From assembly GCA_034370385.1 (NCBI GenBank), contig JAXMKZ010000024.1:1-64000 (forward strand): a stretch of DNA of 64,000 nucleotides, written 5' to 3'. Position numbers and translations under genes: made by a program. The DNA comes from Coriobacteriia bacterium. Its GTDB lineage: Bacteria > Actinomycetota > Coriobacteriia > Anaerosomatales > PHET01. Positions 1 through 64,000 of this stretch are shown here, piece after piece (positions within the stretch are counted from its first letter, which is position 1; each line of letters opens with the position of its first letter). The notes under the pieces are model-generated. The model was not told the DNA's origin, ran no database searches, and saw nothing but the letters and a program-made list of their open reading frames with translations.

Positions 1-1
1 G

Positions 2-2473
2 GTGCACGCCGACGCAGCCGGTGCTCCGTGTGCCGTGTGCCACGCCAGCTCGCCTCGCGTGCCTGATGTCACTGCCAAGACGGCAGAGTGTGCCTCATGC
101 CATGCCACGAGCGGTTCTGACTATCACCGGGATATGGCGACACAGCACACCTACGCTGACTTCGGCCCCAGCTGCATCGCCGCTGGCTGCCACGTGTCCG
201 GCTCACTGCCCGCCGAGCACACGCGCTTCTTGTCGCGCTACCCCGCCTACAGCGACACGTGCGCGCTGTGCCACCTGAACACCGACCCCGCTCGCATCGA
301 TTGGGACACGGCGAGCGCGGACTGCTCGACGTGTCACGAGGTCCACGGCGACATCGGTGTCATCCATCAGGCGCCGAACAGCGCGACCTGCACCGCATGT
401 CACGAGACGCCTGACGTACGCACGATCCACGCGGGCTCACCGCTCGGCGAGTGCGCCGTCTGTCACAACAACCCGTCGCGTGTGCCGACACTGCCCGCGA
501 CCGTCGACTGCGCGTACTGTCACGACAAGGCCCCGGTCGACACGAAGCACTACCCGGCAGCGCCGCACCTTGCCAGTGAGTCAGGATGCGCAAACTGTCA
601 CCTGCTCGACATGAAGGCTGAGCACGTCAAGCCGACGGTCAACGTGACCTGCGTCCAGTGTCACGAGACCGAGGTCGACGCGTTCACGCAGCCGTGGGAT
701 AAGCGTTGCATGACCTGTCACTCGACGCGACACGGCGACAAGGCATCCAAGCATGTATCAACGAATACGGCGTGCTCGGGCTCGGGTTGCCACAGCATCA
801 CCGACGCTTCGGACATCCACAAGGGCGTGCAAGGCGGCGGGTGTTCGGTGTGCCACAAGTCGGCGACCAGTTTGGCGACGACCACGGACTGCACCGCTGC
901 GGGCTGCCACCAGGGCGCCACGGGTGATCACCACGCAAGCCATGACGGCCAAGCCGCGAACGGTGTCGGGTGCGAGGGCTGCCACTTCCGCTACCTCGAT
1001 GATGAGCACGAGTCGCTTGGCTACACCTGCGCGACGTGTCACTCCTCCACGAACACCGTGGTGAAGAACGCGATCACGGCTAACGACCGCCGTTGCCTCA
1101 CCTGCCACCCCGATTCGGCCCACAACCAGCGTCAGGCAGCGGAGTTCGCGCCTGGCAACGCGTCTATGCACCGCGTCCGCTCGGACCTGCCCGGAATGCG
1201 ATCCAGCTTCGTCGTCAACGGCTCCACGTACACGTGGTCGCTGCCGAGCGCGTCATCGTTCCTGAAGTCCGGGTATGCGGTCAACTCGATCGTCACCTGC
1301 GACTCATGCCACACGTACAGCGGCACCACCGGTCCGCACGGTGCGACGATGAAGGTCAACGTCGACCCGGCGTACCCCAACCCGTACAAGGTGGTGGACG
1401 GTAGCGAGTCGTTCACCGCCCAGCTCTCGGCGAACTCCCCGACGGGCATGAGCATGTCGAAGAGTGGCTCGTCAGCCGCCAAGATCATTTGCGAGAAGTG
1501 CCACGACCTGAATGGGAGCGGCTCCAACTTCAGTAACAATGCTCACGCTGAGCACGACGATCGTGGCCGCGAGGGTTCGTTCTGCAACCAGTGCCACGTG
1601 GCCATCCCGCACGGATGGGGCAGGCCGCGTCTGCTCGGCTACACGACGGATCCCGCAGCGTATCGCACGTGGGTGGGTACCTCCGGGGCCAAGGACGGCG
1701 GGCTCGCACGGATCACTCTCAAGAGCTACACCCCGAACAACTGGCAGAAGTCCGACTGCGGTGCAGGCTGCTCGAGTTCGAGGCACCCGTTCTCGGGGAC
1801 CACATGGCCCAACCAGATGGCCGCTCCTGCCGACCCCAACATGGGTGGCGTGTCGGGTAAGGTGACGGATCAAGCAGGCGCGTCCGTATCGGCCGCTACG
1901 GTGACCATCGGCGGCACGACGGCGACGACGGGCACCGACGGCATGTTCTCGGTCGCGAACCTGGCCGCTGGCACACACTCGGTCACGGTTGCGAAGAGCG
2001 GGTACACGACGTGGACCGGCAGCGTGTCGGTGACATCCGGAGCGAACACCACCCTGAACGTCCAGCTCCAGACGGCGAACGTGGCCACCAACTGGGCGCT
2101 CACGGGCACGGCGACCGCGTCGAGCTCGTACAGCTCGGGGACCGGTCCGTCTCGGGCGATCGATGGCAGCACGTCCAGCTACTGGCGGTCGCAGGACGGC
2201 AACAGCGCTTGGTTGCGCGTCGATCTGGGCTCCTCACGCAGCGTGAGCAAGGTCGTCATCAACTGGGACGACTCTCGTTATGCGAAGGACTATCGCGTCG
2301 AGACTTCGCCTGACGGTACCAACTGGACCACGCGATTCTCGACCACCAGCGCTTCCAGCGGAACGAAGACCCATACGTTCAGTGCAGTTGAGGTCCGCTA
2401 CGTGCGTCTCACGTGCACGAGTGCCAACGACAGTCACTACCGTGTCATAGAGTTCGAGACGTGGAGCTTCTAA
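2..2473 (+). CDS. Multihaem c-type cytochrome with C-terminal carboxypeptidase-regulatory-like and F5/8 C (discoidin-like) domains, 5' partial
   Basis: This is probably a secreted or surface electron-transfer protein. The reading frame is open to the left edge and shows no signal peptide, so the true start is almost certainly upstream. I count 17 CxxCH motifs plus three CX4CH motifs (CIAAGCH, CSGSGCH, CTAAGCH) between residues about 10 and 531, room for about 20 haems. Residues about 618-690 (GKVTDQAGASV...) look like a carboxypeptidase-regulatory-like beta-sandwich. Residues about 697-823 resemble an F5/8 type C domain, with NWALTGTATASS at the start and VRYVRLT near the end; such domains usually bind glycans or membranes. 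A late CGAGC lacks the final His. A strong terminator follows. Substrate and partners are unknown. Confidence 0.85.
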   Translation: MHADAAGAPCAVCHASSPRVPDVTAKTAECASCHATSGSDYHRDMATQHTYADFGPSCIAAGCHVSGSLPAEHTRFLSRYPAYSDTCALCHLNTDPARIDWDTASADCSTCHEVHGDIGVIHQAPNSATCTACHETPDVRTIHAGSPLGECAVCHNNPSRVPTLPATVDCAYCHDKAPVDTKHYPAAPHLASESGCANCHLLDMKAEHVKPTVNVTCVQCHETEVDAFTQPWDKRCMTCHSTRHGDKASKHVSTNTACSGSGCHSITDASDIHKGVQGGGCSVCHKSATSLATTTDCTAAGCHQGATGDHHASHDGQAANGVGCEGCHFRYLDDEHESLGYTCATCHSSTNTVVKNAITANDRRCLTCHPDSAHNQRQAAEFAPGNASMHRVRSDLPGMRSSFVVNGSTYTWSLPSASSFLKSGYAVNSIVTCDSCHTYSGTTGPHGATMKVNVDPAYPNPYKVVDGSESFTAQLSANSPTGMSMSKSGSSAAKIICEKCHDLNGSGSNFSNNAHAEHDDRGREGSFCNQCHVAIPHGWGRPRLLGYTTDPAAYRTWVGTSGAKDGGLARITLKSYTPNNWQKSDCGAGCSSSRHPFSGTTWPNQMAAPADPNMGGVSGKVTDQAGASVSAATVTIGGTTATTGTDGMFSVANLAAGTHSVTVAKSGYTTWTGSVSVTSGANTTLNVQLQTANVATNWALTGTATASSSYSSGTGPSRAIDGSTSSYWRSQDGNSAWLRVDLGSSRSVSKVVINWDDSRYAKDYRVETSPDGTNWTTRFSTTSASSGTKTHTFSAVEVRYVRLTCTSANDSHYRVIEFETWSF

Positions 2474-2489
2474 GCCCACAGTGAAACCG

Positions 2490-2523
2490 GGAAAGGGTCC
2501 GCGACTGCGGGCCCTTTCCTTTT
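2490..2523 (+). terminator. Rho-independent terminator after the multihaem cytochrome
   Basis: A 13-bp stem (2490-2502 with 2507-2519, one G-U pair) closes on a GACT loop and is followed by a short T run (2520-2523). It lies 17 bases after the cytochrome stop codon. Confidence 0.85.
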
Positions 2524-2527
2524 GCGC

Positions 2528-2533
2528 TACACT
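2528..2533 (+). promoter_or_regulatory. Candidate -10 element (TACACT) for the T-box/ilv transcript
   Basis: TACACT lies just after the upstream terminator and just before the T-box leader, where a promoter is expected. The same hexamer recurs ahead of other transcription units in this window. No convincing -35 box is visible, so this is a weak call. Confidence 0.35.
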
Positions 2534-2554
2534 GCACTTTCGACAATCGAAGAG

Positions 2555-2760
2555 AATCACAGGCGTTGACGGGGAAGAGTAGAGGCCAATCCTCGCTTCA
2601 GAGAGCCGGGTCACGGTGAGAGCCCGGCGCAGGACGCTTCGAAATCCACCCCTGAGCCACTCGGACAAACGTTCGGCCGTCTCCACACACACGCGAATGA
2701 CCTTCGCAGGCGGTCGGGGCAAGTAGACCGGGTCGGTGGCAGCCGTTACCTGCCGCACGC
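2555..2760 (+). promoter_or_regulatory. T-box leader RNA, isoleucine-type specifier (AUC), upstream of ilvD
   Basis: T-box leaders sense uncharged tRNA. Several Stem I hallmarks are in order: an AGTA element (2578-2581), AGAGAG (2600-2605) opening the distal arm, a CCGGG...CCCGG stem around a GGTG loop element (2615-2618), then GAAATCCACCCCTGAG, in which ATC (2644-2646) occupies the specifier position. A T-box-like segment, GGTCGGTGGCAGCCG, lies at 2731-2745, with TGGC at 2737-2740 as the candidate tRNA-end-binding bulge. The last base would not pair with an A73 discriminator, so that part is less certain. No terminator with a U tract lies between here and ilvD, so control at translation initiation is more likely. 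The 2474-2869 gap holds only this leader, the terminator and the hairpin listed next. Confidence 0.75.
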
Positions 2761-2844
2761 GAGACAGATTCGCGACTATTTGGCGACCTCGTTCGCCAGA
2801 GTCACGTACTCCACATCACCACCGTGCGGCCGGACTCGGCGCCA

Positions 2845-2866
2845 TCGCCCAAGCGAAGAAGGGCGA
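2845..2866 (+). promoter_or_regulatory. Hairpin overlapping the ilvD ribosome-binding region
   Basis: TCGCCC (2845-2850) can pair with GGGCGA (2861-2866), enclosing and partly masking the AAGAAGGG Shine-Dalgarno region just before the ATG at 2870. It could act as the sequestrator of a translational T-box. This is an inference from complementarity only. Confidence 0.4.
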
Positions 2867-2869
2867 GCT

Positions 2870-4540
2870 ATGGCGCACACGAGCGAACGCATGAAGGGTG
2901 GCCTGTCAAAGGCCCCGCACCGCAGTCTGCTCAAGGCCGACGGCCTGACGGACGAGGAGATATCCCGGCCGCTGATCGCGGTCATCAACTCTCACAACGA
3001 GATCATTCCCGGGCACCTGATGCTCGACAAGATCGCCGATGCCGTGAAGGCGGGCATCTACATGGCGGGCGGCACGCCGTTCGAGATCTCCACCATCGGC
3101 GTGTGCGACGGCATCGCGATGAACCACGCCGGTATGCGCTACTCGCTCATCAGTCGTGAGGTCATCGCGGACTCGGTCGAGATCGCCGTGGCAGCTCACG
3201 CGTTCGACGCCGTTGTCATGATTCCGAACTGCGACAAGGTCATTCCGGGCATGGTGATGGCGGCTGCTCGCCTCGACCTGCCCACGGTCGTCATCAGTGG
3301 TGGGCCCATGCTGGCCGGACGTGGCCCCAAGGGGGAGGCGGTCGACCTCGACACTGTCTTCACCGCCGTGGGCAAGGTCACGGCCGGATCGATGTCTGAG
3401 GAAGACCTGCTCCTCCTCGAGGACCACGCGTGCCCCACGTGCGGCAGCTGCGCCGGACTGTTCACCGCGAATTCGATGAACTGTCTGGTCGAGGCTATCG
3501 GCATCGGGCTCCCTGGCAACGGGACTATTCCGGCTGTCTACTCAGAGCGAATCCGTCTGGCCAAACGAGCGGGCATGCGCGTCATGGACATGCTCGAGCA
3601 GGGCATCACCGCTCGGAAGATCATCAACGCTGACTCCATCCGCAACGCGATGACCCTCGACATGGCATTCGGCGGCTCATCGAACACCGTGCTCCATCTC
3701 ACGGCGATCGCCCATGAGGCTGAGGCGGACATCACCCTCGACGACTGGTCTGCCGTGTCGGCCAAGACCCCCAACCTCGTGCGAATCAGCCCGGCCAGTG
3801 ACCGGCACATGGAGGACCTCTATGTCGCCGGTGGCATTCCCGCGATCATGCGCGAGCTGGATCGGGCCGGGCTTGTCAACCGCGATGCGCCGACCGTCGA
3901 CGGCCGCACGATTGGCCAGATCGCCGACGCCGCACGCGAGGCCGACGGCGACATGATCCGGCGCCTTGAGAATCCGCACTACCCCGAGGGTGGGCTGCGC
4001 GTACTGCGTGGCAACCTGGCCCCGGATGGTGCGGTGGTCAAGCAGTCGGCCGTCCCGGTTGAGATGAGGCTTCTCACCGGCCCCGCGCGCGTCTTCGAGT
4101 CCGAGGAGGATGCGGTGTCGGCGATACTCGGAGGCGCGATTGTCGCCGGGGACTTCGTTGTCGTTCGTAACGAGGGACCCAAGGGAGGTCCCGGGATGCG
4201 CGAGATGCTCACCCCCACAAGCGCCATTAGTGGGATTCCCGAGCTTGCCCGGAGCGTGGCGCTGATCACGGACGGGCGCTTCAGCGGAGCGACGAAGGGT
4301 CCTGCGGTGGGCCACGTGAGCCCGGAAGCCGCAGCGGGCGGCCCCATCGGGCTTGTGAACGAGGGTGACTCGATCACCCTGAACATCGACGAGGGCTCCC
4401 TGACCCTCCACGTGAGCGAGGGAGAACTAGCCGAGCGCCGCTCGGCGTACTCGGTACGGGAGCCAAGCGTCACGACCGGCGCGCTTGCGCGCTACGCCAA
4501 GCTGGTTTCGTCTGCGGACAAGGGGGCGGTGTTGTCATGA
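2870..4540 (+). CDS. ilvD: Dihydroxy-acid dehydratase
   Basis: It catalyses dehydration of 2,3-dihydroxy acids to the 2-keto acid precursors of valine, isoleucine and leucine, using an Fe-S cluster and Mg2+. The 556-residue protein has the usual family length. CDGIAMNHAGM (about residue 79), NCDKVIPGM (about 120) and CPTCGSCAG (about 188) carry the cluster and metal ligands. The frame is open 30 codons further upstream, but MAHTSERMKGG at 2870 matches family N-termini and has AAGAAGGG before it. The stop overlaps the ilvB start (ATGA), indicating translational coupling. The T-box leader probably controls the operon. Confidence 0.97.
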   Translation: MAHTSERMKGGLSKAPHRSLLKADGLTDEEISRPLIAVINSHNEIIPGHLMLDKIADAVKAGIYMAGGTPFEISTIGVCDGIAMNHAGMRYSLISREVIADSVEIAVAAHAFDAVVMIPNCDKVIPGMVMAAARLDLPTVVISGGPMLAGRGPKGEAVDLDTVFTAVGKVTAGSMSEEDLLLLEDHACPTCGSCAGLFTANSMNCLVEAIGIGLPGNGTIPAVYSERIRLAKRAGMRVMDMLEQGITARKIINADSIRNAMTLDMAFGGSSNTVLHLTAIAHEAEADITLDDWSAVSAKTPNLVRISPASDRHMEDLYVAGGIPAIMRELDRAGLVNRDAPTVDGRTIGQIADAAREADGDMIRRLENPHYPEGGLRVLRGNLAPDGAVVKQSAVPVEMRLLTGPARVFESEEDAVSAILGGAIVAGDFVVVRNEGPKGGPGMREMLTPTSAISGIPELARSVALITDGRFSGATKGPAVGHVSPEAAAGGPIGLVNEGDSITLNIDEGSLTLHVSEGELAERRSAYSVREPSVTTGALARYAKLVSSADKGAVLS

Positions 4541-6305
4541 GTGAGCGCATCACCGGCGCCGAAGCGCTCGTCCGCTGTCTGGAGGCCGAAGGGGTCGACA
4601 TACTCTTCGGATATCCGGGCGGCGTGGCGTTGCCGATATTCGACGCCCTGTACGACTCGAAGCAGGTGCGCACGATTCTGCCTCGACACGAGCAGGGGGC
4701 GGTCCATGCGGCGGATGGTTTCGCGCGTGCCACCGGCCGTTGCGGCGTTGCCCTCGTGACGAGCGGACCGGGTGCCGCCAACACGATCACCGGCATCGCA
4801 AACGCCTACATGGACTCGATTCCGCTCGTGGTGATCACCGCGCAGGTCTCTACCGCGGTCATCGGCACCGATGCCTTCCAAGAGATCGACATCACCGGCA
4901 TCACGGTGCCTATCACCAAGCATAACTACCTGGTCAAAGACGTGGCAGAGCTTCCCGAGATCATGAAGGAAGCGTTCCACATCGCGACCACGGGGCGCCC
5001 CGGGCCCGTGCTGATCGACGTGCCGGTCGACGTCAGCAAGGGTGAGCTCGACTTCGCGTATCCGGACAGCGTGAACCTGCCCGGCTACAAGCCGACCTAC
5101 AAGGGCCACAGCAAGCAGATCAAGCAGGCCGTGTCGCTCATCACTCGCGCGAGAAGGCCCCTGCTCTACGTGGGCGGCGGCGTCATCTCGAGTGAGGGTG
5201 CCAAGGAGCTCAAGGAGCTCGCCGAACTCATGCAGATCCCCGTCACCACGACGATGATGGGCAAGAGCGTCTTTCCCGAGGACCATCACCTGTGGATCGG
5301 TATGCCGGGCATGCACGGTGCCAAGTACACGAACTACGCCATCACCGAGGCCGACCTGCTCATCGCGGTGGGCGTACGCTTCGACGACCGGGTCACCGGC
5401 AAACTCGCGGCGTTCGCAAGTAAGGCCAAGATCATCCACGTGGACGTGGACCCGGCCGAGATCGGAAAGAACAAGGCCGTCGACGTCCCCATCGTCGGCG
5501 ATGCCAAGAACGTGCTCGCCGGTATCGTCGCCGAGCTGCGCAAGACCGACGCCGAGTCGAAGTCCGAGGCGTGGGTGGCCGTGATCGACGAGTGGCGCAA
5601 GCAGTTCCCCCTCCACTACGGCGGACACGAGGCGGGCGCCGCCGGCGAGCACCTCTTCCCGCAGTACGTCGTGCAGCGCGTGAGCGAGCTCACCAAGGAT
5701 CGCGACACGATCATCTGCACCGAGGTGGGCCAGAACCAGATGTGGGCGTGCCAGTACTACACGCTGCGCCATCCGCGCTCGTGGGTGTCGTCGGGTGGAC
5801 TGGGAACCATGGGTTTCGGGTTCCCCGCAGCTATCGGCGCTCAGGCGGGCCGGCCCGACGCGCTCGTCATCGACATCGCCGGTGACGGCTCTATTCAGAT
5901 GAACACGCAGGAACTGGCAACAGCCAAGATCAACGGCTTCCCCGTGAAGATCGTCATTCTCAACAACGGCTATCTGGGCATGGTGCGCCAGTGGCAGGAG
6001 CTCTTCTACGGGCGCCGCTACAGTGCCAGCGTGCTGCCGCAGGACTGTCCTGACTTCGTGAAGCTCGCCGAGGCGTACGGCTGCTTCGGTGTACGCGTCG
6101 AGAAGCCGGCTGATCTGGATGCCGCGCTACAGGCCGCCTTCGACTTCGACGGCCCGGCCATTGTCGACTGCCGCGTGGTGGGCGAGGAATGCGTGTATCC
6201 GATGGTGGCGCCTGGCGCGAGCATCGATGAGATGCTCGGTGGTGTGCCGGGGTGCCCGGTGTCTGAAATGCTCGACGACGATATCCTTGAGGAGGTGTGG
6301 GAGTG

Positions 6306-6306
<1 letters not shown>
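4537..6306 (+). CDS. ilvB: Acetolactate synthase, large (catalytic) subunit
   Basis: This thiamine-diphosphate enzyme condenses pyruvate with pyruvate or 2-ketobutyrate, the first common step of branched-chain amino-acid synthesis. At 589 residues it has full family length. RHEQGAVHAADG (catalytic Glu near residue 52), TSGPGAANTITG, and the ThDP/Mg-binding stretch from GDGSIQMNTQ (about 449) to NNGYLGMVRQW are intact. It begins inside the ilvD stop (ATGA) and ends on the ilvN start (TGATG), so the three genes are tightly coupled. Confidence 0.97.
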
Positions 6307-7810
<1,504 letters not shown>

Positions 7811-7820
7811 GGGGCGTTTC

Positions 7821-8966
7821 ATGCAGAAGAAGTACCTGATGACACCGGGGCCGACCCCGGTACCCGCAGAGGTCATGCTGACCATGGCCGCCCCGATGAT
7901 CCATCACCGTACGCCGGACTTCTCGGCGGCGTTCAAGGCGGCCATCGACAGCCTGAAGTACGTGTTCGAGACCAAGGGCGACGCGCTGTTGTTCGCCTGC
8001 TCGGGCACGGGCGTCATGGAGTCGGCCATCGTGAACTGCTTCTCGGCCGGAGACACCGTCGTGGTCTGCCGCAACGGCAAGTTCGGTGACCGCCAGAAGG
8101 GCATCTGCGAGGTCTACGGACTGAACGTCGTCGATCTGCGCTACGAGTGGGACCAGGTCGTCGACCCGGCCGACGTGGCCACGGCGCTGGCCGAGAACCC
8201 CGGCGTGCGCGGTGTCATCGTCACGCAGTCTGAGACCTCGACGGGCGTGCTCAACGACGTCAAGGCGATCGGCGCCATCGTAAAGGAGCACGACGAGACG
8301 GTTCTCATCGTGGACTCGATCACGGGCATCGGTGCGGTCGACTGCAAGACCGACGAGTGGGGGCTCGACGTCGTCATGACGGGCTCGCAGAAGGGACTCA
8401 TGCTGCCGCCGGGTCTGGCCGCGTGCACCGTGAGCGAGAAGGCGTGGCGTGCCTACGAGCGCTCCACGCTGCCGAAGTACTACTTCGACTGGATGAAGTA
8501 CAAGAAGAACGTCGAGAAGGATACGACGCCGTTCACGCCGGCGGTGTCGCTCGTGCTGGGTCTGAATCAAGCCCTGACGATGATCAAGCAGGAGGGGCTC
8601 GAGAACACCATCGCCCGGCACAGCCGCCTTGCCGAGGCGACACGCCGTGGCTGCGAGGCGCTCGGTCTGAAGCTCTTCGCCCCGCCTGAAGGGCGCGGCA
8701 GTGCGGTCACGCCCGTGTGGGTTCCCGAGGGTGTCGACGGCAAGGCCATCGTGAAGGTCATGAAGGACAAGTACGGCGTGACCATCGCCGGCGGCCAGGA
8801 CGACTACGTCGGGCGCATCATCCGCATCGGCCACCTGGGCTACTTCGGTGAGTTCGACATCATCACGACGCTTGCGGCGCTTGAGATGACCTTGGCCGAG
8901 CTGGGCTTCGACTTCGAGCGGGGCTCGGGTCTCAAAGCCGCCGAGACCGTCTTCATGGAAGGGTAG
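7821..8966 (+). CDS. Class V PLP aminotransferase (serine-glyoxylate / phosphoserine type)
   Basis: This is a fold-type I, class V aminotransferase of 381 residues. The N-terminal MTPGPTPVP signature is typical of alanine-glyoxylate/serine-pyruvate enzymes. SSGTG-like FACSGTGVMESA binds the cofactor phosphate, and the PLP lysine is expected in TGSQKGLMLPPG (about K191). It lies 7 bases upstream of serA. From that position I infer it supplies the phosphoserine transamination step in place of a classical SerC, though a serine-glyoxylate role is possible. A degenerate copy of its last 15 codons occurs at 36024-36071. Confidence 0.85.
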   Translation: MQKKYLMTPGPTPVPAEVMLTMAAPMIHHRTPDFSAAFKAAIDSLKYVFETKGDALLFACSGTGVMESAIVNCFSAGDTVVVCRNGKFGDRQKGICEVYGLNVVDLRYEWDQVVDPADVATALAENPGVRGVIVTQSETSTGVLNDVKAIGAIVKEHDETVLIVDSITGIGAVDCKTDEWGLDVVMTGSQKGLMLPPGLAACTVSEKAWRAYERSTLPKYYFDWMKYKKNVEKDTTPFTPAVSLVLGLNQALTMIKQEGLENTIARHSRLAEATRRGCEALGLKLFAPPEGRGSAVTPVWVPEGVDGKAIVKVMKDKYGVTIAGGQDDYVGRIIRIGHLGYFGEFDIITTLAALEMTLAELGFDFERGSGLKAAETVFMEG

Positions 8967-8973
8967 GAGACTG

Positions 8974-10554
8974 ATGAAGGTACTCGTCGCAGAGCGGATC
9001 GCCGAATCCGGAATCACGCTGCTCAAGGGCAAGTTCGACGTGGACGTCAAGACGGATCTGACCCCCGAGCAGCTCGTGGCCGAGATCCCGGCGTACGACG
9101 CGCTCATCGTTCGTTCCGCCACGCGCGCCACGCGTGAGGTTGTCGAGGCCGGGGTGAACCTCAAGATCATCGGCCGCGCGGGAGTGGGCGTGGACAACGT
9201 CGACGTCGACGCTGCCACCGAGCGCGGCATCATCGTGTGCAACGCGCCGACCTCAAACATCGTCTCGGCCGCCGAGCAGACGATGGCGCTCATGCTGGCC
9301 ATCGCACGCAAGACCCCGCAGGCGTCCGCGAGCATGAAGCAGTGCAAGTGGGAGCGTAGCAAGTTCACCGGCGCGGAGCTCTACGAGAAGACGCTCGCCA
9401 TCTTCGGCTTGGGTCGCATCGGCTCGCTCGTTGCCGAGCGGGCACGGGCGTTCGGGATGAACCTCATCGGGTTCGACCCCTACATCAGCGAGTCCCGTGC
9501 GGCTGAGATGGGCATCACGGTCTACGAGAACGTCGACGACATCCTGCCGTTGGCCGACTTCATCACGGTGCACCTGCCCAAGACCAAAGAGACTATCGGC
9601 ATGTTCGGTGCCGAGCAGTTCGCCGCCATGAAGGACGGGGTGTTCCTGGTCAACACCGCTCGCGGCGGGATCTACCAGATGGACGCGCTGGCAGCGGCCC
9701 TTGAGAGCGGCAAGGTCGCGGGCTGCGGCATCGACGTCTACGAGGTCGAGCCGTGCACCGACTCGCCGCTGATCGGGCTCGACAACGCGATCCTCACGCC
9801 GCACCTCGGCGCGAGCACGGCAGAAGCCCAAGACCGCGCGGGCGAGCAGATCGCCGAGTACGTCGCGTTGGGTCTTGAGGGCCGCATGGTGCCCACGGCG
9901 GTCAATGTGGCGCCCGTTCCGCCCGAGGTCATGGAGAAGGTCGGGCCGTTCATCGACCTGGCGCAGGACATGGGAACGATGCTCGCGCAGCTGGCTCACG
10001 GCGGCGTCGACGAGATCGACGTCATGACCGTCGGCGCGCTGGCCGACCTTGACACGCGCATCGTGCGCACGGCCGCGCTCAAGGGGCTGCTCACCCGAGC
10101 CACCGACGAGGCGGTCAACTTCGTCAACGCTGACTATCTGGCGGAAGCACGCGGCATTCGCGTGACCGAGACGAAGCGGGCCGAGACGCACGACTATGTC
10201 TCGCTTCTGGTCCTGCGCGCGGTCACGCCGCACGGACCGGTCGAGATCGGCGCCACGCTGATCGGCAAGAAGGACGAGCCGCGCATCGTGACGCTGTTCG
10301 GCTACGACCTCGACTTCTCGCTCTCGAAGCACATGGCGTTCTTCCGCTATCCGGACCGCCCCGGCATGATCGGCAAGGTCGGCACGGTGCTCGGTGGCCA
10401 GTCCATCAATATCGGGTCGATGCAGGTGGGACGCACCGAGGCCGGCGGCCAGGCGCTTATGGCCCTGACTGTGGACGCGCCGCTCGACACGGCGGTGCTC
10501 GAGCGCATCCGCACCGAGGCGGTCATGGACGACGCCTGGTACGTGCAGCTGTAG
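8974..10554 (+). CDS. serA: D-3-phosphoglycerate dehydrogenase
   Basis: It is the first step of the phosphorylated serine pathway. At 526 residues it is the long form: catalytic and NAD domains (GLGRIGSLVAERA near residue 144), catalytic Arg in NTARGG (about 230), Glu in YEVEP (about 258) and His in PHLGAST (about 276), then an allosteric-substrate-binding-like domain (about 315-450) and a C-terminal ACT domain (FFRYPDRPGMIGKVGT onwards). The start has AGGAG seven bases upstream. It is the last gene before a strong terminator. Confidence 0.97.
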   Translation: MKVLVAERIAESGITLLKGKFDVDVKTDLTPEQLVAEIPAYDALIVRSATRATREVVEAGVNLKIIGRAGVGVDNVDVDAATERGIIVCNAPTSNIVSAAEQTMALMLAIARKTPQASASMKQCKWERSKFTGAELYEKTLAIFGLGRIGSLVAERARAFGMNLIGFDPYISESRAAEMGITVYENVDDILPLADFITVHLPKTKETIGMFGAEQFAAMKDGVFLVNTARGGIYQMDALAAALESGKVAGCGIDVYEVEPCTDSPLIGLDNAILTPHLGASTAEAQDRAGEQIAEYVALGLEGRMVPTAVNVAPVPPEVMEKVGPFIDLAQDMGTMLAQLAHGGVDEIDVMTVGALADLDTRIVRTAALKGLLTRATDEAVNFVNADYLAEARGIRVTETKRAETHDYVSLLVLRAVTPHGPVEIGATLIGKKDEPRIVTLFGYDLDFSLSKHMAFFRYPDRPGMIGKVGTVLGGQSINIGSMQVGRTEAGGQALMALTVDAPLDTAVLERIRTEAVMDDAWYVQL

Positions 10555-10581
10555 TTCGCGTTCGAGCGACAGAGATGCTCT

Positions 10582-10614
10582 GCCTGAGGCCCCCATTGGG
10601 GGCCTCAGGCTTTC
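10582..10614. terminator. Strong terminator between serA and the vapC-like gene
   Basis: A perfect 13-bp stem (10582-10594 with 10598-10610) with a 3-base ATT loop is followed by TTTCC. It ends the ilv-ser operon. Because it is symmetrical and the toxin gene ends at 10616 on the other strand, it may serve both directions. Confidence 0.9.
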
Positions 10615-10615
10615 C

Positions 10616-11017
10616 TCACGCTATCAGTTCGACCCGCGGATGAGAGCCATGAGCGCGGGCGTCTGCAGAGTACAGCCGTGCGTCGAGCAGGTCGGCCAGC
10701 CCGGCTGAGAAGGCGTCGTAGAGGGTGCAGCCCAGGTGCTCGCGCGCCTTCACCGCGGCGGTCACCAACTCGTTGCCAAGTGGGACGGCTATGAGGTTCA
10801 GTCGCGCGAGGTCACCCCAGATGCGAAGGGCGTCTTGGGTCGTGCGGTCTCGAGTGGAGGCGCGGAGGACCTCGTAGAAGAACAGCGCGTCGACCGCTAT
10901 CAGGATTTCATGCCGCCCGTACCGCCTGAGGAGGTCCCGGGCATCATCACAGCCCGGTTCGTCCCGGAACCACTTGACGCCCACGGAGGCATCAAGCACA
11001 TAGACGGGTCTAGTCAT
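10616..11017 (-). CDS. vapC: PIN-domain toxin, VapC family
   Basis: This is a probable ribonuclease toxin of 133 residues. The PIN acidic quartet is visible: D9 (VLDASVGVKW), E49 (FFYEVLR), D101 (TLYDAFSAGLA) and D119 (LYSADARAH). I use the ATG at 11017, since MTRPVYVLDAS fits family N-termini and the longer frame lies inside the antitoxin gene. It overlaps the antitoxin gene by 8 bases, the standard toxin-antitoxin arrangement. The RNA target cannot be told. Confidence 0.88.
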   Translation of the reverse strand: MTRPVYVLDASVGVKWFRDEPGCDDARDLLRRYGRHEILIAVDALFFYEVLRASTRDRTTQDALRIWGDLARLNLIAVPLGNELVTAAVKAREHLGCTLYDAFSAGLADLLDARLYSADARAHGSHPRVELIA

Positions 11018-11312
11018 GCTCCCACGGCTCCACCTCGGCACGTAGGGCGCGCAGCTTCTCCAGCGTGCTCGGCTCATCGGCGGATAGCGGGTCGGCCGTC
11101 ACCTCCCTGGCGAACGCCTCCATATCAGCAACTGCGGCCTCGACGCGCTCGGCGTGACCCTCTCGTTTCAGCCGCGCTCGGCGGGCGGTCACGTAGTCCG
11201 CGACAGCTTCCTCGACGAGGGAGCTGCGACTCCTCTCCATGGACCCGGCCGATTCGTCGAGTTCCTCAAGCAGCCAATCGGAGAGTGCAATCGCGATCTT
11301 CTTCTTCGGCAT
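11010..11312 (-). CDS. vapB: Ribbon-helix-helix-type antitoxin, VapB-like
   Basis: This 100-residue protein has an N-terminal ribbon-helix-helix-like stretch (KKIAIALSDWLLEELDE, then SRSSLVEEAVADYV) and an acidic, flexible C-terminus expected to wrap the toxin. GGAGG lies just before the ATG. It probably neutralises the PIN toxin and represses its own promoter through the direct repeats at 11335-11355. Confidence 0.85.
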   Translation of the reverse strand: MPKKKIAIALSDWLLEELDESAGSMERSRSSLVEEAVADYVTARRARLKREGHAERVEAAVADMEAFAREVTADPLSADEPSTLEKLRALRAEVEPWEHD

Positions 11313-11334
11313 GAGGTCCTCCGATCAACGCCGC

Positions 11335-11355
11335 ATTCATACCATGTATTCATAC
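11335..11355 (-). promoter_or_regulatory. Direct-repeat operator and promoter of the vapBC-like operon
   Basis: GTATGAAT occurs twice on the minus strand (11342-11335 and 11355-11348), with a 13-base period. It contains TATGAAT, which could also serve as a -10 element. It lies 23-43 bases upstream of the antitoxin ATG, as expected for an autoregulatory site. Confidence 0.5.
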
Positions 11356-11471
11356 CGCCGCGAGGAGCCGCGAGTCAAGGCTCGTGTGACGCGTCTGGCA
11401 GGATGGCGCCGTTAGCACTGCCCGTTAGCCCCTTCGCCGATTGTGCCCATCATGCGCCTGACGCGCTGCGC

Positions 11472-11477
11472 TATACT
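11472..11477 (+). promoter_or_regulatory. -10 element (TATACT) for a leaderless leader-peptide transcript before leuA
   Basis: TATACT is followed after exactly six bases by the ATG of the leader ORF at 11484. This is the spacing of an actinobacterial leaderless mRNA whose first base is the A of ATG. Confidence 0.55.
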
Positions 11478-11483
11478 CCGCGC

Positions 11484-11549
11484 ATGACTCTTACCGCCCA
11501 CATCCTCGCTTCGGACCTGCGACTTACGATGCCGGCCACCGTCGCCTGA
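11484..11549 (+). CDS. Putative 21-residue leader peptide upstream of leuA
   Basis: The ORF encodes a peptide beginning MTLTAHILASDL with four leucines in 21 residues (positions 3, 8, 12, 14). It has no Shine-Dalgarno sequence but sits six bases after TATACT, consistent with leaderless translation. It ends 57 bases before the leuA start, and a GC-rich segment (11550-11575) follows. A peptide-leader attenuator for leuA is plausible, but there is no run of Leu codons and I could not define a clean terminator/antiterminator pair. Confidence 0.45.
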   Translation: MTLTAHILASDLRLTMPATVA

Positions 11550-11606
11550 CGGTTCGCGCGCCGGCGCCTCTGCGTCCGTTCTCTCTCTTGAGCGAGGAGT
11601 CTCCCC

Positions 11607-13154
11607 GTGAGCAGCCCCGACCGCGTTTTCATCTTCGACACCACCCTGCGCGATGGCGAACAGTCGCCGGGCGCGTCCATGAACGCCGAGGAGAAGCTCG
11701 AGATCGCACGCCAGCTGGTGCGGCTCGGCGTCGACGTCATCGAGGCGGGCTTCCCGGTATCCAGCCCCGGCGACTTCGACAGCGTACGCCGCATCGGCGC
11801 TGAGGTCGGCGACGCGGCCATCGTGTGCGGACTGACCCGTGCCGTACCCAAGGACATCGAGGTTGCCGCCGATGCGCTCAAGACCGCCGCGCGTCCGCGC
11901 ATCCACACCGGCATCGGCGTGTCGGAGTCGCACCTGAACGACAAGCTGCGCATCAGCCGCGAGACCGCCGTCGAGCGCGCGGTGGCCGCCGTGAAGCATG
12001 CGCGCAAGTTCGTCGAGGACGTCGAGTTCTATGCTGAGGACGCGGGACGCGCCGACCCGGCGTTCCTGTACCACATGGTTGAGCAGGTCATCGCGGCAGG
12101 CGCGACCGTCGTCAACATCCCTGACACCACCGGCTACGCGTACCCGGAGGTCTTCGGCACGCTCATCGGCGGCCTCATGGAGCACGTCGCCGGCATCGAG
12201 GACGTCATCGTCTCGGTGCACTGCCACAACGACCTCGGACTGGCGACCGCGAACTCGCTGGCCGGCGTCAAGGCGGGTGCGCGGCAGATCGAGTGCACCA
12301 TCAACGGCCTGGGCGAGCGTGCGGGCAACACCGCCATGGAAGAGGTCGTCATGGCGCTGCGGATGCGCCGCGACGTCTTCGGGGTCGACACGAACATCAA
12401 CACCCGCGAGATCACCCGCGCATCCCGACTCGTCGCGGGAATCACCGGCATCGTGGTGCAGCCCAACAAGGCGGTCGTGGGCGCGAATGCCTTTGCGCAC
12501 TCCAGCGGCATCCACCAAGACGGCGTGCTCAAGGAGCGTTCGACCTACGAGATCATGGACCCGGCCGATGTTGGGGCCGGAGGAAGCGCCATCGTGCTTA
12601 CCGCCCGCAGTGGGCGCCACGCGCTCCGACACCGGATCGAGGCTCTGGGCCTCACCGTGTCCGACGAGGAGTTCGAGCGCGTTCACGAGCAGTTCCTCGC
12701 TCTGGCAGACAAGAAGAAGGAAGTCTACGACGAAGACCTTGAGGTCCTCGTCGGTGAGACCGAGCGTGCCGTCAACGAGGTGTACCACCTCGAGCATCTA
12801 CAGGTGACGACCGGTGACCCCGGCATCCCGACCGCTACCGTCGAACTCGTAGACAGCGACGGCACTCACTACATCGACTCGAGCCACGGCACCGGTCCGG
12901 TCGACGCGCTCTACAAGGCGATCAACAAGATCGTCGAGGTCGAGAACGACCTGACGGAGTTCCGCGTCGAGGCCGTGACCCGCGGCATCGATGCGCTGGG
13001 TGAGGTCACGATCCGCGTCACGAGCCCCGACGGTCGGGTCTTCACGGGCAGGGGAGCGCACTCCGACATCATCGTGGCGTCCGCAAAGGCATACACGAAC
13101 GCGCTCAACCGGCTGCTCGTTGCGCAGACGAGCACGCTCGAAGAGGAAGGGTAG
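11607..13154 (+). CDS. leuA: 2-Isopropylmalate synthase
   Basis: It catalyses the first committed step of leucine synthesis: acetyl-CoA plus 2-ketoisovalerate. The 515 residues hold the TIM-barrel catalytic domain ([12 protein letters not shown] with R15 and D16; metal-binding HCHND near residue 205; NGLGERAGN) and a C-terminal LeuA dimer/regulatory domain (about 385-505) with [18 protein letters not shown]. The GTG start has GAGGAG upstream. An internally deleted, diverged relative lies at 40295-40537. Confidence 0.96.
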
Positions 13155-13205
13155 GTGGAAGTCCGCTCCCCGGGCGGGCCCGTGCTCTGACGGCCCACTT
13201 AGCGC

Positions 13206-13211
13206 TAGAAT
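13206..13211 (+). promoter_or_regulatory. Candidate -10 element (TAGAAT) before the first ligase gene
   Basis: TAGAAT sits 50 bases upstream of the ATG at 13261, after the leuA stop. No clear -35 is seen at the normal distance. Confidence 0.35.
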
Positions 13212-13260
13212 CGCACGGGCGTCCGTCGAGGCGCGAGTCGCTGCTAGAGGAGCCGTACCC

Positions 13261-15141
13261 ATGCCCGCCGAGAACACCGAGCTTGTCGAATGCGTCTCCG
13301 AAGCGGGTGAGCGGGACTCGGATTCGCCGGCCGCGCCGGACGCGGGCCCTGGTCAGCTCTGGCAGAAGGTTCCCAACAGCGAAGAACTTGTCATCGCCCT
13401 GACTTTGGGTGCGGTGCTCTGGGCACCACTGCTCTTCCCGCAGGGGGCCATGCAAAGCGTCGTCCAAGCCGTCGGCCTCGGGACTGCTGCGCTTCTACTA
13501 TGCGTTGGGCTACTTCGTCGCCAGTTTCCCGTCGGCCCGCAGTCCTTCCGGATCGTTGTCCTCGCGACCTTGACCGTCGCCTGGATGCTCGCCAGATCAC
13601 TTGCCTCCGCGAATCCAGCGGTTTCGATCATCGGAGTCTACGGGCTGTCCGCCGGCTCAGCATCCGTGCTGCTGGCTGTCGCATGGCTTCTGGTAGGCAT
13701 GATGTTCGGGCTCTCCGCACTCAGACACGTCTTGCTGGTCGTTGGACTCTCGGGAGCGGCGTTCTCCGTGCTTGCGTGGATCGAGGCCGTGACGACCGGC
13801 GCCAGGTTCCAGGGTTCGGCTGCCGGCGCATTCGAGAACTCGATGACGCTCGGGGGGTTCTTGAGTGTAGCCGCACTCAGTCTCATTGCTCTCGCGTTCG
13901 GGAGCGCGAGCAAGGTGCATCGTGTGTTCTTCGCACTGGCGGCCCTGCTCGCCGCCTCCGGAGTCTTCGCAGCCGGATCGCGGGCCGGTTTGGTAGGCCT
14001 GCTGGCGGCGCTCGCCTTCGCGTCTGCGGTGTGGCTCGCGAGGCGTCGGAGCCGAGTGGCAGAGTGGTCGGTACTCATTCTGGGTGCCGTCGTGCTGGCC
14101 GCGACCGTGTTGGGAGTATTTGCGGCGCGCGGTTCGTTGGGCGCGGAGGCGCAGACGCTCCTCGATCAGCAGGGCACCAGCCGTGGCGTGATCTGGCGCA
14201 GCGCATGGGCGACCATTTCCGAGCACCCCCTCGCTGGGCGCGGGCCTCAGCAGTTCACTGCCGTCATCGACTGGGTTGTGGATTCGCGCGGCATGATATC
14301 GATGTACGCCACGAACGATTCGCACAACGTCGTCTTGGCGTTGCTTCTCGGCGGAGGAATCATCGGATTGCTGCTTGTTGTCACAGCCGTCGCGGCCGTG
14401 ATGATATCGATGATTCGGAAGGCGACCAGATTGCCACGCCCGGCCGGCGTACTTGTAGCGTCGATGCCGGTGACGCTGGTAGCAGCAGGACTGTTCAGCT
14501 GGATCGGCCCTTCTGCGCTCGTGTGCGCTTCGCTCATCGCGGGATTGGTGCTCCGTGGGGCTGTTGAGCGAGAAGGCAGACTGCCGAGGTTGGCCACAAC
14601 CTCGTATCGTGTGGCCGTCGTGGGGCTGGCAGCGTGTACCGCCGCCGTAGCGGTTCTCGCGACGGGTGCCTTGGTCTATCAGGTGCGATACGAGTCTCTG
14701 CTCGCGAAGCCCGATGCGACCACAGTCAGCCAACTGCTGGAACTCTACCGGCGATATCCTGAGCCGGGGTTCGCCTTCTCGGCCGTGCTCATGATCGGCC
14801 CCGGGGCCATGCAAGGCGACTCGGCTGAGCTCGAGCGGGTTAAGGATGTTCTGCGGATCGCCTCGCGCGACGTGCCTTGGTCGGTGGACCTCGCTGCGGT
14901 CGCGGCAACCGTCGCGATCGTGGAATCGGAGCAGTCTGAAGCGGGGCACGAGACCGTGGTCAAGGCTCTTGAAAACGGCCGCTCAGCGGATCCGTCGACA
15001 TCGCTCTGGGACGCCGTGGTGGCCATGGATGCCTCTCAGCGTGGCCTTGATGCGGTGGCGAACGACTATGCGGTCCGGGTGCTTCGAGGACCTGTGAGCC
15101 AGCAGCAGCGTGAGATCGTGGAGACCGCTATTCAGCGGTAG
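13261..15141 (+). CDS. O-antigen ligase/polymerase-type membrane protein (Wzy/WaaL-like)
   Basis: This 626-residue polytopic membrane protein should polymerise or attach a lipid-linked glycan on the outer face of the membrane. About 30 residues of cytoplasmic N-terminus precede roughly a dozen hydrophobic segments. The large external loop contains HPLAGRGPQQF, the Wzy_C-type glycine motif. After the last membrane segment (ending near residue 480) a soluble tail of about 150 helical residues follows. The ATG at 13261 has GAGGAG upstream. It is one of five such proteins in the window. Exact acceptor unknown. Confidence 0.82.
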   Translation: MPAENTELVECVSEAGERDSDSPAAPDAGPGQLWQKVPNSEELVIALTLGAVLWAPLLFPQGAMQSVVQAVGLGTAALLLCVGLLRRQFPVGPQSFRIVVLATLTVAWMLARSLASANPAVSIIGVYGLSAGSASVLLAVAWLLVGMMFGLSALRHVLLVVGLSGAAFSVLAWIEAVTTGARFQGSAAGAFENSMTLGGFLSVAALSLIALAFGSASKVHRVFFALAALLAASGVFAAGSRAGLVGLLAALAFASAVWLARRRSRVAEWSVLILGAVVLAATVLGVFAARGSLGAEAQTLLDQQGTSRGVIWRSAWATISEHPLAGRGPQQFTAVIDWVVDSRGMISMYATNDSHNVVLALLLGGGIIGLLLVVTAVAAVMISMIRKATRLPRPAGVLVASMPVTLVAAGLFSWIGPSALVCASLIAGLVLRGAVEREGRLPRLATTSYRVAVVGLAACTAAVAVLATGALVYQVRYESLLAKPDATTVSQLLELYRRYPEPGFAFSAVLMIGPGAMQGDSAELERVKDVLRIASRDVPWSVDLAAVAATVAIVESEQSEAGHETVVKALENGRSADPSTSLWDAVVAMDASQRGLDAVANDYAVRVLRGPVSQQQREIVETAIQR

Positions 15142-15175
15142 TGACAGGCCGGGGCTGCCCCTAGCGACGCTCGGG

Positions 15176-15181
15176 TACACT
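15176..15181 (+). promoter_or_regulatory. Candidate -10 element (TACACT) before the GT4 gene
   Basis: TACACT lies about 44 bases upstream of the GTG at 15225, in the gap after the ligase gene. No clear -35 is seen. Confidence 0.35.
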
Positions 15182-15224
15182 GGCAGCGCGCATTCCACTT
15201 GGATCGAAAGGGTAGTCGAGCCCC

Positions 15225-16445
15225 GTGCCTGCAGATGGACCGCTCAAGCGCCGGACCAAGATAGCCGTGGTCATCGGTACCCTCGAAGTGGGCGGCGCCG
15301 AGCTCGATATAGTGCGCAACTTCCCGCAGCTCAACCGCGATGAGTTCGATGTGATCGTGCTTGCCTACGAGCGGGCCGGCATCTTGGCACCGGAGCTCCA
15401 GCGGCAGGGGATTCGGGTGATCGCAGGTGACCTAGGCACGCCGGCCGTGTCGAAGTCATGGCTCATGCGGCGCATTCGGACGGTCGCCTATCTGTCGCGT
15501 GTCGTACCTTGGATCGGGCATGCGCTCCGTGCCGAACAGGTCGACATCGCTCACTTCTTCCTGCCCAACTCGTACGGCTACGGCATGCTCGCTTGCATGC
15601 TCATGCGTTCCAAGGTCAGGCGTGTGATGAGCCGACTGTCACTGAACTTCTACAGCGACACGAACGCCATGCTGGCGTGGCTGGAGCGCTCGGTGTTGCA
15701 CGCTCGCGTCGATATCGCCATCGGCAACTCCAGGCCCATACTCGGCGAACTGGCCGAGGAGGGCGTGGATCCCGCGAAACTGCGGCTGCTGCACAACGGC
15801 ATCGATCCCGCGCCGTTCGAGAGACACTCCGGTGACCGAAAGAAGGCACGCGAGGAAATCGGCATTGCGCAGGACACCTACGTGATTCTGGCGGTGGGAA
15901 ACCTGCACACGTACAAGGGCCATGCAGATCTCATTGAGGCGTGCGCTCTTGCGGCCGAGCAGATGCCGACGGGGTGGCGACTGCTGATCGCGGGTCGTGA
16001 CCAGGAGGGCAACCGTGCGACGCTCGACGCCTTGGCGGCGGCATGCGGCGTCGCGGCCAACGTTTCGTTCCTCGGCGAGCGCGACGATGTGCCACTACTG
16101 CTGTCGGCGGCGGACGTGTTCGCACATCCGTCTCACCACGAGGGGCTGCCGAACTCGATCATCGAGGCGATGTCAGCGTCGTTGCCGGTGATTGGCACGA
16201 GCGTCGGCGGGATTCCCGAGGCTGTGCTCGCGCTTTCAGCCGGTGTGGGGAGCGACGAGGAGACCGGCTGGCTCGTGCCGCCCAAGGACCCTGACGCGAT
16301 CGGGGCGGCCCTGGTTGAGGCTTCCAAAGAGGTGGATCGGAGGATCCAGATGGGCGAGCGAGCCCGGGAGCGCGCGGTGGCCGAGTTCTCGCTTGAGCGG
16401 AGCATCGAAGCGTACGAACGGATCTTCCGCGAGCTTCAGACCTGA
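15225..16445 (+). CDS. Glycosyltransferase, family 4
   Basis: This is a retaining GT-B enzyme of 406 residues acting at the cytoplasmic face in glycan assembly. The N-terminal acceptor domain begins KIAVVIGTLEVGGAELDIV. The C-terminal nucleotide-sugar domain has VGNLHTYKGHADLIEA and the E-X7-E region HEGLPNSIIEAMSASLPVI. The GTG start is chosen because it directly precedes the first beta strand; the nearest Shine-Dalgarno-like AAAGGG is rather far upstream. Sugar specificity cannot be read. Confidence 0.88.
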   Translation: MPADGPLKRRTKIAVVIGTLEVGGAELDIVRNFPQLNRDEFDVIVLAYERAGILAPELQRQGIRVIAGDLGTPAVSKSWLMRRIRTVAYLSRVVPWIGHALRAEQVDIAHFFLPNSYGYGMLACMLMRSKVRRVMSRLSLNFYSDTNAMLAWLERSVLHARVDIAIGNSRPILGELAEEGVDPAKLRLLHNGIDPAPFERHSGDRKKAREEIGIAQDTYVILAVGNLHTYKGHADLIEACALAAEQMPTGWRLLIAGRDQEGNRATLDALAAACGVAANVSFLGERDDVPLLLSAADVFAHPSHHEGLPNSIIEAMSASLPVIGTSVGGIPEAVLALSAGVGSDEETGWLVPPKDPDAIGAALVEASKEVDRRIQMGERARERAVAEFSLERSIEAYERIFRELQT

Positions 16446-16513
16446 CCAGTCTGGTCAATCCGGGAAGGTAGCGAGGTCTTGCCTCAGCGTCTGCGTGGCG
16501 GTGCCGCTTCGAT

Positions 16514-16519
16514 TATGAT
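16514..16519 (+). promoter_or_regulatory. Candidate -10 element (TATGAT) before the ABC exporter genes
   Basis: TATGAT lies 46 bases upstream of the wzm-like start, in the 120-base gap following the GT4 gene. Confidence 0.4.
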
Positions 16520-16565
16520 GTGTCACGTTCAGGACGGGCCAATCAGTGAACCGGAGTGAGGGTTT

Positions 16566-17396
16566 GTGTCAATGAGCGAAGGGCCCATCTACGATTCGGC
16601 AGTCCGGCCGCCGCGCGCCCTCGAGGAACTGCTCGACGCCTATCGATACCGCCACTTGATTGCGGAGTTCGTGCGCCGCGACATCGTGACTCGCTACAAG
16701 CGGTCGACGCTCGGCGTGCTTTGGACGATGCTGAACCCCTTGGGAACCATGCTGATCATGATGGTCGTCTTCTACCAGCTGTTTCACATCACCACGCCGA
16801 AGTACCCCATATTCGTGCTGAGTGGCCTTATCTCTTGGGGCTTCTTCTCACAGGTGACAAGCGCGGCACCCCAGACGCTCTTGTGGTCGGGCCCCCTCGT
16901 TCATCGCGTGTACATCCCGAGAACGCTGTTTGCGTTCACCTCCGTCGGGGCGGGTCTGGTGAACCTGATGCTCTCTTTCGTCCCACTAGCGGTCATCATG
17001 GCGATTCTTCGGGTTCCGCCTACGCCCGCGCTGCTCTCTCTGCCCCTTGCGGTTCTTCTACTGACCTTGTTCTCGCTCGGTCTCGGGCTTCTGCTGTCGA
17101 CGTGGACGGTGTACTTCCCCGACGTGATCGACATCTACGCCATCTTCCTCACGGCATGGATGTATGTTTCCGCGATCTTCTACCCCTACGAGATCATCCC
17201 GATCGAGTACAGATGGTGGTTCTTCAACCTGAACCCCATGTACCACCTGATTCTGCTCTTCCGCGATCCGCTCTACTACGGCAACTGGCCCTCTCTGGCG
17301 CATGTTGGCGCCGCAACAGTTGTCGCGGTGAGCATGCTGCTCATCGGATGGTTCGCGTTCGCGCGAAAGGCGGATGAACTTGCCTACCGACTCTAG
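16566..17396 (+). CDS. wzm: ABC-2 type glycan exporter, membrane subunit (Wzm-like)
   Basis: This 276-residue protein carries lipid-linked polysaccharide across the membrane with the ATPase encoded next. Six hydrophobic segments follow a cytoplasmic N-terminal amphipathic stretch (HLIAEFVRRDIVTRYKRS, then LGVLWTMLNPLGTML), the ABC-2 family signature. It starts at GTG 16566 or ATG 16572; both have purine-rich sequence upstream, so the choice is open. Its 3' end overlaps the next gene by 23 bases. Confidence 0.9.
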   Translation: MSMSEGPIYDSAVRPPRALEELLDAYRYRHLIAEFVRRDIVTRYKRSTLGVLWTMLNPLGTMLIMMVVFYQLFHITTPKYPIFVLSGLISWGFFSQVTSAAPQTLLWSGPLVHRVYIPRTLFAFTSVGAGLVNLMLSFVPLAVIMAILRVPPTPALLSLPLAVLLLTLFSLGLGLLLSTWTVYFPDVIDIYAIFLTAWMYVSAIFYPYEIIPIEYRWWFFNLNPMYHLILLFRDPLYYGNWPSLAHVGAATVVAVSMLLIGWFAFARKADELAYRL

Positions 17397-18162
17397 CGGG
17401 GTGATTCACCGACACCCCGAAGCCGTGCCTGACCTGGTGCTTGGACTTGAGAACGTATCCGTCGTCTACCGCGTGAACAAGGAGCGAATCACCTCGCTCA
17501 AGGAATACGCGATCAAGCGCGTTCGTCGGCAGGTCACCCACGAGCAGTTCTGGGCGTTGCGAAATGTCAGTGTGGAGCTCGCTCGAGGTGAGGTCTTTGG
17601 CATTGTGGGCCGCAACGGGGCCGGCAAGAGCACGATGCTCAAGGTCTTGGCCAAGGTGCTGCGCCCGACCGAGGGGCGCGTTTGGGTCAAGGGACACGTG
17701 GCGCCGCTGCTCGAAATGGGAGCGGGTTTCCATCCCGAACTCAGTGGTCGCGAGAACGTGTACCTGTACGGCTCGTTGCTCGGATTCACTCGCGAACAGA
17801 TGGACTCGAAGTTCGAACGCATTGTGGACTTCGCCGAGGTGTGGGACTTCATCGACAATCCGCTTCGCACCTACTCCACCGGCATGGTCACTCGTCTGGG
17901 CTTCTCGATTGCGACAGATGTTCAGCCGGATGTTCTTATCGTCGATGAGATTCTCGGTGTTGGTGACGAATCCTTCCAGCGCAAGAGCCGCGCAAGGATG
18001 CTCGGTTTCTGCAAGGAGGGAGCGACCGTTATCCTGGTCAGCCACAATCGGGAACTCATGCAATCGCTGTGCGATCGCATTCTCTGGCTCGACCACGGCA
18101 CCATGAAGATGATCGGGCCCGCGGAAGAGGTGGCGACCGCCTATCACGAGGCCAACATCTGA
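17374..18162 (+). CDS. wzt: ABC glycan exporter, ATPase subunit (Wzt-like, short form)
   Basis: This is the energising subunit of the exporter, 262 residues. Walker A is GRNGAGKST (about residue 79), the signature region is YSTGM, Walker B is VLIVDEIL, and the switch His is in LVSHN. A teichoic-acid/O-antigen-type N-terminal stretch (RITSLKEYAIKRV) is present. It ends soon after the nucleotide-binding domain, so the C-terminal carbohydrate-binding domain of O9a-type Wzt is absent. Export should then not depend on a cap recognised by this subunit. The stop shares one base with the next start. Confidence 0.92.
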   Translation: MNLPTDSSGVIHRHPEAVPDLVLGLENVSVVYRVNKERITSLKEYAIKRVRRQVTHEQFWALRNVSVELARGEVFGIVGRNGAGKSTMLKVLAKVLRPTEGRVWVKGHVAPLLEMGAGFHPELSGRENVYLYGSLLGFTREQMDSKFERIVDFAEVWDFIDNPLRTYSTGMVTRLGFSIATDVQPDVLIVDEILGVGDESFQRKSRARMLGFCKEGATVILVSHNRELMQSLCDRILWLDHGTMKMIGPAEEVATAYHEANI

Positions 18163-18611
18163 TGGGTGCGTCCGACGGAACGGGGCGACTGAGTGAGATG
18201 GTGAAGCCTTCATCGTACCCGGAGTTCGACTACTCGACGCCGGAGGGCGCGGAGGCCATTCGGCGTGTCCTTGTGGGCGTACTGGAGCTTCGCAGGGGGC
18301 TCAAGAAGCCTGGAACGGCACGCAAGGTCGGTTCCTGCTCGCGTCTGTACGAGCGGACCCTCGGCGTCGCCGTTCCTTTCGTGCTGCTGAGACGAGCCGC
18401 TCGAGAGCGTCGGAAGGGGCGCCCTACTGAGGAGATCGGTATCGCCGGACTCTTGGTTCGGGATGTTCGCCGGGAGGTGATCTGTGAGAGCACTGTGCGC
18501 AAGGTTGTCCTCTACGAACGGTCACTCGGTCTCGCGGTCGCTCCCGTGCTCGCTCGCAGGATTGCCTACGCGGTTCGGCGCAGACTCCGTCGAACTCCAG
18601 TGATCCGATGA
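18162..18611 (+). CDS. Unrecognised small basic protein with repeated LYER-LG-AV motif, paired with a GT4
   Basis: I do not recognise this 149-residue protein. It has an N-terminal box FDYSTPEGAEAIRRVLVGVLE and two copies of a motif: RLYERTLGVAVPFVLLRRAA and VLYERSLGLAVAPVLARRIA. Each motif is a short hydrophobic stretch ending in Arg-rich sequence, which suggests membrane-surface association. The start shares a base with the wzt stop (TGATG) and the stop overlaps the next GT4 start (ATGA). A 77-residue relative at 22312 holds the same box and one motif, and is again coupled to a GT4. It may recruit or regulate the glycosyltransferase; this is inference. Confidence 0.75.
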   Translation: MGASDGTGRLSEMVKPSSYPEFDYSTPEGAEAIRRVLVGVLELRRGLKKPGTARKVGSCSRLYERTLGVAVPFVLLRRAARERRKGRPTEEIGIAGLLVRDVRREVICESTVRKVVLYERSLGLAVAPVLARRIAYAVRRRLRRTPVIR

Positions 18612-19843
18612 AGGTTCTGCAAGTCAACGATGCGGACCTGCGGGGTCGGCGGTTCAGCGGCTTCGACCTCATCGAGGATCTCGCCGGTCGAGGTATCGAC
18701 GCGTCTCAAGCGGTGTTGATCAAGAGCAGTGCGAGTGACAAGGTCTTTGCGCTGCTCGAGGACCCGGTTGACCAGGCGCTCAACGACGCATTGTGGCGGG
18801 TCGAGCAGAAGGAGGGCATGGACGGCCTTCTCTACCCGTGGGCTCGCGTTCTGGCCGAGTCAGAGGAGTTTCGCGAAGCCGACGTCGTCCACTATCACTT
18901 GCTCCATAACCGGATGCTTTCGCTCCTGGACCTGCCGTGGCTCTTCAGCACTAAGCCGTCGGTGTGGTCGTTTCACGACTCGTGGCCCATCACCGGCCAT
19001 TGCGTGCAGCCGCTCGGATGTTCAGGCTGGATCTCAGGGTGCGATCCTTGCCCGTACCTCGATCGTTGGTTTGGGATGCAGGTCGACCGCGCAGGTCAGA
19101 TGTGGGCACTCAAGCAGCGAGTCTACGCCGAGCTTGAAGTCGATATCGTCGCGGCATCTGACCTCATGCTGGACGACATCAAGCGCAGCCCCCTCACCGC
19201 GCACTTCGAGCACGTGCACCTGATTCCCTTCGGCGTGCGAGGCGACCTCTTCTTGCCCGACTCCGAGAAGGTTGCGAGCAGAGATGCACTCGGCATTCCC
19301 CGCGATGACTTCGTGCTCTTGTCTCGGGCGGCGCCAGGTACTCTGAAGGGGACGGATGTGTTCGTGGACAGCATGGGGCTGCATCCTCCGACTCGGCCTA
19401 CCACCCTCGCCACCTTGGATTCAGTCGGGCTCTTGCACAGACTCCACGAGGAGTACAGCGTGCGCGAGTTCGGGTGGGTTGACGACCAAGAGCTCTACTC
19501 GCGGCTGCTGTCGGCCTGCGACGTGTTCGTCATGCCCTCGAGGGCGGAGTCATTCGGACTCATGGCCCTCGAGGCCATGGCGGCGGGGCGTCCGGTCGTA
19601 TGTCTCGAGGGTACTGCAGTCGAATCAGTCGTTCGGTCCCCGGAGTGCGGATTGGCGGTGCCGCCGGGCGACCCGTTAGCATTGCGCGAGGCAATCGACA
19701 GCCTATCTCACGACCCGGAGGGCATCGCGAGGCGAGGACGGATGGGCAGAGAGATAGCCGGTTCCGACTACGGCATCGACCGCTACCTTGACGGCCTGTG
19801 CGACGTGTACCGAGAGGTGCTCACTCGCAAGCGGCGTGAATAG
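18608..19843 (+). CDS. Glycosyltransferase, family 4 (paralogue of the 22542 gene)
   Basis: This is a 411-residue GT-B enzyme. It starts with the unusual MKVLQVNDADLRGRRFSGFDL, nearly shared with its paralogue at 22542. A Cys-containing block (FHDSWPITGHC, then GCDPCP) is typical of a GT4 subgroup that includes WcaC-like enzymes and could hold a metal or disulfides. The donor-site region is AESFGLMALEAMAAGRPVV. Its start overlaps the small-protein gene upstream, forming the first of two small-protein/GT4 pairs. Confidence 0.88.
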   Translation: MKVLQVNDADLRGRRFSGFDLIEDLAGRGIDASQAVLIKSSASDKVFALLEDPVDQALNDALWRVEQKEGMDGLLYPWARVLAESEEFREADVVHYHLLHNRMLSLLDLPWLFSTKPSVWSFHDSWPITGHCVQPLGCSGWISGCDPCPYLDRWFGMQVDRAGQMWALKQRVYAELEVDIVAASDLMLDDIKRSPLTAHFEHVHLIPFGVRGDLFLPDSEKVASRDALGIPRDDFVLLSRAAPGTLKGTDVFVDSMGLHPPTRPTTLATLDSVGLLHRLHEEYSVREFGWVDDQELYSRLLSACDVFVMPSRAESFGLMALEAMAAGRPVVCLEGTAVESVVRSPECGLAVPPGDPLALREAIDSLSHDPEGIARRGRMGREIAGSDYGIDRYLDGLCDVYREVLTRKRRE

Positions 19844-19870
19844 GAGTGGAGCGTGCGCAGCCCCTCTTCT

Positions 19871-20755
19871 TCAGCCCTTCCGGAATCGCGCCGCGATCTT
19901 CTCGTATGAGTCCTGTCCAACCAGTCGGACGACTGCACCTCGCAGGCCGCGGTACCGAGCTGGCGGGGGCGTCGGCTCTTCGCCATGCAGCTCGGCGATC
20001 AAGTACTGCCTCGTTGCGATGCACTCTTCTACCGCGATGACCTCCTCTCGCGACAGCTTGAAGTCCCGGCGCAGATCAGTGACCAGTCGAATGTCTGAGA
20101 GGTATGCCCTTTCGACGTCAGCTGACTTCTGGGCCTCGCTCTTCCGGTGAAGCGACAGCGCGCTCGGCAGATAGCGGTGCCGTGCGCCAAGCGCCATCGC
20201 ACGCATCCAGAAGTCGTAGTCCTCTCCGAACACGCCCATGCGATAGCCGCCTACCCGATCGAACCACTCTCGCCGATATGTGGCTCCGACACTGTAGAAG
20301 CACCACCGGATGACGTCCTCGAGCCTCAGCGAGATGACACTGCCTCGGTCCTCGGGGCTGTATACCTGTTCTCTGGGTCCGTCCGGATTCCAGAAGTACC
20401 CGTTTGTTGAGTAGATATCGTAGCCGGCCTCTTCCTCGATGAAGCGCGCCATGTGTTCGAGATGATTCGGGAGCAGGATGTCGTCTGCAGAACAGATGAC
20501 GATCATTTCTCCTGCCGTGGAGCTCACGCCCGTGTTGTACGCGCCAGCTGAACCCTGGTTCTCCTGGCGCACGACTCGGAATCGTTTGTCCTGCGACATG
20601 TACTCCGATGCGATTCTGGCCGTTGAATCGGTCGAGCCGTCGTCGACTATCACGCACTCCCAGTCGGCGAGCTGTTGCTCGAGCACCGCATCGAGAGTCT
20701 CCGGGAGTGTCGTGGCTGCGTTGTAGGCCGGCACGACGATTGAAAAGCGGGGCAT
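19871..20755 (-). CDS. Glycosyltransferase, family 2
   Basis: This is an inverting GT-A enzyme of 294 residues. FSIVVPAYNAATTLPETLD opens the fold; VDDGSTDST and CSADD (DxD region) should bind the nucleotide sugar and metal, and GEDYDFWMR is the typical acceptor-side block. The start at MPRFSIVVPAYN is chosen because GGAG lies eight bases upstream and the longer frame has no family match. It reads leftward with the gene at 20821, opposite to the flanking small-protein/GT4 pairs. Confidence 0.9.
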   Translation of the reverse strand: MPRFSIVVPAYNAATTLPETLDAVLEQQLADWECVIVDDGSTDSTARIASEYMSQDKRFRVVRQENQGSAGAYNTGVSSTAGEMIVICSADDILLPNHLEHMARFIEEEAGYDIYSTNGYFWNPDGPREQVYSPEDRGSVISLRLEDVIRWCFYSVGATYRREWFDRVGGYRMGVFGEDYDFWMRAMALGARHRYLPSALSLHRKSEAQKSADVERAYLSDIRLVTDLRRDFKLSREEVIAVEECIATRQYLIAELHGEEPTPPPARYRGLRGAVVRLVGQDSYEKIAARFRKG

Positions 20756-20820
20756 CTGGACGCTCCTTGATGTGTCAGGTCCATGTGGTTCGGAACGGGG
20801 GCGGTGCAACCTGCGACGGC

Positions 20821-22296
20821 TCAGCGTGTTCGGCGACGGGGATCCAGCGACCTTGCGAGCAGTGATGCATCTCGACGCAGCAGGGCGGGGTCAGGTAGGG
20901 CGGAGAGCATGCGCATCCATTGCCTGCTGGTTCGAATCGGCTCAGCGACGGTTTGCACAGGCAACGAGTCCGTGAAAGCGACAAGCCTTCGCGCGACAGC
21001 ATCGGCGCGCAAGGTCTGGCGAGCGACTTCGCTCCCCCGCAAACCCACCTCCGCTCCCAGTAAGGGCGATCGCAGCGCTCGTACTACGGCCGCTGCGAAG
21101 CCGTCCACATCGTCAGGCTCAACGAGGAAGGCGGATTCGGAGTCAACCAGGTAGAGCGGTATGTCTCCAACGCGGGTGACCACCACAGGTCGGCCGGAGG
21201 CCAGGTACTCGCCAAGCTTGTTTGGGAAGCCCGCATCCGAGAACTCGCCCCTAGAGCGCGGAAGCAGCAGCACGTCTGCTTGCGCCAACACCGAGGGGAC
21301 TTCGGCTGGGACAACGGGGGGCTCAACGAAGACCACGTCGGATAGGTCGCGGTCGGCCACCATTCGTTTCAAGCCGTCCCTTGTCTCTGCAGTCGCGTCC
21401 CCGAAGATGCTCAACTTGAACTCCGGGATGGCGGCGCGTACGAGCGACGCGATCTCGATCAGATACCGAACCTCTTGATGAGCGAGATTGCCCACGTATG
21501 CGGTTCGAGATGTACCTGTGGGCGATGGCTTCTCGTCGAAGCTCGATGCTCGCACTACCGAGGGCTGGAGGAACAGGCGCTCGCTAGGCACTCCGTGCTC
21601 GGTCCAGTACGCGGCAAGATGCTCCGAGACCGTCCACACGCCGTCCGCGCACCCGGTTACGCAACGGATGTAGTCGTCCCGGTCCTTGGGGTCTATCTGG
21701 AGGTCCGTCAAGGCCTCATTCGAGAATGCAACCGTCTTCCAGCCGAGCCTTCGGGCGCATCGAAGCGCCGAGCGCATGACCGGGTACGATCGCGTGTCAA
21801 CAAATACAACGACACGTTCCTCCCGTTGTGCGAATGCGAGCAGCTCGCGTTCGAGCAGGAGTTCAAGCCTCCACCTGGGCGCACGGTCATCACCTGCGCA
21901 GTTGTCGCGTTCGAAGATTCCCCGCTCAGCGGCATCCGCTCTGTCCCCGAAACGGTAAGGTGTCGGTGGAAGCCACGGCGCACGCGATTCGACGTCGCCG
22001 AGGACAGATGGCGTCCAGTCCGCGGGGTACAGAGGGAGGCCAATAGCACGAGCCTCCACGTCGATCATGCTGAGACCCGCCAACAGGGCGCCGTGAAACG
22101 CAGTCGTCGCGAGGCTGCCCGGAGATCCAGCAGCCGGTATCAGGTCGATGACCTTCAAGTGTGATTCCTTGACCAAGCTCTCGGTTGCTCGCATGAAAGC
22201 AGCGAACTCAGTTAGCGGCTCGCAGGTTGCGAATAGTAGTATTGCCGAGAAAGCATAACCGAATCGAGTTGAGTGTGGCCCCTGTGCCGTACTCAT
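20821..22296 (-). CDS. Glycosyltransferase, family 4-like (GT-B)
   Basis: This 491-residue protein has a clear C-terminal GT-B half: AYVGNLAHQEVRYLIEIA, VLLLPRSRGEFSDAGFPNKLGEYLASGRPVVV. The N-terminal half is less typical. The frame continues upstream, but the ATG at 22296 is preferred because a longer start would run through the divergent small-protein gene. No Shine-Dalgarno sequence is seen, so the start is uncertain. Only 15 bases separate it from the divergent start at 22312, which implies a very compact or shared control region. Confidence 0.8.
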   Translation of the reverse strand: MSTAQGPHSTRFGYAFSAILLFATCEPLTEFAAFMRATESLVKESHLKVIDLIPAAGSPGSLATTAFHGALLAGLSMIDVEARAIGLPLYPADWTPSVLGDVESRAPWLPPTPYRFGDRADAAERGIFERDNCAGDDRAPRWRLELLLERELLAFAQREERVVVFVDTRSYPVMRSALRCARRLGWKTVAFSNEALTDLQIDPKDRDDYIRCVTGCADGVWTVSEHLAAYWTEHGVPSERLFLQPSVVRASSFDEKPSPTGTSRTAYVGNLAHQEVRYLIEIASLVRAAIPEFKLSIFGDATAETRDGLKRMVADRDLSDVVFVEPPVVPAEVPSVLAQADVLLLPRSRGEFSDAGFPNKLGEYLASGRPVVVTRVGDIPLYLVDSESAFLVEPDDVDGFAAAVVRALRSPLLGAEVGLRGSEVARQTLRADAVARRLVAFTDSLPVQTVAEPIRTSRQWMRMLSALPDPALLRRDASLLARSLDPRRRTR

Positions 22297-22311
22297 TGCT
22301 GGAGGAGCCTG

Positions 22312-22545
22312 TTGACGCACAAGGACTTTGATTACTCGACCCCCGAGGCGCAGCAGGCCCTGAAGGGTGTGTCGGAGCTTGTGCTGGAGATACGCGACGA
22401 GTTTCTGGATCCAGTGCCTACGCCGGCGCCTATCCCAGCTGACCCGCGAGTACGTCTCTACGAGCGCTCGCTCGGCCTCGCCGTGATACCTGTCCTGGTC
22501 AGGCGTGCGTTCATCCGCATGCGCCACAGAGACGACGCCAAATGA
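22312..22545 (+). CDS. Unrecognised small protein, second member of the LYER-LG-AV family, paired with a GT4
   Basis: This 77-residue protein is related to the product of 18162-18611: box FDYSTPEAQQALKGVSELVL and a single motif LYERSLGLAVIPVLVRRAF. A proline-rich linker (DPVPTPAPIPADP) joins them. I place the start at TTG 22312 because GGAGGAG (22301-22307) lies just upstream; an ATG is lacking. The stop overlaps the next GT4 start (ATGA). Function unknown. Confidence 0.65.
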   Translation: MTHKDFDYSTPEAQQALKGVSELVLEIRDEFLDPVPTPAPIPADPRVRLYERSLGLAVIPVLVRRAFIRMRHRDDAK

Positions 22546-23798
22546 CGCAAGCGGCTCCGCTGAACGTGCTTCACGTCAACGACGCCGACCTTCGCGGCAA
22601 GAACTTCAATGGATACGACCTGCTGGTTGATCTCCGCCGCTACGGCATCCGCGGTAAGCAGGCCGTGCTAAACAAGCTCAGCGATAATCCGGACGTGTTC
22701 TCACTTTGCGCGTCAGATGCGGATAGGCGGCTTCACGACGCAGTCTGGCGAGTCGAGATTGAACACTCGATGAACGACGTGCTGTTCCCGTGGGGCAAGG
22801 TGCTCGCCGAATCTGATGAGTTTCAGCGGGCAGATGTAGTGCATTTTCACCTCATCCACAACCAGACAGTCTCGCTGCCCGACTTGGCGACGCTGTGCGC
22901 GGCCAAGCCATGTGTCTGGACCTTCCACGACTCCTGGCCGATCACCGGTCACTGCATCCAGCCCGGCGCTTGCCGGCGGTGGCTTGATGGCTGCGAGGTC
23001 TGTCCAGACCTCAACGCCGGGTTCGTCTTGAAGGAAGATCGTGCTAACCGGATGTGGCGGCTTAAGCAAGGAGTATTCGAGAATCTTGAGGTCGACGTCA
23101 TCGTCGCGTCGGAGATGATGCGAGAGAACGTCAGGTGCAGTCCGATCACGGCGCACCTCGAGCACGTTCATCTGGTCCCGTTTGGTGTGGACAGCTCCAG
23201 CTTCGCCGGCGACGGGAGTGTGTCAGCCGCTCGCGAGGCACTTGGCGTCCCGTTGGACGATTACGTCATCATGTGCCGGTCCAGCCCGCAGGGGCTCAAG
23301 GGCCTCCCGTACCTCATCGAGGCGTTGGAGCTGGGTCCTCCGGGACGTGCCACGACGCTGCTGACCGTCGACCAGCCGGGGCTGGTTGTGCAACTGGAGC
23401 CTGACTACGGCATCGTTGAGTTGGGCTGGGTTGATGATTCGGAACTCTATCGGCAGGCATTCACGGCGTGCGATGTCTTCGTGATGCCATCAACCGCCGA
23501 GGGATTCGGGCTGATGGCTCTTGAGGCTATGGCATCGGCGCGCCCCGTAGTCTGCTTTGAGGGCACGACGCTTCCGTGGATCACGCATGCCCCGGAATGT
23601 GGCATCGCGGTCCCAATGGGAGACGCCCGGGCGCTGCGCGCCGCGCTAGACGCCCTTGCGGAGAGTCCTGAAGACGCCCAACGGCGCGGCGCTCTCGGGC
23701 GTGTCGTGACCGAGACGGAGTTCAGCCACGACGCATACCTGTCCGGGCTGGCCGATGTGTATCGGGGACTCGCGGCGCGTCGGCGCGCGACTACCTGA
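22542..23798 (+). CDS. Glycosyltransferase, family 4 (paralogue of the 18608 gene)
   Basis: This 418-residue GT-B enzyme begins PLNVLHVNDADLRGKNFNGYD, matching the paralogue at 18608 across its length. It has the same Cys block (FHDSWPITGHC, then GCEVCPDL) and donor motif EGFGLMALEAMASARPVVC. It forms the second small-protein/GT4 pair. The 3' end overlaps the convergent gene at 23791 by 8 bases. Confidence 0.88.
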   Translation: MTQAAPLNVLHVNDADLRGKNFNGYDLLVDLRRYGIRGKQAVLNKLSDNPDVFSLCASDADRRLHDAVWRVEIEHSMNDVLFPWGKVLAESDEFQRADVVHFHLIHNQTVSLPDLATLCAAKPCVWTFHDSWPITGHCIQPGACRRWLDGCEVCPDLNAGFVLKEDRANRMWRLKQGVFENLEVDVIVASEMMRENVRCSPITAHLEHVHLVPFGVDSSSFAGDGSVSAAREALGVPLDDYVIMCRSSPQGLKGLPYLIEALELGPPGRATTLLTVDQPGLVVQLEPDYGIVELGWVDDSELYRQAFTACDVFVMPSTAEGFGLMALEAMASARPVVCFEGTTLPWITHAPECGIAVPMGDARALRAALDALAESPEDAQRRGALGRVVTETEFSHDAYLSGLADVYRGLAARRRATT

Positions 23799-25056
23799 GC
23801 ACTCGCCGGAACTCCTCGACGAAGACCGGCCGCTGGTGCGCCCATGAATGGTCGGCGGATCCCGCGAGTGATCGGCGTTTCAGGTCATCCAGTTCAAGCG
23901 CGGGCAGTGCGGACATCGCGACAAGCGCCGATGCCCACCCGCCGTGTTCGGCCTCATCGACGAGCCGGCCGTTCTTGTGGGTGCTGACGACGTGGGAGAT
24001 TCCGGGTAGATCCGACCCGATGACTGCGAGTCCGGCAGCCATGTAGGTCAGCAGCTTCGTTGTCGTCGCGCGCCGCTCGTTCTCGTTACGCCCTCTCAAC
24101 GCGACGATGCCCACGTCGTACGCCGCCGCGGTCTCCACGATCGACTCGCCACTGCAAGGCTCGACGATGCGCACCCGGTCCCCGAGGCCGAGATCCGCGA
24201 TGCGCTGGCGTGGCGCATCGCCAAGGTAGTCCTCGCCCTGGAACGTGAGATCGACCGCGCCACCCGCGGCCGCGCATGCCTCGATGAGCTCCACGATCGG
24301 CCTATCGAAAGTCAGCGCTCCGAGGAACAGAAACCTGCGCGATTCCCCTGTCGGCCGGATGCTCGGGACCGAGTGTTCGGGAGCGTTGTCGTGTACTACC
24401 GGTCTTCGGAAGCCCGGGATGTCGCCGTATCTCTCTTCGTAGTAGTCCGCGTATCCGTCGCATGCGGTGACGAATCCGGCGACCTGTGACATCAGGTTTC
24501 GCTCGATCTTCCTCGCGCGTCTGCTGAACGCAGGGCCCAGGTGGTCATACTCCGGAATGAGGTCGATGGTCTCGTACACGAGCGGGACTCCCGAGCGAGC
24601 GGCAACCGCACTGGTGTTCTCCAGGTTGAGGTAGTCCACCGCCCAGAAGATGTCCGTGTTGGGGGCAAACTGCTGGAGCAGTTCGGTCCGCGGGGTCGTG
24701 GTGAACTCCGGCCCGAGCACCAGATCGACCGGCTTGCGCACCCACGGCTGATAGGCGAGTCGCCGGGCTATGCCCAGCGCGGTGTTCTCGACTCTCGAGC
24801 GTACTCCTCGCGCCGATGCCGAACCGGCGGGGACGAGCTCCTCGACCGCGGGTCGTCTACGAGTGTTCAAAGGGACAGGGTGGAACTCCTTGCCAGGAGG
24901 AGCAGGGGAGTCCTCGTAGAAGCCGACGATTCTGAGGTATGCGCCCGCGTCTTCCAGTGCCTGCATCTCAAGCAGGAAGCGCCGGTGAAACATGAGTGTG
25001 TTGCTGGCGACAAGGCAGATTCTTGCTCCAGCCAATGGCGTATCGAGTGCACTCAT
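23791..25056 (-). CDS. Glycosyltransferase, family 4
   Basis: This 421-residue GT-B enzyme is the last gene of the leftward glycan operon. N-terminal strand ARICLVASNTLMFHRRF; mid-region FWAVDYLNLENTSAVAARSG and YETIDLIPEY; C-terminal domain with FLGALTFDRPIVELIEA and TTTKLLTYMAAGLAVIGSD. The ATG at 25056 is preferred over the longer frame because it lies just before the first strand and follows TTTGGAG. Specificity unknown. Confidence 0.85.
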   Translation of the reverse strand: MSALDTPLAGARICLVASNTLMFHRRFLLEMQALEDAGAYLRIVGFYEDSPAPPGKEFHPVPLNTRRRPAVEELVPAGSASARGVRSRVENTALGIARRLAYQPWVRKPVDLVLGPEFTTTPRTELLQQFAPNTDIFWAVDYLNLENTSAVAARSGVPLVYETIDLIPEYDHLGPAFSRRARKIERNLMSQVAGFVTACDGYADYYEERYGDIPGFRRPVVHDNAPEHSVPSIRPTGESRRFLFLGALTFDRPIVELIEACAAAGGAVDLTFQGEDYLGDAPRQRIADLGLGDRVRIVEPCSGESIVETAAAYDVGIVALRGRNENERRATTTKLLTYMAAGLAVIGSDLPGISHVVSTHKNGRLVDEAEHGGWASALVAMSALPALELDDLKRRSLAGSADHSWAHQRPVFVEEFRRVLR

Positions 25057-25091
25057 CGCGTGGCTTGGACTCCAAAGGGGTTGGTGGTAGA

Positions 25092-26351
25092 TCAGTCGGA
25101 TGCGCGAAGCCTGGCTATCTCCTCGACCAGCCGGCGTCCCTGTGCCGGCCACCAGTACTCGGGTGAGGCCTTCAGTGCTGCAGCCTTCAGGCGGTCGATG
25201 CGCGCGGGATCGTTGATGAGGGGTTCGAGGTCGCGCGCGATGGTCTCCGGAGAGGTCGAGTCGAGGTAGATTCCGTACGGGACGACATCCAGGATCGAAC
25301 GTACTCCCACTGAGTCATACATCGCCATCGCGAGCCCCGCACACATGTAGTCGAACACCTTGTTGGGCAGTGTGACCGCGAAGTTCTCCTCCGAGATCTT
25401 TGCCGCCATGACGCCTACATCGTACTCGCGCAGCAGCTCGATGACATTCCAGTAGTCGAATGGCCCGTGCAGCCGCACGACGCCGGTCAGTCCGAGCTCT
25501 TCGATGAGCTCGACGAGTTCGCCCCGGCTGGTGGTTCGATTGAAGCCGTGGACGTCGAGGGTCGCACGCCCAGAGAGGTGAGCCATCGCCCGTATCAGGC
25601 CGTCGATGTTTCGGTCGGTCGAGAGTCCCCCGTGGAACACGAGCCTCACTGGACTGGAAGTCGGCAGCACCTCTTTGACCCGAGCAATGGGCGAGTTGAG
25701 AATCGTGAGCGGATGCGTGATTCCGTAGCGTGCCGAGATGCGGTCTCCCATTGGGTCGCTGACCGCAAGCACCAGGTCGGCCTTGGTTATCACGCGACCC
25801 TCCGTCGCCAGCAGTTGCTCTGCCCAGCCCGCGGCTGCATGCCACACCGGGTTCTTGAGGAAGCCTGCCCAGTACTCATGGCTGTCGTAGATGAGCCTCG
25901 CCCCCATGCGGCGCGCCGCTTCACTGGCTTCTGATAGGGGAGGAAGATCGACTGCTTGGACGAAGTCCGCACCGGTGTGGCGGATTGCGTTGATGAAGCG
26001 TCGCCGAGCAGACCTATAGCGCCACGTCTCCAAGGCACTGTTCCACGCTCCGTGCGCGAACCGGCAGACGGTATTGTTGAGCAAGTATCGAATCGCGTCG
26101 GAACGACTGGTCGAAGCATAGTAGATCGGCAGCTTCGGGCCCGGCACGGTGACGACCTCGTACGGTGAGTCGGTCAGAGCGCGTGGCATCAGGTGGTCCC
26201 ACCCGACGAACACGACGTGCGCGCCTGCCTCAGCCAAGGAGATCGCTTGACGGTAGGTCCGCGTCCAGCCGGAGAAGTCAGCGTTGGACACGTAGCAGAT
26301 CGTAGTTCCTGCCAGGACCCCGGCTTCGTGCGGGGAAGTCGGGCGGTTCAT
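25092..26351 (-). CDS. Glycosyltransferase, family 4 (first of a tandem paralogous pair)
   Basis: This is a 419-residue GT-B enzyme closely related to the gene upstream of it in the operon. ICYVSNADFSGWTRTYRQAI opens the acceptor domain. FHGGLSTDRNIDGLIRAM and LPNKVFDYMCAGLAMAM mark the donor domain, and the C-terminus has YWWPAQGRRLVEE. Its ATG overlaps the stop of the 26348 gene (ATGA), so the pair is translationally coupled. Confidence 0.87.
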   Translation of the reverse strand: MNRPTSPHEAGVLAGTTICYVSNADFSGWTRTYRQAISLAEAGAHVVFVGWDHLMPRALTDSPYEVVTVPGPKLPIYYASTSRSDAIRYLLNNTVCRFAHGAWNSALETWRYRSARRRFINAIRHTGADFVQAVDLPPLSEASEAARRMGARLIYDSHEYWAGFLKNPVWHAAAGWAEQLLATEGRVITKADLVLAVSDPMGDRISARYGITHPLTILNSPIARVKEVLPTSSPVRLVFHGGLSTDRNIDGLIRAMAHLSGRATLDVHGFNRTTSRGELVELIEELGLTGVVRLHGPFDYWNVIELLREYDVGVMAAKISEENFAVTLPNKVFDYMCAGLAMAMYDSVGVRSILDVVPYGIYLDSTSPETIARDLEPLINDPARIDRLKAAALKASPEYWWPAQGRRLVEEIARLRASD

Positions 26352-27721
26352 GACACGCGACGCCGTTTCAGGATGTGTGCAAACGCGTCAACGAGCGCTT
26401 GGCCCTGCGCGGGCCACCAGTAGTCGTGAGCAGCAGTGACCGCGGCTGACTTCATCTGAGCGATTCGGTCAGGGTCGCTGACGAGCGGCTCGAGGTCACG
26501 CGCAATCGACACCGGCGATGACGGATCGAGCGTAATGCCAAACGGCACTTCAGCCAGCACCGCACGCACGGCTGGGGAGTCGTACATGGCAACTGCGAGC
26601 CCCGCGCACATGCAATCGAACACCTTGTTGGGCAGCGTTACTTCGAAGTTCTCTTCAATCACCTTCGCGGTCATCACGCCGACATCGTAGCCGCTCAGAA
26701 GGTCGACGACGTCGGCGTACTCGAACGCGCCGTGGAATCGAACGGTGTCTGCCAGACCGAGCTCTTCGGCCAGGTTCGCGAGCGCGCCCAGATCGACTGT
26801 TCGGCTGAACCCGTGGATGTCGAGCGTGACGCGGTCTCCCATGAGCGCGACGGCGCGGATCAGTCCATCGATGTTGCGGTCATTCGAGAGACCGCCGTGA
26901 TAGACGAGCCGGACCGGCTCCGAGACGGGTCGAGGTGTTTCGACGCGCTCAGGTGGGGAGTTCAGGATGGTGAGTGGCTTGTGGATGCCGTATATCTGAA
27001 TGAGGCGCTCGCCCATGGTGTCGCTGGTGACCGTGATGAGGTCGGCATCGTGGATGCGCCGCCGCTCCACCGCCAACAGGCCTGCGGCTTCGAAGGGCTG
27101 TGCGTTGAAGTCGGGGTTACGAACGAACCCGACCCAGAGCTCGTGCGCGGCATAGACCAAGCGGCTGTGCAGCCGTTGGCTAGCCTGCCATGCGGTGTCG
27201 AGGGAAGGAAGGTCAACAGCTTGAACAATGTCCGCGTGCGTGTTGACGACGGCCTCCACGAGAGCTTCGTTGGCTTGCCAGTCGAAGTACAGGAACGGAT
27301 GTGCGAGCCTCTTGTGGTACTCGCGATCGGCTTGCATATAGGCGCGATAGGCATCTGAGTGCCGATTCGCCCAGCTCCTCAGGAGATAGTCGAGTTGATT
27401 GACCGTGCGATTGGTGAGCACTCGTACCACCCGATTCTTACTCGTGGAACTGCGCCACACGATGGGCTCGCGGTCGGCGGGCATCTCTGGGGGCGTGGGA
27501 GCCACGTAGACGACGGGTTCAGGTGGCGGCACAAGGACGATCTCGTGACCCGAGTCCAGCAGCGCTTGCGGCATGAGGTGCTCATAGCCCACTATCACCA
27601 CTCGGGCGCCAGAATCCGCGAGCGTGCGCGCCTGCTTCCATGTGCGCCAAACGCCGCCGAACGCTCCAGTGGAGACGTAGCAGAGAGTTTTGTTCCTGAA
27701 ATCAATCGAGGGTCGTGCCAT
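26348..27721 (-). CDS. Glycosyltransferase, family 4 (second of a tandem paralogous pair)
   Basis: This 457-residue GT-B enzyme is paralogous to the 25092 gene, sharing YHGGLSNDRNIDGLIRAVAL, LPNKVFDCMCAGLAVAMYD and YWWPAQGQALVDA. It carries an extra stretch of about 40 residues after residue 70, including a run of prolines near PPPEPVVYVAPTPPEMP. The pair probably arose by tandem duplication and may add two similar residues in sequence. Confidence 0.87.
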   Translation of the reverse strand: MARPSIDFRNKTLCYVSTGAFGGVWRTWKQARTLADSGARVVIVGYEHLMPQALLDSGHEIVLVPPPEPVVYVAPTPPEMPADREPIVWRSSTSKNRVVRVLTNRTVNQLDYLLRSWANRHSDAYRAYMQADREYHKRLAHPFLYFDWQANEALVEAVVNTHADIVQAVDLPSLDTAWQASQRLHSRLVYAAHELWVGFVRNPDFNAQPFEAAGLLAVERRRIHDADLITVTSDTMGERLIQIYGIHKPLTILNSPPERVETPRPVSEPVRLVYHGGLSNDRNIDGLIRAVALMGDRVTLDIHGFSRTVDLGALANLAEELGLADTVRFHGAFEYADVVDLLSGYDVGVMTAKVIEENFEVTLPNKVFDCMCAGLAVAMYDSPAVRAVLAEVPFGITLDPSSPVSIARDLEPLVSDPDRIAQMKSAAVTAAHDYWWPAQGQALVDAFAHILKRRRVS

Positions 27722-27870
27722 TGGTGGTGCGCACTCCAGGGGTTGCTGAGCCGGAAGCGGGCAGTCACCCGAACATGTGGTCGTTCGAGTCTCCTGAGCA
27801 GTCTACCCGATGGTGTTCGAGTCTCCCGAGTTCGTACCGATTCGCAAGCCGGGATCTGGGGCAGTGCAGG

Positions 27871-28410
27871 CTAGTGGAACCGACCCTGCGCCTTGAGCAG
27901 TTCGTAGTGCTCGATGTCACGGTACTTAACCACTCGGGCGGGATTGCCGACGGCAACGCCGCACCGGGCAATCTCGCCCGCAACCACAGCTCCGGCGCCG
28001 ATGACCGCGCCCTCTCGGATGATCGACCCAGGCGTGACGATGACCCCGTAGCCAATCCAGACGTTGTCTTCGATCACTACCGGCTTGTGCACCACGCTGG
28101 AGTCGTAGGGCAGCGCTGTCCCGCCGTCGTAGTCGTGGTTGACGGTGAAGATGCGAACATCGCTTGCCGAGTGGAAGTTGTCACCGATGGTCACGCCGCC
28201 CCCACCGTCGATCCAGATGCCATTGAAGCTCACGTTGCCGCCCAGCCGTACATTGTGCCCGCCACCGATGACGCAGTCGCCGTTGACCCGAAGGCCGGGT
28301 CCGCAAGTTGCGACGGAACTCAGGACACGCTCCACGCGCTGCCTGTTCATCAGCATGGCGGCCCGTCTCCGGCGCGAATCCCGCATCCGCGCGAAGATGC
28401 TGTCCAGCAT
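27871..28410 (-). CDS. Hexapeptide-repeat (left-handed beta-helix) O-acetyltransferase
   Basis: This is a 179-residue acyltransferase of the maltose/galactoside acetyltransferase type. Left-handed beta-helix turns run through GDCVIGGGHNVRLGGNVSFNG and VIEDNVWIGYGVIVTPGSIIREGAVIGAGAVV, and the catalytic His is expected in FTVNHDYDGG. The C-terminal GVAVGNPARVVKYR is the usual cap. It shares one base with the stop of the upstream gene and probably acetylates the nonulosonate-type sugar or the finished glycan. Confidence 0.88.
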   Translation of the reverse strand: MLDSIFARMRDSRRRRAAMLMNRQRVERVLSSVATCGPGLRVNGDCVIGGGHNVRLGGNVSFNGIWIDGGGGVTIGDNFHSASDVRIFTVNHDYDGGTALPYDSSVVHKPVVIEDNVWIGYGVIVTPGSIIREGAVIGAGAVVAGEIARCGVAVGNPARVVKYRDIEHYELLKAQGRFH

Positions 28411-30254
28411 CAGCGACCCCCCGACTTGTGCAGCGTGGCCTCGTGCTCCCCGTCACTCAGGGCCCCGCAGACCTCTGCCACCCGAGCGCCCGCGCGCCCG
28501 TCACGCATGTGGGCGTAGCGCTCCTCGACCCTCAAGTACGTCTCGTCGTTCACTGCGGTGCCGGCTCTGATGGCGTCGATGCATCCAGCGAACTCCCCGG
28601 CGGTCGAGGCGCTCAGCGCCGTTCCGTCCACGACCAGCGGGACTGGATCGGGCGAGGCGAGCGGGTTGACGATGATGGTCGGCTTCCTGAGTGACGGCGT
28701 CTCGAATGCGACGGTCGAGGAATAGGTCGCCACGCAGTCGGCCTCGCCGATGAGGTCGTAGAGCGGGGCGTCGCGCACGATCTCGACCGCGAGATCAGGG
28801 TGCTCGGCAAGCGCCATCTCGTAGCCCAGCTCATGTCCTGCGCCAAGCGGGTGGAGCTTGAGCACGAGCCGGCAGTCGGAATCGAATTCGAGGAACTCGA
28901 GAATGACCTTGAGCGTCTCGTAGATAACCCAGCTAGTCAGCCGCCCGCCCGAGTGCTGTGCCGCAAACAGGACCACCAGCGGATGCCTTACGCCGACAGC
29001 GCGGGTGGCCGACGTCTCGCCTGACGCGGTCGGCGTGCTGGGAGGCAGTCCGTCGAGGAACGGGTTGCCGACAACGCGGATGCCGCTTGCGGGCGTACCC
29101 AGCGCTTCGAGCATCTCGGCATGCGCTGCACCAAAAACGCAAAACGCGTCGAACCCGAACTCGGCCCGGCGCACGGTCCGGGCAATAGAGCCGTGCTGTA
29201 CGTTGACAGTGGGGACGCCTAGCTGCCGGGCGGGAGGAATCACGGACTCGATCACGGGGGAGGTCTCATTCGCACACAACAACACGGCTGGCGACGCTGC
29301 ACCCAGAAGAATCTCGTGCGCATGCGCCCACGTGCTGACGGCGTTGTGGTGCCAAGCGAATCCGGACGCGATGTTGGCTGCGTACGCCGACAGGTCGCTC
29401 GAGCGCGCCCACTGTGCTATCACCAACGCGGTTTGTTCGTCGGCGGCGCGCGCGTCGAGGATGTCGTGCGGCGTTCCCAGGACACTGGTCTGGGGATTGA
29501 GGTGCACTACCGTCTCGAAGGCATCCGGTGCCTCTTTTCTCACGTCGCCCTCGACAGACATGTCGATGAGTACGTGCTGCCAACCAGTGCGTGAGAGCGC
29601 CGCGATCGCGCTCTTGAGCGCTCTGAGGTGCACCCGCTGACTCAGCAGCACAGCGCAGCGCGGTCCGCCTGCGGCGCTGCCCGCCAGCGCGGCGGCAGCA
29701 AGACGCAGGTCCGCACCTCGCCGCTGAGTGTCGTGGTCGAGCGCTCGTTCGGCCGCGCCTGCGTTGTGCGAGGTAGCCGCAGCGACCACGTCGTCATCGC
29801 GCGTGACTGCGGCAAGCGGGCCGGCAAGCGCCAGCTCGTCCAGTGCCGAAACGCCGACTGACTTGATGTCCGTCCACTCGCCGACGCTGGGGCGTACCGC
29901 CGTCGCACGCGCGCGCGCCTGCACGATTGGCCAGAGAACCCACATGAACACCGACCTCTTCGTGACAGCGAGCATCTCCGGCGAAAGCCAGGGGGCATCG
30001 GCCTTGAGATGATCGATGAGATTCGTCGCGAGTGCCCACCCCTCGGCTTCGAGTTCCGCCATCCGGTAGGTTACGTCGACCACAGACACGCGGTGTCCCG
30101 CCTGATGTCCGAGTGCCACAAGTCCCTCGAGCGTGAAGCAGACGATCTGCTCGGCGTCTGCGGCTAGCCGATGTGCCAGATCCCAGTCCGGATCAGCGCC
30201 GACAACCAGGACCGTGCCCTTCGCGGCTCGCGCCGCACTGGCCTCAACGGTCAT
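28410..30254 (-). CDS. Putative glycan transferase, GT-B fold, nonulosonate operon
   Basis: This 614-residue protein carries a C-terminal half resembling capsule/CDP-glycerol-type transferases: VNVQHGSIARTVR, VVGNPFLDGL, LVLKLHPLGAG and the terminal ADCVATYSSTVAFETPSLRKPTIIV. The N-terminal 300 residues are not assignable. Position directly after the PseG-like gene suggests it transfers the CMP-activated sugar; this is inference. The ATG at 30254 (GGAG eight bases upstream) is chosen over TTG 30260. It overlaps both neighbours. Confidence 0.65.
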   Translation of the reverse strand: MTVEASAARAAKGTVLVVGADPDWDLAHRLAADAEQIVCFTLEGLVALGHQAGHRVSVVDVTYRMAELEAEGWALATNLIDHLKADAPWLSPEMLAVTKRSVFMWVLWPIVQARARATAVRPSVGEWTDIKSVGVSALDELALAGPLAAVTRDDDVVAAATSHNAGAAERALDHDTQRRGADLRLAAAALAGSAAGGPRCAVLLSQRVHLRALKSAIAALSRTGWQHVLIDMSVEGDVRKEAPDAFETVVHLNPQTSVLGTPHDILDARAADEQTALVIAQWARSSDLSAYAANIASGFAWHHNAVSTWAHAHEILLGAASPAVLLCANETSPVIESVIPPARQLGVPTVNVQHGSIARTVRRAEFGFDAFCVFGAAHAEMLEALGTPASGIRVVGNPFLDGLPPSTPTASGETSATRAVGVRHPLVVLFAAQHSGGRLTSWVIYETLKVILEFLEFDSDCRLVLKLHPLGAGHELGYEMALAEHPDLAVEIVRDAPLYDLIGEADCVATYSSTVAFETPSLRKPTIIVNPLASPDPVPLVVDGTALSASTAGEFAGCIDAIRAGTAVNDETYLRVEERYAHMRDGRAGARVAEVCGALSDGEHEATLHKSGGR

Positions 30255-31311
30255 GGCCAAGCTCCATCAGCTCTCGGGCGATGCGGCTTGCGCCTTCCCC
30301 GTCGATGAGCTCTCGCGAGGTGAGGTGCATTGCTAGAAGATCCTCACGCTGGGAATCGAGCCGCTCGACCGCTGTGTTCAGCTGGGCTAGAGACTCGCCG
30401 AGCGTGTCACCCAGTCGGCGACACGCTCCGGCATCTACCAGCTCGTCAGTGAGAAACCGGCGGTCCGCTGATTCGAGGATGTTGAGCGACGGTAGCCCCG
30501 CATACGCGGCCTGATAGGTGGTCGTGCCACCTGCCAGAATACCCATGGCGCACGTTCCCAGGATGTGCCACATCGACTCGTTGGTCTTCGCCAGAATGAT
30601 CTCGTGCCGGGCACCACGCGCGCTCTCAACGAGGTCGTGGTACGAGTGGCTGTATCCCTCGCCGAGGAGTACCCACAGTAGTAGCTTGCGCTCATTCTCT
30701 CGCAGCGTGCGTACTACTTCGAGGGTCTTGTTTGCGGCGTCCGCTCCGCCCATCGATACCGCCACGGACAGGTACTCTCTCGCGAGCGTCTGCCGGTACA
30801 TCTCGGTGGGGATTCGCTCGCAGCGATCCGCAACAACAGCATAGTCGAGCCCACTGCGGATTTCGGGATGACTCGGAGGGAGGTGCCAGCTCGGATCCTC
30901 GACTGATGTTCGGTGGAAAAGGACATCGACATCGCCCAAGTGGTCGAAGACGGGGGAGAGGCTCACGGTGGTAGCGTCGCGGGCTATCGCTTCGAAGTCG
31001 CTCGGTCCCATGCGGAGAAGATCGAAGACGACCACGCCCGGCGCGAACTTGCGAACCAGTGTGGCTGCTTGTTCCGCGTTCTCCACAACCGTGTGCGGCA
31101 GGCCTGCGTCTTCGAGCAAGGCCCGCGCGGCTGTGCCTCCTGTTACGATGATCTGAAGGTCGGCAGAGTTGGGCATCGCGGCAGCCACGGCGATCGTGCG
31201 GGTGAGATGACCCAAGCCGTCTGCAAGTGTGCCGGTGCACACGAATGCGACTCGCGACCCAGCCGCCTGCGGTCGGCTTTCGGACCCAGGAAGCATGGAG
31301 GAATCTAGCAT
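30244..31311 (-). CDS. PseG/SpsG-like nucleotide-sugar hydrolase
   Basis: PseG-type enzymes remove UDP from a 2,4-diacetamido-trideoxy sugar before NeuB-type condensation. This 355-residue GT-B-like protein has the family opening RVAFVCTGTLADGLGHLTRTIAVA (GxGHLxR motif), AVSMGGADAANKTLEVV, and the C-terminal LAGGTTTYQAAYAGLPSLNI. Its start lies within the end of the NeuB-like gene, so the two steps are coupled. A related glycosyltransferase role cannot be excluded. Confidence 0.72.
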   Translation of the reverse strand: MLDSSMLPGSESRPQAAGSRVAFVCTGTLADGLGHLTRTIAVAAAMPNSADLQIIVTGGTAARALLEDAGLPHTVVENAEQAATLVRKFAPGVVVFDLLRMGPSDFEAIARDATTVSLSPVFDHLGDVDVLFHRTSVEDPSWHLPPSHPEIRSGLDYAVVADRCERIPTEMYRQTLAREYLSVAVSMGGADAANKTLEVVRTLRENERKLLLWVLLGEGYSHSYHDLVESARGARHEIILAKTNESMWHILGTCAMGILAGGTTTYQAAYAGLPSLNILESADRRFLTDELVDAGACRRLGDTLGESLAQLNTAVERLDSQREDLLAMHLTSRELIDGEGASRIARELMELGHDR

Positions 31312-32297
31312 AGGTCTTCCCAGGTTATCGGCTGGTACTTGGCGATTACGCTCGTGGGTTGGCGTCCCACAACGGCGCCCGCCTCGTTGGGCGCGAGCGG
31401 GCCCTCGGGTCGCACCACGAGGATGTCGGCCTCCGCCAGTGTCTCGCCTTGGGCTATGTCGCGCGCCGCATACACCGAGCGCCGGGCGCGCAGCTTGACC
31501 TCCTCCTCGGCGGGCAGCAGCTTCTCGGCGCGGGGCGTGCAGGCGCTATCGACGGATCGCACATCGCAAACGTAGCTCTTCAGGCCCTCGGGCTCCATTG
31601 CATACGAGTGGTCGAAGCCGGGAGCCGCGCGATCAAGCGTGAAGTGCTTCTCGACGCACGTCGCGCCCACGCCAACTGCAACCGCGGCGGCGAGATTGCT
31701 TTCAGTATGGTCAGAGAGGCCCACGGGCAGACCGAACTCCTGCTTCAGCGCGGCGAGGAAGCCCAGATTCATGTCCTCGAGCGCACACGGGTACACCGAC
31801 ACACAGTGCATGAGCACCACGTCGGTGTTACCGGTGGCCAGCACGTCGGAGACCGCTCGCTCTATCTCGCCTAGCGATGCCATGCCGGTCGAGATGACTA
31901 CTCGCCGTCCAGTCTCAGCGCAGGCAACAAGGAGGCGAGAGTTGTTCAGATCACAGGAGGCGGTCTTGATGTAGGGGACGTCCAGCTCGTCGACGAGGGC
32001 GATGCCGCGGAGGTCAAACACGGTTGCCGTGAAGGGGATGCCGCTTGAGCGGCCGTACTCGGCGAGCTCGCGGTAGTCATCGTCTGAGAGCATCGCGGCG
32101 GCTCGCTGGATGAACACGGCGTTATCTTCGTAGTGACCATTGCGATAGAAACTGGGCAGGTAGAGGCCTTCGGGGTAGATGATCTGGAACTTGACGGTGT
32201 CGGCGCCTGCCGCTGCGGCGGTATCGACAAGACGCTTGGCTGTCGCGAGGTCGCCGCCGTGGTTGGTTCCTGCTTCAGCGATGATGTGGACTGACAC
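31305..32297 (-). CDS. NeuB-family nonulosonic acid synthase (first copy)
   Basis: It condenses phosphoenolpyruvate with a hexosamine-derived sugar to give a nine-carbon acid. The 330 residues include IIAEAGTNHGGDLATAKRLVD, DTVKFQ, the active-site block VLMHCVSVYPC, GLSDHT and VEKHFTLDR, and a C-terminal SAF domain (ARRSVYAARDIAQGETLAEADI). It starts at GTG. The Shine-Dalgarno GGAGG lies in a short hairpin (32299-32311, GGAGG paired with CCTCC around a 3-base loop), which could damp translation. Whether the product is neuraminic-, legionaminic- or pseudaminic-like cannot be decided. Confidence 0.9.
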   Translation of the reverse strand: MSVHIIAEAGTNHGGDLATAKRLVDTAAAAGADTVKFQIIYPEGLYLPSFYRNGHYEDNAVFIQRAAAMLSDDDYRELAEYGRSSGIPFTATVFDLRGIALVDELDVPYIKTASCDLNNSRLLVACAETGRRVVISTGMASLGEIERAVSDVLATGNTDVVLMHCVSVYPCALEDMNLGFLAALKQEFGLPVGLSDHTESNLAAAVAVGVGATCVEKHFTLDRAAPGFDHSYAMEPEGLKSYVCDVRSVDSACTPRAEKLLPAEEEVKLRARRSVYAARDIAQGETLAEADILVVRPEGPLAPNEAGAVVGRQPTSVIAKYQPITWEDLC

Positions 32298-32324
32298 GGG
32301 AGGTGGCCTCCTGATTGTAGGTGC

Positions 32325-33404
32325 CTAGCGTTCCGCGCAGTCTCGGACGGCCGCGGCGAAGCGCCTGAACCCGTCACTCATAACTGCGTACGACCGGTCC
32401 CAAGCAGGCTGAGCCGCCGCCCGGATGCCCGCAAGCTCGCCGAGGCGGTCATAGCGGTCCGCGACTGCAGCGACGATATCGTTCGTCTGTACCATGTCGA
32501 TGTTCCACTCGCCGAATCCGATGGTGTCCATCAGGCTGAGAGCGCGCTCGTCGTAGCTGATCTTGATCGTTGGTACTCCGAAAGACAGGCACGGTATCGC
32601 CGCGTGCAGCCGGTACGTCACGCTCAGGTTGCATGCTCGCAGCATTGCGAGATAGGAGTACACGTCGCCCGTATAGACGTAGTCGATCGCATCAAAGGAG
32701 GCTGCGAACGCGACGTCGCGGTGGTCATGGCACAGCAGCCGGACATCCTCATGTCCGCGCGTCCGGAGGAAGTCGATCAGCCTGCATACGTCATCGTGGA
32801 CTTCGGACTGCCTCCGCAGCGAAACGTTCATCAGCGCTGGATTCCTCACCGAAAGCAGAACGTCGGCCCTGTCCTTGCCGGTCAGCCTGGGAAGCCGGTC
32901 TTCGATGCGATTCAAGAAGCAGGTCGGGCACCCGCCCACGATCGTATCGGCGAATCCGATACTGCGCAGGTAGTCGCCTGTCGCGTTGTCCCTGGCCAGC
33001 GAGACCGACGCCTGCCTGTTGAGAGCGGCGACGGTCCCCTCGGGCATGACGTCCGTGCGGTCGGTCAGCTTTCCGTGTCGGTCGTATATCCGTCCGCGTG
33101 ACAGGCTGAAGAGCATGAGCGGCACCTGCAGCGCTCCGAGGGCTTCGACGTTGACGTCGAGCTCGCCGTTCTCGTAGAGATTGCCGCCCCCAACAATCAC
33201 GCCGTGCCCGTACTGATTGATCTCGTGGATGCTTCGAGCGGTGAGCCCGGCGTACGCAACGCTGTCGTACCGGGTGGTGGCAGGAATCGAGATGAGGTTA
33301 ACGACTTCGCCAAAGGCCTCATACAGAAAGTGCTGCATCCCCGCATAGATCGCGTCGTTGCCGACGTTGTACCCCTTGGGTCGAATGCAGAAGAGGGTGG
33401 TCAT
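32325..33404 (-). CDS. Polysaccharide pyruvyltransferase family protein
   Basis: This 359-residue protein fits the CsaB/WcaK-type pyruvyltransferase family: N-terminal FCIRPKGYNVGNDAIYAGMQ, VIVGGGNLYENGELD, and the C-terminal YRLHAAIPCLSFGVPTIKISYDERA. Such enzymes put a 4,6-ketal pyruvate on a glycan residue; in Gram-positives pyruvylated wall glycan can anchor S-layer-homology proteins. GGAGG precedes the ATG. It heads the second part of the leftward operon. Confidence 0.85.
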   Translation of the reverse strand: MTTLFCIRPKGYNVGNDAIYAGMQHFLYEAFGEVVNLISIPATTRYDSVAYAGLTARSIHEINQYGHGVIVGGGNLYENGELDVNVEALGALQVPLMLFSLSRGRIYDRHGKLTDRTDVMPEGTVAALNRQASVSLARDNATGDYLRSIGFADTIVGGCPTCFLNRIEDRLPRLTGKDRADVLLSVRNPALMNVSLRRQSEVHDDVCRLIDFLRTRGHEDVRLLCHDHRDVAFAASFDAIDYVYTGDVYSYLAMLRACNLSVTYRLHAAIPCLSFGVPTIKISYDERALSLMDTIGFGEWNIDMVQTNDIVAAVADRYDRLGELAGIRAAAQPAWDRSYAVMSDGFRRFAAAVRDCAER

Positions 33405-33533
33405 CCAGGCCTCCGACGCTCACGGGTGAGCTCCAGCTGATGTGCATGTCACTTCAGGCGGGCGAGGGATTCCAGAGCCGGAGCCCACTTGCCGCGAAGC
33501 AGATTCTACCGCGCCAGCGGCCCTGATGCGCCG

Positions 33534-34304
33534 TCACGAGGATTCTGCCCTGGCTGCCGCTATGGAGCCCCATGTCGATCCGCTGGGATAGGGCGCGATC
33601 AAGGCGTGCAGATCCTGCCGCGAGTCGAGGAACCGCACGATGTCGGCAAGACGTATCCGCGGCGCATCTGCACGCAACGCGCCGTAGACGGTCCGGCATA
33701 CGATCAGGTCCTCGGGGTAGTCCGCTGTGAGGCGGATGTCGCTGCGTCGAACGTCTTCCTCGCCGAGCAGTATCTGGACCTTGAAGTCATCGAGGTGCTC
33801 GCGCACGTACAGGCTGCACAGTTCGGAGCGGTGGCGTTGAGCGCCCTCACGATGAGAGGTCTCGAGTGCTTCAACGGTGAAGAGTTCGAACCCTGAGCCG
33901 ACAGGAACCTCGGTCAGAACCGTCACATCGTTGGCATGCTCTATGTGCATCCTCCAGGAGTCAGCAAGGCGTTCCCAGTTGGTGAACGGCGACTCGGTCG
34001 TCAATCTGATAGCGTCTGTCCCACCGACCGCGTTCACGCATTGGATGAGCCGGGAAAGCACATCGTGCTCATCGCCGACGATGTAGGTGAGGTCCTGCAG
34101 TTCGGCGAACTCGATGAGCGCATCGTTGGCACGACCCTCAGCGATTCCTAAGACGACATCGGCCACCTCAGGTAGGCTGCGCAGCAAGTTGACTTGGTGC
34201 TGGAGTATTGGGACGCCAGCCTCGGCATCGAGGTTCTGCAAAGGCTTGCCATAGAGACGGCTGCCGGCTAGACGGCAGGCGAGAGTGGCGATCAGTCTCC
34301 GCAT
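33534..34304 (-). CDS. Cytidylyltransferase-like protein (NeuA/SpsF family)
   Basis: This 256-residue protein begins LIATLACRLAGSRLYGKPLQNL, the nucleotide-binding loop of the CMP-sugar cytidylyltransferase/SpsF family, and has YIVGDEHDVLSRLIQCVNA and AIRLTTESPF. It should activate the nonulosonic acid with CMP. The usual R-x-G-SKR form is altered to R-AGSRL-GKP, as in SpsF proteins. It overlaps the second NeuB-like gene by 13 bases. A 129-base gap without features separates it from the pyruvyltransferase. Confidence 0.8.
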   Translation of the reverse strand: MRRLIATLACRLAGSRLYGKPLQNLDAEAGVPILQHQVNLLRSLPEVADVVLGIAEGRANDALIEFAELQDLTYIVGDEHDVLSRLIQCVNAVGGTDAIRLTTESPFTNWERLADSWRMHIEHANDVTVLTEVPVGSGFELFTVEALETSHREGAQRHRSELCSLYVREHLDDFKVQILLGEEDVRRSDIRLTADYPEDLIVCRTVYGALRADAPRIRLADIVRFLDSRQDLHALIAPYPSGSTWGSIAAARAESS

Positions 34305-35290
34305 GAGAGGTCCTCAGCCGAAATCGGACGGTCGGTGTCCACGTCTATCGTGAGGCGACGACCGGTGGCTTCCTGGGGACGGTGAAGGAGACCGCGCGGG
34401 TCCTCCGGCGAGCGCTTCAGCATCACGTCGGCCGGGACTATGACGTGGCCAGCGGGCAGGTGGTTCGCAGCGACGACCACTTTGAGCGCCTTTCGCCTGT
34501 AGGCTTCCTCGGACTCGGACAGTTCCGTTGACGCGCTGCCGAGCGCTGGCTCGAGTTCGCGCAAGACCTTAACGAACTGGCTGAGCTCCTCAGGCGTGAG
34601 CGCGGACGCGCTGTCCACCAGATCAAGCTCGCGTTCGAGCGTCATGTGCTTCTCCAGCGTGACCGCTCCGACCGCCACTGCCATCAGCGGAATGTGCCAA
34701 GCGGCAGCACTCCTTCCGTCGCTGTGGTCCATGAACCCAAACCAGACGTCGGGAAATGTCAGGATGAGTTGCTGAAACCGGTGCAGGTTGTTGTCGGAAA
34801 CGGCAGTCGGGAAGGATTGGAAGCCGTACAGAAGCCGGATGGGGGAGTCTGCGCCGAAATCATGGTCCTCAACAAGCGCACTGACCTCGTCTGCGCGAAT
34901 CCCACCAATCGACACGTATACCCGGGGGAATGATTCGACTGCGCGTCCAATTAACTCTCTATTGTGGAAGTCCGAGGCGTGAATCTTCACGCCGTCGGCA
35001 CCAATCTGTGCCGCTGTCGCGAGGCTGGTAGGCCCGAAGACGTCGAAGTAGAGCCTTCGCCCAGCGTCATGGACCGAGCTGGCTAGCTCGGTCCAGACGG
35101 ACTGCTCCATTTCGAGACTGCGGTACCACTCGTAGCGGGGGTGAGAAGGAGTGGCGAGTTCGTCTGCGAGGACGAGCTGCAGTTTCACTGCGTCCGCGTT
35201 CGCGGTGAGCGCATTCAGCACCAGCCTGCGCGCCAGGTCCGGCCTTCCCTCATAGCCCTGTGCGAGTTCCGCGATCAGCTCGACGGCCAA
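34292..35290 (-). CDS. NeuB-family synthase (second, divergent copy)
   Basis: This 332-residue protein has the NeuB layout: IAELAQGYEGRPDLARRLV, DAVKLQLVLADELATP, DGVKIHASDFHN, GFMDHSDG, VTLEKHMTLERELD and a C-terminal SAF-like domain (VVAANHLPAGHVIVPADVMLKR). The block at the active site reads GFQSFPT, against HCVSVYPC in the other copy, so the substrate probably differs. The frame is open far upstream, but I place the start at TTG 35290, with GAGGAGGGG just before it and the first beta strand right after. It leads the leftward operon. Confidence 0.82.
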   Translation of the reverse strand: MAVELIAELAQGYEGRPDLARRLVLNALTANADAVKLQLVLADELATPSHPRYEWYRSLEMEQSVWTELASSVHDAGRRLYFDVFGPTSLATAAQIGADGVKIHASDFHNRELIGRAVESFPRVYVSIGGIRADEVSALVEDHDFGADSPIRLLYGFQSFPTAVSDNNLHRFQQLILTFPDVWFGFMDHSDGRSAAAWHIPLMAVAVGAVTLEKHMTLERELDLVDSASALTPEELSQFVKVLRELEPALGSASTELSESEEAYRRKALKVVVAANHLPAGHVIVPADVMLKRSPEDPRGLLHRPQEATGRRLTIDVDTDRPISAEDLSCGD

Positions 35291-35440
35291 AGCGTGATCC
35301 CCTCCTCGGACTGATCTGACTAGCAGGGCGAAAGTATGATAGTCGACCCAGTCGAACCAGAGAAGCTGTACCAAGAAGGCCAAATTACGGTAGACAATGG
35401 GCGGGTGTCTATATGGTGATGCTCCACGTGTCACGGCCCA

Positions 35441-35888
35441 AACATCTTGGTTCTGCCGCCGTACGACGGCACCTACATGTGGGGCTCGCGTGCCGCGAGC
35501 GACGGCCATATACTGACGTCGTACCTGACGATCGCTCCCGATGGCACGCTGCCGGCGGGGCCGGTGATGGACTTCTAGTCGCTCCACGAGATCGAGACCG
35601 GCTGGGACTACGGCTACATCTTGGTCTCCACAGACGGGGGCGCCAATTGGACGAGCCTGGCCGGCAACATCACGACCAGGACATCTACGAGACGGGCTGG
35701 AAGGTGGACGCGATCAAGGTGGGGCCGGCGGGTGTACCGTCTTCACCGATGACGTCGAGACGGTGAAGCCGCAGATCTCCGCGGAGTCGACCTTGGGCTA
35801 CTTCGTGTACGACGAAGAGGCGGAGTCTGACGTGTGGGTCATCGTGCCGACGACGGCCACAGGTTGGTTCAGGCATAATGTGCCGTAG
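35441..35888 (+). pseudogene. Decayed fragment of a secreted immune-inhibitor-A/M6-peptidase-like protein
   Basis: One frame reads LPPYDGTYMWGSRAASDGH...MDF, then a TAG (35576-35578), then ETGWDYGYILVSTDGGANW, a motif typical of the domain after M6-type peptidases. Coherent sequence then switches frame (DIYETGWKVDAIKVG) and switches again (FTDDVETV and VKPQISAESTLGYFVYDEE, ending at TAG 35886-35888). There is no start codon or promoter. The rest of the 35291-36077 gap holds the start region of the leftward operon, about 130 bases with nothing recognisable, and the aminotransferase remnant. Confidence 0.6.
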
Positions 35889-36023
35889 GTTCGCGCGTGC
35901 CGGGATGGGCCTGTGGTAGCGGCCCGATTCTTGGTTCGCCCGTGAGGAGCCGGAACGTGGAGTGACTGCGCGCGGCCCTGGCATTTGTGCTGGGGCCGCT
36001 GCGCGCGAGGCTCGTCCCGAGTA

Positions 36024-36071
36024 CGCGGCTTGGGCCTGAAGTCCGTCGAGACCGTCTTCAAGGAAGGGTAG
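36024..36071 (+). pseudogene. Remnant of the 3' end of the class V aminotransferase gene
   Basis: Fifteen codons and a TAG read RGLGLKSVETVFKEG, against RGSGLKAAETVFMEG at the end of the intact gene (8966). The match continues past the stop through GAAGGGTAG to the Shine-Dalgarno region. In the intact locus that region serves serA; here it serves the ligase gene at 36078. Nothing else of the aminotransferase remains. Confidence 0.75.
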
Positions 36072-36077
36072 GCAGCT

Positions 36078-38162
36078 GTGAGGGCGACGCCACCGGTGAA
36101 GGCATCAACAGTCGCCGACATAATCGGATGGAGAGCGCTCTTGGTCGCGGTCTTCTTGACGCCGCTTGCGATGACCGATTTCGGATGGCTTGGCTTCGAG
36201 CAGGCGTTCACGGCCAACATATACAACGAGGCTAAGATGTTTGTCCTGCGCGCCTCGACTCTTGTGGCGCTCGGAGCGTGGGCCTGGGCGGCACTTGTCA
36301 ACGGACGTTCTGTCCGGCGCACGGTGCTCGATCCGTGGGTGTTGGGGTTTGTCGCGTGGCTGAGCGTGACCACGGCATTCTCGATTCATCCGCCGACTTC
36401 GGTCTTCGGTCACTACACGCGCGGTGAGGGCCTGCTCACGTACTTGATCTACGCGGCGATCTTCTTCCTTACCGTCCAGTTCGCGAACAAGGGCTCACGG
36501 TTGCGGGAGATGGCACTGGCGGTCTTCTGGTCGGGTTCGATTGTCTCCGCGTACGGCGTGCTCCAGTTCTTGGGTGTCGACTGGGTTCGTGACGTGCCCG
36601 CGTTTCTTGAGGGGCGAGCGTACTCGACGCTTGGTAACCCCCTCATCCTTGGTAGCCAGTTGATGTTCGTGCTGCCGATCTCGATAGCTCTTGCCCTCGC
36701 GGAGAAGCGCATCGCATGGAGAGCCGTCTACTGGTCGGGGGCGATGCTCGCGGCGATCGCGCTCATGGCGACCTTCTCCAGGAGCGCCTGGCTGGGTGCA
36801 GCGGTCGCCTGTGCGCTGATGGTGGCCTATGCCGTCTTCCAGAGGGTACGGATCGAACGTCAAGTGGATGTGCCCTTCGCGGCGCTCACGCTCTTGCTGC
36901 TGATGCTCGGCATCGTGCGTAGCCTTGGAGCCTCGGACAGGGTGACGAACGTTCTTGCTCGGCTCGGTGAACTGCTTGAGTTCGAGTCGGGGAGCGGGTT
37001 CACCCGCGTTGGACTGTGGAGGGCTGCGCTTGCCGCGGCAGCCGATCGTCCGTGGACGGGATTCGGGCTGGACACGTTCAGACTCTTCTCGCCCGTCTAC
37101 TTCGAACCCCGTTACGCAAGCGCGGGCGACTATCTCGCCATCCCGGACAACGCTCATAGCTATCCGATGCAGCTGCTGTCGACAGCTGGCTTCATAGGAC
37201 TCGCGCTCTTCCTCGCCGTGGTCGGAATCGCGGCATGGACATCCGCACGAAAGACGCTCGCGGTCCCTCGCGGTTCCGGAAATCCGACGCTTCTCGTTCT
37301 CGCGGCCTTCTGGGCGGCGGGCGCCGGGTACCTCGTGAATCTCATCGCCAACATATCGATGCCGGGGACGACCTTCATGCTGTGGGTTGCGATGGCTCTG
37401 GTACTGGCTCCGGCGGCTTGGGAGAGACCGCTACAGGCCAAGGCCCACGCACGACCCTTGGCCGCCATCGCGGTTGGACTGTGCGCGATCCTTGTCGTTG
37501 CGAGCTTCGTTCCGCTGTACGCGGACAATCAGTACCTGAAGGGCCAGGCGCTGGGCGACCCGCAGGCAAGGATTGACGCCGCTGAAACCGCGGTCAGGCT
37601 GGCTCCGTACTACGACACATACCGGGTGACGCGAGCCGTTGCGTACGCCGACCCGGCGATTCAGCGACTGAGCGCAGGCGCACGCACCGGCCAGGTTGCC
37701 CCGCCTGTGCTGGAGGAGTACAAGCAGGCGCTGGAAATGCTCGAGGACGCGCAGACCTTCTCCCCATGGGAGCAGGATCTCATCGCGCTGCGAGTCATCG
37801 TCCTAAACCTCGGAGGCAGCGTCATCGGGCCCTCCTACTACGACGATGCAATACGAACGAGCGAAAAGGCTCTGGAACGATTCCGCTACGCGCCGACCCT
37901 GCGGCTCCAGTACGCGAAGGCGCTCGAAGGCGCGGGTCGAACCGCCGAGGCTCAGCGTCAGCTCGAGAGCTTGGTGGAACTGGAACCCAGGATGCCGGAG
38001 GCAGCGGTACAGCTCGCTCGCCTCTACGCCGCCCAGAACGAGACGCAGAAGGCGATGGACGTGCTGCTGGCCGCCCAAACCACTGCGGTTGAAGGTACGC
38101 TGATATCGGCCGCGTTGGGCGCACTCGAACGAGGAGAACCCCTCCCGGCTGTATCGTGGTAG
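36078..38162 (+). CDS. O-antigen ligase/polymerase-type membrane protein with TPR tail
   Basis: This 694-residue protein has about a dozen membrane segments (residues about 15-480), with the ligase-type loop motif PWTGFGLDTFRLF and PDNAHSYPMQLLSTAGF. A soluble C-terminal region of about 210 residues contains TPR-like helices (RTAEAQRQLESLVELEPRMPEAAVQLARLYAAQNE). The GTG start uses the AAGGAAGGG sequence left from the aminotransferase remnant. The gene abuts its paralogue at 38163. Confidence 0.85.
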   Translation: MRATPPVKASTVADIIGWRALLVAVFLTPLAMTDFGWLGFEQAFTANIYNEAKMFVLRASTLVALGAWAWAALVNGRSVRRTVLDPWVLGFVAWLSVTTAFSIHPPTSVFGHYTRGEGLLTYLIYAAIFFLTVQFANKGSRLREMALAVFWSGSIVSAYGVLQFLGVDWVRDVPAFLEGRAYSTLGNPLILGSQLMFVLPISIALALAEKRIAWRAVYWSGAMLAAIALMATFSRSAWLGAAVACALMVAYAVFQRVRIERQVDVPFAALTLLLLMLGIVRSLGASDRVTNVLARLGELLEFESGSGFTRVGLWRAALAAAADRPWTGFGLDTFRLFSPVYFEPRYASAGDYLAIPDNAHSYPMQLLSTAGFIGLALFLAVVGIAAWTSARKTLAVPRGSGNPTLLVLAAFWAAGAGYLVNLIANISMPGTTFMLWVAMALVLAPAAWERPLQAKAHARPLAAIAVGLCAILVVASFVPLYADNQYLKGQALGDPQARIDAAETAVRLAPYYDTYRVTRAVAYADPAIQRLSAGARTGQVAPPVLEEYKQALEMLEDAQTFSPWEQDLIALRVIVLNLGGSVIGPSYYDDAIRTSEKALERFRYAPTLRLQYAKALEGAGRTAEAQRQLESLVELEPRMPEAAVQLARLYAAQNETQKAMDVLLAAQTTAVEGTLISAALGALERGEPLPAVSW

Positions 38163-40229
38163 ATGACCGCGGAGCCTAGAGGAGGACGGACCGATGCATT
38201 ACGGCGTCCACAGCGCGGCATGAGTGGCCCTAGGCGACTCGGCACAGTGGGCGCGCAGGCTGCGCCATGCGATTCTCTCGCGGAGAGAATCGCATGGCGC
38301 AGCCTGCTGACTGCCGTGTTTCTGATTCCGCTTGCGAATGCTGTCTTCACCATGCCGTTCACAGGTCGCACCGTCATCTATGACATGTACGACCTTCCGA
38401 AGATGTTCGTTCTGTGGTCAACGGTATTCGTCGCACTGGGATCATTCAGCTGGTATGTCTTCGCTGAGGGTGGCAGAGTTCGAGCCAGTCGCGCATTCGC
38501 GATCATACCGGTGCTTCTTGGTTGGCTCGCTTTGGTCACGGCGTTATCGGTGAGTCCGTCAACCTCTCTCTTCGGACAGTACCAACGGAGTGAGGGGCTG
38601 GTGACATACCTGCTCTACGCGGCAGTCTTCGTTCTCACGGTTCAGCTCGTCAGCAGCGCCCATCGTGTTCGCAATATCGCGATGACGCTCGTAGCAGCGA
38701 GCGCTCCGGTTTCTATCTACGGCATCATCCAGTTCTTCTACATTGATCCCGTGGCGTGGCAGAACTTGGACTTCGCCGGCAGGGCCTTCTCTACCTACGG
38801 AAACCCCGGGGGGTTGAGCAACTTCCTCGTCTTCTCCGTGGCGGTCTCGTTCGCCCTTGTGGCCTCTGAGCGCAGCGACAGGCTACGCGTCACTTGGTGG
38901 CTGGTGCTGCTGCTGAATATCCTGGCTTTGGTGTTGACCTTCACGCGTGGTGCCTGGATCGGATCCGTCGTCGCGCTGGGAGTCGCAGCTCTGATTCTGG
39001 CCAGGCAGGGTGTTAGGCCCATCCGGAAGATAGACCTCCCGTTCTCGGTTGGCGCGGCTATCCTGTTGGCCACGTTCGCGCTCGTCGACAGGCGCGGCGA
39101 CAGTGTGACAAGCCTTCCAAGCCGGCTCGCATCGCTCGTCCAGCCCACCGCCGGGAGTGGGATGACTCGCCTCAAACTCTGGGAGGCCGCAACGGGGGCG
39201 ATCGCGGACAGGCCCGCGTTCGGTTTTGGTCCAGACACGTTCCAGCTGGTGTTTCCCGCGTATCGAACCCCGGACTACTTCCTCTCAGCTCCGCTGGCCG
39301 CCTTCGCGGACAATGCGCACAGTTACCCCCTGCAGCTGGCCGCATCGGTTGGCATCGTAGGAGCGCTGCTGCTGTTCGGGAGTCTCGCTTGGATTCTCTA
39401 TACATGCCGCCACGTGATCGCGTCGCGGGCGAGCTCACGCGCTAATGCCGTGGTCGCGGGTTTCACCGGGGCGATTGTCGGCTACCTCGTTACCCTCCTC
39501 TTCGGAATCTCTGAGCCGGGGACGACGTTCCTGCTATGGATTGCGCTCGGGATCGTCGCCGCGCCATCTGCCACCACCGCCGTTCTGAGCAAGCGACTCA
39601 CTCGAACCAGCACGGCGATCGTCGCAGTTGCCATCTGTGCCGGTCTGTTCTTGTACGGGCTGGTTCCCATCTTCGCAGACCTACGATACTTCGAGGCGCG
39701 ATTCTCGATTGGCCAGACGAGAACAGATGCCGTCAACGACGCTGTGAGACTGGCTCCGTACCGTGTCGAGTATCGGAAGTACCAGACGCAGGTCCATCTA
39801 GAGAACGCTCGAGACTCTGTGCTTGATGCTCTGCGCACCGAAGCTGGCGTGACTGAAACAGTCAGGTCTTCTTGGGATAGCGCTCTCGCGTATGCTGAGA
39901 GCGCTATCTCCGAGTTTCCGTGGGATTATCAGGACTACCAACTGTTAGCTTTAAGCTACCTCTTCGGCGGATCAGAAGTGGACTCCGCGTACTACGCGAA
40001 CGTGGTTGATGTGACCAGCAGAGGGCTTGCTCGGTTCCCCAACAGTCCGATTCTGCTGATTCAGCGCGCTGAGGCTCGGGCGGCGCAGGGCGACGCACGG
40101 TCTGCCCGAGAGGATCTGCAGCGTTCACTCGAAATGGAACCGCGGGCCGACACGACTGCATTGAAGGCCAAGATCGAGTCGCTTGAGGCGACGAGCCCCG
40201 CGCGACAAGAGACCCCTGTCTCTCCCTGA
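38163..40229 (+). CDS. O-antigen ligase/polymerase-type membrane protein with TPR tail (paralogue of the 36078 gene)
   Basis: This 688-residue protein shares its course with the preceding gene: GWRALL/AWRSLL-VAVFL-PLA in the first membrane segment, PAFGFGPDTFQLVFPAY in the loop, FADNAHSYPLQLAAS, and a TPR-like tail (AQGDARSAREDLQRSLEMEPRA). Two starts are possible: ATG 38163, directly after the upstream stop, and ATG 38220, which overlaps the stop of a 9-codon ORF with a strong Shine-Dalgarno sequence. A perfect 25-bp inverted repeat lies inside the 5' coding region. Confidence 0.85.
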   Translation: MTAEPRGGRTDALRRPQRGMSGPRRLGTVGAQAAPCDSLAERIAWRSLLTAVFLIPLANAVFTMPFTGRTVIYDMYDLPKMFVLWSTVFVALGSFSWYVFAEGGRVRASRAFAIIPVLLGWLALVTALSVSPSTSLFGQYQRSEGLVTYLLYAAVFVLTVQLVSSAHRVRNIAMTLVAASAPVSIYGIIQFFYIDPVAWQNLDFAGRAFSTYGNPGGLSNFLVFSVAVSFALVASERSDRLRVTWWLVLLLNILALVLTFTRGAWIGSVVALGVAALILARQGVRPIRKIDLPFSVGAAILLATFALVDRRGDSVTSLPSRLASLVQPTAGSGMTRLKLWEAATGAIADRPAFGFGPDTFQLVFPAYRTPDYFLSAPLAAFADNAHSYPLQLAASVGIVGALLLFGSLAWILYTCRHVIASRASSRANAVVAGFTGAIVGYLVTLLFGISEPGTTFLLWIALGIVAAPSATTAVLSKRLTRTSTAIVAVAICAGLFLYGLVPIFADLRYFEARFSIGQTRTDAVNDAVRLAPYRVEYRKYQTQVHLENARDSVLDALRTEAGVTETVRSSWDSALAYAESAISEFPWDYQDYQLLALSYLFGGSEVDSAYYANVVDVTSRGLARFPNSPILLIQRAEARAAQGDARSAREDLQRSLEMEPRADTTALKAKIESLEATSPARQETPVSP
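38194..38223 (+). CDS. Possible 9-codon coupling ORF
   Basis: ATG 38194 is preceded by GAGGAGG and encodes MHYGVHSAA. Its TGA overlaps the in-frame ATG 38220 of the ligase (ATGA). It could couple translation to the ligase from the second start, or simply be chance in a Shine-Dalgarno-rich stretch. Confidence 0.25.
   Translation: MHYGVHSAA
38255..38307. repeat. Perfect 25-bp inverted repeat with 3-base loop
   Basis: Bases 38255-38279 are the exact reverse complement of 38283-38307, with GCG between. The right arm encodes conserved residues at the start of the first membrane segment (ERIAWRSLL), so the left arm appears to be the inverted copy. No T run follows, so it is not a normal terminator. 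Confidence 0.97.
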
Positions 40230-40294
40230 AAGGTGCTCGTGAGAGCTGAACTGAGGCTCGCATTGGATGATTGCCACAGACTGGCGGAGGTCGC

Positions 40295-40537
40295 ATGAAG
40301 ATGGGTACTGACCGCATCCACATATACGACACCACCCTGCCCGACGGCGAGCAGTCGCCGGGCGCTTCGATGAACACCGAGGAGAAGGTCACGATTCGCG
40401 TGCGCGCCGGTATCTCCACCAGACGTGGCGCTCACTCGGACATCATCGTTGCGAGCGCGAAGGCGTACACCAACGCGCACAACCGGCTGCTTGTGGCCGA
40501 GAAACGCGAAGTCGCGGACGAGGTGCAGGGGCGATGA
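40295..40537 (+). pseudogene. Internally deleted leuA remnant (80 codons)
   Basis: The first 30 residues ([20 protein letters not shown], then MNTEEK) match the LeuA N-terminus. The rest (VTIRV, then [16 protein letters not shown] and NRLLVAEK) matches the LeuA C-terminus; about 436 residues of barrel and linker are missing. The junction lies where both parent regions read roughly GAGAAG/GTCACGAT. The catalytic Arg of DTTLRDG is Pro. It keeps an SD (GGAGG, five bases before ATG 40295), and its stop overlaps the ligase start (ATGA). DNA divergence from the intact leuA shows it is not a recent copy. Confidence 0.85.
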
Positions 40538-42435
40538 GCCGAGTCGCGACCGCAGCCGCATGGACGCTGGCTGCGACGCTTTGCGCAAGCATGCTCGCTT
40601 GGACCAACCTCACCGGACTTGGCATCGGAGCTAATCCGCTCACCTACGATGACCTTGCTCTAGCGCGTTTCGTCGCAGGAACCATAGGCATCTCGGCGGT
40701 CTGGTTCCTGCTGGCGCTGATGATCGAGCGCGGCAATCCGCTGAGCGTCGACAACACGCTGCTTGCCCTTGGCGCGCTTGCCTTGTGGTCGGTGCTCTCT
40801 GCGGCCTTTGCAGGCACGACGCTCGTGTGGCTTGGCCAGTCGGAGCGACTCGAAGGGGTCGCCACGATGTTTCTCTACGCGCTGGCATACGGAGCCGGCC
40901 TGCAGGTTGGTCGTGCGCGACGGGTCGTGCGCACGCTCGCCGCGACGGTCGCGGTGTGCGCGACTTTGCTCGCGGTCCACGGGCTGCTGCAAGTGATCGG
41001 CCTTGACCCCACCAGCTACTTACATAGCGGGTCGACGCTCTATCTTGGCTCGGCGTTCGCCAGCCTGAGTAATCCGAACTTCCTTGCGGGTGTGCTCGTA
41101 ATCGCACTGCCGATTGCCGGAGGGCTTGCCGCGAGCGCGTCATCGACGCTGGCGAAGTGGTCTTGGGCCGCAATCGGCGCGGTCATACTGGCGGCTCTCT
41201 ATGCTACCTACTCGCAAGGCGCCTGGCTCGGGGCAGTCGTCCAGCTGGCGATCGCAGTGGCTCTTTGGGTGGTGGCGCGGGGCCGGGTGCGGCCTGCCGG
41301 TGAGCGTGAGGCTGACAGTCCGAGCGCGGGGCGTGCCGGGGCGGGGCGGACGCGACTTGCTTGGCTTGTCTCTGCGTCCATAGTGCTTGTCGGCGTCATC
41401 ATCATCGTCGCCGTGACCGGAGTCGCCACGTCGCGGGGCTTGCGCCTGTGGGGGTCAAGCCTCTCCGAGACGGGCTCGGGCCGCATCCTGCTCGTACAGA
41501 CCACGGCGGGTGCCGTTGCCGACAAGCCCGTTCTGGGGTTTGGCGCGGACAACTACCTTGAGGCGTTTCTGCTTCACAGGCCTGATCGGTTCGTCGAGGT
41601 TTTCGGCGAGCAGTCCACGACGAACAATGCGCACTTCTGGCTGTTGCAGTATGCGGCGACGCTTGGAGTGGTGGGTGCGCTTCTGTTGGCGGCGGCCCTG
41701 GGTATGGGTCTGTGGCGGGCAAGACCGGTTGTCGCGGGCGAGTCCGAGCAAGCCAACGCGCTTCAGGTGGCCATCTGGCTTGGATTGGTTGGCTACGCGG
41801 TTCAGATGATGTTCAACGTGGCGGTGCTCGCCTCGACAGTACCGTTCTGGGTGCTTATGGGCGCGCTCTGTGCGCCGCGCGCCCGCCGTATGGTTGTGGA
41901 AGGCCGGTCGAAACGCGTGCTCACGGTTGCGACGGCCACGCTTCTTGCTGTCTCGATCCTGGGCGGGGGAGCGCTCATCTCAGCTGACGCGCTCTACATG
42001 GCGTCCCGCGATGCGTATTGGGGTGATGCTCCGGGCGACCCGGTTGCGCTCGCCGGGCGCGCGGCGCAACTGAACCCCCTGTCAATCAAGTATGCGCGCG
42101 GAGAGGCTCAGGCCCGCTCAGCGCTTGTATCTCAGGCCATAGAGGGGGGTGGGTCCGCACAGGACGTTCGTCGGCTCCACGACGAAGCGGTCGCGGCGTT
42201 CGAACGCACGTTGTCACGCTCGCCCAGAGACTACGCTGCGCACTCATGGCTTGCGGGACTGCACCTGCGCGTTGGGACGCATCTGGGAGATCAGGAGCTT
42301 GTCGAGGAGGCGTTCTCGCTGGCCAGGACGGCCGCCACTCTCGATCGCACGCACTGGAGCGTGGTGCCGCTTCTCGATGGGGACACCTCTGACGGCGCGG
42401 CTCGGCTCGCGGCCTTGGCGCCGCCTTTGCCCTGA
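40534..42435 (+). CDS. O-antigen ligase/polymerase-type membrane protein
   Basis: This 633-residue polytopic protein has about a dozen membrane segments and the ligase-type loop motif [14 protein letters not shown] with [16 protein letters not shown] helical tail (about residues 480-633) includes TPR-like sequence ([33 protein letters not shown]). It is more distant from the 36078/38163 pair than those are from each other. The start overlaps the leuA remnant, mirroring the leuA-ligase order at 13 kb. Confidence 0.83.
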
Positions 42436-42480
42436 GACCAAGACCGAGGCGCGAGTAGCGGCCCCCGCTCGGCCATGCCG

Positions 42481-42486
42481 TATCAT
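42481..42486 (+). promoter_or_regulatory. -10 element (TATCAT) for a leaderless GT transcript
   Basis: TATCAT is followed by exactly six bases and then ATG 42493, the same spacing as the leuA leader ORF (TATACT, six bases, ATG). No Shine-Dalgarno sequence precedes this ATG, which fits leaderless initiation. Confidence 0.45.
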
Positions 42487-42492
42487 GGCTCC

Positions 42493-44817
42493 ATGCTCAC
42501 CTCAGTCTCTCACGACGCAACCGCCGAATCCTTCTCGGCACGCACCAAGGTCGCGGTCGTCATCACCGGCCTGCAGGTGGGCGGCGCCGAGACCTTCCTG
42601 GGCGAGCTGCTCAAGCACACGCCCGGCGATCTTGAGATCCGCGTCTTTTCGCTCATAGACGGCGGCCCCATAGCCGAGCGCATCGAGGCTATGGGCATCC
42701 CAGTCACCGGTCTGGGTATGGAGGCGGGTAGGCCCAGCGTGCGAGCGCTGTTCGAGCTGCGTGGCCACCTCGCGCGATTCAGGCCCACTATCGTGCACAC
42801 CTGGATGTACCACGCGGACTTGCTGGGTGGTGTCGCGGCGAAGCTCGCGGGAGTTCCTCACGTCATCTGGCACCTGCACAACAGCGACCTGTCGCCCGCT
42901 CGCGTGCGCCTCATGACTCGGCTCGTGGTGCGCGTGAACGGCTTGTTCTCGCGGTTCTTGCCCAGCGTGGTGCTGTCGTGTTCCCGAGCGGCCGTCAAGA
43001 CGCATGTCGCCTACGGCTACGCCGCTCACAAGATCGTGGTGGTCCCCAACGGCGTCGATACGCAGCGGTTCGCCCCGCAGCCCGAAGCCGCCGCCTCGGT
43101 GCGTGCCGAGTTCGACATCCCTGAGAGCCTGCCGGTGATCGGCCTGGTGGCGCGCGTGGACCCGCAGAAGAACCACGAGGGGTTCTTCGAGGCGGTTCGG
43201 TTGTTCTTCGAGATGGGCGGGGATGCCCACTTCCTGCTCGTCGGCCGAGGCGTCACGCCCGACCACTGGCAGCTTCCCCGCTGGCGCGACGCCACCGGCA
43301 GACCAGAGCGCATCACGCTCGCGGGGCAGCGCTCGGATGCGCCGCGGCTCATGGCCGGCTTCGATGTCGCGACCTCGGCATCGCTGGGCGAGGCGTTTCC
43401 CATGGTCCTCATCGAGGCGATGGCCTGCGAGACACCGTGTGTGGCGACCGCTGTGGGCGACTCGGAGCTCATCGTGGGCGATGCGGGCGTGGTCGTGATG
43501 GCGGGTGACCCCGCGGCACTCGCCCAGGCGTGGATCGAGTTCCTCAGGCGACCTGCGGATGAACGCTCCGCGCTGGGCGTTCGCGCCCGGGAACGCGTGC
43601 TTGACAGCTACGCGATACAGTCGGTCGCCGGCCGAATCTGGCGCTCGTATCGGTGTGTGGGCCGCGGTGCTTCGGCGGTGCGTCAAGCGGCGAGGGGCCC
43701 TCACCCTCACGTTGCCTATCTGAGCCTCCAGGCTGTCACACAGGGCCAAGACAGCTGGGCGGCGGTCAACGAGATCGTGTCCGAGTGGCAGGAGTCGGGC
43801 TGGAACGTCGACCGATGGTTTCCGGACTATCCTGAGACGGGGGCGCCGGGTGCCGTGGGGCGTGCGCTGGAGATGTGGCGGTTGCAGCGCGAGCTCAAGC
43901 GCGATATCTATCTCTACGACGCGCTGTACGTCCGCGGACACACCATGGCATACCCCGGATCGCGCTGGGCGAGAGCCGCCGGAGTCCCCGTCTTCCAGGA
44001 ATGCAACGGCACCTACGAGGACCTGTTCATCGCGTGGCCCGCTGCGAGATTGGGTCGGCCGCTGTTCGAGCACATGCAGCGCGCCCAGTACCGCGATGCC
44101 CGGTTCGTGTTCTGCGGTACCGAGCCGCAGCATCGCTGGCTCAATGCGGAGACAGGGCACGACCGGGTGATCGTGAGTCCCAATGGCGCCAACATCGAGC
44201 TCTTCACGCCTGCCGCCCCCCGACGGGAGGGTCTACCTGAGCGTTATGCTCTCTTCTTCGGGCAGTTCGCACCGTGGCAGGGTATCGAGGTGCTGGTGGC
44301 GGCCAAGCGAAGCAGCGAGTGGCCTAGCGGAGTCGATCTTGTGTTCGTGGGTGCGGGTGAGCGCGAACCGGTGGTCAGAGGCGCCGTGAACCACGATCAG
44401 GGCACCCACTACCTTGGGCGGCTACCGTACGAGGAGCTCGCGGGAGTGATCGCGCACAGCGTTGCATCCACATCGCCGCAGTTCACGCAGGAGCGCGGTT
44501 CGCAGGGGTTCTCGGCACTCAAGCTCTACGAGTCGATGGCGTGCGGCGTGCCGGTCATTGGTAGCGACTACCCGGGAGTTGCCGATGTGATCGAGCGCTA
44601 CGATGCAGGAATCGTGGTCACTCCCGGCAAAGCCGATGAGCTCGCGCGAGCAGTAGCGACCCTCGCTGCCAATGAGAGCGAGGCCCGGCGCATGGGGGCC
44701 AACGGCAGGGCGGCCGTCGAGCGTGAGGCGACGTGGGCCGCGCGAGCGCAGCAGCGGCGCATCGTGATTGAAGCGGTGATGGGGGACCATCGCCAGCGGG
44801 CGGAGTGTGGCGCATGA
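42493..44817 (+). CDS. Two-domain glycosyltransferase (GT4-GT4 fusion)
   Basis: This 774-residue protein holds two GT-B units. The first (about residues 15-385) has VAVVITGLQVGGAETFLGEL, VARVDPQKNHEGFFEAV and SLGEAFPMVLIEAMACETP. The second (about 405-765) has HVAYLSLQAVTQGQDSWAAV, FFGQFAPWQGIEVLVAA and SALKLYESMACGVPVIGSD. It probably adds two sugars in turn. The start at 42493 is preferred to ATG 42475 because of the leaderless spacing after TATCAT. It ends on ATGA with the GT2 gene. Confidence 0.87.
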   Translation: MLTSVSHDATAESFSARTKVAVVITGLQVGGAETFLGELLKHTPGDLEIRVFSLIDGGPIAERIEAMGIPVTGLGMEAGRPSVRALFELRGHLARFRPTIVHTWMYHADLLGGVAAKLAGVPHVIWHLHNSDLSPARVRLMTRLVVRVNGLFSRFLPSVVLSCSRAAVKTHVAYGYAAHKIVVVPNGVDTQRFAPQPEAAASVRAEFDIPESLPVIGLVARVDPQKNHEGFFEAVRLFFEMGGDAHFLLVGRGVTPDHWQLPRWRDATGRPERITLAGQRSDAPRLMAGFDVATSASLGEAFPMVLIEAMACETPCVATAVGDSELIVGDAGVVVMAGDPAALAQAWIEFLRRPADERSALGVRARERVLDSYAIQSVAGRIWRSYRCVGRGASAVRQAARGPHPHVAYLSLQAVTQGQDSWAAVNEIVSEWQESGWNVDRWFPDYPETGAPGAVGRALEMWRLQRELKRDIYLYDALYVRGHTMAYPGSRWARAAGVPVFQECNGTYEDLFIAWPAARLGRPLFEHMQRAQYRDARFVFCGTEPQHRWLNAETGHDRVIVSPNGANIELFTPAAPRREGLPERYALFFGQFAPWQGIEVLVAAKRSSEWPSGVDLVFVGAGEREPVVRGAVNHDQGTHYLGRLPYEELAGVIAHSVASTSPQFTQERGSQGFSALKLYESMACGVPVIGSDYPGVADVIERYDAGIVVTPGKADELARAVATLAANESEARRMGANGRAAVEREATWAARAQQRRIVIEAVMGDHRQRAECGA

Positions 44818-45584
44818 CGATCAGCCTGATCACCCCATGCTTGAATGCTGCGGAGACCATCGTGCGGACCTTCGATTCCGTCGAGGAACAAGGGGGGTCC
44901 CTGCACGAGCACCTGGTCATCGACGGTGGCTCGACCGATGGCACCGTCGGGCCCATCGAGGCGTACCAGGCTCGCATTGGCGCGCGGCTGAAGTGGGTCA
45001 GTGAGCCCGATCGAGGCATCTACGATGCGATGAACAAGGGGCTCGCGCTGGCAAGCGGCGACTGGGTACTCGTCTTGGGCGCAGACGACGCGCTTGAGCC
45101 CGGCGCACTGGCGGCGGTTGCCCACGCTGCTGCGGCGAATCCCGGCGCAGACCTGATCTACGGCGATGCCTACGTGCTTGAGCCTGATGGACGCAGACAC
45201 CTGCAGAGCTCGATGCACGGCCCCAGACTAGCCTCGGGTCTACCGCTTGAGATGCCCGTCTGTCATCAGGCATGTGCTTTCTCAACACGAGCCTGCCGGC
45301 AGCTGGGCGGGTTCGACCTGCGGTACCAAATCGCCGCAGATTACGACTTCTATCTTCGATTTCATGAGGAGAAGCTGCGCTCCGTCAGGGTGCCTGCGCC
45401 CCTTGCAACCTACAGCCTCGAGGGTGTGAGCTCGCGTCTGGCTGTGGCAACGGCTCGGGACTACCGCGACGTGCGCATCGCGCACGGCATGCCTAAGGCA
45501 AGCGCCCAGTTGCGGATGGCGCGCTCGCTGGTCAATGTGTCGGCGATGAGGGTCCTGCGGAAGGCCGGCTGGGCTCGGGGGTAG
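44814..45584 (+). CDS. Glycosyltransferase, family 2
   Basis: This is a 256-residue GT-A enzyme of the WcaA-like type. TISLITPCLNAAETIVRTFD, VIDGGSTDGT, SEPDRGIYDAMNKGLALASGDWV and LGADD are the expected nucleotide- and metal-binding blocks. The start overlaps the stop of the GT4-GT4 gene (ATGA). The C-terminus (VSAMRVLRKAGWARG) is short, with no membrane segment. Confidence 0.9.
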   Translation: MTISLITPCLNAAETIVRTFDSVEEQGGSLHEHLVIDGGSTDGTVGPIEAYQARIGARLKWVSEPDRGIYDAMNKGLALASGDWVLVLGADDALEPGALAAVAHAAAANPGADLIYGDAYVLEPDGRRHLQSSMHGPRLASGLPLEMPVCHQACAFSTRACRQLGGFDLRYQIAADYDFYLRFHEEKLRSVRVPAPLATYSLEGVSSRLAVATARDYRDVRIAHGMPKASAQLRMARSLVNVSAMRVLRKAGWARG

Positions 45585-45651
45585 GGGTCAGGGGCATACT
45601 GCGGGGCGCGCAAGGCAATGCGCACGGGGGTGATTGCCGCGCTTCAACTGC

Positions 45652-45657
45652 TAGAAT
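45652..45657 (+). promoter_or_regulatory. Candidate -10 element (TAGAAT) before the membrane-protein gene
   Basis: TAGAAT lies 102 bases upstream of the GTG at 45759, implying a 5' leader of about 95 bases. A 6-bp inverted repeat (GGCAAT/ATTGCC, 45614-45638) lies just upstream and could be an operator. Confidence 0.35.
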
Positions 45658-45758
45658 CTCGTTGCTCAAGGCCTCAGCATGGTGTGCCCGATGCAGCAGC
45701 GAACCTAGTCCGCTCCTCCTTGACGATCGCGCGTCTGACTCGGAAGTGACGACCTACT

Positions 45759-47285
45759 GTGCCAAAGAACAAACGGAAGCGCGCCCAGAAGGGCGAACGG
45801 CCCGTCACCAACGCGCAACCCGCGCCTGCCGGCCTGTACGTGAAGCCGAGCTGGCGAGACGCTGTCTGCCTGCTTGTTGCCTTGCTCATGTACGTCACTG
45901 TCGCGCGAGGGCTGCTGTACTACGCGCCATTGATCCAGTTGCTCGCATTGGTCGGAGCAGTGGCCGGGCTCACTGCGGCGGCCCGCGTCAACGCCGCCGC
46001 AGTGGCGTTCGCCGCGTCGACAATGGGGCTTCTCGTGCTGCAGCCGTTCGTCATCGCCCGGGGGGTGGGCGACACCGCGTTTGCACAAAGCGCCATGGTG
46101 GCTTTTGGCAGTGCAGCCGTCGCGTGGGTTGTCCGATGGGCGGTGGAGACCTACGGCACGAAGGTTACGACCATCGTGCCGTGGATCATCGTGGGGCTCC
46201 TGACCGTGAACCTTTGGGCAACGGTGATCACACTGGACGCCCGCATCGTTACCGAGGACGGCCGCTCCGGGGCTGACATGCTGGGCGAGAACCCCGTTGT
46301 TGGCCAGCAGTGGAGCGATGAGGACTTCTACCGGCGCGTCCTGTGGCTGATGACACAAGAGGACGCGGGGTTCTATGAAGCGTTTCGCCAAGGCTACCAA
46401 GAGAACATTCGCTGGCAACGTGATCCGAACACCGTGCTGGCCGTGCGCTTGCCAACGGCGTTTCTGCTGTGGAACTACCTACCCGGCAAACCGTGGAGTC
46501 TGATAGTTGGCTACCTGGCTCTCGTCTCGGCGGCGGGTGGTGCGATCGCGTGGATGTCCGCGCGCCGCACGTCACTCACCTTGGGCATACCTGCTATCGC
46601 CGCCCTGTATGGGCTGGCACTGTCGGTCAGTACCTCGCGGCTGGTGTTGATGACCGAGGCGTGGGCGGTACCCTTTGCCGTCGTCTCGGTGTGTGCCGCC
46701 ATCGTTTCGTTCGGACAGGACCGGTGGAAGGCGCTCACGGTTCTCTCGGTGGTGGCTGCAGTCGCGGCCGCGGGGCTGCGAGAGCTGATGGTGTACCTCT
46801 TTGTCGCTGGTATCGCGGCAGCACTGGTGGGCCCGCCTGAGCGCCGCACGTTCCGTGCGGTGATGTGGCTGGTCGGCTTCACCGTCGTGCTGGCGGGATA
46901 CGTGGTGCATGCCGGGGCCGCTGCCGCGATCGTGACCAACACGGGGGGCGTGTCGCAGTGGTTCAACGGCGGGCCGAGCAACTTGGTGGCCGGCTTGGGC
47001 TATGCCGCTGAGTACATCGGAGGTACCGCGCTTGTTCCGGCGACGTTCGGAGTGCTTGCGCTTAGTGGCGCGGCAGCTTCGAACCTGACCGAAGAGCGGG
47101 TCTTTGCCGGGCTTTGCTGCGCACTTCCGCTCCTGAGCTTCCTGTTCGTGGGAAGCGACGCGGTGGATGTCGCCAAGGGGACCGCGATCAACTACTGGGG
47201 CATGATCGTTGTCCCCGTTCTGTTCGCTGTGTCTCCACTTGGCATCGAACGTCTGCTGACGTGGGCTGATCGCCCTCATGCCTGA
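45759..47285 (+). CDS. Polytopic membrane protein of unknown function, glycan island
   Basis: This 508-residue protein has a basic N-terminus ([14 protein letters not shown]) and about eleven hydrophobic segments. A large non-membrane loop after the fourth or fifth segment (residues about 165-240) contains [24 protein letters not shown] and [14 protein letters not shown]. The layout recalls GT-C type glycosyltransferases, which carry acidic residues in the first outer loop, but I see no diagnostic motif. It lies directly upstream of leuC. Confidence 0.75.
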
Positions 47286-47291
47286 TACAAT
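47286..47291 (+). promoter_or_regulatory. Candidate -10 element (TACAAT) for leuC
   Basis: TACAAT starts at the base after the stop of the membrane-protein gene and 46 bases before the leuC ATG, so leuC may be transcribed on its own inside the glycan island. Confidence 0.4.
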
Positions 47292-47331
47292 CCTCTGTCA
47301 CACCCCGCGTCACGTGAAGGAGTCACCATCC

Positions 47332-48600
47332 ATGCCGCGTGCCATGACGATCACCGAGAAGATCCTCGCCGCCCACGCCGGCCTCGATGAGGTCGAACCG
47401 GGTGAGCTCATCAACTGCCAGCTGGACATCGTGTTGTCGAACGACGTCACGGCGCCCATCGCCATCAAGGAGTTCGCCAAGATCGGCGTCCAGAAGGTTT
47501 GGGACCCCACGAAGGTCGTGATGGTGCCGGACCACTACACGCCCAACAAGGACATCAAGAGCGCCGAGCAGGCCAAGATCATGCGCGAGTTCGTGCGCGA
47601 GCAGGGCATCACTCACTACTACGAGATCGGCTGCATGGGCGTCGAGCATGCGCTGCTGCCCGAGCAGGGGGTGGTTGGCCCCGGCGACGTGATCATCGGC
47701 GCCGACTCTCACACCTGTACCTATGGCGCGCTGGGGGCGTTCGCCACGGGTGTGGGCTCTACCGACGCTGCCGTCGGTATGGCCACCGGCGAGGCCTGGT
47801 TCAAGGTCCCCGAGTCGATCAAGTTCAACATCACCGGCGAGCTGTCTCCGTGGGTGTGCGGCAAGGACATCATCTTGCATATCATCGGCATGATCGGTGT
47901 CGATGGTGCGCTGTATCAGGCGATGGAGTTCACGGGCGACACCATCGAGCGGTTGGGCATGGATGACCGTATGACCATCTGTAACATGGCGATCGAAGCG
48001 GGCGGCAAGTCGGGCATCATCGCTGTTGACGGCACCACGCGCGCATACATTGAGGGTCGCTTCGAGCGCGAGCCGGTCGAGTACGTTTCGGATGCGGATG
48101 CACACTACGCCGCGGTGTACGAGGTCGACGCGACCCGGATCGTGCCCACCGTCGCGTTCCCGCACCTGCCTTCCAACACGCGCCCTGCCGCCGACGCCCG
48201 CGACATCTGGATCGACCAGGTCGTTGTAGGCAGCTGTACCAACGGTCGCATCGAGGACCTGCGCATCACCGCGCAGCTACTCAAGGGACGCACCGTACAC
48301 CCCGACATCCGCATGATCATCATCCCGGCGACGCAGGAGATCTACCGCCAGGCGATGCACGAGGGGTTGTTCGACATCTTCCTCGATGCCAACGCCGCGG
48401 TGTCGACGCCTACGTGCGGACCGTGCCTAGGCGGGCATATGGGAATCCTTGCGGCAGGGGAGCGCGCCCTCGCGACCACCAACCGCAACTTCGTAGGCCG
48501 CATGGGAGACCCCACGTCCGAGGTCTACCTGTGCTCACCCGCTGTCGCCGCAGCGAGCGCAGTGGTGGGTCATATCGCGTTGCCAGAGGATCTCGACTGA
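47332..48600 (+). CDS. leuC: 3-Isopropylmalate dehydratase, large subunit
   Basis: This is an aconitase-type [4Fe-4S] enzyme for the second leucine step, 422 residues, matching the shorter archaeal/clostridial LeuC2 form. Motifs: [34 protein letters not shown] and the cluster-binding [10 protein letters not shown]. The ATG at 47332 has AAGGAG upstream; the frame is open further but that part resembles nothing. No leuD small subunit follows, although leuD is normally adjacent, so it must lie elsewhere. Confidence 0.95.
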
Positions 48601-48807
48601 CGGTGACTCATCGCGCGACCGACGGAGGCCGCGGGACACGCTGCCGTTTCGGCATTCAACTTGCTGGTGCGCGGACGGTTTGTCCACAAAGAAGGCTTAC
48701 CAAACATGTACGTAGATTACGTGGAGGATCACCTCCATGCAGTACGCTCTAGGCAGCCCGCCGGCGGAACGGTCGCCAAAGTGCGTTGAAGTGACCAGGA
48801 GGATTCG

Positions 48808-49668
48808 ATGCCCGACAATCATGAGGAGATCGAACGGCAGGAGCCTGTCGAAGAGCAGCCGCTTCACGACTCTGGAGACATCTCGCCAGACGAGGTCGAG
48901 ATCGAGGTCGGTTCGGTTCCTGCCGAGGCTCCGCCCGCACGCCGTGTCCGGCGGAGCATGTTCGCAGACCCGCTGGTGCGCGTGCTTGCGGTCGTGACTT
49001 TCGCGATTGTCGTTCTCTTTCTAGCGAGCGTGATCGGCATCCTGTCAACCGGCGTGCTCACGCCCAAGGGTCCCCGCACCCTGGCCGAGAAGGAGCTCGC
49101 TGAAGCGCGGACGGCTGTCAGCGTGGGTACCTCCGATACTGCTATGTGGGGCCAGTACGTTGCCACACTGGTGAGTGCCGGCCAGCAGTCGCGAGCTCGT
49201 TCGGTGCTTGCTGGGGCTCGTCAGAACCTAGACGACTCTGGCACGGGCGAGTTCAGTATTGCCGAGGCGCGCATCTACAAGTCCGAAGATGACCACGAGG
49301 CTGCCATCAAGGCCGCGCTCGAGGCGATGGAACAGGTGCAGGCCAAGTACGATGAAGAGGTGGCGAAGGGTGGCCTGACCGGTTCACGGGCACAGATCAG
49401 GGGACTCCACGAGAACTACTACATCGCCGTCTTGATCATCGCCGAGGCCAGCGAGGCTACCGGGGACTGGGAAACGGCGATCTCGAACTATGATATCTAC
49501 ATTGGCAAGACCCGAGGTGCTGCGGATATCTTGGTCGATCGTGGCAACGCGAAGCTCAAGATCGATGACACCGAGGGCGCCAAGAAGGACTTCGAGGAAG
49601 CACTGCGATTCGTGCCGGACAGCAGGGAAGCGCTTGAGGCGCTCGACAGGATCGGAGCTGCAGAATGA
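48808..49668 (+). CDS. Single-pass membrane protein with TPR-like repeats
   Basis: This 286-residue protein has an acidic N-terminal tail (residues 1-45), one membrane segment (VRVLAVVTFAIVVLFLASVIGIL, about residues 57-79) and helical repeats (IAEARIYKSEDDHEAAIKAALEAM; ILVDRGNAKLKIDDTEGAKKDFEEALRFVP). TPR proteins usually act as scaffolds. AGGAGG precedes the ATG. The stop overlaps the NHL gene start (ATGA), so it probably works with that protein and the cytochromes that follow. The 207-base gap after leuC holds a small hairpin (48722-48737) and no clear gene. Confidence 0.8.
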   Translation: MPDNHEEIERQEPVEEQPLHDSGDISPDEVEIEVGSVPAEAPPARRVRRSMFADPLVRVLAVVTFAIVVLFLASVIGILSTGVLTPKGPRTLAEKELAEARTAVSVGTSDTAMWGQYVATLVSAGQQSRARSVLAGARQNLDDSGTGEFSIAEARIYKSEDDHEAAIKAALEAMEQVQAKYDEEVAKGGLTGSRAQIRGLHENYYIAVLIIAEASEATGDWETAISNYDIYIGKTRGAADILVDRGNAKLKIDDTEGAKKDFEEALRFVPDSREALEALDRIGAAE

Positions 49669-50948
49669 CCGAGACTCCAGCCGTGGCTGCTGACTTGAGC
49701 CAGGGTAGCGAGAAGTACAAGTCGCGCCGTGGACGCCGGCTGTTCATACTGCTCCTGCTCTTTCTCCTGATTCTCCTTGGTTTCGCCTCGTACTTCTTGT
49801 TGAGGCTCATTACGCCCGCAGGAGCGCCTACTCAGGGCGATGATCTTGGAGGAATCACCTGGATTCGCTCGATCTACGGGCTCTCGGAGGCCCCGGAAGA
49901 CCAGTTCAATATGGTGCAGTCGGCGGTTCCTGGTCCGGATGGGTCGATTTGGGTAAACGATGCCGATCGGCGGAGTGTCTTCCAGTTCACCCCGCAGGGT
50001 CAGTATGTCCGCGAAGAAAGTGGACCCGATGATGACCCGCTCGTTATACCAGGGCGCGTGGCGTTTGGGCCCGATGGGCTCATGTACGTCACCGAGAGAC
50101 AGAACGATCTCGTGCGTGTTCTCGACGCGAACGGCGCGGAGGCCGGTTCTTTTGGGATTCCCAGCCCGTTCTCGATCGATGTGGACGAGGAACGGATCGC
50201 AGTGGGCACCCGCTTTGGCTTTGCCATCCTTGAGAAGGATGGCACACCTCTTCAGGTCATCGGTGCGATGGGCAAAGGTGATGACGAGTTCGACTACGTG
50301 CATGGGATCGCCCTAGGGGACAACGGGATTGTCTACGTTGTCGACTCGTTCAACAACCGGCTGAGCGCGTATGACAGCGAGGGTAAGCGACTGTGGATCG
50401 TGCGGACGGGCTTACCTACCAACCAGGCCGAAATGGTAGACGACAAGCTCAAGATCCAGACTGACGCCAAGCCTGATCTGGCCGAGGGCGACCAGCTGCA
50501 GTTGCCGATGGCGCTGACTGTCGACGGGGCTGGCAGGCTTGTCGTTGTCGACATGTACGAGTGTGCACTTGCCGTCTTCGATCCCGAGGACGGATCCTTC
50601 ATTGCCAAGTACGGTGAGTTCGGGGCGGAGGATGGGAAGTTCCTGTACCCCACAGGTGTTGCCTACGACGCAGAGCGGGACTGGTTCACCGTTGCTGACA
50701 CCATGAACTCGAGGGCCCAGATCGTGAGGATCCCTGGCTCTGCGGGCGGCAACGCTGCGGCCGCCGCCGTCAATCGCGCGCTGTCCGGTCCGTTGCGCGC
50801 CTGCCTGTTCCCGCTGCTGTTGCTTGTGCTGATTCTGATCATCTGGCTGGTTGCCCGCGTCATACGTAAGCGCCGCCATTCGGGCGACACCAACGCGGTC
50901 CTAGGCGCTGACGATGAGAGTGAAACACCCAGCATTACTGAAGATTAG
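49665..50948 (+). CDS. Membrane-anchored NHL-repeat beta-propeller protein
   Basis: This 427-residue protein has an N-terminal membrane segment (LFILLLLFLLILLGFASYFLL, about residues 26-46), about five or six NHL-type blades (IPGRVAFGPDGLMYVTERQNDLVRVLD; VHGIALGDNGIVYVVDSFNNRLSAYD; MALTVDGAGRLVVVDMYECALAVFD; YPTGVAYDAERDWFTVADTMNSR) and a second membrane segment near the C-terminus (LFPLLLLVLILIIWLVARVI). NHL proteins accompany multihaem cytochromes in some metal-reducing bacteria, which fits this context. Confidence 0.87.
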   Translation: MTETPAVAADLSQGSEKYKSRRGRRLFILLLLFLLILLGFASYFLLRLITPAGAPTQGDDLGGITWIRSIYGLSEAPEDQFNMVQSAVPGPDGSIWVNDADRRSVFQFTPQGQYVREESGPDDDPLVIPGRVAFGPDGLMYVTERQNDLVRVLDANGAEAGSFGIPSPFSIDVDEERIAVGTRFGFAILEKDGTPLQVIGAMGKGDDEFDYVHGIALGDNGIVYVVDSFNNRLSAYDSEGKRLWIVRTGLPTNQAEMVDDKLKIQTDAKPDLAEGDQLQLPMALTVDGAGRLVVVDMYECALAVFDPEDGSFIAKYGEFGAEDGKFLYPTGVAYDAERDWFTVADTMNSRAQIVRIPGSAGGNAAAAAVNRALSGPLRACLFPLLLLVLILIIWLVARVIRKRRHSGDTNAVLGADDESETPSITED

Positions 50949-50952
50949 GGGT

Positions 50953-50982
50953 TGCTAAAGCAAGCCCTGCCGCGGTACACTG
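50953..50982 (+). promoter_or_regulatory. Promoter for the small multihaem cytochrome gene
   Basis: TTGCTA (50953-50958) and TACACT (50977-50982) are separated by 18 bases, the best sigma-70-like pair in the window. The following 120-base leader contains AGCAG...CTGCT and ends in AAAGGAGGTG. Confidence 0.6.
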
Positions 50983-51150
50983 CACATAGAATCTTCACCT
51001 TGATTACGAGGGTTCGAAAGGGTATAGCAGCCACGCGATTACTGCTCGGCACTACCGTCGAATCGTATCGCGTCTGTAATTAACCAGCTTGGGAAAGGAG
51101 GTGCGCATATGAAACAAGCGCTTTCCGTAAACAACACAAAAGGAGTCTCC

Positions 51151-52185
51151 ATGAAGAAGACCGTTCTTATAGTTGCTCTTGCGACCGTCTTCGTCCTTGC
51201 CTTCGCGGCCGTCGCTTCTGCAACTCCCTCCCGTACCTGGGCCAACTACACCGACTACTACACGTGGGGTTCGCAGGCTGGCGCCGGCACTGGCGCCCTG
51301 CTCAGCACGATGGGCAGCAACCCGACCAACTCCGCCCCGCACTCGGGCTACCTGGCTAACACCGCCAAGTGCGGTATCTGCCACTCGGTCCACCGTGCCA
51401 AGGGCAACGGCGTCAAGCTGCTGAACTCGGTTACCGACACCTGCATCGGCTGCCACGCAGTCGGTAGCGGCGTCACCGACATCACGGTCAACGTCGGTAC
51501 CGGCCCGCACTCCGTCTCCACCACCTGCAACGGCCGCGGCTGCCACGTGGACAACCCGCACGGCGCCAACGGCTCGGCGTACTCGATCGTCCAGGCCAAG
51601 CTGCTCTCCAAGTCTGTCGACACCTACCTGACTTCCAAGGGAGCTCTGGGTAACTCGGCCGCCTCGGGCATCACGGTCGCGCTGCTCAACGGCGACGCCG
51701 GCTGGAACGAGGCGACTCGCTCGTCCGTCCGTACCGGTTACACCTGTAACATCGAGGGTTGCCACTACCAGACCCTGCTCTCCGTTACGACCAAGGGCTG
51801 GTCTGAGGATCGCAAGGGTCCGCGCTACGACCTCACCGATCACCGCAACGTCACCGGTCACATGACCGCTGGTGCGGCAGCCAACAACAACGCTGGCTCC
51901 TACACCCCGGTTGCCAGCTGCGTGAGCTGCCACGACCAGACCGACTCGCTCACCGGTGACGGCTCCACGACCGTGTCGGGCTTCACCTTCCCGCACGGAC
52001 AGGTCCCGTCTGCTTCTAGCACCAACAACACCGGTGGCCAGCGTGCCTACCTGTGGTACACCACCGCTGCCAACTCGACTGGCGCTGGCGCTAGCTACTT
52101 CACCCAGCCCAACGACAAGGCGTTCGACGGCGCTTGCCTCAAGTGCCACCGTAACGCTACCAGTGGTATCGGTATCACCCACTAG
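51151..52185 (+). CDS. Secreted multihaem c-type cytochrome (about six haems)
   Basis: This is a 344-residue exported cytochrome. The signal peptide KKTVLIVALATVFVLAFAA ends near ASA. Haem motifs: CGICH, CIGCH, CVSCH, CLKCH plus CX4CH forms CNGRGCH and CNIEGCH. Two in-frame starts have good Shine-Dalgarno sequences: ATG 51109 (AAAGGAGGTG) adds 14 residues, while ATG 51151 (AAAAGGAG) gives a standard signal peptide and is listed. Codons are dominated by AAC, AAG, CGT, GGT/GGC and CTG, suggesting high expression. It has its own promoter and terminator. It probably carries electrons outside the membrane. Confidence 0.9.
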   Translation: MKKTVLIVALATVFVLAFAAVASATPSRTWANYTDYYTWGSQAGAGTGALLSTMGSNPTNSAPHSGYLANTAKCGICHSVHRAKGNGVKLLNSVTDTCIGCHAVGSGVTDITVNVGTGPHSVSTTCNGRGCHVDNPHGANGSAYSIVQAKLLSKSVDTYLTSKGALGNSAASGITVALLNGDAGWNEATRSSVRTGYTCNIEGCHYQTLLSVTTKGWSEDRKGPRYDLTDHRNVTGHMTAGAAANNNAGSYTPVASCVSCHDQTDSLTGDGSTTVSGFTFPHGQVPSASSTNNTGGQRAYLWYTTAANSTGAGASYFTQPNDKAFDGACLKCHRNATSGIGITH

Positions 52186-52231
52186 TACTGCACTCGCACC
52201 AGCTGAGAGTCCACGGATTCTCTGAGAGCAA

Positions 52232-52270
52232 GAGGGGGTCGGCTCCGAAAGGAGTCGGCCCCCTCCTCTT
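52232..52270 (+). terminator. Rho-independent terminator after the small cytochrome gene
   Basis: A 15-bp stem (52232-52246 with 52251-52265, with G-U pairs) closes on a GAAA tetraloop and is followed by CTCTT. It isolates the cytochrome transcript from the next genes. Confidence 0.85.
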
Positions 52271-52432
52271 CGATAGCTCTGTGTTGTGTGTGGGTGTCTT
52301 CTGGCGCGAGTACTCTGGTACGCTAAGTGCTCATCGAGCGGCGCCGTGAGGCTCTCTGTCTTGTGCGCTGAAAGCATATGGCTTCCCTCGGATTCTGCGT
52401 CGCAACTACCTGACTGGAAAGGGCCCCGCTTC

Positions 52433-53365
52433 ATGCGCAAGACCGTTCTCATCGCTGCGGTCTCCCTAGTGTTCGCCCTACTGCTTGGCGTTGGTGTCTG
52501 GGGCACCGTTTGGGGGCCGGAGCGCTGCGCCGCTTGCCACACCGAACCTGCGTTTGTCTCGGCGTCTGCGCAGGGCGCTCACGCCTCAGTCGACTGTCTG
52601 CAGTGTCACTCTGAGGGTGGCGCATGGGGCAGAATCGCCTTCAACAGCGCGCATCTGGGGCGCATGGTTCCTTCGAGCACATGGTCGGTCAGAGACGTGG
52701 CCGATGTCGCGGATGCACGATGTCTGTCGTGTCATGACAAGGTGGACGATGAGGCGATCTCTGCGAACGGGATTCGGGTAGACCACTCGACGTGTGCATA
52801 TGAAATCCGGTGCACCGAATGTCACTCGACCACCGCACATGGGAGTGCCGTCTCGTGGGTACGGACCTACGACATGGAGACCTGTCTTCAGTGTCACGCA
52901 TCGGACGGGTCGGTTGCGTGCGACCTGTGCCACGTGGGCCGCTCTCCTGAGAATCGGATCAGAACCGGGGTGTTCGCGATCACGCACGGGCCCGAATGGG
53001 AGCGCACTCACGGCATGGGCGACAGCTCGACGTGCGCCGCGTGTCACACTGCTGCCGACTGCGGCACGTGTCATGGCCCTGGACTACCGCATGATGGCGG
53101 CTTCATGAAGGAGCACTCGACTTTCTCGCAAGACCGCAAGGCAAAGTGCGAATCGTGTCATGAGCCGCAGTTCTGCGATGGGTGCCATGGTCTTTCGATG
53201 CCCCATCCAAGGCGATTCGTGATAGCACACGGTGTAGAGGCTGAGCAGAACCGCACCCTCTGTTCGCGGTGCCATGTCGACACTGACTGTTCCGTGTGTC
53301 ATGTGAAACATGTGCATCCTGGCGGCGCCGTGAATCTTCCCGCACAAGGTGGTGCAGCTCAGTGA
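52433..53365 (+). CDS. Membrane-anchored 12-haem c-type cytochrome
   Basis: This is a 310-residue protein with one N-terminal membrane segment (VLIAAVSLVFALLLGVGVWGTVW) and an NrfH/NapC-like opening, then 12 CxxCH motifs (CAACH, CLQCH, CLSCH, CTECH, CLQCH, CDLCH, CAACH, CGTCH, CESCH, CDGCH, CSRCH, CSVCH). It may pass electrons from the quinone pool to outer cytochromes. The ATG at 52433 is chosen because GGAAAGGG precedes it and the frame above lacks a signal. The stop overlaps the next start (GTGA). Confidence 0.9.
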   Translation: MRKTVLIAAVSLVFALLLGVGVWGTVWGPERCAACHTEPAFVSASAQGAHASVDCLQCHSEGGAWGRIAFNSAHLGRMVPSSTWSVRDVADVADARCLSCHDKVDDEAISANGIRVDHSTCAYEIRCTECHSTTAHGSAVSWVRTYDMETCLQCHASDGSVACDLCHVGRSPENRIRTGVFAITHGPEWERTHGMGDSSTCAACHTAADCGTCHGPGLPHDGGFMKEHSTFSQDRKAKCESCHEPQFCDGCHGLSMPHPRRFVIAHGVEAEQNRTLCSRCHVDTDCSVCHVKHVHPGGAVNLPAQGGAAQ

Positions 53366-54591
53366 AAGAGGATCAGCTGCTCACCGATGGCGTGTTCGAC
53401 CCATCCATCCTGCGGGATGTGGGCACTCAGCTAATCGAGCTGCTATGGGACCCCACGGCCAACCTCACCGCCGCCTTGCTGCTCTACGGCGTCATCGCTA
53501 TCGTCCTCACCATCGTCATCGTTGCGGTTCTCATGCTTGCTCCGTCGGCATTCGACGACGAAGAGGACGATGAGGGCGGTCAAGCTGCTTCTGGGGAGCC
53601 GCAGACCCGCGCGCCGGAGGTGGCCCGCGAGGAGGTCGATCCTCGGGCACGGCTGGTCACGCTTGGCATCATGTTGGCGATGGTTGGTGTCATCTGGCTT
53701 GCGGCGGGGTTCTCTACATCACAGAATCCCGTGTGTGCGGGGTGCCATACGACTGAGCCGCACGCCATTTCAGAAACGGCGGGGTTGGTCGATCCGCACG
53801 CCGGCGCATCCTGTGTGGGGTGCCATGAGCCCAGCGGTGCTCTCGGGCACTACGTGTTCAACGTCCCGTCCCGGGCGATCCACTTCGTGGACGGCGTCAT
53901 CCAGCCCTCACTGCAGCCCAACTACGGCCGCCCCACGCAGTCCGGGTGCCTCTCGTGCCACCGGGGAGACCTCGGGGGAGTAGCGGTCAATGAGCAGCGG
54001 GGCTTGCGTATGTCGCACGTGGAGCCCTTGGAATCTGCGGTTGAGTGTCTCGACTGTCACCGCTATACGGACGGCGTTGTAGCGGCGCATAACGCCGGCA
54101 TGAACCCCTGCCTGAGGTGCCACGACTCGAAGCAGGCATCCAGCGAGTGCTCGACCTGTCACGACCGGCAGGCCGCTTCCGCAGCGCGCGCCCGCTCAAC
54201 CGAGTTTGCGGCTGTCCAGGTCAAGCAGGTCCGGTGCGGAGGATGCCATGATGAGCGTAGAGAGTGCGATCCATGCCATGGGGTGCGGATGCCGCACGAT
54301 GAGACGTTCATGCTGTACGCCCACGCGCGTTCTGCCGCGGTCGATTACTGGTACGGCAACGGCAGCACTTGCATGAGTTCGTCATGCCACACGGCTACAC
54401 GTCGCCCCTGCACCAGGTGTCACGGTCCTCTGCTCGGAAGAGGGCACGGGCCCCAGCTTGCTGAGTCCCACAAGGGCGCGAGCAGTGCTCGCTGCAACAC
54501 GTGCCACCAGGTGTGGGCCTACTCAGCGCAGAGGGATTTCTGCAGGGACGTGTGTCACTCCGAGGCTGCGCTACGCTACAGTCCTCGTTAG
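53362..54591 (+). CDS. Membrane-anchored multihaem c-type cytochrome (about 10-12 haems)
   Basis: This 409-residue protein has two membrane segments (ALLLYGVIAIVLTIVIVAVLML, about 31-52, and TLGIMLAMVGVIWLAAGF, about 95-112) split by an acidic loop. Ten CxxCH motifs follow, plus CMSSSCH (CX4CH) and CRDVCH (CX3CH), whose use for haem is unproven. NPVCAGCH right after the membrane segment recalls NapC/NrfH quinol oxidases. It starts at GTG overlapping the previous stop. Only nine bases separate its stop from the ligase gene. Confidence 0.9.
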   Translation: MKEDQLLTDGVFDPSILRDVGTQLIELLWDPTANLTAALLLYGVIAIVLTIVIVAVLMLAPSAFDDEEDDEGGQAASGEPQTRAPEVAREEVDPRARLVTLGIMLAMVGVIWLAAGFSTSQNPVCAGCHTTEPHAISETAGLVDPHAGASCVGCHEPSGALGHYVFNVPSRAIHFVDGVIQPSLQPNYGRPTQSGCLSCHRGDLGGVAVNEQRGLRMSHVEPLESAVECLDCHRYTDGVVAAHNAGMNPCLRCHDSKQASSECSTCHDRQAASAARARSTEFAAVQVKQVRCGGCHDERRECDPCHGVRMPHDETFMLYAHARSAAVDYWYGNGSTCMSSSCHTATRRPCTRCHGPLLGRGHGPQLAESHKGASSARCNTCHQVWAYSAQRDFCRDVCHSEAALRYSPR

Positions 54592-54600
54592 GAGGTGGCC

Positions 54601-56448
54601 ATGGCGAAATCCCGATCGCAGGAGGTCACGTGGCGCGCGTTAGCGCCCGGGTTCCTGGTGTTCCTTGCATTCGTGGCGCCTGGTGCGTGGCTCGTGGTCG
54701 CGCTGCCCCCCATTCCGCTCGCCAAGGCACTCAACCTGCTTACTGTGGCCGTCTGGCTGCTCGCCGTCGGACTCGGCTTGATGCGCTGGGTGCAGCCGGA
54801 GCGCCGAGTGCTGTGGGCTGTAGCGGCTGTGGCGGCCGCGGTTGTTGCGTCGTACGCAATCGGCGGCTCCTTGTTCCAGGTGGCATTCTATGATCTGTAT
54901 GCGAACATGCCGCTGGTGCAGTGGCTCGCGTTTCCGCTCATCTTCGTTCTGGCGGCCGGAATGGTGGCCGACCGCCCACGACTCGAGAGCGCTCTGGTAG
55001 TCGTGGTGATCTTCGGCGCCGTGCTGGCCGGGGTCGAGGCCTTTCAGCAGATCACGACTTCGACTCCACGCGTGTTCGGTTCTACGGGCTACAGCAAGGC
55101 TGCTCTCGCGCCGCTGATCCCGCTCGGAGCCGTCTTGGCCGCTTCGCGCACCGGGGTCCTGCGCGTCGCGCTCTACAGTGCCGCCGCGCTTGTCGCCCTC
55201 GACGTTGGTCTGTTGGCCGGGTCGACCATGGGGGCAGCAGCAGCGGCATTCGCGCTTCTTGCGGCCCTGGCTGTCCACCCGGCGGTGTGGGCGGCTGAAT
55301 CGGGTGCACGGCGCGCGCTTCGTACGGGAGCGCTGACGCTGGCGGCGGGCATGGTGCTCGTGATGTTGTTCGCCCAGGTGCCCGCGTTGAGCGGACGGTG
55401 GATCAACCCGGATGCACTGGCATCCGCCGGCTCGAGCGTGATCTCGAGGCTGCAGATGTGGCAGGGCGCGCAAGAGATGGTCCTCGAGCGGCCTGTTCTC
55501 GGCTACGGGCCAAGTGGGTACCGGATGGCGGCCGTCGAGTACCTTCCCTCAGAGGCGCTGCAGTACGGTCCTGATCGGCAGGGGAGCATCGACCCCACCG
55601 TGTACAGCCCTCAGTCGCCGCATTCGCTCCTCTGGGAGGCGGGAACGAGGCTCGGGCTGATCGGGGTCGTTGCGCTTGCCGCGCTGCTGCTGTCTTGGGC
55701 AACAGCGGTCGTCGGCCGAGTTCGCTCGGATGTCTCCGGGAGCTCCATCAGGCGCGCTCTGGCCGCCGCCTTCGTGACTGCGGCGTTCGCGCTGTCGATA
55801 GACCCCGTCTTCTTCGCTATCGGACTGTTCGCGCCGGTGGCCGCAGGGCTCGCCATCGCCCCTCTGAGTGCCCCAGGGGAACAGGAGCGTGCTGCGCCGT
55901 CGTGGCTTCCAAAGGTGTTCGCCGCCGGCGGTGTCGCCGTGGCACTGGTTGCCGGCTGGTTGGGCGTGGGAGAGTGGCGCATCGGGAGTTCCTACTCCGA
56001 CGATCCGGCGCAGATGCGATCGTCTCTGCAGTCAGCACTGGCGGTCGCACCCGGCCATCCGCAGGCCGAACGCCAGGTGTGGGAACTGAATCTGCTTCTG
56101 GCAACCGACGACACCGAGGTGGCAGCAGTCCAAGCCCGGGTCGACGCTGCGCCCTCCTACATCTCCGGCTTCGCGCCGAATCTGGTGAGCCTCGCCGCGT
56201 ACTCGCTCAGTCAAGCCGAGCGCACCGGGCGGAGCGACCTGTCATGGGAGCGAGGTCTTCTCGATGAGGCTGCGGGAAGGATGCCGCCGATGCCCTCGCT
56301 TGTCGCCGAGAAGCTCAGGCTCGCTGTCATCGACGGCAACGTCACGGACGTGGGGGTAGCACTTGCGGATGCCGAGCGCTGGGGCGCTCCGTACCCGCTC
56401 ACAGAATCCTACATCGCGAGGGCGCGAGACGTCCTTCAAGGCGATTGA
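54601..56448 (+). CDS. O-antigen ligase/polymerase-type membrane protein, downstream of the cytochromes
   Basis: This 615-residue polytopic protein has about twelve membrane segments and the loop motif RPVLGYGPSGYRMAAVEY with SPQSPHSLLWEAGTRLG. A helical tail of about 160 residues follows the last segment. AGGAGGTG lies just before ATG 54601, inside and after the cytochrome stop region, so it is probably co-transcribed with the cytochromes. It is the fifth protein of this type in the window. Confidence 0.82.
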   Translation: MAKSRSQEVTWRALAPGFLVFLAFVAPGAWLVVALPPIPLAKALNLLTVAVWLLAVGLGLMRWVQPERRVLWAVAAVAAAVVASYAIGGSLFQVAFYDLYANMPLVQWLAFPLIFVLAAGMVADRPRLESALVVVVIFGAVLAGVEAFQQITTSTPRVFGSTGYSKAALAPLIPLGAVLAASRTGVLRVALYSAAALVALDVGLLAGSTMGAAAAAFALLAALAVHPAVWAAESGARRALRTGALTLAAGMVLVMLFAQVPALSGRWINPDALASAGSSVISRLQMWQGAQEMVLERPVLGYGPSGYRMAAVEYLPSEALQYGPDRQGSIDPTVYSPQSPHSLLWEAGTRLGLIGVVALAALLLSWATAVVGRVRSDVSGSSIRRALAAAFVTAAFALSIDPVFFAIGLFAPVAAGLAIAPLSAPGEQERAAPSWLPKVFAAGGVAVALVAGWLGVGEWRIGSSYSDDPAQMRSSLQSALAVAPGHPQAERQVWELNLLLATDDTEVAAVQARVDAAPSYISGFAPNLVSLAAYSLSQAERTGRSDLSWERGLLDEAAGRMPPMPSLVAEKLRLAVIDGNVTDVGVALADAERWGAPYPLTESYIARARDVLQGD

Positions 56449-56519
56449 CCCGATTGGGCCTGACATGGCCGTGCAGCAGTGCCATGGATGGCGAGGTCGG
56501 CAGGCATGAGGAGTGCGTG

Positions 56520-57911
56520 TTGAGCGACGTTCGGGCTGCTCGGAGTATGCGAGTCCTCACGCTGAGCCCTTCCATCACGGGGGGCGGGGCCGAACGCGTG
56601 GCGCTTTCGTTGCACGAGGCGTACCTGGGGCGCGGTGTCGACTCGCGGATCGCAGCCGCCAGTCTCAACGGCGATGCCGTCAACGCGGTGCAGGTGCCAC
56701 GGGATGCAGGTCGGAGCGCTTGGGCGCGGACCCTGCTGTCGCCTGCCTGGCGGCTTGAGGAGCGGAGCAGAAGCGCAGGGGATCCTCCGTCGCTGGCGTC
56801 ACGCGTTCTGCGCGTCGCCGCCGAACCGCGGCGTTGGGCGCGCGTGGCGCGCGGGCACGAGGACTTCGACTTCCCGTGGACCGCACGCCTGCTCGAGTTG
56901 CCCACCACGCGCCCGGATGTGCTGCACCTGCACAACCTTCATGGAGGCTACTTCGACATCCGGGCGCTCCCGGGACTCTCCGCGCGGGTGCCGACCATCG
57001 TGACCATGCACGACACGTGGCTGCTGACCGGTCACTGTGCGCAACCTTTCGCGTGCGAGCGGTGGCGCGAAGGCTGCGGCTCGTGTCCGGACCTGGGCCG
57101 CTACGTGCCCATTCGACGAGACGCGAGCGAGGAGAACCGCGCCGTCAAGCGCCGCGCGCTGCTTGCGAGCCGCGTGGGGCTGGTCGCTCCATCACGATGG
57201 CTGCTGTCGATGGCCGAGCAGAGCGGGTTGCTCGGCAAGGGTCGTGAAGGGCGCGTGATCCCGAACGGGGTGGACGTGAATCTGTTCAAGCCGGGGGATC
57301 GAGGGGCCGCGCGCGAACGTCTCGGCCTGCCTCCGGACCGCCCGATCGTGCTTGTCGTGGCCAAGGACGTGCGCAGCAATCCCTACAAGGGATTCGATAC
57401 GCTCATCGAGGCACTTGAGATGTTGCCCGAGGGGGTGTCGGACGGCCTGCTGCTGGTCGCACTGGGCGACGACGGGCCATCGCGACCAGTAGGTCGGTTC
57501 GAGGTGCTCTGCGTTCCCTTCACCGATGCCGCGGAGGACATCGCCGCCTACTATCAGGCCGCGGATGTGTTCGTTCAGCCGTCGCGAGCCGAGAGCTTCG
57601 GGATGGCACCAGTCGAGGCGATGGCGTGTGGAACGCCGATACTGGTCTCCGATGCAGGTGGGCTGCCCGAGATCGTGGCGGCGGGAGAGTCCGGGTCGGT
57701 GTTCGCGGCGGGAGACTCCTCCGCGCTGGCGATTCGCCTCCACGAGCTACTCGGTGATGGGGACCGACGTGCACGCTACTCCTCGGCGGGGATCGAGCGC
57801 GTCGCAGAGCGCTTCACGATCGATGGGCAGGTCGACGCCTATCTGGCATGGTATGCCGAGTTGATGGACGTGCGTGCTGCCGAGATGAATGGGGTGTCGA
57901 CCGCAGGATGA
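56520..57911 (+). CDS. Glycosyltransferase, family 4
   Basis: This 463-residue GT-B enzyme begins MRVLTLSPSITGGGAERVAL shortly after the start, has the Cys block TMHDTWLLTGHC then GCGSCPDL shared with the GT4s at 18608 and 22542, and the donor motif AESFGMAPVEAMACGTPILV. The frame is open from 56445. TTG 56520 is preferred since GAGGAG lies six bases upstream; ATG 56547 is another option. The stop overlaps the GT2 start. Confidence 0.86.
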   Translation: MSDVRAARSMRVLTLSPSITGGGAERVALSLHEAYLGRGVDSRIAAASLNGDAVNAVQVPRDAGRSAWARTLLSPAWRLEERSRSAGDPPSLASRVLRVAAEPRRWARVARGHEDFDFPWTARLLELPTTRPDVLHLHNLHGGYFDIRALPGLSARVPTIVTMHDTWLLTGHCAQPFACERWREGCGSCPDLGRYVPIRRDASEENRAVKRRALLASRVGLVAPSRWLLSMAEQSGLLGKGREGRVIPNGVDVNLFKPGDRGAARERLGLPPDRPIVLVVAKDVRSNPYKGFDTLIEALEMLPEGVSDGLLLVALGDDGPSRPVGRFEVLCVPFTDAAEDIAAYYQAADVFVQPSRAESFGMAPVEAMACGTPILVSDAGGLPEIVAAGESGSVFAAGDSSALAIRLHELLGDGDRRARYSSAGIERVAERFTIDGQVDAYLAWYAELMDVRAAEMNGVSTAG

Positions 57912-58795
57912 TGAGCGACGAACTCGGTACGCGGGGACATCCCCTGGTTTCGATCCTTACGCCTTCCTACAACCAGGCGACCTGGCTCGGCGAGAACCTG
58001 CGCTCGGTCGCGTGTCAGACCTACCCGCACGTCGAACACGTGGTCATGGATGGCGGTTCGACCGACGGAAGCATCGAGCTGCTTCAAGCAGCGGAGGAGT
58101 CGGTCGTCTGGCGCAGTGAGCCCGATGAGGGCCAGGCCGACGCCATCAACAAGGCGTTCGCTGCCTCGAGTGGAGAGATCATCGGGTGGATCAACTCCGA
58201 TGACGCGTACTTCGACTGCCGTGTCATCGGGGATGTGGTCGCGCATTTCGAGGCGCACCCGGATGTCGACGTTCTCTTCGGTCACTGCGCACAGACCACC
58301 GCCACCGGCGCGATCATCCAGCTGCTATGGGCACCGCCTCATCGCAGCGAGTTGCTCCGCTGTGCAGACGTGATCAGCCAGCCCGCCACCTTCATTCGGC
58401 GTAGGGCGCTTTCGGACCCGATGCTCGACCAGAGCTTCCACTTCACCATGGACTACGAGCTATGGCTGCGCCTCGAATCGGCCGGGGCGCGGTTCGCGCG
58501 CATCGATCGCATCACCGCCATCGACCGACACCAGCCCGACCGCAAGTCCTCCAACATCCTCGATGTCCACGCTTCGGACATGGCCCGTCTCGCGGAGCGC
58601 TACGAAACCCGGTTCGGCCCCGAGTTTGACGGCGTGCGCACGCGCTTCTACCTTCGGCAGCGTCTCGGGGGCGCCTCGCTGGTTTCCGGAGTGCGACCGC
58701 CGCTGGCATTCGAGCACCCCGCCGACTTCAAGCGCGGCCTGCTGCAACGCCAGCTAATGACACGCCGGTCTCGCTGGCCTGCGCAGTTCCGGTGA
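57908..58795 (+). CDS. Glycosyltransferase, family 2
   Basis: This 295-residue GT-A enzyme has LVSILTPSYNQATWLGENLRS, VVMDGGSTDGSIELL, SEPDEGQADAINKAF and the DxD-type INSDDAYFD, then TMDYELWLRLE. It resembles the WcaA-like enzyme at 44814. The ATG at 57908 overlaps the previous stop. A 57-base gap with a promoter-like element follows. Confidence 0.9.
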   Translation: MMSDELGTRGHPLVSILTPSYNQATWLGENLRSVACQTYPHVEHVVMDGGSTDGSIELLQAAEESVVWRSEPDEGQADAINKAFAASSGEIIGWINSDDAYFDCRVIGDVVAHFEAHPDVDVLFGHCAQTTATGAIIQLLWAPPHRSELLRCADVISQPATFIRRRALSDPMLDQSFHFTMDYELWLRLESAGARFARIDRITAIDRHQPDRKSSNILDVHASDMARLAERYETRFGPEFDGVRTRFYLRQRLGGASLVSGVRPPLAFEHPADFKRGLLQRQLMTRRSRWPAQFR

Positions 58796-58816
58796 GCGCT
58801 GACGGCCGGGGGCGAC

Positions 58817-58822
58817 TACAAT
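58817..58822 (+). promoter_or_regulatory. Candidate -10 element (TACAAT) before the epimerase operon
   Basis: TACAAT lies 30 bases before the ATG at 58853 in a short gap. It probably starts the 58853-63319 operon. No clear -35 is visible. Confidence 0.4.
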
Positions 58823-58852
58823 CTTCCCGAGTGACTCGAGAGGAAGTGACGC

Positions 58853-60238
58853 ATGGCCCTTGATCTATCGAACAAGCGCGTGATGGTCACCGGCGGTGCC
58901 GGGTTCCTCGGCAGTTTCGTGCTCGAGAAGCTGGCCGAGCGCGGCTGCACGGATGTCATGGTGCCGCGCACCGCCGAGTTCGACCTCACGAAGTCCGCAC
59001 ACGTGGCGCGTGCGCTGTCGGCGTTCGAGCCCGAGGTCGTCATCCATCTCGCGGCCGTCGTGGGCGGCATCGGAGCCAACCGGGACGAGCCCGGACGCTT
59101 CTTCTACGACAACGCGATGATGGGCATCGAGCTCATCGAGCAGTCGCGCCGCTTCGGCATCGAGAAGTTCGTGTGTATCGGCACCGTATGCGGCTATCCG
59201 AAGTTCGCTGCGGTGCCCTTTGCGGAGGACGGCCTGTGGAGCGGCTACCCCGAGGAGACGAACGCACCGTACGGCATCGCGAAGAAGGCGATGCTCGTGC
59301 AGTTGCAGGCATACCGCGAGCAGTACGGGATGAACGGCATCTTCCTGCTGCCGGTCAACCTCTATGGACCGCGCGACAACTTCGACCTGCAGACCAGCCA
59401 CGTCATCCCGGCGATCATCCGCAAGTGCGTCGAGGCGAAGGAGCGGGGTGACTCGGTGGTCACTCTATGGGGCACCGGCGCCGTGAGCAGGGAGTTCCTC
59501 TATGCGGCCGACGCGGCCGAGGGCATCGTGCTCGCCACCGAGAGATACGACGACCCCGATCCGGTGAACCTCGGAGCGGGATTCGAGATACGGATCAGCG
59601 AACTCGCCGAGAAGATCGTCGCGCTCACCGGGTTCGACGGTGAGATCGTGTGGGACACCTCTCAGCCGGACGGCCAGCCGCGCCGTTCGCTCGACACGCG
59701 CCGTGCCGAGGAGCAGTTCGGCTTCCGGGCGACCACGGGTTTCGATGATGGGCTGGCACGAACAGTCGAGTGGTATCTCGCCGAGGGACGGGCCGGAGCG
59801 GTCCCGGCGACCGCGTCGCCGTACCTGCCCCCTGTCGAGGAGATCCGCGACGGCGAGCAAGTGATCGCGATCATAGTGCGAGGCTCGCTCGACAAGGCGG
59901 GAGTGACCTTCTTCTCCGAGAACGACTTCTCTCAGCAGCTGGGATTCATCTCTCAGCCCGCCGGCCACGTCATCGAGCCGCACGTGCACAACGCGGTTCC
60001 GCGCGAGGTCGTATACACGCAAGAGACGCTGTTCGTGCGCGAGGGGCGCGTGCGGGTCGAGCTCTACCGCGAGGACCGCAGCCCATTGACCAGCCGCGTG
60101 CTCACCGGCGGCGACGCGATTCTGCTTGCGACCGGCGGTCACGGATTCACCATGCTTGACGATACGGCGATGGTCGAGGTGAAGCAGGGTCCCTACGCGG
60201 GCGACGGCGACAAGACGCGGTTCGAGGCGGCGCCATGA
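58853..60238 (+). CDS. NAD-dependent epimerase/reductase (GDP-fucose-synthase-like) fused to a cupin-like domain
   Basis: This 461-residue protein has an extended-SDR domain (residues about 1-315): [34 protein letters not shown], and the catalytic YGIAKKAML (Tyr-x3-Lys), close to GDP-L-fucose synthase. A second domain (about 335-461) has cupin-type features: [34 protein letters not shown] and LATGGHGF. Such a fusion could couple sugar reduction to a second isomerisation or binding step. GAGAGGAAG precedes the ATG. The stop overlaps the DegT gene (ATGA). Confidence 0.85.
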
Positions 60239-61341
60239 TTCCCGTGAACGAGCCGCTTGTCGGTGCGGCCGAGCGAGCCTACGTCGACGAGTGTCTGCGC
60301 ACGGGGTGGATCTCCTCTGCGGGTCGCTTCATCGACGAGTTCGAGGCGGCGTGGGCGGCGTACTGCGGCATGGAGCATGGAATCGCCGTCACCAACGGCT
60401 CGGCCGCGCTCGAGCTGGCGGTGTGGGCGCTCGATCTTAAGCTGGGCGACGAGATCATCATGCCGACGTTCACGATCGTCTCGTGCGCTCTGGCGGCGGT
60501 GTACAACGGCGCCGTGCCGGTTCTGGTCGACTCCGAGCCGGACACGTGGTGCATGGACGTGGCACAGGTCGAGGCGAAGATCACGCCCCGGACGAAAGCG
60601 ATCATGCCGGTCCACATCTACGGGCATCCGGTCGACATGGGTCCGGTGCGCGAGCTGGCCGCCAAGTACGGGCTGACCGTCATCGAGGACGCCGCCGAGG
60701 CCCACGGCGCCACCTACCGCGGTGAACGCTGCGGCGGGCTGGGCGACGTGAGCTGCTTCAGCTTCTACGCGAACAAAATCGTCACCACCGGCGAAGGCGG
60801 CATGGTGCTCACCAACGATGACGCCCTCGCGAACCGCCTGCGTAGCGGGCGCAACCTGTGCTTTCGCGATGACCGCCGCTTCTGGCACACCGAGGAGGGC
60901 CACAACTTCCGTCTGACCAACGTGCAGGCGGCCATCGGGCTCGGGCAGGTCGAGCGCATCGATGAGCTCGTGGCGGCGAAGCGGCGCGTGGGCGCGCGCT
61001 ACACCGAGCTGCTCGCCGGGCTGCCCCTCAGGTTGCCGGTTGAGCGTGGGTGGGCCCAGAACGTGTACTGGATGTACGGTGTGGTGCTCGCCGACGAAGC
61101 CGATATGGACGCGACCGAGTTCGCTGCGCGCCTCGCACAGCGCGGCGTGCAGACGCGTCCGTTCTTCGTGGGCATGCACGAGCAGCCGGTGTTTCTCGAG
61201 CGCGGACTGTTCGCGGGAGAGCGCTACCCGGTGGCTGAGCATCTCGCCCGCTACGGGCTCTACCTGCCCTCAGGCCTTGCGCTCACCTCCGAGCAGCAGG
61301 ACGAGGTCGTCGCCGCTGTCCGCGAGGTCCTCGGCGTATGA
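60235..61341 (+). CDS. DegT/DnrJ/EryC1/StrS-family sugar aminotransferase
   Basis: This PLP enzyme aminates a keto-sugar nucleotide, 368 residues, closest in look to GDP-perosamine synthase (RfbE/Per). [15 protein letters not shown] binds the cofactor, [11 protein letters not shown] is the PLP-ring contact, and the lysine lies in [15 protein letters not shown]. It is coupled to the epimerase upstream and the GT4 downstream by ATGA overlaps, suggesting the aminated sugar is made and transferred by one operon. Confidence 0.9.
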
Positions 61342-62546
61342 GGATCGGCGTCGTCCCCAACCTGGATCGCTCCGTCGGGGGCGTCTACCAGTACGCCGTG
61401 ACCCTGCTCGAGGCGCTTGGGGGCTTAGGCACGGGCGACGAGTTCATCGTCTTCACGTACGGGGGCGAGACGGTGCCCGAGGGCCTGCAACTCCCCGGAC
61501 CCGTCGTTCCCCTGCGCCGCGGCTCCGGCCCTCTGGGGCGCGTGGGTGCGGCGCTGTCGCGGGTGGCTCGCCCGGGCGCGGCGCACGACCCCGCGTGGGA
61601 GCGCTTCTTCGCCTCGCACGGCATCGAACTGCTCGTGTTCACAGCGGACGCGGACCTCGCCCGGCAGACGGGCGTGCCCTACGTGGTGGCCGTTCACGAC
61701 ATCCAGCACCGGCTGCACCCGGAGTTTCCCGAGGTCTCGGCGGATGGCGAGTGGGACCGGCGCGAGGCGCGGCTGAAGCCGATGGTCGCCGGTGCGACCG
61801 TCGTGCTGGTCGACTCCGAGGTGGGCCGAGAGGACCTGCTCGAGGCATACGGTGACACTGGGCTCGCCCTGGACGTGGTGAGTCCGCTTCCGTTCCTGCC
61901 GGCGCACTATCTGCTCGACGCTGACACGTCGGGTGCCGCCCGGGCGCGCGTGCGCGAGGAGTACGACCTTCCGGAGCGGTACCTGTTCTACCCGGCCCAG
62001 TTCTGGCCCCACAAGAACCACCGGCGCATCGTCGAGGCGCTCGCGCTTCTGGCCGCCGAGGGTGTGCGCGTGCCGATCGTCTTCGCCGGCACGCACACGG
62101 GTGAGATACGCGAGCGCACGTTCGCCGAAGTGCTCGAGGTCGCTCAAGGGGCCGGAATCGCCGATCTCGTGTACGCCCCCGGATACGTAGCTGACGAGGC
62201 AATGGCGGCCCTATACGCCAGCGCGCTCGCGCTCGTGATGCCCACGTTCTTCGGCCCCACGAACATTCCTGTGTTCGAGGCGTTCCAGCTCGGCTGCCCG
62301 GTGATCACGTCCGACATGCGCGGGATCAGGGAGCAGGCGGGCGACGCCGCGCTGCTGGTGGATCCGGAGTCGAGCGCGGACATCGCGGCCGCCATCCGCC
62401 GCATCGTCGACGAGCCCGGCCTTCGCGGTGAACTCGCGAGGCGGGGCCGCATGCGGCTGAGCGCCTACACGCGCGACGACTACCTGGCGCTGCTGAAAGA
62501 CGCTTTGAACGAGGCAAAACGACGCGTTGCGGGAGGTCATTCATGA
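61338..62546 (+). CDS. Glycosyltransferase, family 4
   Basis: This 402-residue GT-B enzyme opens [20 protein letters not shown] and has AVHDIQHRLHPEFPE, the mannosyltransferase-like FYPAQFWPHKNHRRIVEAL, and the donor block MPTFFGPTNIPVFEAFQLGCPV. It probably transfers the amino sugar from the neighbouring pathway. It overlaps both neighbours by 4 bases. Confidence 0.9.
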   Translation: MRIGVVPNLDRSVGGVYQYAVTLLEALGGLGTGDEFIVFTYGGETVPEGLQLPGPVVPLRRGSGPLGRVGAALSRVARPGAAHDPAWERFFASHGIELLVFTADADLARQTGVPYVVAVHDIQHRLHPEFPEVSADGEWDRREARLKPMVAGATVVLVDSEVGREDLLEAYGDTGLALDVVSPLPFLPAHYLLDADTSGAARARVREEYDLPERYLFYPAQFWPHKNHRRIVEALALLAAEGVRVPIVFAGTHTGEIRERTFAEVLEVAQGAGIADLVYAPGYVADEAMAALYASALALVMPTFFGPTNIPVFEAFQLGCPVITSDMRGIREQAGDAALLVDPESSADIAAAIRRIVDEPGLRGELARRGRMRLSAYTRDDYLALLKDALNEAKRRVAGGHS

Positions 62547-63319
62547 GTGAGGCCGAGGTGTTCGGCGCCTATGCGGGCTTCTATGACGCGCTGTACGCAG
62601 ACAAGGACTACGAGGGCGAGTGTGACTTCATCGAGCAGGTGCTGGAGGCCCAGGGTCTACCGGCACGTGCGAGCGTGCTCGACCTTGGATGCGGCACCGG
62701 CGGCCATGCGATCCCGCTGGCGCTGCGGGGCTTTGCTGTCGTCGGGGTCGACCGGGCGCCGGCCATGGTGGAGCAGGCTTGGGCGAAGGGCACCGAGGTG
62801 GGCGTGTCCGCCCGGTTCGTCGAAGGGGACGTGCGCACGTTCGAGCTGGGTGAGACCTTCGACGCCGTGATCTCGATGTTCGCCGTCGTCTCTTATCAGC
62901 TCACCGATGATGATCTCGCCGCGATGTTCGCGACTGCTCGCCGCCACCTGCGGGAGGGTGGCGTATTCGTCTTCGACGGCTGGCACGGACCGGCTGTGAT
63001 CGCGCAGCAGCCCTCGGTTGCCAGCAAGACGGTCTCGCTGCCCGACGGCGGTACGATCGCGCGCACGGCCCGGCCGGGCCACGACGAGTCCGCTCACACC
63101 GTCACGGTCACCTACGAGGTTGTGCACACCAGCGCGTCAGGAGAGGTCGTCCGGCGTACGCAGGAATCCCACGCCGTGCGCTACCTCTTCGCCGATGAGA
63201 TCTCGCGGTTGCTGGCCGCAGCCGGCTTCGAGCTGATCGCGATCGGCCCGTTTGGCGACCTGTCACGCAAGCCCACTGAGGCTGACTGGAACTTCTCGGT
63301 GGTGGCGAGAGCGGTATGA
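62543..63319 (+). CDS. SAM-dependent class I methyltransferase
   Basis: This 258-residue protein has motif I VLDLGCGTGGHAIPLA, acidic GVDRAPAMVEQA, and FDAVISMFAVVSYQL. It resembles sugar N- or O-methyltransferases such as those acting on amino sugars, and lies last in the epimerase-aminotransferase-GT4 operon, so N-methylation of the amino sugar is a reasonable guess. It overlaps the GT4 gene (ATGA). Confidence 0.87.
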   Translation: MSEAEVFGAYAGFYDALYADKDYEGECDFIEQVLEAQGLPARASVLDLGCGTGGHAIPLALRGFAVVGVDRAPAMVEQAWAKGTEVGVSARFVEGDVRTFELGETFDAVISMFAVVSYQLTDDDLAAMFATARRHLREGGVFVFDGWHGPAVIAQQPSVASKTVSLPDGGTIARTARPGHDESAHTVTVTYEVVHTSASGEVVRRTQESHAVRYLFADEISRLLAAAGFELIAIGPFGDLSRKPTEADWNFSVVARAV

Positions 63320-63356
63320 CCCGACGGGCAGAAACACCGGGGGTGACCCGGCGGGT

Positions 63357-63362
63357 TACACT
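63357..63362 (+). promoter_or_regulatory. Candidate -10 element (TACACT) before the leuB fragment
   Basis: TACACT lies 37 bases upstream of the GTG at 63400, next to an imperfect inverted repeat (ACCCG...CGGGT, about 63319-63356) that may end the previous operon. Confidence 0.35.
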
Positions 63363-63399
63363 GTCTCGCACGCTATTCAAGTATCGGGGAGGCCGTCTG

Positions 63400-63474
63400 G
63401 TGCGCACCACCTACCGCGTCTGTCTGCTGCCCGGCGAGGGCATCGGACCGGATATCGCCGCCGAGGCGACGTGA
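63400..63474 (+). pseudogene. leuB 5' fragment (24 codons) ahead of a GT2 gene
   Basis: The peptide TYRVCLLPGEGIGPDIAAEA matches the N-terminus of 3-isopropylmalate dehydrogenase (LLPGDGIGPEI), then stops at TGA 63472-63474. A normal initiation region is kept: promoter-like TACACT, GGGGAGG and GTG. The stop overlaps the GTG of the glycosyltransferase (GTGA). The remaining LeuB, over 300 residues, is absent here. Confidence 0.8.
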
Positions 63475-64000
63475 GCGGCGGGAGGCCGGTCCACTGGATC
63501 GTCCCGGCGTACAACGAGGCCGCTTCGATTGTCGACCTGACCGATCGCATCGCCGAGGTATCCGCCCAGCAGGGCTGGGAATGGGACCTGCTCGTCGTCG
63601 ACGATGGCAGTACGGACGACACGGGCCCGCTTCTGCGCGCGCATGTCGAGCAGTACGGGCTACCGGTGAGCATCGTGCGCAACGAGCCCAACCAAGGGCT
63701 CGGCTTCACGATTCGCCGCGGCCTGCGAATGGGTTCTGAGAGGTCCGCTCCTGATGACGTGCTGATCACGCTCGACGCCGATCTCACGCAGGACCCCGGG
63801 TACGCGCCCTCCATGGTGGCCGAGCTTTCGGGGGGCTACGACGTGGTCATCGCCTCACGCTACCGGGCCGGCTCCGGCGTGCAGGGACTCTCCGGCCTCA
63901 GGCGTGCATTGTCCTACGGGGCGAGCGCCATGGTCGCGCTCGTGCGTCCTGTCTACAACGTGCGCGACTACTCCTGCGGGTTTCGGGCTTATCGTGCTTC
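63471..64000 (+). CDS. Glycosyltransferase, family 2 (dolichol-phosphate-mannose-synthase-like), 3' partial
   Basis: The first 176 codons run off the right edge with no stop. The sequence has VHWIVPAYNEAASIVDLTDR, LVVDDGSTDDTGPLL, NQGLGFTIRRGLRMG, ITLDADLTQDP (DxD) and IASRYRAGSGVQGLSGLRR, the pattern of polyprenyl-phosphate glycosyltransferases. GTG 63471 overlaps the leuB-fragment stop, and no separate Shine-Dalgarno sequence is seen, so translation probably depends on the fragment. Confidence 0.88.
   Translation, partial: MSGGRPVHWIVPAYNEAASIVDLTDRIAEVSAQQGWEWDLLVVDDGSTDDTGPLLRAHVEQYGLPVSIVRNEPNQGLGFTIRRGLRMGSERSAPDDVLITLDADLTQDPGYAPSMVAELSGGYDVVIASRYRAGSGVQGLSGLRRALSYGASAMVALVRPVYNVRDYSCGFRAYRA

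Follow-up and report, generated by a model that had tools for sequence, protein, structure and literature searches.

A Wzy_C ligase gene coupled to multihaem cytochrome genes in Anaerosomatales and its candidate role in cytochrome glycosylation

Dedicated O-oligosaccharyltransferases (O-OTases) are known to adjoin the genes of their substrates (PMC3643930, PMC12645811), and the genetic context of one PglL candidate, from Acidovorax JS42, is listed as "cytochrome c" (PMC3643930). Structures of OmcS and OmcE filaments reveal glycosylation on their surface (PMC9473688), and the glycans on these nanowires are thought to insulate them. In the literature searched, we found no paper naming the enzyme that glycosylates OmcS/OmcE nanowires and no paper linking multihaem cytochromes to O-antigen ligases. 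Clusters combining TPR, NHL and multihaem cytochrome genes occur in Dethiobacter alkaliphilus and multihaem clusters in Anaerosomatales; a role in Fe(III) respiration is proposed for them (PMC10376724, PMC9686372).

The locus described here lies in a 64,000-nucleotide stretch of DNA (the window) from a Coriobacteriia bacterium of the order Anaerosomatales and was analysed computationally. In this little-known bacterial group, the linkage found suggests sugar-coated cytochromes and names a candidate enzyme.

Organisation of the cassette

The first-pass annotation had listed a TPR protein, an NHL propeller, three multihaem cytochromes and a ligase; all six genes were confirmed (Table 1). TPR-gene orthologues occupy the equivalent cassette position in relatives. 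The NHL gene overlaps the TPR stop codon by 4 nt, and its product has a match in 59 of the 69 genomes of the order.

Table 1. Features of the cytochrome-ligase cassette and adjacent genes (window positions)
Feature	Position	Strand	Description
TPR protein	48808-49668	+	First cassette gene; single N-terminal TM; PF13428 (TPR_14), 30.2 bits
NHL six-bladed beta-propeller	49665-50948	+	TM at N- and C-terminus; PF17170 (DUF5128), PF01436 (NHL)
cyt1, secreted hexahaem cytochrome	51109-52185	+	Signal-peptide-like N-terminus; Ser/Thr/Asn/Gly-rich; proposed glycan acceptor
Hairpin in cyt1-cyt2 gap	52232-52265	+	15-bp GC-rich stem, GAAA loop, terminator-like
cyt2, membrane-anchored dodecahaem cytochrome	52433-53365	+	One TM; 12 CXXCH; NrfH/NapC-like head
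cyt3, membrane-anchored dodecahaem cytochrome	53362-54591	+	Two N-terminal TMs; NrfH-like head
Coupled junction cyt3/lig617	54589-54600	+	Stop TAG, SD AGGAGG overlapping stop, 9-nt spacer
lig617, Wzy_C ligase with predicted WaaL fold and a helical, TPR-like C-terminal domain	54601 (ATG)-56448	+	
GT4 glycosyltransferase	56547-57911	+	Likely start (ORF listed from 56445); outside conserved core
GT2 glycosyltransferase	57848-58795	+	Outside conserved core

cyt1 contains 12 Cys in six haem motifs (four CXXCH and two CX4CH, at 88, 112, 140, 213, 271 and 343). An alignment of 25 sequences shows all six motifs to be invariant, together with six other His. Ser and Thr make up 22.6% of the protein, compared with 11.4 +/- 2.5% in the other proteins of the window. 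No cyt1 trait unique to ligase-bearing cassettes was found: Ser/Thr/Asn content is equal with and without the ligase, an observation that weighs against the glycosylation proposal set out below, for which the Ser/Thr richness itself counts. The AlphaFold model of cyt1 is poor (pLDDT 47, too low for a fold search). Against PDB sequences, a cyt1 profile returned only weak matches, namely an uncharacterised multihaem protein and cytochromes of photosynthetic reaction centres.

In both cyt2 (preferred start 52433) and cyt3, an N-terminal TM is followed by an NrfH-like haem domain, as in NapC/NrfH proteins. They match NrfH (2j7a) with E-values of 2e-12 (cyt2, profile positions 15-142) and 2e-10 (cyt3). 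The haem motifs of cyt3 are 10 CXXCH, one CX3CH and one CX4CH. With such quinol-dehydrogenase heads and the secreted hexahaem cyt1, electron transfer, as first proposed, remains the natural reading of the block.

The hairpin between cyt1 and cyt2 (-38.8 kcal/mol versus -25.9 +/- 3.9 for shuffled sequences) sets cyt1 apart from cyt2-cyt3-ligase. It lacks the U-run required by our terminator scan and was detected by folding instead; in the consensus promoter/terminator scan nothing clearly exceeded shuffles. A hairpin follows the secreted hexahaem cytochrome at the equivalent place in 20 of 20 cassettes. Because this hairpin is conserved, it is doubtful that one conduit transcript runs through the whole block from 48808.

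The cyt3-lig617 junction reads TTAGGAGGTGGCCATG, with TAG at 54589-54591 and ATG nine bases on, just as the first-pass annotation described it (last cytochrome gene ending nine bases before the ligase, SD at the cytochrome stop). The true GT4 start is most likely 56547 or 56484 rather than the 56445 of the ORF list, which leaves a lig617-to-GT4 gap of 35-98 nt. The passage from ligase to glycan operon is thus looser than that from cytochrome to ligase.

Linkage of Wzy_C genes to cytochrome pairs

Orthologues of lig617 (E<1e-150) are present in 14 of the 69 genomes of the order, and in all 14 the gene directly follows dodecahaem cyt3, with gaps of -4 to 36 nt. A search of 396 genomes of the phylum gave no match at E<=1e-25 except the window itself. 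A distant homologue (27% identity) occupies the equivalent place in genome G042. Since the order recurs in 14 genomes, the junction is not a chance one, and treating cytochromes and ligase as one unit was justified; these loci share ancestry and do not represent 14 independent events.

Flanking synteny decays among the relatives while the core order persists. Behind lig617, relatives carry a gene for another cytochrome, ManC or GT4; in L064, L074 and four loci from a single genus the next gene is convergent. The ligase is therefore assigned to the cytochrome cassette, and its earlier portrayal as head of a glycan operon fed by the cytochromes is not supported. A GT4 counterpart (56-66% identical) is located near the ligase in four loci (L055, L062, L063 and L013), and GT4 and GT2 possibly constitute a candidate donor pathway for the glycan.

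Most cassettes of the order have no lig617, and in many of these relatives the cassette sits between leuC and leuD-leuB. Genes behind cyt3 in cassettes devoid of the ligase were considered as functional substitutes and rejected, as they are leuD-leuB, spermidine-synthase-like or unrelated. In the cyt3 tree, all 14 ligase-linked sequences fall inside one clade of 16 with 99% support, the other two members having no ligase. Trees of cyt2, cyt3 and lig617 are star-like with few supported splits, and have some supported clades in common.

Another Wzy_C family, which shares 20% identity with lig617 in the alignment, adjoins a 12+10-haem cytochrome pair in all nine genomes that allow the test, the source genome included (two further genomes, cut by contig ends, are left out of the count). 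Its gene lies on the opposite side of cyt2 from lig617 and in several genomes shares 4-nt overlaps with the cytochrome pair. With two families next to cytochrome pairs of one kind, the ligase-cytochrome pairing arose at least twice.

The neighbourhood could nevertheless be accidental, if an ancestor acquired a polysaccharide cluster behind cyt3 in a single event and that arrangement has yet to decay. The leuC/leuD-leuB position of the cassette in relatives makes such an insertion plausible, and all 14 loci go back to a single clade. However, the junction was kept in every one of them although protein identity is down to about 50% and the remaining flanks have been reshuffled, and the second family shows the pairing as well, at the opposite side of cyt2. 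We consider an accidental neighbourhood very improbable.

Predicted fold and candidate function of lig617

lig617 matches PF04932 (Wzy_C) with 35.3 bits (cut-off 31.7). All 14 orthologues match this family at E<=1 (best 2.8e-14), and in the Pfam scan at that threshold it is the only domain they have in common; the PglL_A (PF15864) and Wzy_C_2 domains, markers of PglL/PglS, were absent from all 14. R283, W287, R308 and H341 are invariant and R188 is near-invariant in these sequences, so the Wzy_C His/Arg residues of lig617 are, as judged from the alignment, intact. The Wzy_C domain is common to O-antigen ligases and polymerases, not just to protein O-OTases; this and the missing PglL/PglS markers count against the glycosylation proposal.

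The AlphaFold model of lig617 (pLDDT 80, pTM 0.81) was compared with known structures by Foldseek. The O-antigen ligase WaaL (7tpg) was the only match at E<1e-3 (E 2.9e-5, probability 1.00), with a TM-score of 0.50 by target length and 15% identity. The C-terminal helical domain of the model is TPR-like, and TPR proteins appear in the Foldseek list.

That domain could point to a role in assembly for lig617 and its counterparts, which would chaperone the apocytochrome like the TPR domain of CcmI/CycH, with ligase activity secondary or lost. This would fit the TPR proteins among the Foldseek hits, a weak match of one cassette-linked Wzy_C protein to the CcmH/CycH TPR model and, in the same genome, the presence of CcsA-like genes in the cytochrome region of C19. 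But a pure chaperone has no need of the invariant His/Arg residues, and most cassettes in the order dispense with the gene, so we find this explanation improbable.

Polysaccharide or other glycan-synthesis genes flank most lig617 loci; in genus g13, PglA/C/D/E/F-like genes (a bacillosamine-type glycan cluster) face the ligase. A non-cytochrome acceptor is possible because polysaccharide genes are usually nearby. lig617 might be a polysaccharide ligase or polymerase that attaches exopolysaccharide to the cell wall or to a lipid, the cytochromes being co-expressed because the resulting matrix anchors them. Anchoring of cytochromes by exopolysaccharide has a precedent in Geobacter (PMC10599522), the WaaL fold suits lipid or cell-wall acceptors equally well, and the source genome encodes 12 Wzy_C proteins. 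Still, the constant partner of lig617 is the cytochrome pair and no glycan gene, whereas the gene behind it varies, and an OTase would account better for an acceptor that stays the same while the donor changes. This polysaccharide role is the chief competing explanation, but on balance it appears rather unlikely.

Cytochrome glycosylation, earlier raised as merely possible, is on this sequence evidence the leading hypothesis, with lig617 as a candidate dedicated O-OTase-like enzyme for the extracellular cytochrome of the cassette. We put at about an even chance that the locus is a cassette for electron export that includes a glycosyl-transfer enzyme of its own, lig617, which glycosylates an extracellular cytochrome, most likely cyt1. 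cyt2 and cyt3 would draw electrons from quinol, and cyt1, with six bis-His haems, would convey them at the cell surface, while the TPR and NHL membrane proteins may assemble or anchor the complex. Nearby glycosyltransferases would make a polyprenyl-linked glycan. We infer that lig617 picks it up and transfers it to Ser/Thr of the extracellular cytochrome, cyt1 being the most likely one, and that its extracytoplasmic TPR-like domain docks the acceptor.

More tentatively, we speculate that the order evolved at least two separate Wzy_C families for glycosylation of respiratory multihaem cytochromes, with a fixed acceptor and a lineage-specific donor glycan, which would insulate or anchor the wires on Gram-positive-type cells. 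An enzyme family whose predicted fold is the right one has become tied to multihaem cytochrome genes on two occasions, and there is now a concrete gene to delete and a concrete protein to weigh. If true, the proposal bears on how electron-carrying proteins are displayed on the surface of bacteria without an outer membrane.

Comparison with known systems

cyt2 and cyt3 resemble the NrfH/NapC quinol dehydrogenases in their membrane-anchored haem head but carry 12 haem motifs each rather than 4-5, the extra haems having no close solved relative. Like OmcS, OmcE and OmcZ, cyt1 is by sequence a secreted bis-His multihaem cytochrome, and OmcS is also hexahaem; however, the cyt1 profile found no OmcS, OmcE or OmcZ chain among PDB sequences down to E 1.

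In gene content, this locus resembles the Dethiobacter alkaliphilus clusters, which likewise combine NHL, TPR and multihaem proteins. Unlike for the lig617 locus, no dedicated Wzy_C enzyme is mentioned for the Dethiobacter and Anaerosomatales clusters in the accessible text of PMC10376724 and PMC9686372.

With the O-antigen ligase WaaL, lig617 shares the predicted fold and the Wzy_C motif; it differs in its low sequence identity, its extra C-terminal domain and its place in a cytochrome cassette. An LPS-core acceptor is unlikely by analogy with cultured relatives from the order, as these are described as having a Gram-positive wall (PMC9686372).

Like the O-oligosaccharyltransferases PglL, PglS, TfpO and TfpM, lig617 belongs to the Wzy_C family with conserved His/Arg residues. 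Genes of PglS, TfpO, TfpM and many PglL candidates stand beside the substrate gene; lig617 invariably stands beside cyt3, its putative substrate being an extracellular cytochrome, most likely cyt1, and no pilin. In contrast to the PglL/PglS group, lig617 has a C-terminal helical (TPR-like) domain instead of PglL_A and Wzy_C_2, and it neighbours multihaem cytochromes rather than pilins, in an actinobacterial host from a lineage with Gram-positive-type walls.

Linkage of lig617 to the cytochrome genes

The six genes at 48808-56448, on contig C24 (77 kb) of the 2.69-Mb draft genome, are present as the first-pass annotation described them, and the evidence for their linkage is stronger than the sequence alone could reveal. 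They code for a TPR protein, an NHL protein, the multihaem cytochromes cyt1, cyt2 and cyt3, and the Wzy_C (PF04932) ligase lig617. Orthologues of lig617 (E<1e-150; next best match 3e-36) were found in 14 of the 69 Anaerosomatales genomes compared, directly behind cyt3 in all 14; the intergenic gap runs from -4 to 36 nt and exceeds 12 nt only once. These genomes cover several families, with protein identity of about 50%. An even sample of 396 genomes from the phylum gave no lig617 match at E<=1e-25 besides the window itself.

All cyt3 proteins accompanied by the ligase belong to a single clade of 16 (99% support); in its two ligase-free members, L058 and L060, the absence is most simply explained by loss. 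Being star-like, the gene trees offer no further test of co-divergence. At L063 (genome G068) full cyt3 and full lig617 are separated by a tandem partial duplication (10516-11144), made up of a fragment from the N-terminal part of lig617 and one from the C-terminal part of cyt3.

The gene beyond lig617 is not conserved between loci, and further cytochrome genes lie downstream at several of them, so the ligase can have cytochromes on both sides. An electron-transfer block flowing into a glycan-ligase operon had been proposed; the ligase and the cytochromes do form a unit, but this unit is the cytochrome cassette and not a downstream glycan operon.

Locations of features discussed in the text (L, loci; G000:C19, contig C19 of the window's genome)
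Feature	Location	Remark
leuC	window, 47278-48600	upstream of cassette
Hairpin	window, 52232-52265	after the gene of secreted, predicted hexahaem cyt1; position conserved in 19 other loci
Another cytochrome after lig617	L009, L055, L061	
ManC after lig617	L062, L063, L013	L013 by synteny
GT4 glycosyltransferase after lig617	window	
Convergent gene after lig617	L012, L056, L057, L059, L064, L074	
Cassette adjoining or within leucine operon	L060, L069, L078, L079, L082, L083, L087, L089	
Second Wzy_C family cassettes	G000:C19 about 59.3-67.7 kb (L111:7339-15666); L088, L112-L118	about 580 aa
Third Wzy_C type	L125, L080, L076, G000:C19 about 48.7-50.8 kb	about 711-713 aa; 33-haem cytochrome genes also close

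A strong GC-rich hairpin, in most cases lacking a canonical U-run, occupies the cyt1-cyt2 gap of all 20 cassettes examined; its folding energy is at least 2.7 SD below shuffles in 19 cassettes and 1.7 SD below in one. Neither the cyt3-ligase nor the ligase-GT4 junction of the window has a hairpin above shuffles. In our reading the hairpin is a terminator or marks an mRNA 3' end and allows secreted cyt1 to be made in excess over cyt2-cyt3-lig617, and the latter three genes would therefore be the relevant transcription unit.

The cassette and other Wzy_C families in the order

cyt1 has a signal-type N-terminus and exactly 12 cysteines, all within six haem motifs. As these motifs and six further histidines are invariant in an alignment of 25 sequences, a hexahaem cytochrome with bis-His ligation is its most likely identity. 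cyt2 and cyt3 carry 12 haems each and N-terminal TM helices; the best solved relative of their N-terminal parts is the quinol dehydrogenase NrfH (E 2e-12 and 2e-10, respectively). The top NCBIfam match of the NHL protein (49665-50948), the ScyF (scytonemin, PEP-CTERM) NHL model, scores 89 bits, far below the cut-off of 350.

The TPR-NHL-cyt1-cyt2-cyt3 cassette is widespread: NHL has a match (E<=1e-20) in 59 and cyt3 in 61 of the 69 genomes, the weak cyt3 matches including other multihaem proteins. In many ligase-free relatives it lies within the leucine operon, in the order leuC-cassette-leuD-leuB; in the window, neither leuD nor leuB was recognised downstream of the cassette. In Dethiobacter, NHL, TPR and multihaem proteins occur in known clusters that have been connected with Fe(III) respiration (PMC10376724), and OPB41/Anaerosomatales genomes have been described as rich in multihaem proteins (PMC9686372).

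On C19 a different Wzy_C gene (579 aa, 20% identical to lig617) immediately precedes 12-haem-type and 10-haem cytochrome genes, beyond which come genes for TPR and NHL proteins, a cyt1-like protein and a small cytochrome. This second family has 11 members in the order, counting the C19 protein, and adjoins the 12+10-haem pair in 9 of 9 testable genomes (the other two members lie at contig ends), several sharing a 4-nt overlap with the cytochrome gene. Genome G042 carries a distant lig617 relative (27% identity) 12 nt behind cyt3, and a third type lies, less tightly, near TPR-NHL-14-haem genes in some genomes. Wzy_C-cytochrome pairing has thus happened more than once.

The genome has 12 Wzy_C matches, five of them inside the window, where three ligase genes stand in tandem at 36078-42435 (694, 688 and 633 aa). 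A 780-aa ORF at 42475-44817 seems to join two GT4-type glycosyltransferase units in frame and may be a fusion.

Function and relatives of lig617

The combination of a WaaL-type enzyme, a constant cytochrome partner and donor-glycan genes that vary is consistent with an oligosaccharyltransferase, and lig617 would act as such with a cytochrome as acceptor. In genus g13 (L012, L056, L057, L059) lig617 faces a cluster coding for a PglF-like dehydratase and a PseC/PglE-like aminotransferase; in the clusters checked, a PglC-type phosphoglycosyltransferase, a GT4 and a NeuD/PglD-family acetyltransferase are also present, the last scoring above cut-off in L012 and L057. This set resembles the bacillosamine-type lipid-linked glycan route of known protein glycosylation systems.

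Secretion and a Ser/Thr content far above that of the other cassette proteins (22.6% vs the window average of 11.4%) make cyt1 the likeliest acceptor; this step is weakened by similar richness in cassettes without the ligase. In Geobacter, OmcS and OmcE filaments are glycosylated on their surface, and the glycans are believed to serve as insulation (PMC9473688). A polysaccharide matrix holding cytochromes also has a Geobacter precedent (PMC10599522, citing Rollefson 2011), and a lig617 role in building such a matrix, as a polysaccharide ligase, is a less likely but plausible alternative. Cytochrome glycosylation, which had been raised as a possibility, is the leading but unproven function.

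The AlphaFold model of lig617 is good (pLDDT 80, pTM 0.81), and WaaL, the O-antigen ligase (7tpg), is the one structure that Foldseek matches to it at E<1e-3. R283, W287, R308, several glycines and an SPQSPH341 motif do not vary, and R188 is nearly invariant; published work counts one His and two Arg among the important residues of WaaL and describes them as conserved in PglL (PMC3643930). The helical domain modelled after the last TM helix appears TPR-like, judging by helix pattern and by several TPR proteins among the Foldseek hits, and the helix count would place it outside the membrane, on the active-site-loop side. lig617 has neither the PglL_A nor the Wzy_C_2 domain, which rules out membership of PglL/PglS; the O-OTases TfpO and TfpM likewise lack both (PMC12645811).
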